Part shown: positions 1 to 39,482 of the stretch, in pieces | How the letters are laid out: the number at the start of each line of letters is the position of its first letter | Numbering within the stretch: the first letter of the stretch is position 1 | DNA from: an uncultured Alistipes sp. | Lineage (GTDB): Bacteria; Bacteroidota; Bacteroidia; Bacteroidales; Rikenellaceae | DNA length: 39,482 nt | Reading direction: 5' to 3' | NCBI GenBank assembly: GCA_944321765.1 | Contig: CALUMQ010000038.1 | Coordinates: 1-39,482 of the forward strand | Translations under genes and position numbers: made by a program | Notes under the pieces: generated by a model | Seen by the model: only the letters and a program-made list of their open reading frames with translations | What the model was told of the DNA's origin: nothing | The model's database searches: none

Positions 1-274
1 TGAACTTCAGAATGCTGTCCCGGACCTTCTCGCGAACCCATACGTCCGACACGTCGATTCCCATATTGCGCAGGTAGCGGATCGTGCTCCGGGGATCGGG
101 GATATTCAACTGCTCGGCAATGTCGAATGTCGCCAACTTGCCGCCGCACATCAGCAGCGAATAAAGGCGGAATTCATTGTGAGTAAGGAAAAATTCTTTA
201 CCTTTGTGCAGCACTTGATACAATGCCCCTGCGCGTCGGCCTCGGACGCCGGGGGCGTGTTGTTTCTGATTCAT
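1..274 (-). CDS. Winged-helix/HTH DNA-binding protein of the mobile element, 3' end cut by the window
   Basis: Reading leftward from the ATG at 274 gives an open frame of 91 codons that runs off the window edge. The start is preceded directly by GGAGGT, an unusually good ribosome-binding site for this phylum. Residues around 30-75 (LATFDIAEQLNIPDPRSTI and what follows) have the look of a helix-turn-helix with recognition helix and wing. It begins 11 bp after the stop of the excisionase-like gene upstream, so the two are probably co-transcribed. A role in controlling excision, transfer or replication of the element is inferred only from position; the missing C-terminus could hold another domain. 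Confidence 0.6.
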   Translation of the reverse strand, partial: MNQKQHAPGVRGRRAGALYQVLHKGKEFFLTHNEFRLYSLLMCGGKLATFDIAEQLNIPDPRSTIRYLRNMGIDVSDVWVREKVRDSILKF

Positions 275-285
275 ACCTCCGGCGA

Positions 286-642
286 TTATTTACGGTTGGC
301 ACTTTCGGCAAGACGCAGCGCAGCAGCCGCGCGGCGATCCTCGCGGGTAACGATACGCGATTCGATCCACTGCAATAGATCCCGACGGGAAAACACCGTG
401 CGGCGGCCGAATTTCTTATAAGGGATAGCCTCTTTGTAGACCAGATTGTAGAGAGCTGCCCGCGTGGTGGGAATACCTTGTTCGGTGATGAACCGCGCCG
501 CGGTATCAGCATTCATTCCGTCTGTAACCACGGGTTCGTTCTTCCGCCGGAAAATGTCCAGTTTCGGAATAATGGCAGCTACCTCATCGGCAACAATGGA
601 GCGTAACTGTTCGGCAGTCGTTACAATAATTTGTTCTGTCAT
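286..642 (-). CDS. Excisionase-like helix-turn-helix protein (HTH_17/MerR-like)
   Basis: This 118-residue protein carries a C-terminal excisionase-family HTH at about residues 45-100: the pattern TTRAALYNLVYKEAIPYKKF followed by GRRTVFSRRDLLQWI is typical of the small winged HTH proteins beside integrases in Bacteroidota elements. The N-terminal 40 residues look helical (TAEQLRSIVADEVAAIIPKL). These proteins usually bind DNA near att sites to favour excision or act as element regulators. It precedes the partial winged-helix gene by 11 bp. The family call is fairly safe; that it works as an excisionase for this integrase is inference. Confidence 0.75.
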   Translation of the reverse strand: MTEQIIVTTAEQLRSIVADEVAAIIPKLDIFRRKNEPVVTDGMNADTAARFITEQGIPTTRAALYNLVYKEAIPYKKFGRRTVFSRRDLLQWIESRIVTREDRRAAAALRLAESANRK

Positions 643-767
643 ACTCTTTGCTTTTTTAACGATTCTACAATTCCTGCGGGCCCAGCAGGATGTCGTTCAA
701 CGTTGACAGTGCAAAGAGAGTAAAAAGGGTGAAGGGGGACCAAGCGAAACCAGTCCTCAAAATTTGC

Positions 768-780
768 GGGGACTGTCCCC
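768..780. repeat. Palindrome with GGAC-T-GTCC core, copy 1
   Basis: GGGGACTGTCCCC is a perfect inverted repeat about a central T. A related palindrome with the same GGACTGTCC core lies at 868-882, its centre 101 bp away. Both flank the 3' end of the unrecognised gene and its terminator. They could be sites for an element-encoded DNA-binding protein. Confidence 0.4.
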
Positions 781-809
781 AAAATAAAAAAGTGCCCTTG
801 CAGGCACTT
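781..809 (-). terminator. Rho-independent terminator for the integrase/unrecognised-gene transcript
   Basis: On the minus strand a 7-bp stem (AAGTGCC / GGCACTT) is followed by TTTTATTTT. It lies about 50 bp after the stop of the gene at 862-1617. Confidence 0.65.
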
Positions 810-861
810 GTGGTGGCGGTTGCTATCCGTGTAAAATGATACCGGAAGACAACATAGAATA

Positions 862-1617
862 CTATTCGGAGGACTGTCCTCCTTTCATAAACTCATCCAA
901 TAGCGCCTCAACATCTGGCTGTAATTTATCGTTAAGATGTTTCCAGGCATATGAGTTTTTGCTATCCCGAATCAATCCGCCCGTTACAGCTTCGATCAAC
1001 TTGGCAATCGCTGTAGCCGTGTAGGACTGCGTAATCTTCAGCCGCACAAATATGGCATATAACAACGCGATAGATTGTGCTCTCGAAATTTTTCCACAAT
1101 CTTGCACTTTACTGGTTATAATTGTATCTTCATCGCTATCGAACTCTATTTTCTGTGTATTCCGTGCTTTAGCGATCAACACAGTTCTAACTTGGTCCAA
1201 TGTCTCTTTGTCTATACTTTCATTTGTGCTTGGCACCCACATACTCGATTGACATAGCGCTATAAATAGTTCTATCTTTGCGGCTTTATTTTCTCCGGAC
1301 GCCTTAAACTCAGGAAAACTTATGCCAATTTTCAAACGGCTACCCTTTTTTAATGGGATAATTGAAAATTCTCCGTTGTATAATTCGGGAATATTGATTA
1401 TACTGGATATTTGAGTAAAATATATATTTTTACGGCTCATTATAATATAGGGGAGCCATTCAGTTAAGGCATCTATAAAATAGACTCCAGCAGCATATAA
1501 ATCCTCGCACATATTTACTGCTACGGACATATCGCTACATTCTGATTTGTATTCTGTCAGAACTCTTAAATACGCCTCCCGATATAAATTGGCTGCTTCT
1601 AATGCTTTTTGTGTCAT
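862..1617 (-). CDS. Unrecognised protein co-transcribed with the integrase
   Basis: This is a 251-residue soluble protein with no signal peptide or membrane segment. It is AT-rich compared with its neighbours. It starts 6 bp after the integrase stop codon, so the two are almost certainly on one mRNA. I do not recognise the family. The last 80 residues (about 170-245) are helical with a pattern (SRAQSIALLYAIFVRLKI, then IAKLIEAVTGG) that recalls the C-terminal winged-helix part of RteC-like regulators and other accessory proteins of Bacteroides elements. That resemblance is weak and is not a family assignment. An accessory role in integration, excision or element regulation is inferred from position. 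Confidence 0.6.
   Translation of the reverse strand: MTQKALEAANLYREAYLRVLTEYKSECSDMSVAVNMCEDLYAAGVYFIDALTEWLPYIIMSRKNIYFTQISSIINIPELYNGEFSIIPLKKGSRLKIGISFPEFKASGENKAAKIELFIALCQSSMWVPSTNESIDKETLDQVRTVLIAKARNTQKIEFDSDEDTIITSKVQDCGKISRAQSIALLYAIFVRLKITQSYTATAIAKLIEAVTGGLIRDSKNSYAWKHLNDKLQPDVEALLDEFMKGGQSSE
868..882. repeat. Palindrome with GGAC-T-GTCC core, copy 2
   Basis: GGAGGACTGTCCTCC is a perfect inverted repeat about a central T. It overlaps the last codons of the gene ending at 862. It shares its core with the palindrome at 768-780. Confidence 0.4.
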
Positions 1618-1623
1618 ATGTTT

Positions 1624-2844
1624 TTAAAATTTCGTTAATAATTCTGCATTCTTTTCCCGCTCCTCGCGTTCGAAGCTCGCGAGGTAGTTCTCCGTGGTTT
1701 TGAGGTCGCTGTGCCCCAGCGATTCGGAGATATAGGCGATGTTCGCCCCGGCCCGCTTCAATACCGTGGCGAACGAGTGCCGGGCCGTATAGGTCGAGAT
1801 CGGCCCGATGCCGAGCTGTTCGCCCACCTCCTTCATGCGCTTGTTGATCGCACGGGTCAGGAACTGCGTCTTCAGTTTCCGACGCATCGCGTCCTCCGAA
1901 CCGTCCAATACCGGGAAGATGAACCTATCCGGAGCTGGAGGATTCCCCCAGCGGTCGATGATTGCCTGCATCCGATCGGTCACGATCACCCGAATCTCCT
2001 TGCGCGTCCGGGTCGTGCGCTCGGTTTTCTGCCGCACGAAACAGATTTCGCCGTTCACAATATCCCGAAACCTCAACCGCACGAAGTCGGCGACATTTAT
2101 ACCGTTGCAGAGGTAGAGAAAAAGCCAGTAATCACGGTATTTGGCCGTTGCATCGCTGCCGTCCTCATACCGGGCCAGCATCCCGATCTGCTCCAGCGTA
2201 AGGGCCATTTTGCGGCCTTCTCCCTCCTGGATCTCATACCGACCCTTGCCAAAGGGATATTGAGCTTCCCGGATCATACCTTGCCGCCGGGCCTCGTTGA
2301 GGATTGCCCGCAGGTGACGGAGGTGGATTGCCACGGTCGTCTGCGCTTTACCCTCCGAGAGCAGGAAGGCAGAATAACGGCCCAGCCACGACGGGGTAAC
2401 GGCATCGAACCGAATATGCGAACCGGCGAAACGTTCCAGTCCGAGAAGTACACCCCGATAGACAACCATACTACCCACGCGACCGGCGTGTTCCAACTGA
2501 TCCATTTTCGCCCGGAATGCTGTGTTTACCGTATCAGAAGCGGCACCCTTCAATCGGTTGTTCAGCGCATCGAGCGAGAACGCACCCGAGGTGGCCAGCA
2601 CCTCAACAGCCGACCGCACGATCTGGTAGCTGCTTTCGATGTCCTTGCGGACCGCTGCCAGCGTTCGCGCCTTGGTTGTCGGCAACGCCTCCCACTCCTC
2701 CGGGGTCATGTCTTTGCCCGTGGAATAGTAGCATCGCGTCCGCTTGTAGGTGACCCGAATTTTTACGGGACACTTTCCGGACTTTTTCGGATGCGAGGTG
2801 TCGAGCATAGGGGATACCGTTATGCCGTCCTTTGAGTAGTTCAT
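1624..2844 (-). CDS. Tyrosine recombinase / integrase (Bacteroidota mobile-element type)
   Basis: It catalyses site-specific integration and excision of the element. From the ATG at 2844 the protein has 406 residues: an N-terminal arm-binding region, a SAM-like core-binding domain (about 95-200) and a C-terminal catalytic domain (about 210-400). Visible catalytic residues are Lys273 (in VRQKT), Arg355 in TYTARHSFAT, His378 in LGHSDL and the nucleophile Tyr387 in TTENYLASF. The first catalytic Arg, usually in TGLR, is replaced: the motif reads NGIN (Asn250). The His of HxxR is Tyr352. Loss of the first Arg is known for IntDOT-type recombinases, so the enzyme may well be active. A GTG start at 2883 would add 13 residues but would lie inside the inverted repeat 2846-2884; I prefer the ATG. 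The unrecognised gene follows after 6 bp. Confidence 0.92.
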   Translation of the reverse strand: MNYSKDGITVSPMLDTSHPKKSGKCPVKIRVTYKRTRCYYSTGKDMTPEEWEALPTTKARTLAAVRKDIESSYQIVRSAVEVLATSGAFSLDALNNRLKGAASDTVNTAFRAKMDQLEHAGRVGSMVVYRGVLLGLERFAGSHIRFDAVTPSWLGRYSAFLLSEGKAQTTVAIHLRHLRAILNEARRQGMIREAQYPFGKGRYEIQEGEGRKMALTLEQIGMLARYEDGSDATAKYRDYWLFLYLCNGINVADFVRLRFRDIVNGEICFVRQKTERTTRTRKEIRVIVTDRMQAIIDRWGNPPAPDRFIFPVLDGSEDAMRRKLKTQFLTRAINKRMKEVGEQLGIGPISTYTARHSFATVLKRAGANIAYISESLGHSDLKTTENYLASFEREEREKNAELLTKF

Positions 2845-2845
2845 C

Positions 2846-2884
2846 TGTGTATAAATTTTGGCTTCGGTACACAATTTATACACA
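2846..2884. promoter_or_regulatory. 12-bp inverted repeat directly upstream of the integrase start
   Basis: TGTGTATAAATT at 2846-2857 is matched by its exact reverse complement at 2873-2884, with a 15-bp spacer. The left arm ends one base from the integrase ATG. It could be an operator for integrase autoregulation, or an mRNA hairpin that hides the start codon. Confidence 0.5.
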
Positions 2885-3011
2885 AAATTACAATTTCCAG
2901 CGAAATAAACAAAAACGGAATGAAATAAAATAGCTATATTTACAACTGAAATACAGCGATTTATAAATCAATAGATAAGTCGGCAAAAAACGGCAAAAAT
3001 CGCCGGTTTAC
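2885..3011. promoter_or_regulatory. Integrase upstream region with short direct repeats next to the att core
   Basis: AT-rich DNA between the integrase and the tRNA fragment. CGGCAAAAA occurs twice, at 2981-2989 and 2991-2999, right beside the putative crossover site. Such repeats are candidates for recombinase arm-type sites. The integrase promoter must also lie here, but I see no clear TTTG / TAnnTTTG pair. Confidence 0.35.
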
Positions 3012-3055
3012 GATTCATAATCATGAGGTCGAGAGTTCAAGTCTCTCTCCCGCTA
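3012..3055 (+). other. Attachment site: 3' fragment of a tRNA gene (CAU anticodon, Met- or Ile-type)
   Basis: The sequence folds as the 3' part of a tRNA: anticodon loop TTCATAA (anticodon CAU), 3' anticodon-stem strand TCATG, variable AGGTC, T-stem GAGAG/CTCTC around loop TTCAAGT, acceptor strand TCCCGCT and discriminator A; CCA is not encoded. The 5' half is missing: the bases before the loop (TACGA) pair imperfectly with TCATG, and no acceptor strand AGCGGGA occurs upstream. This is the scar expected when an element recombines into a tRNA gene within the anticodon stem-loop. The complete tRNA should be at the other end of the element. Confidence 0.7.
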
Positions 3056-3062
3056 CGAATTG

Positions 3063-3098
3063 AAAAAGTTGTGAAATGGTATCATTTCGCAACTTTTT
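3063..3098 (+). terminator. Terminator of the interrupted tRNA gene
   Basis: A long near-perfect hairpin (arms of about 16 bp, loop GTAT, with A-run on the left and TTTTT on the right) follows the tRNA fragment after 7 bases. It fits the native terminator of the tRNA transcript on the chromosomal side of the junction, and would work in both directions. Confidence 0.7.
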
Positions 3099-3205
3099 CT
3101 TTTTCCTGCCTGGTCCGAACTCTCAGGATATTTCTCGTACACCTCGTCAATCGAACAAAAAATATTATATTTACATAAAAATGAAACCTTGCACACAACC
3201 TCCAG

Positions 3206-4534
3206 ATGTCTCCGAAACTGATTCTCATATTTGAAAGAACGTATATTTGGATCCATAAACTGAAAAGATCCTCCCTGGGTTGGATTCTGTCATTTATAGT
3301 GGCTGCGGCCAGCACGCTGCCTTACGAAATGATTTTTGATATTAAAGGCATGATGCTCTATGTCTTTATAAAACCGCCTCTGCCCATTCTCCTGATGTGG
3401 GGGTGCTGTGTCATCGCGCTGTTGTTGTTTGTACTCGACAGTCTCATTGTCAGGACGCTTCAAAAATACAATGATTTCAGCCAGCTTGAACAGATCATGA
3501 GAGAGAATGCCGACAATTCTTGTTTTAACCTTGAGAAGTACAGCAATGGCTTTATATGGGGACAGGACCGAACGATTCTCGTATGCAGCAACATTATAGA
3601 AGGGTACCGAACCCATCAGATTCATCTGGACTCGGTGATAACTGACAAATATTACCGTTTTCAGGACTCCCCGGCTCAATGCAGCACGGATCTGAATAAA
3701 AGTTATGAAGATTTCATCAGAACGGACACAACCGCGAGGATCAGTATCGAGCAAAACAACGACAACGACAAATGGATGCTTGCAGGAATTAGCAAAACAT
3801 GCAATCGGGATGATCAAAGAGTCTATCTCAAACTTCAGAAGACAAAATGGAGTATGAACAGATTTATCTGGTGCAAGGTTTTTCCGGAACATTTGCTGGA
3901 CAAGAAAGCAGCCCTTGCCGAGGTCGCCGACGACTATACGAAAGGCTATTATCCGAACAGTCTGTGTCTTCATCTCGTCGTCATAACGGCAGACCGGAAG
4001 GTTGTTCTCAACAAAATCAGCGGGGTCAACAGCAATGATTATCCGTACACTCTTGCCGCTACAATCGGCGAGCAACTCGAAATATCGGATTTCAACAACC
4101 GGACGGACTACAACAATGAGTTCGTCGACCGATGGATCGAGCGTGCCTTCAAGGAAGAATTCGGACTGACAGAGACAAATTACCACCGAATTGTTGACGC
4201 CGATTCCGCAAGAGTGCTTGCTTTCGTGGAGGAGGGTGACATTTACAATTTCTCGATGGTCACAACCGTAACGTTAAATTATTCGTTTGAAGATTTTAAA
4301 AGACATATCTCTGTCGCTCCCGTTATGGACAAAGAGTTTACTGATCCTGTACCTCTGGATATTAAGGATATTCCCGGTGAACTAAACCGACATTTCAAAA
4401 ATTGTCGTGGAAAAGGAAATGGCGATTATCATCCGGCTACAGCCATGAGACTCTTTCTGACATACGCCCATTTCTATGGGATTTGCCGATTCAAAAATGA
4501 ATACCAATCAGCCCATAGACGTCGAAATCTATAA
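3206..4534 (+). CDS. Two-TM membrane protein with degenerate C-terminal Nudix domain (Sa_NUDIX-like)
   Basis: The 442-residue protein has two hydrophobic segments near the N-terminus (about 22-43 and 51-81), a soluble middle region (about 90-230) and a C-terminal domain (about 250-370) with a Nudix-box-like motif RAFKEEFGL at 313-321. Compared with the canonical REUXEEXGU, the second position is Ala instead of Glu, while Glu317, Glu318 and Gly320 remain. This layout recalls the SMODS-associated NUDIX proteins described by Aravind and colleagues, thought to sense nucleotide-derived signals and act on the membrane. No CD-NTase, SAVED or other partner gene is in the window. The gene is isolated, AT-richer than core genes, and sits next to an integration scar, suggesting acquisition by transfer. 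Translation start is uncertain because no clear RBS is visible. Confidence 0.6.
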   Translation: MSPKLILIFERTYIWIHKLKRSSLGWILSFIVAAASTLPYEMIFDIKGMMLYVFIKPPLPILLMWGCCVIALLLFVLDSLIVRTLQKYNDFSQLEQIMRENADNSCFNLEKYSNGFIWGQDRTILVCSNIIEGYRTHQIHLDSVITDKYYRFQDSPAQCSTDLNKSYEDFIRTDTTARISIEQNNDNDKWMLAGISKTCNRDDQRVYLKLQKTKWSMNRFIWCKVFPEHLLDKKAALAEVADDYTKGYYPNSLCLHLVVITADRKVVLNKISGVNSNDYPYTLAATIGEQLEISDFNNRTDYNNEFVDRWIERAFKEEFGLTETNYHRIVDADSARVLAFVEEGDIYNFSMVTTVTLNYSFEDFKRHISVAPVMDKEFTDPVPLDIKDIPGELNRHFKNCRGKGNGDYHPATAMRLFLTYAHFYGICRFKNEYQSAHRRRNL

Positions 4535-4545
4535 TATCGGGCATT

Positions 4546-4582
4546 AAAAAAGCCCGCAACGCTCCAAAGGGCGCTGCGGGCC
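4546..4582 (-). terminator. Terminator between two convergent genes
   Basis: A GC-rich hairpin (GCCCGCA...TGCGGGC) is followed on the minus strand by TTTTTTAA. It ends the carboxyltransferase gene at 4605-6464 and may also stop the plus-strand Nudix gene. Confidence 0.8.
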
Positions 4583-4604
4583 AAGATATCGACTTGCGGT
4601 CGAA

Positions 4605-6464
4605 CTACTCTACTTCGATCAGCGGAGCATCTGTCGGAACATTCTCCCCGACTTCTACGAGGATCTGTTTTACCGTACCGGCATAGTCCGTCGTGATGGC
4701 ATTCTCCATCTTCATGGCCTCGAGAGTCAACACCTCCTGACCGGCTTTCACCGTATCGCCGACCTTGACGTTGATCTCAATGATACGACCCGGCAGCGGT
4801 GCAGCCACCACATTGCCCGTGATGACAGCCTTCGGCTTCTCAGCGGCTTGTGCAGCCTCTTTCTCTTTGGCCTGTTCTTCGGCCTGGGTTGCCTTGTAGG
4901 CCTTGACCTTTTCATTGGTCAGGAAGATCTTCGCAACGGTCGGGAAGAGCTCCAGCAGCAGCACTTCCTTCTCGTTGGCGGCAAGTTTCACGCCTCCAGC
5001 CTCCGGAAGCTCCGGATTGGGCTGCATCTTGTATTTGGAGGTGTCGTAGGGAGTCTCCTCACGCACCCCGCAGATCTTGAAGCGGAACTCGGGATCGATC
5101 TTTACGGGTGTCTTGCCGTATTCGCCCTTTACGAGGCCCACAAACTGCGACGATTTGTTGGTATACATCGGTCGTCCGGCCTTCTCGTCGAGGGCGCAGT
5201 TCACGGCCTGGGCTCCGACGATCTGCGACGTCGGGGTGACCAGAGGCGGAAGACCTGCGGCCAGGCGCACCGAGGGAATCAACTCCATGGCGCGCGGCAG
5301 AATCTCTTCGGCCTTGAGTTGCTTGAGCTGTGCAACCATGTTCGAGTACATGCCTCCGGGAATCTCGGCCTTTTGCACCAGTTCGTTCGGCGCAGGGAAT
5401 CCGAAGTAGGCCTCGATCTTGCGGCAGGCGTCGATCGTTGCGGCCTCGTCGTCGGCCTGAGCGGCCTTGATGGCTCGGTCGAAGAGCGCGTCGATTTCGG
5501 CAGGAAGCGTATCGGTCAGCGGATTGAAGGCTTTCGGCTCGGGTTTCTCTACGCCGAAGACCGACTGGTTGAGCTCCTTACGGATCTCACGCAGCTGCGT
5601 ATTGATCTTCGCGACGGCCTCCATGTTGACACCCAGGTCGATGCCGAGTTTCTTGCAGAAGACATAGATCAGCTCGATGGCGGGAGCACCCGTACCTTCG
5701 GCAAAATACCAGCAGTTCGTGTCGACGATGTCGACGCCGGCGATGATCGCTGCCAATACCGAGGCCAGACCATAGCCCGGCGTGCAGTGGGTATGGAAAT
5801 CCACCGGAATCGTAAGATGCTGCTTGAAGAGCTTGACGAGCGTGGCAACACGGCGCGGCGGAATCAGTCCCGACATGTCCTTGATGGTGATCATGTCGGC
5901 ACCCAGGGCGGCCATCTGCTGGGCCTTGTCGAGGAAGTAGGCATCGGTGAAGACCGGGGCGGGATTTTTCTTGCCGCGAAGCTTGTCCCAGAAGCTCAGC
6001 TCGGGGTATTTCGGATCCACCGTATAGCATACGGCGCAGTCGGCGATACCGCCATATTGTTTGACATATTTGATCGTCGACTTTACGTTGTCCACGTCGT
6101 TCAGCGCATCGAAGATACGCATGATGCCAAGACCGCTCTCGATGGCATTGCGGCAGAATCCGTCGATGATTTCGTCCGTGTAGGGCGAGTAGCCGAACAG
6201 ATTGCGGCCGCGCGAGAGCGCCGTGAGTTTCGACACGTTACCCACGGCCTTGTAGATCGTCTCCAGGCGGGTCCAGGGGTTTTCGTTCAGGTAGCGCATC
6301 ACCGAGTCGGGCACTGCGCCGCCCCATACCTCCATCGCATAGAAGTTGGCATCTTTGTAGAACGGCAGGCACCGGTCGATCTGGGCCTGGTTCATACGCG
6401 TGGCGAACGACGACTGTTGTCCGTCGCGCAGCGTAAGGTCTCTGATTTTGAGATTTCTTGCCAT
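4605..6464 (-). CDS. oadA: Biotin-dependent decarboxylase/carboxyltransferase (oxaloacetate decarboxylase alpha / pyruvate carboxylase subunit B type)
   Basis: It moves carboxyl groups between oxaloacetate/pyruvate and a biotin carried on its own C-terminus. The N-terminal HMGL-like TIM barrel shows the metal site: Asp14 in LTLRDGQQS, Lys195 (the lysine that is carboxylated in this family) in TIKDMSG, and His224/His226 in DFHTHCTPG. A carboxylase-conserved domain follows (about 300-520), then a Lys/Glu/Ala-rich linker and a biotinyl domain with EAMKM, Lys585 being the biotin site. At 619 residues it is a full-length single-chain alpha subunit. The OadB and OadG partners are not adjacent, so it could serve a Na+-pumping decarboxylase or a two-subunit pyruvate carboxylase; the symbol is the common annotation, not a proven role. 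A promoter and a perfect palindrome lie upstream. Confidence 0.85.
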   Translation of the reverse strand: MARNLKIRDLTLRDGQQSSFATRMNQAQIDRCLPFYKDANFYAMEVWGGAVPDSVMRYLNENPWTRLETIYKAVGNVSKLTALSRGRNLFGYSPYTDEIIDGFCRNAIESGLGIMRIFDALNDVDNVKSTIKYVKQYGGIADCAVCYTVDPKYPELSFWDKLRGKKNPAPVFTDAYFLDKAQQMAALGADMITIKDMSGLIPPRRVATLVKLFKQHLTIPVDFHTHCTPGYGLASVLAAIIAGVDIVDTNCWYFAEGTGAPAIELIYVFCKKLGIDLGVNMEAVAKINTQLREIRKELNQSVFGVEKPEPKAFNPLTDTLPAEIDALFDRAIKAAQADDEAATIDACRKIEAYFGFPAPNELVQKAEIPGGMYSNMVAQLKQLKAEEILPRAMELIPSVRLAAGLPPLVTPTSQIVGAQAVNCALDEKAGRPMYTNKSSQFVGLVKGEYGKTPVKIDPEFRFKICGVREETPYDTSKYKMQPNPELPEAGGVKLAANEKEVLLLELFPTVAKIFLTNEKVKAYKATQAEEQAKEKEAAQAAEKPKAVITGNVVAAPLPGRIIEINVKVGDTVKAGQEVLTLEAMKMENAITTDYAGTVKQILVEVGENVPTDAPLIEVE

Positions 6465-6501
6465 TGTCTTTATTGATTTAAAGGATCTTGCGGCTTTAAA
6501 G

Positions 6502-6523
6502 CTTTGTTATTCGAATAACAAAG
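6502..6523. promoter_or_regulatory. Perfect 22-bp palindrome (operator candidate)
   Basis: Each arm is CTTTGTTATTC or its exact reverse complement, meeting at TTCGAA with no spacer. The right arm overlaps the -7 box of the carboxyltransferase promoter and the predicted transcription start lies within the palindrome. This is a classic position for a dimeric repressor; an mRNA 5' hairpin is the alternative. Confidence 0.6.
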
Positions 6524-6549
6524 GTACGAATCCCGAATTAATTTCCAAG
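6519..6549 (-). promoter_or_regulatory. Bacteroides-type promoter for the carboxyltransferase gene
   Basis: On the minus strand, TACCTTTG (6526-6519) matches the -7 consensus TAnnTTTG exactly. A weak -33 element CTTG lies 19 bp upstream. Confidence 0.55.
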
Positions 6550-6715
6550 TTTTTCGCATGAAATTTTACCTCCTGATCCGGAAACGGGAGATTTTTACCG
6601 CACGGTATGCCTGCATTCGGAACGTCGGAAAAGGTAAAATGGCATTTCCGGGGCCGGATTTTCAACAAAAGGTTGGAGAAGACTGAAAAAATTACGGAAT
6701 AAAACCTTTTAAAGC

Positions 6716-6747
6716 ATTGTAAATACTGATTTTTTAGTATACATTTG
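6716..6747 (+). promoter_or_regulatory. Bacteroides-type promoter for the TonB-dependent receptor
   Basis: TACATTTG (6740-6747) matches the -7 consensus. ATTG at 6716-6719 is the likely -33 box, 20 bp upstream. The leader would be about 190 nt. Confidence 0.5.
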
Positions 6748-6778
6748 CCCAAAAGTACAAATCATAACTTTTTAGTAT
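6731..6778. repeat. Direct repeat TTTTTAGTAT, two copies
   Basis: Identical 10-mers at 6731-6740 and 6769-6778, 38 bp apart, bracket the predicted start of the receptor transcript. They may be paired binding sites for a regulator, or chance in AT-rich DNA. Confidence 0.35.
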
Positions 6779-6942
6779 GATATTCCTGAACGTGTCGATA
6801 CAAAATATGTCCTCACTCAAAGGTTGCTGAACAAGGGATATTCCTGCGTAAGGAGTATCCCTTGTATCGTATGGGTTCGATGAAAAATCCGCGCCATTGT
6901 TCTATGCAATCGGAATACACCACTTTTTATTAACCAAATTTC

Positions 6943-9900
6943 ATGCGTATGAAGAGATTTCTACTTCTCCTACTGCTGATGTTCTCCTTCTCGGCCGTCT
7001 CCGCACAGGTCACGACCTCGAGCATCAGCGGCAATGTGACCGATCAGAAGGGACAGCCGCTGGTCGGTGCCACGGTGATCGCCATCCACGTTCCTTCGGG
7101 AACGCAATACGGCGCTGCCGTCGATACCAAGGGCAACTATCGCATCTACAATGTGCGTCCGGGCGGCCCTTACACGCTGCGTTTCCAGATGATCGGGTAC
7201 CGGACTGTCGAAAAGACCGACATTCAGCTCGCCCTGGCCGAAAACAGCGTCAACAACGCCAGTCTCAATGAGGATGCCATCGGCATGGAGGCCGTCGTGG
7301 TGTCGGCCGACGGCAAGGAGAGCTCGATGAACAGCGACCGGGCAGGTGCCGTCATCAACGTCAACCGCGAGGCCATCGAACTCATGCCCACGGTCAGCCG
7401 CAGCATGAACGATGTGATGCGCCTCTCGCCGCAGTCGAACACCACCTCCAACGGATTTGCCGTCGGCGGCGGCAACTACCGTCAGTCGTACGTGACGGTC
7501 GACGGCGCCGCCTTCAATAACGCATTCGGTATCGGCGGCAACCTCCCGGCCGGAGGCACTCCCATCTCGCTCGACGCACTGGAGCAGGTATCCGTAGCCG
7601 TGACGCCGTTCGACGTGCGTCAGAGCGGTTTTACGGGTGGAGCCATCAATGCCGTGACCCGTTCGGGCGACAACGAACTGCGCGGATCGGTCTACACCTA
7701 CCTCACGAACAACAACCTCAAGGGTATCCATGTCGGTGACTACGATCTGACGCGCAGCGCCGCTTCGGAGTATACCTACGGATTTACGCTCGGCGGTCCG
7801 ATCGTCAAGGACAAACTCTTCTTCTTCGTCAACGGCGAGTACCAGGACAACGTCACGGCGGGCCCGACGCGTCTGGCACGCCCCAACGAGGAGACCGAAT
7901 ACGGTTCGGGAACGGACTACAACCGCCCGCTGGCCTCGGACATGGACAAGATCCGCAACTTCGTGCGCGAGAAATTCGGATACGAGACGGGTGACTACGC
8001 CAACTACGACATCAAGACCCCGGCCTACAAGCTGATGGCCCGTCTGGACTGGAACATCAACGCCAACAACACGCTGAACCTGCGCGTGTCGCACACCCAC
8101 TACAAATACTCCTCGGGACCGTCGTCGTCGACCTCCCCGCTGAGCGCCAGCAACATCTATCCGGGTCACGGATCCGGCGGAGGCCGTACGTCGAACTACG
8201 CGCTCTATTTCGAGAATTCGCGCTACTACCAGCGTCAGGACTTCACGTCGGTGGCTGCCGAGTGGAACTCGCGCCTGTTCGACGGAAAGGGCAACAACGC
8301 GCTGCGTTTCACCTATTCGTACCAGAACGAGCCGCGTACCTACGACGGAGGCCTGTTTCCGACGGTCGACATTCTCAAGGACGGTGACGTCTACGCCTCG
8401 CTCGGTACGGAGGTCTTCACCGAGGGCAACCTGCGCCGCGTTTCGACCATCGTCGTGACCGACGAGTTCAACCTCCGCGCCGGCATCAACAACCTGCTGG
8501 CCGGCGTGCAGTTCGAGCACAACAAGGCCACGAACGGCTACATGCAGGCCGGTGCCGGATATTACGTCTATTCGTCGATGGATGATTTCTTCAACAACGC
8601 CCAGCCTTCGGCTTTCGGCATCACCTATTCCAACAGCCTCGACGGCTCGCAGTTCCTCGCCCAGATGAGGTACCAGCAGTTCTCGCTCTACCTGCAGGAC
8701 GAGCTTGAACTCCACAAGAACTTCCGCCTGACGGCCGGCCTGCGCTTTGAGGTGCCCATCTACCCCTCGCTCGACGGCAACTTCAACGAAGGCTTCAGCA
8801 AGCTCAAATTCGGCAATACGAGCTACTCGACCGACCAGGTGCCCAATGCCCGCCTGACTGTTTCGCCCCGTCTGGGATTCAACTGGGACCTCACCGGCGA
8901 ACGCAAGTATGTGCTCCGCGGAGGTACGGGCTATTTCGTAGGCCGTCTGCCGTTCGTGTGGCTCGTTTCGGCCGTCGGCAACTCGGGTGTCGGACAGACC
9001 ACCTACTATTATGACAATGTGGCCAACGCAACGAAGATCCCGTCGTTCCACACCAATCCGAACGACATCCTCAAGGATATCGACGCTCAGGCTTCGGTTT
9101 CGATTCCCGGATCGCCCACGATCATCGACGAGAACCTCAAGATGCCGGCCGTATGGAAGAGCTCGCTGGCCTTCGACGCCAAGCTGCCCGGAGGCATTGA
9201 CTTCACCCTCGAGGGAATCTACAGCAAGGACTACCACCCTGCCGTGGTCGACAACCGCGGCTACAAGCCCTGGGACGGCACCTCCTATACGGAGTATGCT
9301 CCGGGTGACAAGCGTCCTGTCGTAAACCAGATGTACAGCGACGGAACCTGGGCCAACAAGTACCAGAACGTCTACTACATCCGCAACGCCGGCAACGACG
9401 CCTACTACTATTCGGTTTCGGCTCAGCTGCACAAGAGCTTCGCCTTCGGTCTCGACCTGGCGGTGGCCTATACCCACTCGGGCGGCAAGAGCTACGGCGA
9501 CGGCATCGGTGACCAGGTATCGTCGGCCTACAAGACCAACACCTACTCGGTGGGCGCCAACAACAACCACGAGCTCGGATACGGTACCTACATCGCTCCC
9601 GACCGTGTAATCGCATCGATCGGTTTCCGCAAGGAGTACGGCAAGCACTTCGGGACGTCGGTGGCCCTGTTCTACGACGGCGGTCAGCTCGGTTATGACG
9701 GCGGCTACTCCTACTCGCGCTACTCGTACACCTTCTCGAGCAACATCGTCGGCGACTACGGCGCCAACAACCTGCTCTACATTCCCGAGAGCCGCGAAGC
9801 CCTCGACAGCTGGAACTTCGGCGACATCACCAGCAACGGCAAGGTAACCTATTCGGCCGAGGAGCAGAAGGACGATTTCTGGGCCTTCATCAACCAGGAC

Positions 9901-10248
9901 AAGTATCTGAAGACCCGCAAGGGCAGGTACACCGAGCGTGGCGGCGCCCTCATGCCGTGGCATCACCGCGTGGACTTCAAGTTCGCGCAGGACTTCTACA
10001 TCAAGACCCGCGACGGAAAACGCAACACGCTGACCTTCGGCGTCGACATCATCAACGTTGCCAACCTGCTCAACAAGGACTGGGGCCTTTACAAGCAGGT
10101 GGTCAACAGCGGACTGTTGAAGTACAACAAGGGTGTCTACAACTTCCAGCAGGCCAGCGGCCGTCGCGTAACGTCGACCTTCCAGAACTACACGAGCTTC
10201 AATTCGACCTTCTCCGTGCAGTTCAGCCTGCGCTACCGCTTCAACTGA
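6943..10248 (+). CDS. Oar-like TonB-dependent outer-membrane receptor
   Basis: This 1101-residue protein has a signal peptide (about 1-21, ending SAVSAQ), a carboxypeptidase-regulatory-like Ig domain (about 26-110, starting SGNVTDQKGQPLVGATV), a plug domain (about 115-250) and a long beta-barrel that ends in Phe-Asn (LRYRFN), typical of outer-membrane barrels. It belongs to the large Oar/CarboxypepD_reg TonB-dependent receptors of Bacteroidota rather than the SusC class: there is no SusD gene beside it and no RagA-type TonB-box region. Such receptors import an energised substrate through TonB-ExbBD; the ligand here is unknown. It appears monocistronic, with its own promoter upstream and a strong terminator downstream. 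The start could be Met1 or Met3 (6949). Confidence 0.88.
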   Translation: MRMKRFLLLLLLMFSFSAVSAQVTTSSISGNVTDQKGQPLVGATVIAIHVPSGTQYGAAVDTKGNYRIYNVRPGGPYTLRFQMIGYRTVEKTDIQLALAENSVNNASLNEDAIGMEAVVVSADGKESSMNSDRAGAVINVNREAIELMPTVSRSMNDVMRLSPQSNTTSNGFAVGGGNYRQSYVTVDGAAFNNAFGIGGNLPAGGTPISLDALEQVSVAVTPFDVRQSGFTGGAINAVTRSGDNELRGSVYTYLTNNNLKGIHVGDYDLTRSAASEYTYGFTLGGPIVKDKLFFFVNGEYQDNVTAGPTRLARPNEETEYGSGTDYNRPLASDMDKIRNFVREKFGYETGDYANYDIKTPAYKLMARLDWNINANNTLNLRVSHTHYKYSSGPSSSTSPLSASNIYPGHGSGGGRTSNYALYFENSRYYQRQDFTSVAAEWNSRLFDGKGNNALRFTYSYQNEPRTYDGGLFPTVDILKDGDVYASLGTEVFTEGNLRRVSTIVVTDEFNLRAGINNLLAGVQFEHNKATNGYMQAGAGYYVYSSMDDFFNNAQPSAFGITYSNSLDGSQFLAQMRYQQFSLYLQDELELHKNFRLTAGLRFEVPIYPSLDGNFNEGFSKLKFGNTSYSTDQVPNARLTVSPRLGFNWDLTGERKYVLRGGTGYFVGRLPFVWLVSAVGNSGVGQTTYYYDNVANATKIPSFHTNPNDILKDIDAQASVSIPGSPTIIDENLKMPAVWKSSLAFDAKLPGGIDFTLEGIYSKDYHPAVVDNRGYKPWDGTSYTEYAPGDKRPVVNQMYSDGTWANKYQNVYYIRNAGNDAYYYSVSAQLHKSFAFGLDLAVAYTHSGGKSYGDGIGDQVSSAYKTNTYSVGANNNHELGYGTYIAPDRVIASIGFRKEYGKHFGTSVALFYDGGQLGYDGGYSYSRYSYTFSSNIVGDYGANNLLYIPESREALDSWNFGDITSNGKVTYSAEEQKDDFWAFINQDKYLKTRKGRYTERGGALMPWHHRVDFKFAQDFYIKTRDGKRNTLTFGVDIINVANLLNKDWGLYKQVVNSGLLKYNKGVYNFQQASGRRVTSTFQNYTSFNSTFSVQFSLRYRFN

Positions 10249-10337
10249 TATTGACGGCGTGACCGGGCCGCCGGGGCTTTTATCGTACAAGGCGACGCCC
10301 CGGTCTCGTGGCCGGACGCCAGTCAACCGATTCTTCT

Positions 10338-10389
10338 CCCCCGATTCGGATACCTCTCTCTGGAGAGGTCCGATCGGGGGATTTTTTTC
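10338..10389 (+). terminator. Rho-independent terminator after the TonB-dependent receptor
   Basis: A long stem (CCCCCGAT...ATCGGGGG, with an inner ACCTCTC/GAGAGGT stem) is followed by ATTTTTTT. Confidence 0.85.
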
Positions 10390-10453
10390 AGTCCCCCGCC
10401 GACCAAAAGTTCTCCGTTCGAACGGACCGAAGAGAAAAAAATCCTCGCAGGCG

Positions 10454-10483
10454 TTTGACCGGAGCCAAAAAGCACTATCTTTG
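10454..10483 (+). promoter_or_regulatory. Bacteroides-type promoter for the discoidin-calpain gene
   Basis: TTTG at 10454-10457, an 18-bp spacer and TATCTTTG at 10476-10483: both boxes match the consensus. The predicted start near 10490 leaves a leader of about 117 nt. Confidence 0.65.
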
Positions 10484-10606
10484 ATGACCCGAAACCCCAG
10501 TTGACCTCGGATGAGTGCGCTGCCGGGACCTGACTAACCCTTAAAACCTCTTGAAATGATTTTTTTGTACCCCTTCTCCAAAGGTGTATCTGCCAGACAC
10601 CGGGGA

Positions 10607-12601
10607 ATGGAGCGACGTTGGTTCGCCCTTCTTTTTGCGGCGGCTTTCACGTGCAGCTGTTCGAAAAGCGACGACACTCCGGCAGACCCCGTACCGCCTC
10701 AGGATCCCGATGCGCCTCACACGGTTGTCGTGAGTGCCGGAAGCAATCTCCCCGTTGCCGGAACCTTGACGGCTCAATATTCGGAATATACGGAGGAAAA
10801 CGATGTGGGAAAGGTTGCCGACGGTGATCCGCAGACTGCCTACAAGACCGATCGCAGCCGTTTCTATATCGTATATGCCGCCTCGGAGCCGGTGGTGATC
10901 GACCACTACTCGCTGACCACGGGCAGCGGCACGAGAAGTACGGATCCCTACTCCTGGCGACTCTCGGCATCGAACGACAACGAAACATGGCGGCAAATGG
11001 ACAAGCAGTCCTACGTTCTCTTCAATACGCGATACAATACGCTCAAATTTGCGTTCGACAATGACACCGCCTACAAATATTATCGTCTGGATGTGGATGG
11101 AAACGGCGGCGGCGCCTACACGCAGATCGGAGAGTGGCGGCTGGCTTCCGGATCGCTGGATCCCACACAACCCGCCACGATCAAGGTGCAGCGTACGGCA
11201 AACATGCTCTCTTCGTCGGGCAGCCTCACATCGCAATACAGTGATTCGCCGCGTGACGCCGACGTCGGCAAGCTTCTCGACGGTAACCCGCAGACCTCTT
11301 TCCAAACGTCGCACGACAGGTTTTACATCGTCTGGGATCCCGACACGAAGAGCTACGGAAATCGCTACAGCCTGACGGCTTCCGATCATGCGCAGAGCGC
11401 TCCGCGGTCATGGAAGCTTTACGGATCCGTGAACCGCAGCGACTGGGAATTGCTGGACGAGCAGTCCGACCAGCAGTTCGAGGCCGGAGAGACGAAAAGT
11501 TTCTTTTGCCGCAGGATCACCGACTACCGTTCCTACACCCACTACATCAGCTATCGGCTGGAGATTGAAGGCAACGGCGGCGCGGAGTTCACGCAACTGG
11601 CCGAGTGGAGCCTGCAATACGAATGCCGGGATCTGGGAGACTGTCTCTACTTGGCCGAAAATTTCAAGTACAGTGATAAGACACCGATGGGTGTGGAGTA
11701 TGAGGGCATCCCGGCGACGAGCCAGGAGATTCTCGACCGCCTGGCCGATCCCGAAGTGGAGCCCGACATCACGGACTACGGCGAAAATCTGTACTGGAAC
11801 GGTGATATCGAGGTAGACCTCTACCCTTTCGGCACTCCCCTTCCGACGGATGTGAACCAGCATCAGATCGGTAACTGCAGCGTGCTGGCCATGTATGCTT
11901 CCCTTGCCTATCAGTATCCGGAGTATATCCGCAACATCATTCGGGAGAATGCCGACGGAAGCTATACGGTGAAGATGTTTGACCCACAGGGAAAACCCGT
12001 CGACGTGTGCGTGAAGGCGACTCTCGTTCATCCGGAGGATTGGCGCGAGAACCCTACGTGGAAATACGGCGTAAGCGGGAAAAACGATGCTACGACCTGG
12101 TCGAGCATCATCGAGAAGGCCATGATGAAGTGGGAGTCGGTCTTTGCATTGTACGACAGCGGCGCGAATCTCGGAGGAATGAATGCCTCGACGACCAGTC
12201 CGCTGTTCACGGGTAACGGCGCCGGATTCTCCCTCCCCGTCGGGAAACTGACGTCGCAACAGCTTACTATCGCGGTGAAGGAGGCGATGGCCCGGGGGAT
12301 GATCGTGACGGGAGGGTTCAGCACAGAAAACTGGACCGAGGACGGTTGGACGACAACCGGGCACACGTGGACGGCTGTTGCCGCAAACAACCCCAGTGCG
12401 CTGTTCGCCCTGCGCAATCCGTGGGGAAGCTGCGCCGACGCTGACGAAAAGAAAGATGGCGTATTGAACGTCTTCGACAATCCGACGATCGTCTCCACGA
12501 TTGGGATCGACATCTACATGCCCGGTGCCGCTCTCGATTATTATCAGGCAAACGGCCTTCCCGTGGGCCGAACGGCCATTTACGACATTCCCGTCTGGTA
12601 G
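10607..12601 (+). CDS. Surface lipoprotein with two F5/8C (discoidin) domains and a C-terminal calpain-like (C2) cysteine protease
   Basis: From the ATG at 10607 the protein has 664 residues. A lipoprotein signal ends at Cys18 (FTCSC, then SKSDD, an acidic stretch like surface-export signals of Bacteroidota lipoproteins). Two discoidin-type beta domains follow (about 38-180 and 190-340): each has the DVGK(V/L)xDG(D/N)PQT pattern and ends in an aromatic EW(R/S)L strand. The C-terminal 270 residues show a calpain triad: Cys424 in HQIGNCSVLA, His586 in TTGHTWTAV and Asn604 in ALRNPWGS. This suggests a cell-surface protease tethered to glycans or matrix by its discoidin domains. An ATG at 10556 would add 17 non-signal residues, so 10607 is preferred. 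It is monocistronic, with its own promoter and terminator. The substrate and any Ca2+ dependence are unknown. Confidence 0.8.
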   Translation: MERRWFALLFAAAFTCSCSKSDDTPADPVPPQDPDAPHTVVVSAGSNLPVAGTLTAQYSEYTEENDVGKVADGDPQTAYKTDRSRFYIVYAASEPVVIDHYSLTTGSGTRSTDPYSWRLSASNDNETWRQMDKQSYVLFNTRYNTLKFAFDNDTAYKYYRLDVDGNGGGAYTQIGEWRLASGSLDPTQPATIKVQRTANMLSSSGSLTSQYSDSPRDADVGKLLDGNPQTSFQTSHDRFYIVWDPDTKSYGNRYSLTASDHAQSAPRSWKLYGSVNRSDWELLDEQSDQQFEAGETKSFFCRRITDYRSYTHYISYRLEIEGNGGAEFTQLAEWSLQYECRDLGDCLYLAENFKYSDKTPMGVEYEGIPATSQEILDRLADPEVEPDITDYGENLYWNGDIEVDLYPFGTPLPTDVNQHQIGNCSVLAMYASLAYQYPEYIRNIIRENADGSYTVKMFDPQGKPVDVCVKATLVHPEDWRENPTWKYGVSGKNDATTWSSIIEKAMMKWESVFALYDSGANLGGMNASTTSPLFTGNGAGFSLPVGKLTSQQLTIAVKEAMARGMIVTGGFSTENWTEDGWTTTGHTWTAVAANNPSALFALRNPWGSCADADEKKDGVLNVFDNPTIVSTIGIDIYMPGAALDYYQANGLPVGRTAIYDIPVW

Positions 12602-12660
12602 ACCCCGGGGAGGTACGGGATACGCTATCGCACGAACCGCGTATTCCGTCCGTCGGAAAA

Positions 12661-12695
12661 GGCGGCTGTCTTCCATCGTGGAGGACAGCCGCCTT
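12661..12695 (+). terminator. Bidirectional terminator
   Basis: Stem GGCGGCTGTC / GACAGCCGCC with AAAA on the left and TTT on the right. It lies between the convergent protease and HAD genes and serves both. Confidence 0.8.
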
Positions 12696-12751
12696 TATGT
12701 TGTTCGGGTTGAGAATCGAAGCACCCGTTGTCTTCTGCAGCCGGAGGGTTC

Positions 12752-13339
12752 TCAGAGAAGCCGTCTCCGCAGTTCGGCACACGCCCCTTCAGGATCGTTG
12801 TGCGCAAAGAGGAATCCGTGAATCCCCTTCCGTTCGGCCGCTTCGATATTGGCTTCACGGTCATCGATGAAGAGTGTCTCCGAGGGTGCCAGGCCGTAGC
12901 GTTCGAGCAGAATCTCATAGATGCGCGGCTCGGGTTTCACGGTGTGCTCCTCGCACGAAACCACCTCACCGTCGAAGAGCCCGTAGACCGGATAGCGGCG
13001 CAGAAAGTCGATAAACTCGCGCGACATGTTCGACAGTACGTACAGTTTGTATCCGGCACGCTTCAGATCGGCAATCAGCAGTTCGGTGGCACGAATCGGT
13101 TCCTGCAGGTCGATGGCGTGCTGCAGCACTTCGGCACACTTCCCGTATGGCTGTCCGGTCATATCGACCAGCGTATGGGTCACCTCGTCGAGTGTCGAGG
13201 TGCCGCGGTCGTACTCCTCCCAGAAGCGGGGCATCTGCGGAGCGCGCAGAAAACTGAAGAATTCGAGCAGCTCCGGCTCGCATTTGTGCTTGTCGCGGGC
13301 GAAGAGCACTCCGCCCAGATCGAATACAATGTTTTTCAT
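12752..13339 (-). CDS. HAD-superfamily phosphatase (subfamily IA, YihX-like)
   Basis: From the ATG at 13339 the protein has 195 residues, normal for the family. The HAD motifs are visible: motif I FDLGGVLF (nucleophile Asp at residue 6), motif II VLSNMS, motif III Lys in HTVKPEPRIYE, and motif IV FIDDREANIEAA. The second acidic residue of motif I is Gly, as in YihX-type sugar-phosphate phosphatases and their relatives. It is a cytosolic hydrolase, probably of a small phosphorylated metabolite; the substrate cannot be told from the sequence. A longer frame adds 12 residues before motif I, which is not expected. The consensus promoter lies only 5 bp before this ATG, so the mRNA may be leaderless. 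Confidence 0.85.
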   Translation of the reverse strand: MKNIVFDLGGVLFARDKHKCEPELLEFFSFLRAPQMPRFWEEYDRGTSTLDEVTHTLVDMTGQPYGKCAEVLQHAIDLQEPIRATELLIADLKRAGYKLYVLSNMSREFIDFLRRYPVYGLFDGEVVSCEEHTVKPEPRIYEILLERYGLAPSETLFIDDREANIEAAERKGIHGFLFAHNDPEGACAELRRRLL

Positions 13340-13344
13340 CGTTG

Positions 13345-13376
13345 CAAAGATAATACAGACCGTCTGGAGAAGCAAA
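13345..13376 (-). promoter_or_regulatory. Bacteroides-type promoter abutting the HAD phosphatase start
   Basis: On the minus strand TTTG (13376-13373), a 20-bp spacer and TATCTTTG (13352-13345) match both consensus boxes. The -7 box ends 5 bp before the ATG, leaving almost no room for a 5' leader. Confidence 0.6.
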
Positions 13377-13405
13377 TTTTCAACGCCTCATCACTCCGAA
13401 GCAAA

Positions 13406-13435
13406 GCGGGGCCTCACGATGTCGTGCGGCCCCGC
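13406..13435 (-). terminator. Terminator after the pyrophosphatase gene
   Basis: A GC-rich hairpin (GCGGGGCC...GGCCCCGC, with inner CACGA/TCGTG pairing) is followed on the minus strand by TTTGCTTC. The U-tract is short. Confidence 0.6.
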
Positions 13436-13465
13436 CCGTAGGGAGTGGCGATCCGGATCAGCGGA

Positions 13466-15682
13466 TCAGAACAGATGGCAGACGACGGTGAGTCCGGCCA
13501 TGACGATCGAAACCATCGACATGAGTTTGATCAGAATGTTGAGCGACGGCCCCGAGGTATCCTTGAACGGGTCGCCCACCGTATCGCCGACGATCGTGGC
13601 GTGATGACAGGCGGAGCCTTTGCCTCCGAAGTTGCCCTCCTCGACCATCTTCTTGGCGTTGTCCCACGATCCTCCGGCGTTGGCCATGAAGACCGCCAGG
13701 ACGAATCCCGAGCCGAGGCCTCCGACCAGGAGTCCCATGACACCGGCCACGCCGAAGATCAGCCCCACCGCCACTGGGACGATAATGGCCAGCAGACTCG
13801 GGAAGAGCATCTCGCGTTGTGCCCCGCGCGTGGAGATGGCCACGCAGCGGGCATAGTCGGGCGTTCCCTCACCCGTGAGAATGCCCTTGATTTCGCGGAA
13901 CTGCCGCCGCACCTCCTGCACCATGCTCTCGGCAGCGCGTCCCACGGCATTCATCGTCAGACCGCAGAAGAGGAACGACATCATCGCACCGATGAAGACG
14001 CCGATCAGCACCGTGGGGTTCATCAACGAGACATGGTAGTAGTCCATGAAGTCGAGAATCGAGGCATCCTGCACGAAGCGCGTGGCACCGCTCGGCAGTT
14101 CGAGCATCGTCACGCCATTGTGGAGCAGCCCGATGCGGATCTCCTCGATGTACGACGCCAGCAGAGCCAGAGCCGTCAGTGCCGCCGAGCCGATGGCAAA
14201 GCCCTTGCCCGTGGCGGCCGTCGTGTTGCCCAATGCGTCGAGAGCGTCGGTGCGCTTGCGCACTTCAGGACCCAGACCGCTCATCTCGGCATTACCTCCC
14301 GCGTTGTCGGCGATCGGTCCGTAGGCATCCGTCGCCAGCGTAATGCCCAGGGTCGAGAGCATGCCCACGGCGGCGATGCCGATGCCGTAGAGTCCGAGCG
14401 AGAGATTCTGCGCCGCCAGCATGTTGTGCACGTCGAAACCGATGGCGCAGAGATAGGCCAGGATGATCGCCACGCCGATCGTCACCACGGGAATGGCCGT
14501 CGAGATCATCCCCGATCCCACGCCGGCGATGATCACCGTAGCGGGCCCCGTCTGTGAGCTCTCGGCAATCTTGCGCGTGGGCTTGTATGAATGTGAGGTA
14601 TAGTACTCCGTAGCCTGGCCGATGATGATGCCGGCCACGAGCCCCGTGATGACCGAGAACGAGAGTCCGAGCCAGTTTTCGATGCCCAGCCAGTAGAGAA
14701 TGCCGAAGGTTGCCGCAGCGATCAGCAGAGAGCTGGTATTGACGCCGCGTCCGAGCGAGCGCAGCAGCTCGCGCATCGTGGCCCCCTCCTTCGTGCGCAC
14801 GAGGAAGATGCCGAGGATCGACAGCACGATGCCCACGGCCGCGATGAGCATCGGAGCCAGCACCGCCTTGACCTGTGTCGCCGCAGTATCGGCCGATGCG
14901 AAGGCTGCGGCGCCGAGGGCTGCCGTGGCAAGCACCGAACCGCAATAGCTTTCGTAGAGATCGGCGCCCATGCCGGCCACATCCCCCACATTGTCGCCCA
15001 CGTTGTCGGCGATGGTTGCCGGGTTGCGCGGGTCGTCTTCGGGAATGCCCGCCTCGACCTTGCCCACGAGGTCGGCCCCCACGTCTGCAGCCTTGGTGTA
15101 GATACCTCCGCCGACGCGCGCGAAGAGAGCCTGCGTCGAGGCGCCCATGCCGAAGGTCAGCATCGTCGTGGTGATGACCACCAGTTTCTGCGGTCCGGCG
15201 ATGTCGGTGAAGTGGTCAAGCACGAGGTACCAGAACGAGATGTCCAGCAGTCCGAGCCCCACGACCACGAGGCCCATGACGGCACCGCTGCGGAAGGCGA
15301 CCTTCAGCCCGCGGTCGAGCGACTGCCGGGCGGCATTGGCCGTGCGTGCCGAGGCGTAGGTAGCGGTCTTCATGCCGAAGTATCCCGCCAGTCCCGAGAA
15401 GAAACCTCCCGTGAGAAAGGCAAAGGGCACCCAGGGGTTCTGCACTCCGGCGCCATAGGCCAGGTAGGCGAAGAACAACGCGAGAATAACGAATACGACG
15501 GTCACGACCTTGTACTGCTGACGCAGGTAGGCCATGGCACCCTTGCGAACGTGCGCGGCGATCTCGCGCATGCGCGCCGTCCCTTCGTCCTCACGCTTCA
15601 TCGACCGATAGAAGAGCCATGCGAAAAGCAGGGCGACGATCGATGCCGCAGGGACGATCCAGAAGATCGAAGGAGTGTTCAT
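13466..15682 (-). CDS. hppA: Membrane-bound, K+-dependent ion-pumping pyrophosphatase
   Basis: It hydrolyses pyrophosphate and uses the energy to pump Na+ and/or H+ out across the cytoplasmic membrane. The 738-residue polytopic protein carries the substrate-binding block at about 191-245 (GGGIYTKAADVGADLVGKVE, then DDPRNPATIADNVGDNVGD). The motif GNTTAATGKG has Ala489 and Gly492, the signature of K+-dependent enzymes (K+-independent ones have Lys and Thr). Glu244 in DLYESY matches the extra Glu of Na+-pumping and Na+/H+-pumping members. K+ dependence and Na+ transport are inferred from these residues. It is monocistronic, with a terminator downstream. A weak -7-like box (TATCTTTA) lies at 15711-15718 upstream. 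Confidence 0.95.
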   Translation of the reverse strand: MNTPSIFWIVPAASIVALLFAWLFYRSMKREDEGTARMREIAAHVRKGAMAYLRQQYKVVTVVFVILALFFAYLAYGAGVQNPWVPFAFLTGGFFSGLAGYFGMKTATYASARTANAARQSLDRGLKVAFRSGAVMGLVVVGLGLLDISFWYLVLDHFTDIAGPQKLVVITTTMLTFGMGASTQALFARVGGGIYTKAADVGADLVGKVEAGIPEDDPRNPATIADNVGDNVGDVAGMGADLYESYCGSVLATAALGAAAFASADTAATQVKAVLAPMLIAAVGIVLSILGIFLVRTKEGATMRELLRSLGRGVNTSSLLIAAATFGILYWLGIENWLGLSFSVITGLVAGIIIGQATEYYTSHSYKPTRKIAESSQTGPATVIIAGVGSGMISTAIPVVTIGVAIILAYLCAIGFDVHNMLAAQNLSLGLYGIGIAAVGMLSTLGITLATDAYGPIADNAGGNAEMSGLGPEVRKRTDALDALGNTTAATGKGFAIGSAALTALALLASYIEEIRIGLLHNGVTMLELPSGATRFVQDASILDFMDYYHVSLMNPTVLIGVFIGAMMSFLFCGLTMNAVGRAAESMVQEVRRQFREIKGILTGEGTPDYARCVAISTRGAQREMLFPSLLAIIVPVAVGLIFGVAGVMGLLVGGLGSGFVLAVFMANAGGSWDNAKKMVEEGNFGGKGSACHHATIVGDTVGDPFKDTSGPSLNILIKLMSMVSIVMAGLTVVCHLF

Positions 15683-15791
15683 AGAGGCAGGTTTTTTGGT
15701 CTAATCGTAGTAAAGATACGAAAATCCTGCGGGAATGGTACCGCGCGATGCAGATTTTCAGTCGAAAAGTGTATCTTCCGTCGCAAACGAT

Positions 15792-15828
15792 GAACCCGGA
15801 CACGCCGACAATCGGCGCATCCGGGTCC
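15792..15828. other. Strong inverted repeat after the last gene of the proximal PUL operon
   Basis: Arms of about 16 bp (ACCCGGA.GCGCCGA and complement, one mismatch) around a 3-4 nt loop, 38 bp after the stop of the GH127-like gene. There is no convincing U-tract on either strand, so it may stabilise the operon mRNA 3' end or act as a weak terminator. Confidence 0.5.
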
Positions 15829-15866
15829 AGGAAGCAGATGAAAAAAGTATTGGGCCGGTCTGTTCC

Positions 15867-17888
15867 CTATTCGACCGGCGGAAAGACCGTGATGCGGAGG
15901 CGTGCGGCACCCATCGGAACAAGCGTAATGGGCTCGACCTGCTCGTCACGGGCATCCCACGGATCGGGCAGCACGCCCGTCAGGCCGTATTCGTCCAGCG
16001 TCCACGAGGGAACGCGACGTCCACGGGCCGAAAACTCCAGCGGCACGGACTCCAGCGTGAAGGGTTGATCGTCGGCCGGCCAGGCGCGGCGTGTCAGTTC
16101 GATCGGAGCATCGCTCACCAGTGCGTAGTTCCACGGCGAGGCGGCATGGATCTCCCACGAGGGCCACAGCGAGTCGTCGGCCCCCTCCTGCCAGCGCGAA
16201 TCGTGTACGGCTGTCGTACGGCTGTCGATGCGCCGATACTCCTCGTCGATCTTCAACGACAGCGTCAGCGGGCCGTAGTCGACCGTCACACCGTTCTTGT
16301 TGACCTGCCACGTACGCTGCGAAAGGTGCATCGGGAGTTCCAACGTCACCCGATCGCCATCGTGCCACGTCCGCTCGATACGCACGTAGCGTCCGGCCAC
16401 ACACTCCCCCGCCGCCTTGCGGCCGTTGATCGCAACACTCGCCCCGTCGCACCACGTCGGAATGCGCAGATACAATGGGAAGGCAACCTCCCGATCGGTT
16501 GCAACGGTGAACTGTACGCGCTCCTCGAAGGGATAGTTGCCCTCTTCGACGAGACGGATGCGCTGCCCGTCGCCGACCGTCACCTCGGCCGAGCAGGCGC
16601 TGTAAACCACCGCTGCGACACCGTTGTCGGGCGTTGCCAGAATCAGATGACGGATGTAGTAGGGCCAGCCCATGCCATGGTTGTGCTGGCAGCAGCGGCT
16701 GCTGAAGGGATTCATGGCCAGGAAGGGTCCGCTGTTGTCGATGCCCGGATGATGGTTCTTCGAATCGCTGACCGCATGGTTTGCGCAGGTGAGGTAGCGC
16801 AGCGCCCGGTAATCGGGCATCAGCGCCGCAGGATAGCTGTTGAAGGCCACATCCTCGCAGTTCTCGGCCCACCGGGGATCGCCGGTCATCAGCAGCATGA
16901 GGTTGTCCGAGAGCATCTGCTCGACGAACGAACAGGTCTCGGAGCCCTGACGCGGATCGAAGAAGCCGATACGGGCATTTTCGTCGGCGGCAAACATCCC
17001 GCCCGGGAACTGTCCGAAGGCGCGGCGGATGAAGCTGAATACGTTGTAGGAGGCGTCGAGGCCCTTGTCGTCACCCGAGAACATCCACCACTCGGCCGGC
17101 TCGCGGAAACATTGTGCAATGTTGACCACATGCCAGTTGGGAAGTTCGGTCGCCCGCATCCAGTCGGCCGTGTTGCGGTGAATCTTGGCCGCCAGGTCGA
17201 GCAGCGACTCGTCGCCCGTGCGGTTGTAGAGCCATGCGACGCTCCACATCTGGTCTCCGCCGCGGCTGTTGTCCCAGTAGTGCTTCAGAAAGTGCTCCTC
17301 GGGGTACTGCTCCAGCCATCGGCAATAGGCGGTCAGAAAGTCGAGAACGCGCTCGTCACCCGTATATTCGTAGTAGTCCTGCATGATCCAGCAGACGGTC
17401 ATGTTGGCCAGCAGGTCCCGGTTTCCGTGTTCGTCCTCAAGCACGGGGCCGAACCATCCGTCGGGCTGCTGCGTGGAGAGAATGCCCTCGATCCAGAAGC
17501 GTGCCTCGTCGAGCATCTCGGGATCCTCGAGCAGATACGCCGCGGCGGCATAGCCCCGCAGCCAGTAGGGAACCTCCTCCCAGCCGTTCTCCGCACCGCG
17601 TCCCAGCCAGGCGTTGTGCTCCTTTTCGAGCCAGATGCTGATCTCCCCGAGGTGTCCGTTGAGACCTTCGGCCTGAAGTTGCAGCTGGCGCGCCACCCAC
17701 CCTGCCGGACGGACGTCGCCCATCGGCAGCGGGATGAAATACTGCGGCTGCAACGGCGCGCGATTGCTTACGTAATGTGCATTCCGGACCGAATTGTCGG
17801 GACGCTCGACACTCTCGATACGTTCGTTTCCGCACGAGAGTCCGGCCAGCATCAGTGCCGGAAGAAAAAGTCGGTAAAAAGGTTTCAT
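15867..17888 (-). CDS. DUF1680 / GH127-like glycoside hydrolase lipoprotein
   Basis: From the ATG at 17888 the protein has 673 residues, starting with a lipoprotein signal (LMLAGLSC, Cys19). A long (alpha/alpha)6-barrel region is followed by beta-rich C-terminal domains, the layout of the DUF1680 superfamily that includes GH127 beta-L-arabinofuranosidases and related GH137/142/146 families. The zinc/nucleophile signature is present: GSETC (Glu317, Cys319) and SSRCCQHNHG (Cys399, Cys400), matching Glu338, Cys340, Cys417 and Cys418 of HypBA1; Glu303 may be the acid/base. A longer frame from 17939 only adds residues before the signal. It is the last gene of the GH76-GH125 operon, 104 bp after the previous stop. 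Its sugar specificity is unknown; arabinofuranose is a family precedent, not evidence. Confidence 0.8.
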   Translation of the reverse strand: MKPFYRLFLPALMLAGLSCGNERIESVERPDNSVRNAHYVSNRAPLQPQYFIPLPMGDVRPAGWVARQLQLQAEGLNGHLGEISIWLEKEHNAWLGRGAENGWEEVPYWLRGYAAAAYLLEDPEMLDEARFWIEGILSTQQPDGWFGPVLEDEHGNRDLLANMTVCWIMQDYYEYTGDERVLDFLTAYCRWLEQYPEEHFLKHYWDNSRGGDQMWSVAWLYNRTGDESLLDLAAKIHRNTADWMRATELPNWHVVNIAQCFREPAEWWMFSGDDKGLDASYNVFSFIRRAFGQFPGGMFAADENARIGFFDPRQGSETCSFVEQMLSDNLMLLMTGDPRWAENCEDVAFNSYPAALMPDYRALRYLTCANHAVSDSKNHHPGIDNSGPFLAMNPFSSRCCQHNHGMGWPYYIRHLILATPDNGVAAVVYSACSAEVTVGDGQRIRLVEEGNYPFEERVQFTVATDREVAFPLYLRIPTWCDGASVAINGRKAAGECVAGRYVRIERTWHDGDRVTLELPMHLSQRTWQVNKNGVTVDYGPLTLSLKIDEEYRRIDSRTTAVHDSRWQEGADDSLWPSWEIHAASPWNYALVSDAPIELTRRAWPADDQPFTLESVPLEFSARGRRVPSWTLDEYGLTGVLPDPWDARDEQVEPITLVPMGAARLRITVFPPVE

Positions 17889-17992
17889 ATGTTTGAGTCG
17901 TATGGTTTTCGATCGTGGATTGAAGCAAAAAGCCCGCACGAAACGGACGCTGATCCATCTCGGCGGGCATTTGCAACGTATCTCGGGTCCCG

Positions 17993-20479
17993 TTATTTCC
18001 GGATGCGGGGCTCAAGCATCTTGATGAAGTATCCGCCAACTACCGAACGGGCCTTGAAGGCGCGGTAGTTCGGACGGTCGGTGAAGTACCAGTCCGACAT
18101 CGGCACGCGGTCGACGGTCTCGTTCATGAAGGCGTAGAGCGGATCGATGAATTGCTCGAAGGTTGCCTGATCCGCAGCCAGCGTTGCGGTCCATACGATC
18201 CAGTCGGCCTTCGTATAGGTCTCGCGGCTGTCGAGCGGCAGTCCGTAGCGGTTCTGCTTCGTCAGGTAGTAGGCAATCTCCCGGGATGCGACCTCCTCGG
18301 GGAAGATATTCAGTCCCAGGAGCTTGTCCCATACGAGGTTATACTTCTGGCTCCACGTGCCGGGCTTGTCGAACGTCAGTCGGTAGTGATCGCCGTCGTC
18401 GGCCATCTCCACCCACTTGGCGGCCAGCTCGCGGGCCTTCGCCATGTACTGTTCCGAGACCTCCTTCTTGCCCAGCATCTCGGCCATGCGTCCATAGGAG
18501 GCAATGCCCAGGATTGCCTTGATCGAGAGGTTGGCATTGTGGGCGAAGTGTCCTGCGAAGTCATCGGTGCAGAGCTGGTTCTCGGGATCGAGTCCCTTCT
18601 CCACCAGGTAGTTCACCCACGTGGTCAGCACATCCCAATGCTTCTCGGCGTAGGCGGCCGAACCCTCCATCGCACATACGGCGGCTGTCAGCGAGAGCAT
18701 GTTGCCCGACTCCTCGACCGGCATGTCGCCGCCGTAGGTCTGACCGTTGGCCAGCGGGTAGGTGCCCACGTCGTGTGCGGCGAACGGCTTGGTCCAGCGG
18801 CCGCTCTCGCTGTAATAGTAGATGTGGTTCATGAGGCCCTTGGCCAGCTCGACGTTATAACGCAGGAAGAGCGGTGCCGAGGGATAGGTCACGTCGACCG
18901 TACCGATCGAACCGTTGCTGTTGTTCTCCTTCGAGAGCCAGAGCAGGTCGCCCTGGGGCGAGAGCACCAGCTTGTGGGCGGCAATGGCCTGGCGGTATGC
19001 CAGGGCGCACAGTTCGGCATAGTGACGGCCTCCGGCTGCGGCGGCCTCCTCCATGAGTTCTCGGTCGAACGCATAGCAACGCTTGATCAGCGAGGCGTAT
19101 TCGCGGTTGGCAGCTGCCAGCTCACCGAGGATCGTATGTTGTCCGTCGCGGTTCCAGTAGGGACGCAGGTTTTCGCCGAAGTACTGGATCGAATAGATGT
19201 CGTCGTAGCCGATCATCACCTTGCCGGCCGTCTTGTCGGCGCTTCCCAGCGTGCGGATCAGTGCCATGCGGGCCGCGTCATTCTCGCCCGAGGTGCCGAC
19301 ACCTTCGGTCGACCCGTTTACGAAGCGGGAACGTACGGCATCGCTCGTGCCGACCATGCCGAGCGTGTTCTCCTGCTCGGCAGCCAGGTAGAAGTAGCCC
19401 CAGTCGATGCGCAGGTCGTCACCGCATTTGGCAAGCACAGGCTGCTCCTGGCTGCCGCTCTTCAGGCATACGAGACCCTCCTGCGTGAAACATTCGCTGG
19501 CGCAGGCCTGCGTAGGCTGGTCGAGAGCCCAGTTGGGCGCAGCCTCCAGGTAGAGCTCCAGCTCATGCGGCTGTCCGTCGTTGGAGGCGATGCGGTAGGT
19601 CAGGTAGTTGACCGGGCGGCTTACCAGCGACAGATCCTCAAGGAAGAGCGGAGCCGAGAACGACAGTTCGAGATCCACCCCACCGCACGTGAAGGCGTAG
19701 TGCGTCTGCGTGGCCTGCACGTCAACCGAACGCTGCTCGGCCGTCTGTGCGAAATAGGCCGGCTGCTCCTTGGGAACAACCAGACCGAAGTCGATCAGGC
19801 CAAATCCCTGGGGATTCGTGCACTGTGCGGCGAGCAGGATTTCGCCCTTTTCAAGCGTCTGCAGCGCCTCCTCGGGGACGCGCACGCGACGGTTGCGGTT
19901 GCAGACTGCCCCGGTGTTGAAGACCTCGATGCCGTTGATGTAGAAGATGGCGTCATCGTCGTTCGAGAACTCCAGGTAGACCTCCTTGCCGCGCAGATCC
20001 TCGTCGAGCGTTGCAGTACGCCGCACCCAGATGTCGCGTGTCGTCCATTCGGTACGCGCCGTAGTCTCGTTCGCGGTTCCGTAAGCTCCCGGAGCCGTCG
20101 TCCACGAAGCATCGTTGAAACCGGGCTTCATCCAGTCCTTCGAGGGCTTTTCAGTCGTGTAACGACCTTCCCAGCCCTTGAGCGATACCGACGTCGGAAC
20201 GATCGGAAGGAACTCCTGCTCCTCGGTTCCCATGAAGCGGTAGACGACCCCGTCGACCTTCAGGGCGCCGAGCAGCGGGAACTCGGCCCCCGTCCAGTGA
20301 CGTACGGGACCGTCGTAGAGTTTGTCGGTCATCGACCAGGCGCTCGTGTAGGGATCGATCGTCACGAGCGGATAGGCCGGAGCCCGCAACTCGCTCGCGA
20401 TCACGTCACCGGTCGGTACCGCCGATCCCGAGCAGGATGCCAGGGCCAGCGGAAGCAATGCTAAAAGCGATTTTTTCAT
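17993..20479 (-). CDS. DUF4964/DUF5127/DUF4965/DUF1793 lipoprotein ('glutaminase A'-like), probable glycan-active enzyme
   Basis: The 828-residue protein has a lipoprotein signal (ALASCSG, Cys16) and an N-terminal beta region opening with RAPAYPLVTIDPYTSAWS. A galactose-binding-like jelly-roll insert (about 100-235, with WTTRDIWVRR and FSNDDDAIFYING) and a C-terminal all-helical six-hairpin region (about 450-800) follow. Homologues are often annotated as glutaminase from fungal GtaA, but in Bacteroidota they occur in PULs and have the (alpha/alpha)6 fold of many glycoside hydrolases, so I read it as carbohydrate-active. It sits between the GH125 and the GH127-like genes. Neither activity nor substrate can be assigned from the sequence. 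Confidence 0.7.
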   Translation of the reverse strand: MKKSLLALLPLALASCSGSAVPTGDVIASELRAPAYPLVTIDPYTSAWSMTDKLYDGPVRHWTGAEFPLLGALKVDGVVYRFMGTEEQEFLPIVPTSVSLKGWEGRYTTEKPSKDWMKPGFNDASWTTAPGAYGTANETTARTEWTTRDIWVRRTATLDEDLRGKEVYLEFSNDDDAIFYINGIEVFNTGAVCNRNRRVRVPEEALQTLEKGEILLAAQCTNPQGFGLIDFGLVVPKEQPAYFAQTAEQRSVDVQATQTHYAFTCGGVDLELSFSAPLFLEDLSLVSRPVNYLTYRIASNDGQPHELELYLEAAPNWALDQPTQACASECFTQEGLVCLKSGSQEQPVLAKCGDDLRIDWGYFYLAAEQENTLGMVGTSDAVRSRFVNGSTEGVGTSGENDAARMALIRTLGSADKTAGKVMIGYDDIYSIQYFGENLRPYWNRDGQHTILGELAAANREYASLIKRCYAFDRELMEEAAAAGGRHYAELCALAYRQAIAAHKLVLSPQGDLLWLSKENNSNGSIGTVDVTYPSAPLFLRYNVELAKGLMNHIYYYSESGRWTKPFAAHDVGTYPLANGQTYGGDMPVEESGNMLSLTAAVCAMEGSAAYAEKHWDVLTTWVNYLVEKGLDPENQLCTDDFAGHFAHNANLSIKAILGIASYGRMAEMLGKKEVSEQYMAKARELAAKWVEMADDGDHYRLTFDKPGTWSQKYNLVWDKLLGLNIFPEEVASREIAYYLTKQNRYGLPLDSRETYTKADWIVWTATLAADQATFEQFIDPLYAFMNETVDRVPMSDWYFTDRPNYRAFKARSVVGGYFIKMLEPRIRK

Positions 20480-20569
20480 GATATGGTTAGGTTTGTTTGG
20501 GTGAATATGCAGGAAGTTTCTCTTTCAGCGTTCCGTTCCGTAGACGTTCAGCGAGCACGACCGCTCCAA

Positions 20570-22051
20570 TCACTCGATGGTGATCGAGTTGAGCAGATCG
20601 AGTTTTCCCTCGTTTACCAGTTTGAGGATCAGCTCTCCGAAGAGGGTGTTCTGCCAGGCAAACCATGCCCGCGTAAAGTCCGTGGGATCGTTCACGTTGA
20701 ACGACTCGTGCATGAAGCCCGTGCCGGCGTCGGTGGTCATCAGCATCTCGATGCACTCCTTGATCTCGGCATCGTCCTGCGAAGTGAAGGCGCGCATCAT
20801 GATGCTCATCGGCCAGGCCATGTCGTAACCCACGTGAGGACCGCCGATGCCCTCGCCCGCCGTACCGCGGAAGAAGTAGGGATTCGACTCGCTCCATACG
20901 AAGCGGCGGGTATTCTGATAGATCGGATCGTTGACATCCACATCGCCCAGATAGGCCATGGCCAGCAGACTCGGGACGTTGGCATCGTCCATCAGATAGC
21001 GGTTGCCGAATCCGTCGACCTCGAAGGCGTAGATCGTTCCGAACTCCGGATGGTTGTAGGTGGCGTATTTCTTCAGCGCCTGCTCCACTTCGTCGGCCAG
21101 CGCCGTGCACTCGGCTGCCATCTCTTCGTCGTGATTCACCGTGGTGAGGATCTCGGCGGCCTTGCGCAGCGAGGTCACGGCAAAGAAGTTCGAGGGGATG
21201 AGGAAGTCGAAGGTCGTGGCATCGTCCGACGGACGGAACGACGAAACGATCAGCCCCACGGGATTCACCGGATTGCCGTAGCCGTTGCAGCACTTCGTGT
21301 CGAGCTGCCGGTCGGTCTTGCGCAGAAAGACATACGGCCCCAGATCCTCCTTGCGCTGCTGTTCGCGCAGCGTGGTGAGCACCCGGCGCATGGCCTTGAG
21401 CCAGTTGTCACCGAAGACGCTCTCGTCGCCCGTGGTTTTCCAATAGTGGTAGGCCAGACGGATCGGATAGCACTGGGAGTCGATCTCCCACTTGCGTTCG
21501 TGCACCTCGGGGATCATGTCCGTACCGTCCGTCATCCAGTCGCCGCCCGTCGGGCCGTCGTTGAAGGCGTTGGCATAGGGATCGAGGATCAGGCATTTGA
21601 ACTGCCGGTTGATAACGCCGGCCAGCATGCGGCGCAGCTTCTCGTCATGATTGGCCAACTGTACGTAGGGCCATACCTGCGCTCCCGAGTCACGGAGCCA
21701 CATGGCATGGATGTCGCCCGTATAAACAAACGTATCGTCCATGCCGTCGGTGTCCTTGCGGAAGTGTACCGTGGTGTCGAGCGTATTGGGGAAGCAGTTC
21801 TCGAACATCCATGCCAGTTTCGCATTGGTCAGGGCCTTTTTCACACGGGCGATCTCCGCCTCGACGGCCTCCGAACGGAAGAGGCGGTCAGCCTCGGCCG
21901 GACGGTTGGTTTTTGCATAGGCCTTGTTGTTGCCCGCCTCTTTGCGGACCTTTTCAACGGGTGTCGTTGCGGCAGCGGCGGAAAGGCTTTCCACCGACAT
22001 GAGGGTTGCGACAGCCAAACCGAGCTGTGCAATAGTAAGCAGTTTTTTCAT
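20570..22051 (-). CDS. GH125 exo-alpha-1,6-mannosidase
   Basis: GH125 enzymes are metal-independent inverting exo-alpha-1,6-mannosidases. From the ATG at 22051 the 493-residue protein begins with a signal peptide (MKKLLTIAQLGLAVATLM, cleavage near SLSAAAA), with no lipobox, so it is probably periplasmic. Family landmarks are DIHAMWLRDSGAQVWPY, NAFNDGPTGGDWMTDG, ERKWEIDSQCYPIRLAYHYW, MDDANVPSLLAMAYLG and GFMHESFNVND. By comparison with CpGH125 the likely acid and base are Asp191 (WEID) and Glu449 (HESF). Its role would be trimming imported alpha-1,6-manno-oligosaccharides to mannose. It follows the GH76 gene by 126 bp on the same strand. An upstream frame to 22129 lacks a signal and is not used. 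Confidence 0.92.
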   Translation of the reverse strand: MKKLLTIAQLGLAVATLMSVESLSAAAATTPVEKVRKEAGNNKAYAKTNRPAEADRLFRSEAVEAEIARVKKALTNAKLAWMFENCFPNTLDTTVHFRKDTDGMDDTFVYTGDIHAMWLRDSGAQVWPYVQLANHDEKLRRMLAGVINRQFKCLILDPYANAFNDGPTGGDWMTDGTDMIPEVHERKWEIDSQCYPIRLAYHYWKTTGDESVFGDNWLKAMRRVLTTLREQQRKEDLGPYVFLRKTDRQLDTKCCNGYGNPVNPVGLIVSSFRPSDDATTFDFLIPSNFFAVTSLRKAAEILTTVNHDEEMAAECTALADEVEQALKKYATYNHPEFGTIYAFEVDGFGNRYLMDDANVPSLLAMAYLGDVDVNDPIYQNTRRFVWSESNPYFFRGTAGEGIGGPHVGYDMAWPMSIMMRAFTSQDDAEIKECIEMLMTTDAGTGFMHESFNVNDPTDFTRAWFAWQNTLFGELILKLVNEGKLDLLNSITIE

Positions 22052-22177
22052 GAGAATCATATTCGGTTCAGGTTGTTTTTTACCCTGCGGAAGGGAGAAT
22101 CTGAACTCGTGGCCCGTTCCGATCCGCAAAGATAATCGATTTTCTCGCTATTTTGGTATTTTTTTAAAATTTTATGA

Positions 22178-23368
22178 TTACTTCCCCGAGAGCTCCACAC
22201 GGCTCATGCGTCCGAACATCTCGGCCATGGCAGCCTGCGTGAGAAGCCATTTTTCGCGGTCCTTGTTCTCACCGGTGAAATCCGTCTCGAAGAGTCCATG
22301 TCCGTCCCGGGCGTGCTCCCAGGCGTAGTCCAGGCTGCGCTGCACGTCGTTCAGGATGGCAGCGTTTCCGTCAACGGCATACAGCTCCGCAAGGCCGCGC
22401 ACCATCACGGCCGAGAACCACACGTTGCCTTTGCGGATGATGCGGAACGGCGTACCGCCGTCCGGCGTAAACTCCTCGAAGAAATAATCGTGGCAGGCGG
22501 TTGCCGTGCGCTGAGCATCCTTCAGGTAAGGCTCCTCGCCCGTAGCCTTGTAGAGCAGCACTCCCGACTGCACCATCTGACCGCTGTTGTAGGCGAACTT
22601 CGCACGACCGATCTCCCCCGCGAGGTTCACATTGTCGAAGTAAAGTCCATCCTCCGGATCGAGCAACATCTTTTTAGTCCACGCATAGAGCGCCTTGCCC
22701 TCTTCGAGGTAGTGCGCATCGCCCGTTGCGGCGTAGAGCTTCAGCGCGTAGACGCTGCCCGGAGCATTCGAACAGGTGTTTTTCGAGTGCTTCTTCTGCT
22801 CGCACCAGTAGATGCCGCCGCCCAGCACATCGTCCATACCGCTCTCGATGAATTTCCAGATGCGCTTCGCCTCCTCGAGGTACTTCGCATCGCCGGTCGC
22901 CGCGTAGATGTCGCAGAAGTCGATACCCAGCCAGATGTTGTCATCGTAGAAGCGGTCCGAGGCCGGCGCCGTATTGATGTAGGAGGCATAGGCCACGGGC
23001 ATGCGCGTCGTATCGAGATACTCGGCCAGTCCGGGCAGCACGCGCTCGTCGACAACACGGCGGTACGAGGGATCCGACTCGAGGATGACATTCGCCGCGG
23101 AGAGTGTGCCCGAGAAGGGCCACAGGTAGGAGTAGGGATTCGGCCGGGCCTGCTCCTCGGAGGCGAGATAGCCGGCACGGTAGTCGTCGTTGAACGGATA
23201 GTTCTCACGCAGCAGGAACGAACCCTCGACACCGTAATTGGCATAAAGGGAGTCCATCGTGGTCTTGGCGCGGAGCAGGTTCTCGTTCTCCTGTCCCGAA
23301 GGAGTCGTCTGACAGGCCGCGGATGCCAGTGTCAGGGTAACGAGCGAAGTAAAGACAACTTGTTTCAT
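22178..23368 (-). CDS. GH76 endo-alpha-1,6-mannanase lipoprotein (first gene of the proximal operon)
   Basis: GH76 enzymes cut alpha-1,6-mannan internally with retention. The 396-residue protein has a lipoprotein signal (LASAAC, Cys19) and an (alpha/alpha)6 barrel. The catalytic Asp pair of the family is visible as Asp142-Asp143 in RFYDDNIWLGIDF; other landmarks are GGGIYWCEQKKHSKNTCSN and AYNSGQMVQSGVLLY. It heads the GH76-GH125-DUF4965-DUF1680 operon and is divergent from the HTCS gene. A putative operator lies about 130 bp upstream (23496-23518). PULs with two GH76 enzymes often put one on the surface and one in the periplasm; which this one is cannot be told. Confidence 0.92.
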   Translation of the reverse strand: MKQVVFTSLVTLTLASAACQTTPSGQENENLLRAKTTMDSLYANYGVEGSFLLRENYPFNDDYRAGYLASEEQARPNPYSYLWPFSGTLSAANVILESDPSYRRVVDERVLPGLAEYLDTTRMPVAYASYINTAPASDRFYDDNIWLGIDFCDIYAATGDAKYLEEAKRIWKFIESGMDDVLGGGIYWCEQKKHSKNTCSNAPGSVYALKLYAATGDAHYLEEGKALYAWTKKMLLDPEDGLYFDNVNLAGEIGRAKFAYNSGQMVQSGVLLYKATGEEPYLKDAQRTATACHDYFFEEFTPDGGTPFRIIRKGNVWFSAVMVRGLAELYAVDGNAAILNDVQRSLDYAWEHARDGHGLFETDFTGENKDREKWLLTQAAMAEMFGRMSRVELSGK

Positions 23369-23676
23369 CTTGGGTTTAGTTTTTATGTTTTGGAATCATG
23401 TTCCACTCGGGCGGAATGCCATCCAATCTTGTATGGCGCGTTTTCCGGCGAACAAAAATAACAAACAAACGTCATTCACCAGTCCGTTCACATGTACAAA
23501 TAGTACGTTTCCGCGCCAAAAGCCCCTTCAAAAGTCTTTATATGCATCAAAAAGCCGTGAAAAGAGATTTTAAATCGTTTAACGTACAGGTAGCGTCAGT
23601 TTGAACGTATGATTTTGTGACGTTTTTTTATGATTGTTGGCTCTTTTTTTCTATTATTGTGTCAAAAATCAACACC
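23369..23676. promoter_or_regulatory. Divergent control region between the GH76 operon and the HTCS gene
   Basis: It holds a -7-like box on the minus strand (TATTTTTG, 23460-23453) with no recognisable -33 box, as expected for an activator-dependent promoter. The motif shared with the susC upstream region is at 23496-23518, 35 bp further out. I see no clear consensus promoter for the HTCS gene; a possible -7 is TATTATTG at 23653-23660. Confidence 0.5.
23496..23518 (-). promoter_or_regulatory. Putative PUL operator, copy 1 (GH76 operon)
   Basis: Read towards the operon it contains CGCGGAAACGTAC followed by TATTTGT. It aligns with 37674-37697 upstream of susC at 19 of 24 columns with one gap, same orientation relative to the gene. 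Both copies lie 32-35 bp upstream of an identical TATTTTTG box. Probably the binding site of the HTCS AraC domain. Confidence 0.5.
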
Positions 23677-26600
23677 ATGTATCCGATTCACGCACTGCCC
23701 CGTCTCGCTCGATTCCTCTCTGCAATGAGATTCTCGATACACTTTCTGCCGATCCTTTTGTTGCTTGCCGCGGCAACTCCGGCCGCGGGAAACAACCTGC
23801 GGCAGATCTCCAGCCGCGAAGGGATCTCGAACAACGCCGTGCTCTCGCTCGGACAGGACAAATACGGATTTCTCTGGGTCGGGACCTGCGACGGACTCAA
23901 CATGTGGGACGGAGAGCGGATGCAGCTCTTTCCGAACGCCTGGCAGAAGGAGGAGGGACTCTCGGGCAATCTGATCGAACAGATTGCCATCACGCGCGAT
24001 TCGCTCTTCTGGATCCGTACGAACTACGGTCTCGACCTCTTCGATCCGGGCGAGAAGAGCGTCGAGCGACACCCGCAGTTCCAGGGCATGTACAAGATCG
24101 CCTGCCGCACGAGCCGCGAGGTGCTGGTGCTGACACAGGACCGGCGAGCCTGGAGCTACGACCCGACAGCCCGTGAATTTACGCAGATCGCCTTCCCCCA
24201 TGGCATCAACTACGACAATGCCCTGGCCATGCTATTCGACGAGGCCGGCAACCTCTGGGTCTGCACACCGCGCGAGGTGCACTGCATCGAAATCTCCTTC
24301 GCGCAGAATGGAACCCCCAGTTTCGGAACCTGCCGCACGCTTCACCCCGAAGTTCCCATCCAGTGGGCCTTCTCCGATCAGGACCGGCTCTTCCTGGTGG
24401 ATACGCACCAGACGCTTTTCGAGGTGAAGAGCGCGGATGCTCATTTGGAATATCTTCTGGAGCTCAAGGAGGAGCTCCGCAGGCGCGGGAGCATCTCCAG
24501 CATCATCCGCGACGGTGACGACATTCTGATCTCGTTCTACACCGACGGAGCCATTCGGCTGCGACGCACGCCCCAAACCCGCGAAGGGTATGAGGTGGAG
24601 CCGATTGACATCCGCAGCGGCGTTTTTTCGCTGCTGAAGGACGCCCGGCAGGAGATCGTTTGGATCGGCAGCGACGGTCTGGGACTTTTCCAACAGACGC
24701 GCAACGACGTGGAGTTCAACTCCATCTCCTATGATGATCTGCCCTACGGGCTGTCGAAACCGACCCGGGCATTGATCGTCGACGACGAAGGATCTCTCTG
24801 GATCGGGACCAAGGGCGAAGGAATCCTGCGCATCCGCGACTTCTACCGGCAGCAGGACTATACGCGCCAGAACTCCGAACGGATCACCACGGCGAACAGC
24901 GACCTGCTGGACAATTCGGTCTATGCCTTTGCCCGCAGTCACCGCGACCTGCTGTGGATCGGCAGCGACGGCGACGGACTGAACTACTACTCCTACCGCG
25001 ACCGCGCCATCCACCACATTCCGGCTCCCCAACCCGGAATGCTGAAGTACATTCACGGATTGTACGAATCCGATCCTTCGACGTTGTGGGTGGCCACGGT
25101 GGGCTGCGGCGTCTACCGGGTCGAACTGGCCGGAGACAATGCCCGGCCGCAGATTCGTGCTGTCGAACAGCTCCATTTCAACGACGAGCTGGAGATCAAG
25201 AACTTCTTCTTCACGCTCCAGCCCCAGGGTGATTCGATTCTATGGTTCGGGAATCGCGGAGGAGGTGCCGTGCGCTACGATCTGCGTACGGGCCGCCACA
25301 GGGTATTGAAGTTCGACCACGGACGCAACGCCATTGCCAACGATATCTACGCCATTCACTGCAGCCGTGACGGGCACGTATGGTTCGGGACGAGCGGCGG
25401 ACTCATTCCCCTCGAGCGTGACTCCATGGTCTGCGCCACGAACCGGGCCATCCACGGTATTCTCGAGGACTCCCTGCAGAACCTCTGGCTGAGCACCAAC
25501 CGCGGATTGATCCGCTATACGCCGCAGACGGACAACACGGTGGTCTACGGCTACTCCTACGGACTGCACACGATCGAATACAGCGATGGAGCCTGCTACA
25601 ACGACCCGCACCGCGGCATTCTTTTCTTCGGCGGTACAAACGGTTTCGTCACCGTGCAACAGACCCCCTACCAGGAGGCAGCCTTCATGCCGCCGGTCCG
25701 TTTCCGCGACGTCCGCATGGGTGGAGAAATCTTCAGCGTCGAGAGCCTGCTTTCGCGCAAGGGGGTGCTGACCCTGCGCCACGACCAGCGGATCTTCACG
25801 CTCTCGGTGTCGGCCCTCGACTACATCAACGGCAGCAACTACACCTATTTCAGTCAACTGGCCGGATTCGACGAACAGTGGGTTGCCAATACCGGGCGTT
25901 TCTCGTTCACCGACCTGCCGACCGGGTATCACGAACTCCACGTCCGCTACCACAACAACATCTCGGGTGAGGACAGCCCCGTCTACACGCTTCCGATCCG
26001 CATCCGTCCGGCATGGTATGCCACCACGCTCGCCCGGATTCTCTATGTCGTGGCCGCGCTGCTGGGCATCGGAGGCGTGATCCGCTACTATCTGATGCGC
26101 TACCGACGGCGGCGTGCCGCCCGGCAGCACGAGCTCGAGCTGCGCCGCCGCGAGGAGATCTACGATTCGAAGATGGGTTTCGTGACAAATGTCACACAGG
26201 AGCTCACCGTTCCCCTGACGATGATCTCGGGACCCTGCCAGCAGATCCTCTCCCACCCCGGAACCGACGCCTACGTGCGCCGCTACGCCGAGACGATCCG
26301 TCAGAATGTCATCAAGCTCCATGACCTGATCTACATGCTTCGCGAGTTCCGCGGCAGCGACCACGAAACGGACCGTCCGGAGAACATCGAACTGGTCTCC
26401 ATGTCGGAACTCGGCAACAGCATTGCCGAGACCTTCACCGAATATGCTGCCGGCAACAACATCCGCTGCGAGATCAACATAGAACCCGACCTGGTGTGGC
26501 CTACCGACCGCGACGGCATGTCAATGATTCTCAACACACTGCTGACCAACGCCTTCAAACATACGCCCTACAACGGATCGGTACGGATGACGATTTGCAC

Positions 26601-27798
26601 CGACAATGGAGAACTGCGCATCGTCGTGGCGAACAACAGCGTCGGCGTAAACCTCGAAGATATCGAGGCGATTTTCGACCGTTACCGGATTCTGGACTAT
26701 TTCGAGAAGAAGAGCGAACGGGGTCTGTCGTTCCAGGGAGACCTGCGCCTGGCCATCTGCCACAGCACGGTACAGCGCATGAGCGGCGACATTACGGTCG
26801 AAAGCACCCCCAACGATCTCACGTCATTCACGGTGCACCTTCCGAAACTCGCTCTTTCGAAGGCTTCCGCCGCTCCGGCCCGTGCCGAGGAGCGTCTCTC
26901 TCCCCTGCCGACATTCAACGAATACCGGTTGCCGGCCCGCGAGGAGCCGCGGCGCGAATACCCCTTTGCCAAGAACCGCCCCACGGTATTCATACTCAAC
27001 GACAATGCGGAGATCACGAATTTCGTGGCCGATCTCTACGAACCGAACTACAACATCCGCATTGTCGACAATGCCACGGCAATGAACGAGCTGCTCAAAC
27101 AGGTGCATCCCGACATTGTGATATGCGGAGCCTTCACCTCGCAGTCCGATTCGCTGGAGGCGATCCGTGCGGTCAAGGAGGGAAAACTTACGTCGCACAT
27201 TCCGGTCATTCTGCTCTCTTCTGCCGGACAGATCGAAGAGCGTATCCGCAGTGTTGAATCGGGGGCCGACGTCTGCCTGACGCTGCCGTTCAATGTCGAG
27301 TACCTCAAGGCCGTTACCGAACAGCTGCTCAAACGCACGCAGTCGCTCAAGAGCTACTACACCTCGGCCATGAGCACCTACGAACTGGCCGACGGGAAGA
27401 TGCTGCATCAGGACGACAAGGAGTTCATCGACCGCATGATGCAGATCATCAACGACAACATCTCCAACACGGAGATCTCGACCCGGTTCATTGCCGACGC
27501 GATGGGCATCAGCGTCAGAAACCTGTACCGACGGCTGGAGGGCATTCTCAACCAGACACCGACGCACATCATCAAGGAGTACCGGCTGATGAAGGCCGAG
27601 CAGCTGCTCACCACGACAAAACTCTCGATCGACGAGATCATCTACAAGGCGGGATTTGTCAATCGCGGCACCTTCTTCAAGTGCTTTGCCGCCAAATACG
27701 GATGTACGCCGAAAGTCTACCGCAAACAGAAACTCTCGCAGGTGCAGGAGGAGGTCGAAGCACCGGTCGGGGCATCCGGGTCCGGGACTCAGGCATAG
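23677..27798 (+). CDS. Hybrid two-component (HTCS) PUL regulator lacking phosphotransfer residues
   Basis: In the HTCS family a periplasmic sensor binds an oligosaccharide and signals through kinase and receiver to an AraC DNA-binding domain. From the ATG at 23677 (A-rich upstream; Met at 23725 would give a shorter signal peptide) the protein has 1373 residues: signal (to about 38), Reg_prop beta-propeller repeats (about 40-670), Y_Y_Y domain (about 715-780), one TM helix (about 786-805), kinase core (about 830-1055), receiver (about 1102-1220) and AraC domain (about 1245-1350). The kinase motif reads TNVTQELTVPLT: the acceptor His is Gln841. The ATP lid is degenerate (NNSVGV). The receiver has Gly1151 for the acceptor Asp, Leu1203 for the conserved Lys and Asn1108-Asp1109 for the acidic pair. 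The AraC domain looks intact. It is divergent from one PUL operon and convergent with the other. Confidence 0.9.
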   Translation: MYPIHALPRLARFLSAMRFSIHFLPILLLLAAATPAAGNNLRQISSREGISNNAVLSLGQDKYGFLWVGTCDGLNMWDGERMQLFPNAWQKEEGLSGNLIEQIAITRDSLFWIRTNYGLDLFDPGEKSVERHPQFQGMYKIACRTSREVLVLTQDRRAWSYDPTAREFTQIAFPHGINYDNALAMLFDEAGNLWVCTPREVHCIEISFAQNGTPSFGTCRTLHPEVPIQWAFSDQDRLFLVDTHQTLFEVKSADAHLEYLLELKEELRRRGSISSIIRDGDDILISFYTDGAIRLRRTPQTREGYEVEPIDIRSGVFSLLKDARQEIVWIGSDGLGLFQQTRNDVEFNSISYDDLPYGLSKPTRALIVDDEGSLWIGTKGEGILRIRDFYRQQDYTRQNSERITTANSDLLDNSVYAFARSHRDLLWIGSDGDGLNYYSYRDRAIHHIPAPQPGMLKYIHGLYESDPSTLWVATVGCGVYRVELAGDNARPQIRAVEQLHFNDELEIKNFFFTLQPQGDSILWFGNRGGGAVRYDLRTGRHRVLKFDHGRNAIANDIYAIHCSRDGHVWFGTSGGLIPLERDSMVCATNRAIHGILEDSLQNLWLSTNRGLIRYTPQTDNTVVYGYSYGLHTIEYSDGACYNDPHRGILFFGGTNGFVTVQQTPYQEAAFMPPVRFRDVRMGGEIFSVESLLSRKGVLTLRHDQRIFTLSVSALDYINGSNYTYFSQLAGFDEQWVANTGRFSFTDLPTGYHELHVRYHNNISGEDSPVYTLPIRIRPAWYATTLARILYVVAALLGIGGVIRYYLMRYRRRRAARQHELELRRREEIYDSKMGFVTNVTQELTVPLTMISGPCQQILSHPGTDAYVRRYAETIRQNVIKLHDLIYMLREFRGSDHETDRPENIELVSMSELGNSIAETFTEYAAGNNIRCEINIEPDLVWPTDRDGMSMILNTLLTNAFKHTPYNGSVRMTICTDNGELRIVVANNSVGVNLEDIEAIFDRYRILDYFEKKSERGLSFQGDLRLAICHSTVQRMSGDITVESTPNDLTSFTVHLPKLALSKASAAPARAEERLSPLPTFNEYRLPAREEPRREYPFAKNRPTVFILNDNAEITNFVADLYEPNYNIRIVDNATAMNELLKQVHPDIVICGAFTSQSDSLEAIRAVKEGKLTSHIPVILLSSAGQIEERIRSVESGADVCLTLPFNVEYLKAVTEQLLKRTQSLKSYYTSAMSTYELADGKMLHQDDKEFIDRMMQIINDNISNTEISTRFIADAMGISVRNLYRRLEGILNQTPTHIIKEYRLMKAEQLLTTTKLSIDEIIYKAGFVNRGTFFKCFAAKYGCTPKVYRKQKLSQVQEEVEAPVGASGSGTQA

Positions 27799-27842
27799 GA
27801 GATTGCCCTGCAAAGACGGTCTTCCGCAGATTGCGAAGCGCT

Positions 27843-27893
27843 AAAAAAAGCGGCCGGAAAGCATGAATCTTTCCGGCCGCTTTCACTATGACG
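27843..27893. terminator. Bidirectional terminator between the HTCS gene and the distal PUL operon
   Basis: A perfect stem (AAAGCGGCCGGAAAG / CTTTCCGGCCGCTTT) with a 7-nt loop, preceded by AAAA. It lies between the two convergent stop codons. Confidence 0.85.
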
Positions 27894-27906
27894 GATCTCC
27901 GCCCTG

Positions 27907-29118
27907 TCAGTCGATCAGCAGTGCCATGGCCTCGATCATCGTCGAAGCGCTGACCTGCTCATTCAGACGTCCGTCCCACGACGAACCCATCTCGCCCCAG
28001 AAGGCTCCGAAGAACCAGTTCGAGCCCTCCGACTTGTCAACGCCCTCGGTCCAGCAGACCAGGCCGTTGTAGATCAGGAACTGCTCGATCTCCTGGCGCA
28101 GCGTGGCATCGGCCGCATCGACCGAGGCATCCTTCCAGAGGTTCATCGCATAGCGTACGAAGATGCCCTTGAAGAGGGCGTTGTCGCCCGAACCTTCGTT
28201 GTTGAGCACACCGTCGGTCACCAGCGAGTTCATCGTGTAGCGTGCGGCACGGGCGGCGGCCGTCAGGTACATCGTGTCGCCCGTCGCCTTGAAGAGCTCG
28301 TGAGCTCCGCCCATGAAGGTTCCCTGGTTGTAGGTCAGGGCACCGCCGTTGATCGTTCCGTTGGACATGTTGTCTGCCACGGCGCCCGTCAGCGGATTGT
28401 AGAGCGTCGAGCTGAGCCAGTTATAGATCTTCTTCGCATCGGCCAGGTAGCCCTCCTTGGCCGTCTCGTCGGTGGTGTTGGCCCACAGACGCATGGCGCA
28501 CAGAATGGCCGGACCGTTCGAGCAGGCGTTCTTGCTGTTCGAGGCGTCGAGGCTCCAGCGGATACCGCCGCCGTTCTCGTCGTCCGTCCAACGCGTGATC
28601 ACCGTTTCGGCATAGGTCGCGGCAGCGGCGTCGAGGTACTTCTGAACGCCCGTTGCCTCGTACATGCGGATCAGCGTCAGAATGATCCACTCCGAGTCAT
28701 CGGTATAGGCATTGCCGAATCCGTAGCTCCCCATGTAGGGGTTCGAATAGTTGTTGCCCTTGTTATCGTACCACTTCGACATGTAGTCGGCATAGGTCTC
28801 ACGGCGTGCATCCCCCTCGGGCAGACGCAGGTAGGCATCCACAAGCACGTCCATGGCGTGAGCCTGCGGCCAGTAGCAGTAGGTCGACTCGCCCGTGCGG
28901 TCCTGATCCGTGTACCAGAAGGTGCCGCGGTTGGTATCCATGAAGTGCTCGATGAGCTTCTCGTCGACCTGATCGGCAGCTGCCGTCCAGTCGATGTCGT
29001 AGGCCGGCTTGATCTGCTCGGCGGGATCAACGACCTGCTCACCGTAGTATTTGTCATCCACCCCGCAGGCGCACAGCAGTGTCGCTGCGGAGGTAAGTGC
29101 CAAGATGTATTTTTTCAT
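27907..29118 (-). CDS. GH76 alpha-1,6-mannanase lipoprotein (last gene of the SusC/D operon)
   Basis: The 403-residue protein has a lipoprotein signal (LLCAC, Cys18) followed by GVDDKYYGEQ, an acidic stretch consistent with surface export. The GH76 catalytic pair is Asp140-Asp141 in AYTDDSEWIILTLIRMY; GGGIRWSLDASNSKNACSNG and TYNQGTFMGGAHELF are other family landmarks. It differs clearly from the GH76 at 22178-23368, so the two are probably specialised. Its place directly after SusC, SusD and the SusE-like genes suggests it is the surface endo-mannanase that makes the first cuts before import. That location is inference. Confidence 0.9.
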   Translation of the reverse strand: MKKYILALTSAATLLCACGVDDKYYGEQVVDPAEQIKPAYDIDWTAAADQVDEKLIEHFMDTNRGTFWYTDQDRTGESTYCYWPQAHAMDVLVDAYLRLPEGDARRETYADYMSKWYDNKGNNYSNPYMGSYGFGNAYTDDSEWIILTLIRMYEATGVQKYLDAAAATYAETVITRWTDDENGGGIRWSLDASNSKNACSNGPAILCAMRLWANTTDETAKEGYLADAKKIYNWLSSTLYNPLTGAVADNMSNGTINGGALTYNQGTFMGGAHELFKATGDTMYLTAAARAARYTMNSLVTDGVLNNEGSGDNALFKGIFVRYAMNLWKDASVDAADATLRQEIEQFLIYNGLVCWTEGVDKSEGSNWFFGAFWGEMGSSWDGRLNEQVSASTMIEAMALLID

Positions 29119-29142
29119 AAGTCGTTCGTATTGTCGACCGCG

Positions 29143-29172
29143 ACGGACACCCGCCCGCAGGCGGGCATCCGT
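29143..29172 (-). other. Intercistronic hairpin between the two-module SusE-like gene and GH76
   Basis: Inner stem CCCGCC/GGCGGG with a CGCA loop, then an outer ACGGA/TCCGT stem separated by a CA bulge on each side. There is no U-tract. It may protect or process the mRNA and so lower or raise GH76 expression relative to SusC/D. Confidence 0.45.
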
Positions 29173-29191
29173 TTCGATCGGTTAATGCTCA

Positions 29192-31348
29192 TTAAAAGAT
29201 CGTCTGATCGGTGACGTAGGTGTAATAGTTCTCGACGTCGCTGCTCATGTTGAGCTTTACGGAGATCGTGTTCTGCGTACCGCGGTACGATCCCGGGAAC
29301 TTGAAGTAGTAGGACCATTCGTCGCCGGGCTCCTCCATCAGATAGACGAAGAAGTTGCTGTTGCCCTCCTCCGAGAAGGAAGCGGGATCGGCGGGAGCAT
29401 AGTCGGCCTGTTTGTTGCCCAGACGCATCTCGACACCGTCGAAGCTCATGTAGAGGTAGTAGCGGGTGTCGTTGCCGCCGTTGGTGGCCGAGAAGTTGTT
29501 CTTGCCCCAGACGCCGTCACCCTGATAAGGCAGGTCGACGACATGGCCGCTCATCTTGAAATCGTACTTCACGTCGGTGATCTTCTCGAAGAGCGACGTG
29601 CCGGCAGCGAAGTCCAGCGTGATGCGGTAGATGGCCTCCTCGGTGGAGGTGTTGCCGCCGGTGGTCTCGCTGATCGTGCCGCCGCTTACGGCAAAGTGGC
29701 GTGCGTCGGACTCCTGCGAATCGGTGATGTAGTAGGTTCCGGAGGTCAGCTTGGTGTAGATCTCGAACTTCCCGGCTCCCAACGACTTGAGTGCCTTGAA
29801 TCCCGATCCGTATTCTGAGGCCTCACCCGAGATGTAGGCCGTCGTCGGAATACCCTTCAGACGGGTGATCGTCAGTTTGCGGCCCTCGGAGAGCGCCGTT
29901 GTTCCGAGCAGCGAGCTCTCGACGGCCCAATAGATGTCTCCGGTGGCTTCGGCGGGAATGCCTGCCGACTCGGCGATCTGCTCCAGCTGCAGGTGGGTCA
30001 TGTCGACCGAACCGCTCACACCGGTGCTTACGCGGCTCACCTCGGAGCTCAAGGCGGCATCGGAGAAGAATACCAGCGAATAGGTCGTCAGCTGTACGGC
30101 GGGCGACGATCCCGAGAGAGGCTCCCAGGAGAAGGTTACCTTCGCACCGGCCTGGGCATTCAGCTCGACAGCAGCGTCGGCTGCCGGGGTGAGCAGCGTG
30201 CTCACGGCCTCGGCCGAAGCCTCGAACCCGAGGTCGAACGAGTGGTAGTAGTTCTCCGCATCGGGCGACATGTGCAGCAGGATGCTGGTCTCAAGGCCCT
30301 TGAGCTGACCGTAGAACTTCCAGATACGTGCGTAGTCGTTCGGATTGCCCAGATTGTCGACATCGGTGTGGACATATACATTGAAGTAGCTGCCGCCCTC
30401 GATCTGCCCGGGATCCGAAGCGTCCGTGCCGCTCTGCGAACCCCAGATCTCATACTCGCCGCCAACGACGGCACGGAAACGGTAACGGTCATCTCCGGAG
30501 GTCGGCACGCTGAAGTTATCGACGCGCCAGAGGCCGTTGGCTACATACTGGAGCGTGGCCATCGGCGTACCGTCGTAGCGCGTGCCGGCACGCAGCAGGG
30601 CGACGTCGGTAATCAGCGCCTTGTCGACCGTCAGCGTGTTGAAGTCCACGACGATGCGATAGATGCCTTCGCCCTCGTCCGTAGCATCGGCGCCTTCGGT
30701 CAGAGCGCCCTCTTCCGTGGCACCGAACGTACGCTTGTTGCCCTGCTCGTTGCGGTTGATGAAGCTGTAGGTGCCCGACAGACGCGTGTAGATCTCGAAA
30801 CGTCCGTCACCCAGGTTGCGCATCTCCTGAGCAGCAGCGGGATCGGTTCCGAACTCGGAGCCCTCTCCCGTGATGTAGAGACGGTAGGGAACCTCAATGT
30901 CGTTGTAACGCTTTACGTAGAGGCTGTGCGGCTCTGCCGCGGAGAGTTTCTCGGCATTGCCCAGTCCGGCGCATACCGTCCAGAGAAGTTTGCCCGAGGT
31001 ACCAACGGCAATGCCGGCCTCTCCGGCAATGGCGTTCAGCGTGCTGTGCGGCATGTCCAGCGTGGCGCGCTGTCCGTTGTTGTCGGCCAGGTAGCGGCCG
31101 ACCTCCTCGCCCTCGGCGTTCATGAAGACCACGGTGTATACGGGTGTCCCGACTTCGGATACCTCCCATTCGAAATAGAGGCTGGCATCGGCCTGGTCGA
31201 TCAGATCGAGCGAGTAGCCGTCCGACGGGTAGAGCAGCGTCTCCACGGCGCTGAACCCGGTGTCATCGTATTCCGTATGCTGGGTGCAGGCGCTCAGGGC
31301 AAGAGCGGCAAGCAGCAGAACGGCCAATTTATTGATGATAGCTTTCAT
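29192..31348 (-). CDS. SusE/SusF-like surface glycan-binding lipoprotein with two tandem modules
   Basis: The 718-residue lipoprotein (LALSAC, Cys21, then TQHTEYDD) contains the same roughly 340-residue module twice (about 25-370 and 375-718). Each module opens with a SusE-type Ig domain (LLYPSDGYSLDL and LLTPAADAAVEL), has a middle domain with YITGEGSEFG and YISGEASEYG, and closes with HMSPDAENYYHSF and NMSSDVENYYTYV. The upstream gene 31426-32577 encodes one such module. SusE-type proteins bind polysaccharide at the surface and help feed SusC/D; two modules would add binding sites. It is 77 bp downstream of the one-module gene. The ligand is presumably mannan. Confidence 0.85.
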   Translation of the reverse strand: MKAIINKLAVLLLAALALSACTQHTEYDDTGFSAVETLLYPSDGYSLDLIDQADASLYFEWEVSEVGTPVYTVVFMNAEGEEVGRYLADNNGQRATLDMPHSTLNAIAGEAGIAVGTSGKLLWTVCAGLGNAEKLSAAEPHSLYVKRYNDIEVPYRLYITGEGSEFGTDPAAAQEMRNLGDGRFEIYTRLSGTYSFINRNEQGNKRTFGATEEGALTEGADATDEGEGIYRIVVDFNTLTVDKALITDVALLRAGTRYDGTPMATLQYVANGLWRVDNFSVPTSGDDRYRFRAVVGGEYEIWGSQSGTDASDPGQIEGGSYFNVYVHTDVDNLGNPNDYARIWKFYGQLKGLETSILLHMSPDAENYYHSFDLGFEASAEAVSTLLTPAADAAVELNAQAGAKVTFSWEPLSGSSPAVQLTTYSLVFFSDAALSSEVSRVSTGVSGSVDMTHLQLEQIAESAGIPAEATGDIYWAVESSLLGTTALSEGRKLTITRLKGIPTTAYISGEASEYGSGFKALKSLGAGKFEIYTKLTSGTYYITDSQESDARHFAVSGGTISETTGGNTSTEEAIYRITLDFAAGTSLFEKITDVKYDFKMSGHVVDLPYQGDGVWGKNNFSATNGGNDTRYYLYMSFDGVEMRLGNKQADYAPADPASFSEEGNSNFFVYLMEEPGDEWSYYFKFPGSYRGTQNTISVKLNMSSDVENYYTYVTDQTIF

Positions 31349-31425
31349 AGATGATTCTCGTCATTACCCGGCATTCTCCGCCGTTCGTCTCCGCGGGGAG
31401 GCAAACGGCGGACCTGCCCGGATGT

Positions 31426-32577
31426 TTATTCAATATAAGTTACCGTATGATAATAGTAATCACGCGTATGATCCATGTGCACTTCGATCGTTACGACCTT
31501 CGTGGCGCTCCAGAGATCGGTGATCCACTTGAAGGTGTATCCCCACCATCCGTCGGCGGTGATGTCCTTGTTCATGTAGATCCGCCACCAGTCGGGGGCG
31601 CTGCCGCTCGTCGGCGCGTCGTTGTTGTTGTAGTTGACGCTCGACCACTTTTCCTGATAGGTCGTGTCGCCGCTCAGCGTGGCGAGGAATCCGTAACGGT
31701 TGTCGCCGTCGGTGGTCGTGTGCTTCTCCAGCAGCCAGACGCCCAGGCCCTGATAGGTGAGTTCGACGGCTCCGGCAACATCGTCGCGCTGGTACATGAC
31801 GAGCTTCGTCACACGCTCGACGATCGTCGCACGGGTGTTGAAGTCGACATAGATACGGTAGATGCCGCTCTCGTCGACGCTGGCCGCCTGCGTAGCGGGT
31901 TTCACGTCGGCGCCGAACTCGCGCAGCTCGCCCTCCTCGATCGAGAAGCGACGTCCCGAGCCCGAGGTGTTCTCGCACATCTCGTAAGTGGCTCCGGCCT
32001 CCAGGTAGCCGATCACGGTGAACTCGCCGCCATCGGCACCGGTCATCTGGAACTGCATGGCGCTCGCCAGGTCGGTTCCCGTCTCGGTAGCCTCACCGGT
32101 CAGATAGAGCGTTTCGGGAATTACGTCGAAACCGAAGAGACGTTTGACGGACAGACAGCGCGGCGTCGCCTCGACGGGAGCCTCGGTCACTCCGCGGCTC
32201 GAAACGACCGACCAGTACATGTCGCCCGACTCCCCGGCCTCGATGCCGGCAGCCTTGGCCGCCAGATTGAGATCCTTATGGGCAAAGGAGGCCGTCGTCG
32301 ACGATCCGGCATCGAGACGGTAGACGATCTCACCGCCGGGTTCGCTGAAGAAGACCACCTCGTAGTGAGGAAGCTGTCCGTCCTCGGCCAGAGCGGGTTC
32401 CCATGAGAACTCCACCGTAGCCGTCGAGGCGCTCAGCAGCTCCACGTAATAGTTGTCGGCGGGTGCCAGCAGTCCCTTCACGGGCGACACCCCTCCGGGT
32501 TCGTAGGTCAGGTCGTTGGAGCAGGATGCGCCTGCCAGGGCGAGCCCGGCCATCAATATATTCAGTACTTTTTTCAT
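31426..32577 (-). CDS. SusE-like surface glycan-binding lipoprotein, one module
   Basis: From the ATG at 32577 the protein has 383 residues, with a lipoprotein signal (LAGASC, Cys19, then SNDLTYEPGG). It has one SusE-type Ig domain (about 30-130, LLAPADNYYVEL) and one C-terminal part ending in VTIEVHMDHTRDYYYHTVTY, corresponding to a single module of the two-module protein encoded next. A longer frame (to 32673) only adds 32 Arg/Ser-rich residues before the signal. It lies 22 bp after the SusD stop, the normal susE position. It most likely binds the PUL glycan at the cell surface. Confidence 0.85.
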   Translation of the reverse strand: MKKVLNILMAGLALAGASCSNDLTYEPGGVSPVKGLLAPADNYYVELLSASTATVEFSWEPALAEDGQLPHYEVVFFSEPGGEIVYRLDAGSSTTASFAHKDLNLAAKAAGIEAGESGDMYWSVVSSRGVTEAPVEATPRCLSVKRLFGFDVIPETLYLTGEATETGTDLASAMQFQMTGADGGEFTVIGYLEAGATYEMCENTSGSGRRFSIEEGELREFGADVKPATQAASVDESGIYRIYVDFNTRATIVERVTKLVMYQRDDVAGAVELTYQGLGVWLLEKHTTTDGDNRYGFLATLSGDTTYQEKWSSVNYNNNDAPTSGSAPDWWRIYMNKDITADGWWGYTFKWITDLWSATKVVTIEVHMDHTRDYYYHTVTYIE

Positions 32578-32599
32578 GACGTTCGATGATCTTGTTCGA

Positions 32600-34252
32600 T
32601 TAATATCCCGAGTTGTTGGGGAGCAGCGACGGTACGAGCTGCGTCTCGGAGAGCGGCAGCGACCAGAGCACATCGCGGTTATCGTTGAACGAGTATTCGT
32701 CGATCTGACGTCCGTTGCCCAGCTCCTTGGCTCCGTAGACGGCGCCGTTGAGCAGGTCGCTCACGCCCTGTGATTTCGTATCCTTGTAGTTGATCCACCG
32801 GATGAGGTCGAAGTAGCGAAGTCCCTCGAGGGCCAGCTCGACGCGGCGCTCGCTGCGCACGATGTCGGTGTAGTCACCCGACGTGGGGAATTCGAGACCC
32901 TGGCCGATGATGCCGGCGCGCTGACGGATCGGGCGGATCGTCTCGTTCCAGACACTCTCGTCCATCTCGCCCAGATAGGCCTTTGCCTCGGCGTACATCA
33001 GCAGCACGTCGGCGTAGCGCATCATGATGATGTTGGTCCACATCTCCAGGTTCAGACCGTGGTCCGTATCGAAATACTTGCGCGTGTAGAATCCCGTGGG
33101 CGAGCCGTTGGCCGTGCCGGCCGCGTCGGTGCCCGACGTCACGTTGATCGTGCCCTTCGAAACGTAGTTGCCCGAAGCATCGCGATCCTTCCAGTCATAG
33201 CCGTTGTAGACCACCGTTGCCGCAAGGCGCGGATCGCGGCCCGTGTAGACCGTCGGATCGGCCGGCACCGTACCGTCGATATTGAGGTAGCTGTCGACCA
33301 GCGTACGCGTGGGGGCCTTCTGGCAGAGGTTGGCGCCCATCGTCAGCGGCACCATCGAATAGAGCGTCGACCACTGCTTGTCGAGTTCGATGGCCGCGTA
33401 GTCGAGGATCACCTCGCTGTTGTACTCGGCAGCCGACGTGAAGAGGTATTCGTAGGCCGAAATGCCGTCGTCGGTACCCTCGGTCAGCAGGCTGTAGGTT
33501 CCGTAGACACCCTGCTGGTGCATGAGTTTGTCGCAGATATCGGCCACCTTGCGCATGTTGTCGGCGACGGAGTTGCCCGTGCGCTGCACATTCTCGTAGA
33601 GGTACATGCGGGCCTTGAGCACCATGGCCGCAGCCTTCGTGATACGGCCGTTGTCGGCAGCCGTCAGCTCGTCGCGGCTCGGCAGATCATCGAGAATGTC
33701 GTCGATCTCCTGATGGAGCGTCTCCATGACCGTCTTGTAGGAGGTGCGGGTCATCTGGCGCGACTCCTCGAGCGAGATGTCCTGCAGGAAGAAGGGAATG
33801 TCCCCGTAGAAGTTGGTCAGACGGAAGTAGAGCCATGCGCGGATGAAGCGGATCTGCGCCTTCATCGACGTGAGCTCCTCGGCGCTGATGCCCGGGACGT
33901 CGTCGACGAACTTCATGAAGATGTTGCAGGTCTTGATACCCTGGAAGATCCACGACCACTCACTCTGGAAGATGGCCGTGTTGGGCGTAGCCTGTCCCGT
34001 GCGGATGGTTCGCGTGTCGGGATTTCCGCGCTGCTCGTAGAGGTTGTCGCTCAGCGCCTCGTCGGTCCAGATCTTGTCGTGCGAGAACATCTGGTTGTAT
34101 GCCATGTTGAGCACCAGATTCGCGCGGTCGGGCGTGGTCCAGAATGCCTTGTCGGTGTACTTGTTCGTAGGCTCCTGATCCAGCGAGTTGCAACTTCCGA
34201 GCAGCAGAACCGTGCAGGCAAGGATCGTAGTGTGTTTCAGTATCGCTTTCAT
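32600..34252 (-). CDS. SusD/RagB-family nutrient-binding lipoprotein
   Basis: SusD-like proteins form the lid of a SusC barrel and bind glycan at the cell surface. The 550-residue protein has a lipoprotein signal (LLLGSC, Cys21), the family N-terminus (NSLDQEPTNKYTDKAFW), the TPR-like helices (about 100-250, with RFIRAWLYFRLTNFYGDIPF) and the C-terminal SusD signature (MRYADVLLMYAEAKAYLG, then RSERRVELALEGLRYFDLIRW). It lies 14 bp after the SusC stop codon and is co-transcribed with it. Confidence 0.96.
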   Translation of the reverse strand: MKAILKHTTILACTVLLLGSCNSLDQEPTNKYTDKAFWTTPDRANLVLNMAYNQMFSHDKIWTDEALSDNLYEQRGNPDTRTIRTGQATPNTAIFQSEWSWIFQGIKTCNIFMKFVDDVPGISAEELTSMKAQIRFIRAWLYFRLTNFYGDIPFFLQDISLEESRQMTRTSYKTVMETLHQEIDDILDDLPSRDELTAADNGRITKAAAMVLKARMYLYENVQRTGNSVADNMRKVADICDKLMHQQGVYGTYSLLTEGTDDGISAYEYLFTSAAEYNSEVILDYAAIELDKQWSTLYSMVPLTMGANLCQKAPTRTLVDSYLNIDGTVPADPTVYTGRDPRLAATVVYNGYDWKDRDASGNYVSKGTINVTSGTDAAGTANGSPTGFYTRKYFDTDHGLNLEMWTNIIMMRYADVLLMYAEAKAYLGEMDESVWNETIRPIRQRAGIIGQGLEFPTSGDYTDIVRSERRVELALEGLRYFDLIRWINYKDTKSQGVSDLLNGAVYGAKELGNGRQIDEYSFNDNRDVLWSLPLSETQLVPSLLPNNSGY

Positions 34253-34266
34253 GTTTCGGTCGTTAA

Positions 34267-37200
34267 TTAAAATGTGACATCCAGGCCCACGCCGTAGTAC
34301 CGCAGATTCGGGTAGTTACGCGCCGAGTTGGCACCTCCGGCATTCATGTTCGAACCGAACTCCGAGGACTCGGGATCGACGAACGTGCACTTGCTGAAGG
34401 TGAGCAGGTTCTGGGCATTGACGTAGATCTTGAACTTCGAGACGCCGAATTTCTTCGAGATGCGCGAAGGAAGCGTATAGCCCAGCTGGATATTTTTCAG
34501 ACGCATGTAGCTTCCGTCGAACATGTAGATGTCCGAGCCCATGCGGTAGTTGTTCTGGTTCGAAGGATCGGAGATGTCGGTCAGACGCGGCCAGCGGGCA
34601 TCGGTGTTCGTCGGGGTCCAGAAGTCGAGCTGATGCTCGTACATCGTGTAGCCGTAGTTCGAGTGGAACGGCTCGACGAGCTCACCGCGGATCATCATGT
34701 CACGCTTGAGCACACCCTGCAGGAATACCGAAAGATCGAAGCCCTTCCAGGCGACGTTGTAGGTGAAGCCGAACGAGTAGCGCGGGAAGGCGTTTCCGAG
34801 GTAGAAGCGGTCGTTCTCGTCGATCACGCCGTCGCCGTTGCGGTCCACGAACTTCAAGTCGCCGGGCTGCACGGTCTTGCCGACAGGGATGGCCGAGTTG
34901 GCGATCTCCTCGTAGCTCTGGAAGAATCCGTCGGTCTTGTATCCGTAGTAGGAGTTGAACGGAAGACCCTCGCGCGTGATGCGCCAGAACTCCTCCTGGC
35001 TGGAGATGGTCTCGAAACCTTCATACTTGAGCACCTCGTTCCACGAATCACCGATATTGAACTGGAAGTTGTGCATCCAGTCCTGCTTCTGCAGCGTGTA
35101 GTTGATGGTCAACTCCCAACCCTGCGTGCGCATCTCTCCGGCGTTGTAGTTCTGGAGCGTGGTTCCCAGCATGGCCGGGGTCTTCGGCGTCACCAGAATA
35201 TCGGTGGTGTGCTTGTTGAAGTAGTCGAATCCGAGGTTCAGCGAACCCTTGAAAAACGAAGCGTCGAAACCGATGTTGAAGGTCTTCGACACCTCCCAGC
35301 GCAGGTTGTCGGTACCGAGCTGGAAGCCGGCGCCGCCGACAGCCGAGTTGTTGAAGGCGTAGGTGTTCGCATAAACGTTGTAGGTGGTGAAATACTGGTA
35401 GTCGCCTACCGACTGGTTACCCAGCGTACCGTACGAACCGCGGATCTTCAGATCGCCGACATTGTCGCGGTAGCTCTCCATGAAGGGCTCCTCCGAGAGA
35501 CGCCAGCCGAGCGACACCGAGGGGAAGAAACCCCAGCGGAGGTCGGAGCGGAACTTCGACGATCCGTCGTAACGGAACGAGAACTCGGCGTAATAGCGGT
35601 CCGCATAGTCGTAGGAGGCACGTCCGAAGATCGACGTAAGGCTGGTGCGCGTGGTGTTCTCGGGGGTTACGGACGACGAGCCCAGCACAACCTCCGTACC
35701 GTCACCCTTGATACCGAGGTCATCGGCCCACTTCAGGCTGATCTGGTTCGATTCCGAGGTATAGGACTCGTTCGAGGCACCAAGCAGGGCGCTGACATGG
35801 TGCTTGCCGAAGGTGCGGTCGTAGTCGAGCATCAACTGCGAGTTGATCAGATAGGCCTGCTGGTTCCAGTCCTCCGACTTGTCATCGTTGTTGGCCGAAC
35901 GTCCGTCACCGATCGGGTTGCCCTGGGCATCGGTGTTGTAGAAGATCACTTCATAGGTGCGCGTATAGCGGTGGTTGGCGAAGACATCGGCACCCAGCAC
36001 GCCGCGCAGCTTCAGACCGTCGATGAGTTTCACCTCGGCCGAGAGGTTGGCATTCACATAGTCGTTGCGGTATTTGTTCCATCCTCCCTCCTTGAGAAGA
36101 CCCAGGGAGTTGAAGTCCGTCAGCTTGTCGTTGAGCAGGTACTTGCCCGTGGCGGGGTCGTACTGACGGTAATAATAATAGGTCGGAATACGCGAAGCAT
36201 TGGCGATGGCGTTTCCGTCGATCGTCGTCTTGCTGTTGTCGTGCGCATACGAAAGCAGCGCCGTCACCTTCAGTCGCTTGTACTCGGTGGTGATGTTCGT
36301 ACGGAAGTTGTAACGCTGACGTCCGTAGTTGGGACCGACGTAGTTGCTCTCCTGGTCGAAGTACCCGGCCGAAATCATGTAGGTCGTGCTTTCGCCGCCG
36401 CCCGAGAGGCTGACGTTGTAATTCTGCTGAAGAGCCGTCTTGAAGATCTCATCCATGAAATAGGTGCCGTTTCCGTGCGCCTTCAGGTCGCGGATCTGCT
36501 CGGCCGTGAACTCGGGAGCGAGGCCCGAATTGGCCTTGGCGATGTTGAGCAGCGTGGCGTTCTGCCATCCCTCGACCGGCGTGTAGAGCACCTCGGGATC
36601 CTGAACGCCGACCATGGCCGAGAGCTGAACCGTCGGAGCCTGGTTCTTCTTACCCTTCTTGGTGGTCACGAGCAGGACGCCATTGGCGGCACGCGAACCG
36701 TAGATGGCTGCCGTACCGGCATCCTTCAGCACGGAAACCGACTCGATATCCGACGGATTGAGCTTGTTGAAGCTCGAGTTGTCCGACACCAGACCGTCGA
36801 TAACGATCAGCGGCTCGTTGTTGTTCATCGTACCGATACCGCGGATGTTGATGTTGAGCTGGTTGTCGGCGGGGTCGTTGCTGCGCTGCTGGATCACCAG
36901 GCTCGGGGAGGTACCCTGCAGGGCCTGCGTAAGGTTGGCCACCGAACGTTCGGAGAGCACCTCCGACTTGACCTGATCGACGGCACCCACGGCACGCCGG
37001 CGTGTCGTTGTACCGTAACCGATCACGATCACCTCGTCGACCAGCTGCGTATCCTCCTTGAGTGTGACGTTGATCATCGTACGGTTGGCGACAGGGAACT
37101 TCTGCGTCGCGTAGCCGATGAACGAGAAGCTGAGTTCGGCGTCCGGAGGACACGAAAGTTCATATTCGCCGTTCAGATTGGTCGAGGCGCCCGTGGAAGT

Positions 37201-37389
37201 GCCCTCGACGAGGACCGTAACGCCGGGCAGCGGATTGCCCGCGGCATCCTTCACGACGCCCCGGACCGTCACCTTGGAAGCCTGTTCCAGAGCACTGACA
37301 TTCTGGTTCTCAGCCGAATATCCCAACATCGGGGGGGGGAGAATCAGCCACAGAACCGCTACAATGACCTGATACTTGAATTTAGTCAT
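34267..37389 (-). CDS. SusC/RagA-family TonB-dependent glycan importer
   Basis: SusC proteins are outer-membrane TonB-dependent transporters for oligosaccharides, paired with SusD. The 1040-residue protein has a signal peptide (about 1-24), a carboxypeptidase-regulatory-like domain (about 42-118, VRGVVKDAAGNPLPGVTV), the SusC motif VDEVIVIGYGTTTRRRAVGA leading into the plug (to about 245), and a barrel ending in Phe (GLDVTF). It opens the distal PUL operon and precedes susD by 14 bp. Codons 17-20 of the signal peptide contain nine consecutive C residues (37331-37339 on the plus strand, as G), giving Pro-Pro-Pro inside the hydrophobic core, which is odd for a signal peptide. Slippage there would frameshift the whole protein. 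Confidence 0.95.
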   Translation of the reverse strand: MTKFKYQVIVAVLWLILPPPMLGYSAENQNVSALEQASKVTVRGVVKDAAGNPLPGVTVLVEGTSTGASTNLNGEYELSCPPDAELSFSFIGYATQKFPVANRTMINVTLKEDTQLVDEVIVIGYGTTTRRRAVGAVDQVKSEVLSERSVANLTQALQGTSPSLVIQQRSNDPADNQLNINIRGIGTMNNNEPLIVIDGLVSDNSSFNKLNPSDIESVSVLKDAGTAAIYGSRAANGVLLVTTKKGKKNQAPTVQLSAMVGVQDPEVLYTPVEGWQNATLLNIAKANSGLAPEFTAEQIRDLKAHGNGTYFMDEIFKTALQQNYNVSLSGGGESTTYMISAGYFDQESNYVGPNYGRQRYNFRTNITTEYKRLKVTALLSYAHDNSKTTIDGNAIANASRIPTYYYYRQYDPATGKYLLNDKLTDFNSLGLLKEGGWNKYRNDYVNANLSAEVKLIDGLKLRGVLGADVFANHRYTRTYEVIFYNTDAQGNPIGDGRSANNDDKSEDWNQQAYLINSQLMLDYDRTFGKHHVSALLGASNESYTSESNQISLKWADDLGIKGDGTEVVLGSSSVTPENTTRTSLTSIFGRASYDYADRYYAEFSFRYDGSSKFRSDLRWGFFPSVSLGWRLSEEPFMESYRDNVGDLKIRGSYGTLGNQSVGDYQYFTTYNVYANTYAFNNSAVGGAGFQLGTDNLRWEVSKTFNIGFDASFFKGSLNLGFDYFNKHTTDILVTPKTPAMLGTTLQNYNAGEMRTQGWELTINYTLQKQDWMHNFQFNIGDSWNEVLKYEGFETISSQEEFWRITREGLPFNSYYGYKTDGFFQSYEEIANSAIPVGKTVQPGDLKFVDRNGDGVIDENDRFYLGNAFPRYSFGFTYNVAWKGFDLSVFLQGVLKRDMMIRGELVEPFHSNYGYTMYEHQLDFWTPTNTDARWPRLTDISDPSNQNNYRMGSDIYMFDGSYMRLKNIQLGYTLPSRISKKFGVSKFKIYVNAQNLLTFSKCTFVDPESSEFGSNMNAGGANSARNYPNLRYYGVGLDVTF
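37331..37339 (-). repeat. 9-bp poly-C tract in the SusC signal-peptide codons
   Basis: Nine C residues in a row on the coding strand, about 50 bp after the start codon. Homopolymer C/G tracts of this length near the 5' end of surface-protein genes are common slipped-strand phase-variation sites in bacteria; an assembly or base-calling error is the alternative. Confidence 0.6.
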
Positions 37390-37591
37390 AAGTAGATCTG
37401 TTTTTTAATGATAAACATAATTGTGACCCGGCAGACAGCCTGAAGGGGACCGACCGCCGGAATCGGGGAAGTGAATTTAATAGATGAGGTTGTGGAAAAG
37501 ATAGTCGCACATGTCGGGAGAGGCCGGCACACGCACAGAAGAGTTTCGTATTTCCATAAGCAAGTTGATTTAGGCGTTTTTTTAGGCAAAA

Positions 37592-37621
37592 CAAAGGTAT
37601 GCAATTACAAGAAGCCTCAAA
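37592..37621 (-). promoter_or_regulatory. Bacteroides-type promoter for the susC operon
   Basis: On the minus strand TTTG (37621-37618), 18 bp, and TACCTTTG (37599-37592) match both consensus boxes. The predicted leader is nearly 200 nt. A second -7-like box, TATTTTTG, lies upstream at 37641-37634 without a -33 element and is better placed relative to the putative operator. Confidence 0.55.
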
Positions 37622-37673
37622 AAATTCGCGGCGCAAAAATATGAAAAAGTACACGATCTGACACTACTTTGGC

Positions 37674-37697
37674 ACAAATTTGTATGTTTTCGCGACA
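37674..37697 (-). promoter_or_regulatory. Putative PUL operator, copy 2 (susC operon)
   Basis: Read towards susC it contains CGCGAAAACATAC followed by AAATTTGT. It is the partner of the site at 23496-23518 and lies 32 bp upstream of the TATTTTTG box at 37641-37634. An internal perfect palindrome ACAAATTTGT forms its proximal end. Confidence 0.5.
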
Positions 37698-38244
37698 CAA
37701 AAAAGGCTGTACAAAGGCATTTAACAGACAATTGGATGCAAAATCGTGCCGTCGCGAGCACAAAATCAGACAGTATTCTCAGCGAAAAATATATCTACAC
37801 AACCCCTTACAAATATGTAATTGACGGGCAATCCCAACAACCTTTCTCCATAGTGCCTTGCGGTGCAGCAGCGATCGACAATCCGGAATGCGGAGAGACT
37901 GCTGAAGGCCGACGAAACAACCGCCGGCGCCCCGATTTTCGCGTCTCTTAATACGACACGACTACCCCTCCACCCGGTCTGCTGATACGAGTGTACATGG
38001 CAGGAAGAGACTTCGATACCAAGGTGATTGCAGGTACCCCCTACCCCTCCCCTGCAGCATCAAAAGCCACGAACGGATTCTAGGGCTCATTTTCCGCAAT
38101 GTTATCAATCGCACCCGGAACTCCTGAAAGGATCGTTCCTGCACCTTTTCAAGAAGGATACTGCTGTAAGGGAGGGCTGATGGCGCCGCAACCAAGACTC
38201 GTGTAGAAACACACAAGACAAGCCGCGGAAGGTCCCCATAAGGA

Positions 38245-38282
38245 CAAAAAAGAGGCCCGTACACCAAGTACGAGCCTCTTTC
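38245..38282 (-). terminator. Terminator after nqrF
   Basis: Stem GAGGC..GTAC / GTAC..GCCTC with one bulge, followed on the minus strand by TTTTTT. It lies about 30 bp after the nqrF stop and probably ends the nqr operon. Confidence 0.8.
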
Positions 38283-38313
38283 ACAGCATTGCGGCTGCTG
38301 TTCCTGCAAGGGA

Positions 38314-39482
38314 TCAGCTTCCGAAATTGTCGTAGAGAATGTTCTCGGGCGGAACGCCGAGCGAATCGAGCATCTTCACCACCGAAGCAATCATCATCGG
38401 AGGTCCGCACATGAGGTAGATGCAGTCCTCGGGAGCCTGATGATTCTTCAGGTAGTTCTCGTAGAGCACGTTGTGTACGAAGCCCGGCGTATAGGGAACA
38501 CCTGCGGCATCGGCCTCCGGATCGGGACGGTCCAGTGCAAGGTGGAACGAGAAATTCGGGAATTCCTTCTCGATTTCGTGGAATTCGTGCAGATAAGGAG
38601 CCTCCTTCAGCGCACGGGCGCCATACCAGAACGATACGGGGCGCTTCGTCTTCTCGGTCTTGAACAGATGCATGATGTGGCTGCGCATGGGCGCCATACC
38701 GGCACCTCCGCCTACGAAGATCAGCTCCTGCGTATCGGGCAGGTTGTCCGGCAGGAAGAACTCTCCGTAAGGGCCCGAAATGGTCACCTTGTCACCCGGC
38801 TTGCGCGAGAAGATGTACGACGAGCAGATACCCGGATTCACCTTCATGAACGAGCCCGTGGCACGGTCGAACGGCGGCGTGGCAATACGGATGTTGAGCA
38901 TGATGATATTGCCCTCGGCCGGATGGTTGGCCATCGAATAGGCGCGGAACGTCGGTTCGGGATTCGTTGCCACAAGGTCCCACATCTTCATCTTGTCCCA
39001 GTCGGCGCGATAACGTTCGTCGATATCCATGTCCGAGAACTTGATGGCATCGTACTTCGGAATGTCGATCTGGATGTAGCCGCCGCTGCGGAACTTGAGG
39101 TTTTCGCCCTCGGGGAGCTTCACGACAAACTCCTTGAGGAAGGTCGAAATGTTGCGGTTCGAGACCACCGTGCACTCCCACTTCTTGACGCCCAGCACAG
39201 CCTCGGGAACCTTGATCTTGAGGTTCTCCTTGACCTTGACCTGGCAGCCGAGACGCCAGTGGTCCTTGGCCATCTTGCGGGAGATGAAACCCGTTTCGGT
39301 CGGAAGAATGTCACCGCCGCCTTCGAGCACCTGGCATTTGCACATGCCGCAGGAGCCGCCGCCACCGCAGGCCGAAGGGAGGAACACCTTGTTGTTGGCA
39401 AGCGTCGCGAGCAGCGTCGAGCCGCTCTCGGTGGTAATGACCTTCTCGCCGTTGTTGATGTCGATCGTCACAGCGCCCGAAG
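38314..39482 (-). CDS. nqrF: Na+-translocating NADH:quinone reductase subunit F, 5' end beyond the window
   Basis: NqrF accepts electrons from NADH and passes them via FAD and a 2Fe-2S centre into the Na+-pumping Nqr complex. The frame stays open to the right edge, so the N-terminal TM helix is missing; a GTG at 39471 is internal and not the true start. In the visible part the ferredoxin cluster cysteines are Cys35, Cys41, Cys44 (ACGGGGSCGMC) and Cys76 (LGC), numbering from that GTG. Downstream are the FAD motif RAYSMANHP, the NADH motif GGGAGMAPMRSH and the C-terminal MCGPPMM. NqrF is normally the last gene of nqrABCDEF, consistent with the terminator that follows. Confidence 0.96.
   Translation of the reverse strand, partial: SGAVTIDINNGEKVITTESGSTLLATLANNKVFLPSACGGGGSCGMCKCQVLEGGGDILPTETGFISRKMAKDHWRLGCQVKVKENLKIKVPEAVLGVKKWECTVVSNRNISTFLKEFVVKLPEGENLKFRSGGYIQIDIPKYDAIKFSDMDIDERYRADWDKMKMWDLVATNPEPTFRAYSMANHPAEGNIIMLNIRIATPPFDRATGSFMKVNPGICSSYIFSRKPGDKVTISGPYGEFFLPDNLPDTQELIFVGGGAGMAPMRSHIMHLFKTEKTKRPVSFWYGARALKEAPYLHEFHEIEKEFPNFSFHLALDRPDPEADAAGVPYTPGFVHNVLYENYLKNHQAPEDCIYLMCGPPMMIASVVKMLDSLGVPPENILYDNFGS

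Follow-up and report, generated by a model that had tools for sequence, protein, structure and literature searches.

The window, a 39,482-nucleotide stretch of an uncultured Alistipes sp. genome (contig CALUMQ010000038.1), encodes a regulator that we interpret, with a probability of roughly 0.6, as a membrane-spanning, remodelled HTCS of a GH76 alpha-mannan locus that works independently of phosphotransfer. Signalling by shape change is probable because the chemistry has been lost at both ends of the phosphorelay, yet the regulator and its relatives have been kept intact. From this we infer that the protein signals by conformation only, with ligand-dependent switching and DNA binding.

Domain organization of the regulator

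Translation of the window yielded an open frame at 23677-27798 (+) that is unbroken across 1373 codons, in agreement with the original prediction of an intact frame. ATG 23725 (Met17) is more likely than 23677 to be the true start, since the orthologue L107 begins near Met17. The sensor and the AraC domain had been described as normal-looking, and Pfam analysis bore this out: Reg_prop (PF07494), Y_Y_Y (PF07495), HATPase_c, Response_reg (PF00072), and HTH_18 were all above their cut-offs. The protein therefore has the periplasmic propeller and Y_Y_Y sensor of an HTCS and its output arrangement, a receiver fold ahead of a C-terminal AraC-type domain. In sequence comparison, the sensor matched PDB 4a2l and 3v9f. 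HisKA was under the Pfam cut-off (21.2 vs 26.9 bits), and among the matches listed (25 of 113 families) no NCBIfam cut-off was reached. The features are as follows.

23677..27798, + strand: HTCS-type regulator, phosphotransfer-dead, 1373 aa (open frame, Pfam)
23776..26016, + strand: periplasmic sensor, Reg_prop propeller repeats and Y_Y_Y (Pfam; ends placed by eye)
25819-26004, + strand: Y_Y_Y domain (Pfam)
26032..26094, + strand: hydrophobic stretch, probably transmembrane, aa about 786-806 (read from the translation)
26173..26349, + strand: HisKA/DHp domain, His to Gln, His+4 Thr to Val (Pfam, alignment, codons)
26506..26847, + strand: HATPase_c domain, N-box Asn kept, G1 Gly988 to Ser, G2 GLG to DLR (Pfam, alignment)
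26986..27312, + strand: pseudo-receiver, Asp to Gly, Lys to Leu, acidic pair Asn-Asp, switch Tyr to Cys (Pfam, alignment, codons)
27193..27204, + strand: SHIP motif, receiver side of the REC-DBD contact, retained (alignment with PDB 12aw)
27490..27729, + strand: AraC-type DNA-binding domain, HTH_18 (Pfam)

Lesions in the kinase and receiver halves

The predicted replacement of the kinase His by Gln was read directly from codon CAG at 26197-26199, and alignment with HTCSs from other genomes placed this residue, Q841, in the H-box column (TNVTQELTVPLTM vs TNIAHEFCTPLTL). V845 occupies the position of the His+4 Thr, a phosphatase residue. With Q841 and a HisKA below its cut-off, the regulator lacks the phospho-accepting His of an HTCS. 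The receiver substitutions were equally confirmed by codons and alignment columns: G1151 (codon GGA, 27127-27129) occupies the Asp column, L1203 (codon CTG, 27283-27285) the Lys column, and N1108-D1109 align with the acidic pair, so that the receiver is without the Asp, Lys, and acidic pair of an HTCS. The switch Tyr is replaced by C1200. No gap and no shifted His or Asp occurred in the aligned stretches around Q841, G1151, L1203, and N1108-D1109, and shifted phosphosites are rejected as an explanation.

The prediction of a degenerate ATP lid, NNSVG, was upheld in part. Glycines of the kinase ATP site are indeed changed, but NNSVG is the G1 box rather than the ATP lid, and its first Asn is not new: of 59 non-clade rows with a letter there, 28 have it too. 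Because this Asn is common to active-looking relatives, the novel part of NNSVG is the change of Gly988 to Ser. Judging from the alignment, the change of the G2 box from GLG to DLR (residues 1022-1024) is the stronger kinase lesion.

In the excerpted text of PMC12632262, a pseudo-histidine kinase is a histidine kinase that lacks at least one function, for example the phosphosite, and a pseudo-receiver is a PF00072 receiver lacking key residues. The window regulator, with its His absent, its G2 box changed, and its PF00072 receiver without the key residues, falls under both definitions. The same excerpt gives 0.9% of HisKA domains in its survey as lacking His (722 of 76,471) and 2.0% of receivers as lacking Asp (3,111 of 152,269).

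A clade of phosphorelay-deficient HTCSs

The window regulator falls in a clade of 19 HTCSs that spans three family codes (f1, f9, and f24), with a support of 1.0 in the first tree and of 100 in a quick tree, which used 18 of its rows. Orthologues share the substitutions. The H-box Gln recurs in four further assemblies of the near clade (L051-L054), and among the 19 members, 18 of which have a receiver, the receiver Lys is Leu in 18 of 18, the kinase His is gone in 17 of 19, and the receiver Asp is gone in 16 of 18. Since the lesions are common to a well-supported clade, those in the window represent no chance mutation. All 18 receivers carry Cys or Val in place of the switch Tyr, and therefore the usual receiver allostery cannot serve as the release path.

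Loss at both ends, as originally predicted for the window protein, extends to 16 of the 18 receiver-bearing members but not to L058 and L059, which retain His and Asp yet are without the receiver Lys and the G2 glycines. These two members point to the loss of His and Asp as the last step; the sequences suggest that Lys and the ATP-binding glycines were lost first, and His and Asp later, perhaps more than once. A single shared loss of His was rejected by an AU test in which the 16 His-less rows of the tree formed one group without L058 and L059 (p = 0.015, on the quick 30-row tree, with the group named after the first tree was seen and the trait columns kept in). The quick tree left out L062 and has L066 as a long branch, and its count of four changes fits repeated loss and regain alike. 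The sister rows L080-L083 keep His, Asp, and Lys, and sister HTCSs adjoin similar SusC/D/E-GH76 loci.

In the source genome, three of the five propeller-type regulators lack a complete phosphorelay. C37 and C26 are the further such regulators, with C37 lying outside the mannan-locus clade on the first tree.

Selection and domain divergence

Between the window regulator and L056, omega was 0.14 for the whole protein, 0.16 for the sensor, 0.15 for DHp, 0.09 for both HATPase and the receiver, and 0.022 for the DNA-binding domain (aa 1245-1353). Thus, omega was well under 1 in every domain, dead ones included. It was less low in some pairs: other near-clade pairs gave 0.30-0.39 overall, and DHp reached 0.60 for L056/L052. 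Active-type pairs among L080-L083 gave no control omega because dS was saturated. The view that long-standing selection rather than recent decay shaped the protein is favoured by the lesion-bearing clade in three family codes, the intact frame, and omega below 1 throughout, and is tempered by the less low pairs, above all in DHp.

The identity between the near clade and its sisters was 0.40 for HATPase and 0.33 for the receiver, compared with 0.58 and 0.65 among the sisters; within the near clade it was 0.74 and 0.69, respectively, vs 0.64 for the sensor. These values indicate that the transition brought a divergence of the kinase and receiver domains, which within the near clade are better kept than the sensor. 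In clade B, HATPase was the loosest of the five domains in four of the five pairs run (omega, 0.17-0.35) and had the lowest mean identity (0.63); renewed HATPase constraint is therefore limited to the near clade.

REC-DBD contact and predicted structure

The SHIP motif forms the receiver side of the REC-DBD contact in HTCSs, and BT4124 variants whose REC contact was altered bind DNA in the absence of phosphorylation (PMC11253607, excerpt). Among the S/CHIP-DK contact residues, the window regulator keeps SHIP and D1247 (27415-27417) and has Arg for the Lys at position 1286 (27532-27534), and clade B carries VKIP in place of S/CHIP. The AlphaFold model of the receiver and DNA-binding domain was poor (mean pLDDT 56), and so the contact is argued at the level of sequence. 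The model of the whole cytoplasmic part had a pLDDT of 68, with 81-91 in the HATPase part. Foldseek matches were histidine kinase folds, DivL structures among them, which says only that the fold is retained.

Mannan-type locus and upstream DNA

The regulator adjoins a polysaccharide utilization locus, as HTCSs do, with the following genes and candidate elements.

22178..23368, - strand: GH76 family glycosidase gene, divergent from the regulator (Pfam PF03663)
27907..29118, - strand: second GH76 family glycosidase gene (Pfam PF03663)
29192..32673, - strand: two SusE-like proteins, 29192-31348 and 31426-32673 (Pfam PF14292)
32600..34252, - strand: SusD-like protein (Pfam PF07980)
34267..37389, - strand: SusC-like TonB-linked transporter (NCBIfam TIGR04056, over cut-off)
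23607..23619, + strand: GTATGATTTTGTG, candidate regulatory element upstream of the regulator, common to relatives
23498..23507, - strand: CGTACTATTT, second common upstream element, a lead only (no shuffle control)
37660..37699, - strand: 40-bp block upstream of susC, candidate operator (alignment with L133)
37592-37599: TACCTTTG box, downstream of the 40-bp block (sequence)

The GH76 genes flank the regulator on both sides, as in an alpha-mannan-type locus, with alpha-mannan as the putative substrate. Among the clade flanks, 12 of 15 carried either a SusC that shares about 50% identity or more with that of the window or a GH76 that shares at least 72%, and four of five active-type flanks held a SusC (56-60%) or GH76 (54%). 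Within the stretches fetched, the flanks of L113, L114, and L115 showed no such locus, apart from a 28% SusC in L115, and those of L110 and L111 had SusC with no GH76 match. Most clade relatives stand beside genes for yeast-type mannan.

Upstream of the regulator, the pattern GTAYGNTTTTRTG was exact in 9 of 14 clade regions, was present with one mismatch at most in 12 of 14, and was found in none of the four active-type sisters; the copy at 23607..23619 is the sole exact one in the window. Allowing one mismatch, CGTACTATTT occurred in 13 of 14 regions upstream of clade regulators and in none of the four active-type sisters. Both elements were counted in the very data from which they were derived. 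L133 has an identical copy of the 40-bp block upstream of susC, with divergence in the surrounding DNA, and the box at 37592-37599 resembles a -7 element. A 16-5-16 direct repeat upstream of the window susC was not significant (45 of 100 shuffles reached its score); among the 16 regions searched (14 distinct; L116 with a misplaced susC start), the exception was the active-type L125, whose score was reached in 2 of 100 shuffles. A scan with a clade-B pattern gave p values of 0.015 for the window (opposite strand), 0.045 for L134, 0.155 for L133, below 0.005 for L136, 0.425 for L135, and 0.165-0.42 for three active-type regions; clade-B rows match its pattern by construction, and the scan is given no weight here. 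A 21-bp period is visible by eye in clade B upstream DNA.

Proposed mechanism and alternatives

The ancestor would have been an HTCS of a GH76 alpha-mannan utilization locus, remodelled to work without phosphotransfer. From homology and gene neighborhood, the periplasmic propeller is expected to bind a mannan oligosaccharide, and a shift of the DHp helix bundle within the dimer would carry the signal across the membrane. This shift may change the grip of pseudo-kinase and pseudo-receiver on the AraC domains, putatively via the SHIP/D-R contact, whose motif is present, whereas ATP-His-Asp chemistry is ruled out by the sequence. The paired AraC domains would then bind the susC and GH76/regulator promoters, where the conserved DNA blocks were observed, and thereby set transcription of the locus.

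Alternatively, the AraC domains might always be binding-competent, making the protein a standing activator or repressor with the sensor at most a tether. Replacement of Asp by Glu mimics phosphorylation in some regulators, and 10 of 18 clade rows have Glu for the receiver Asp. An HTCS whose contact motif deviates may bind DNA unphosphorylated, BT2391 represses its locus (PMC11253607, excerpt), and the B. thetaiotaomicron mannan HTCSs BT2628, BT3302, and BT3786 are, in excerpted text, among those with deviating predicted arrangements. The sensor of the window regulator is, however, about as constrained as the whole protein, and SHIP, the receiver half of the inhibitory contact, is retained, which makes constitutive binding unlikely.

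A partner protein could instead read the pseudo-kinase, or the altered ATP pocket or pseudo-receiver could bind a second signal. The low HATPase omega, the N-box Asn retained in 17 of 19 clade rows despite altered G boxes, the DivL structures among the fold matches, and the known pseudo-receivers that bind ligands or partners (PMC12632262, excerpt) agree with this reading. Mixed dimers with the two active-type HTCSs that the source genome also encodes are nevertheless unlikely, because these share only about 23% identity with the window regulator, and we regard the whole scenario as rather improbable.

Phosphorylation of another residue or by another kinase is a far weaker candidate for the switch. 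L058 and L059 keep both phosphosites, a change at DD, T, or K does not always prevent phosphorylation if Asp is still there, and GlnR is modified on other residues (PMC12632262, excerpt), but the window regulator is without His, Asp, and Lys together, and few clade receivers still have Asp. A decaying pseudogene or an assembly error, as in the relative L066 (in G072), which is split across two frames, is scarcely credible for the window and was rejected, given the intact frame, the recurrence of the H-box Gln in other assemblies, and the low omega.

Significance

It is tentatively proposed, at somewhat less than even odds, that phosphorelay loss is an HTCS route to a new regulator class and that Bacteroidales repeatedly kept the scaffold and dropped the chemistry. 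If so, tethering the sensor, kinase, receiver, and DNA-binding domain in one dimer makes conformational coupling sufficient, and the mannan-locus clade, C37, and C26 would be examples. According to Gao et al., the tether between kinase and DNA-binding domain forces HTCSs to restrain the latter until phosphorylation (PMC11253607, excerpt). A clade that has no phosphosites but adjoins loci like those of its active-type sisters offers a natural test of whether the HTCS architecture needs phosphotransfer at all. Here, the sensor, the AraC domain, and the adjacent locus, which would be input, output, and target, respectively, sit together, with active relatives for comparison.

Comparison with known systems

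The window regulator resembles the Bacteroidales HTCSs BT4124 and BT4663 in joining propeller/Y_Y_Y, HisKA, HATPase_c, receiver, and AraC domains in one chain, in adjoining a SusC/SusD locus, and in its SHIP motif; unlike them, it has no phospho-His, phospho-Asp, or receiver Lys and has lost the G2 box. The His to Gln half of its change has a published precedent in BT4236 of B. thetaiotaomicron, for which a phosphorylation-independent mechanism has been suggested (PMC11253607, excerpt); by description, BT4236 shares the Gln at the kinase His site and differs in its contact motif, CSIP-EK vs SHIP-DR. New here are the both-end loss conserved across a clade, of which no description was found among the matches listed in the open-licence literature, and the proportion of propeller-type regulators in one genome without a complete phosphorelay.

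The HTCS_Man regulators BT2628, BT3302, and BT3786, assigned to alpha-mannan loci (PMC3878776, excerpt) and with a published predicted operator of two 16-bp direct repeats and a 5-bp spacer, are similar by description in their locus type. Upstream of the window susC, this 16-5-16 operator was not significant.

Pseudo-receivers such as RitR and FruA (PMC12632262, excerpt) and DivL, a pseudo-histidine kinase, likewise have a two-component fold without a working phosphosite. As far as is known, the loss there concerns one half or a separate protein, whereas the window regulator is without sites in both halves of one sensor-to-DNA chain.

Among membrane one-component regulators, ToxR and CadC have a cytoplasmic N-terminal winged helix, one transmembrane segment, and a periplasmic C-terminal sensor. 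The window regulator, with an AraC-type domain, another fold, and the opposite domain order, is not of this type, and no common ancestry is implied, but the coupling proposed for it, from periplasmic sensing to cytoplasmic DNA binding without phosphotransfer, is the one that ToxR and CadC use.

Phosphorelay Residues of the Window Regulator

The regulator of the window is built like a Bacteroidales hybrid two-component system (HTCS).

23677-27798, plus strand: HTCS-type regulator, 1373 residues, frame uninterrupted

Pfam analysis placed the Reg_prop propeller repeats, Y_Y_Y, HATPase_c, Response_reg and HTH_18 above the cut-off and HisKA below it (21.2 vs 26.9 bits). The source genome comprises 2.31 Mb in 40 contigs with a completeness of 88.6%, and the four closest relatives that bear a name are metagenome assemblies of Alistipes.

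The original prediction held that the phosphotransfer residues are substituted, and the codons that it named were confirmed (CAG at 26197, GGA at 27127 and CTG at 27283). In alignments with HTCSs from other genomes, the encoded Gln, Gly and Leu align with the kinase His, the receiver Asp and the receiver Lys, respectively, and neither a displaced His or Asp nor a gap was found. The acidic pair is Asn-Asp. Val replaces the phosphatase Thr at His+4, and Cys replaces the switch Tyr of the receiver; in the HATPase, the G2 glycines are changed from GLG to DLR and the N-box Asn is retained. According to one survey, His is absent from 0.9% of HisKA domains and Asp from 2.0% of receivers (PMC12632262).

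A Clade Sharing the Losses

Relatives were searched for in 180 genomes of the genus (E ≤ 1e-95) and in 393 genomes drawn from the order (E ≤ 1e-100). The best match grouped with the window regulator in at least 16 of the former and, with the window's own genome not counted, in at least three of the latter; these are lower bounds, as two or three candidates were scored per genome and matches without a locus were left out. The resulting clade of 19 HTCSs, including the window regulator, has a support of 1.0 in a tree of 81 HTCSs picked by similarity to that protein, and 18 of the 19 were included in a second tree (30 rows, mixture model), where support was 100.

The substitutions proved to be common to these relatives. 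Kinase His is lost in 17 of 19 (Gln 14, Arg 2, Thr 1, His 2) and receiver Asp in 16 of 18 (Glu 10, Gly 3, Thr 1, Ala 1, Asn 1, Asp 2); Lys is replaced by Leu in all 18 members with a receiver, and the switch Tyr by Cys in nine and Val in nine. Of the 62 rows outside the clade, 60 have His; where the alignment has a letter, Asp is present in all 61 rows and Lys in 57 of 61. The active-type sisters L080–L083 retain all three residues together with the acidic pair and the switch Tyr. The motif NNSVG, which had been taken for a degenerate ATP lid, turned out to be the G1 box, and its first Asn is not by itself a lesion because it is shared by 28 of the 59 rows outside the clade that have a letter at this site, active-type sisters among them.

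Asp is replaced by Glu in all 10 of L057 and the clade B subgroup (L024, L025, L026, L061–L065 and L079), possibly as a lock in an active-like state and not through drift. Contig ends truncate two rows (L060 and L084), and L062 and L063 are approximately 99% identical. L066 (source L115, G072:C3) has Thr in place of the kinase His and Asn in place of the receiver Asp. Its sequence is distributed over two frames, which may reflect pseudogene decay or faulty assembly. This gene adjoins one that is 94% identical to what we label an NqrF-like gene at the window's right end.

Two members placed within the clade, L058 and L059, have both His and Asp, yet Lys to Leu, Asn-Asp, Tyr to Cys and the loss of the G2 box are all present. 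An AU test on a quick tree rejected the 16 His-less rows as a single group (p 0.015), the group having been picked after the first tree and the trait columns kept in. On the simplest reading of these sequences, the receiver Lys, switch Tyr and ATP-binding box would have been lost first, and His and Asp, by then useless, altered more than once; four changes were counted, a number with which regain is compatible.

Selection on the Regulator

The proposed long-standing selection is well supported by the intact frame and by low Nei-Gojobori omega values in all domains against L056, a near-clade member with 84% identity over compared residues: sensor 0.156, DHp 0.153, HATPase 0.092, receiver 0.094 and DNA-binding domain 0.022 (overall 0.141). 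Overall omega was higher in other near-clade pairs (window/L052, 0.303; L056/L052, 0.325, with DHp at 0.60; window/L057, 0.389), values that are probably inflated through underestimated dS because dS in such pairs (0.65–0.90) hardly exceeds the 0.73 of the closest pair. Clade B gave 0.10–0.21 overall, with HATPase (0.17–0.35) the loosest domain in four of five pairs. Active-type pairs were unusable as an omega control because dS is saturated among L080–L083.

Mean identity by domain (DHp; HATPase; receiver; sensor)
Among active-type sisters: 0.68; 0.58; 0.65; 0.48
Near clade vs sisters: 0.43; 0.40; 0.33; 0.37
Within near clade: 0.68; 0.74; 0.69; 0.64

The lead of kinase and receiver over sensor is thus present among the sisters, mostly gone between near clade and sisters, and back within the near clade. 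Within clade B, the HATPase lead is not regained (0.63 vs 0.73 for the sensor).

Locus and Candidate DNA Sites

Two GH76 glycosidase genes flank the window regulator, with two SusE, one SusD and one SusC gene alongside; the SusC was confirmed by NCBIfam TIGR04056. GH76 is described as an alpha-mannanase family (PMC4321491, PMC9213526). Other features of the window are as follows.

1624-2883, minus strand: tyrosine recombinase with phage-integrase, SAM-like and arm-binding domains
6943-10248: large outer-membrane barrel protein, adjoining the Peptidase_C2 protein
10556-12601, plus strand: calpain-family (Peptidase_C2) domain protein with a weak F5/8 type C match
17993-20479, minus strand: large protein with glutaminase A six-hairpin, DUF5127 and DUF4964, adjoining the mannan-type locus; 87% identical in the fetched stretch L107
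37660-37699, minus strand: 40-bp block upstream of susC, a candidate target site

The recombinase hints that a mobile element lies close to the left end of the window.

A SusC with approximately 50% identity or higher to that of the window was found in 10 of 15 clade flanks, and two further flanks, in which contig ends were reached, carry GH76 at 72–76%. Matching SusC/GH76 was not found within the stretch fetched for L113, L114 and L115, the last with a 28% SusC; L110 and L111 have SusC, and no GH76 match was found in these flanks. Among five active-type flanks, three have SusC (56–60%), one GH76 (54%) and one neither. Phosphorelay-dead regulators and their active-type sisters therefore occupy the same kind of locus.

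The 40-bp block is identical in L133 despite divergence of the DNA on either side, and in both sequences a TACCTTTG box is found downstream of it. Upstream regions were compared for 14 of the 19 clade rows. GTAYGNTTTTRTG occurs upstream of the regulator exactly in nine of these and with at most one mismatch in 12 (all except L109 and L112), and in none of four active-type sister regions; with shuffled regions, no more than 0.5% of trials yielded an exact match, and 0.5–3% yielded one with a single mismatch. Allowing a single mismatch, CGTACTATTT was present in 13 of the 14 upstream regions from the clade and in none of the four from sisters, figures that carry no shuffle control. Both patterns are leads and not tests, because they were derived from the data in which they were counted, and six of these regions are close relatives.

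Proposed Mechanism

The window regulator combines intact sensor and DNA-binding domains with dead chemistry, purifying selection and a conserved locus. Most HTCSs are proposed to restrain the DNA-binding domain via an S/CHIP-DK contact with the receiver, which phosphorylation would undo (PMC11253607). Alignment to the solved structure 12aw indicated that the window regulator keeps SHIP and the Asp, with Lys replaced by Arg. Release via the usual receiver path is impossible because the switch Tyr is missing. The structure model of receiver plus DNA-binding domain was of low quality (mean pLDDT 56). The conformational signaling originally predicted is the best explanation that we infer: ligand binding would shift the helix bundle of the dimer, a movement that the pseudo-kinase and pseudo-receiver would relay to the AraC domains.

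Other Regulators and Comparison with Known Systems

A complete phosphorelay is absent from three of the five propeller-type regulators found in the window genome (G000), namely the window's own, C37 and C26; the other two (L130 and L131) have HE, Asp and Lys.

L127:1506-6197, minus strand: G000:C37, second HTCS-type regulator, with propeller, Y_Y_Y and AraC domain
L132:1072-5439: counterpart of C37 in genome G065
L128:1459-5193, plus strand: G000:C26, third HTCS-type regulator

At E 0.1, HisKA and HATPase were not matched in C37 or its counterpart, nor was a receiver in C37, with a weak match in L132; in both, the receiver Asp is present and Lys is Leu or Met. C26 has Arg in place of His (VARGIQTP) and Asn in place of the receiver Asp, and HATPase was not matched.

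The clade represents a conserved group of HTCS descendants without a working phosphorelay, found mainly at GH76 loci; among open-licence papers, none was found that describes such loss at both ends in an HTCS clade. DivL is an established pseudo-kinase, and pseudo-receivers are described as an established kind (PMC12632262). The mannan HTCSs reported for B. theta, BT2628, BT3302 and BT3786 (PMC3878776), are named among HTCSs with deviating predicted arrangements (PMC11253607).
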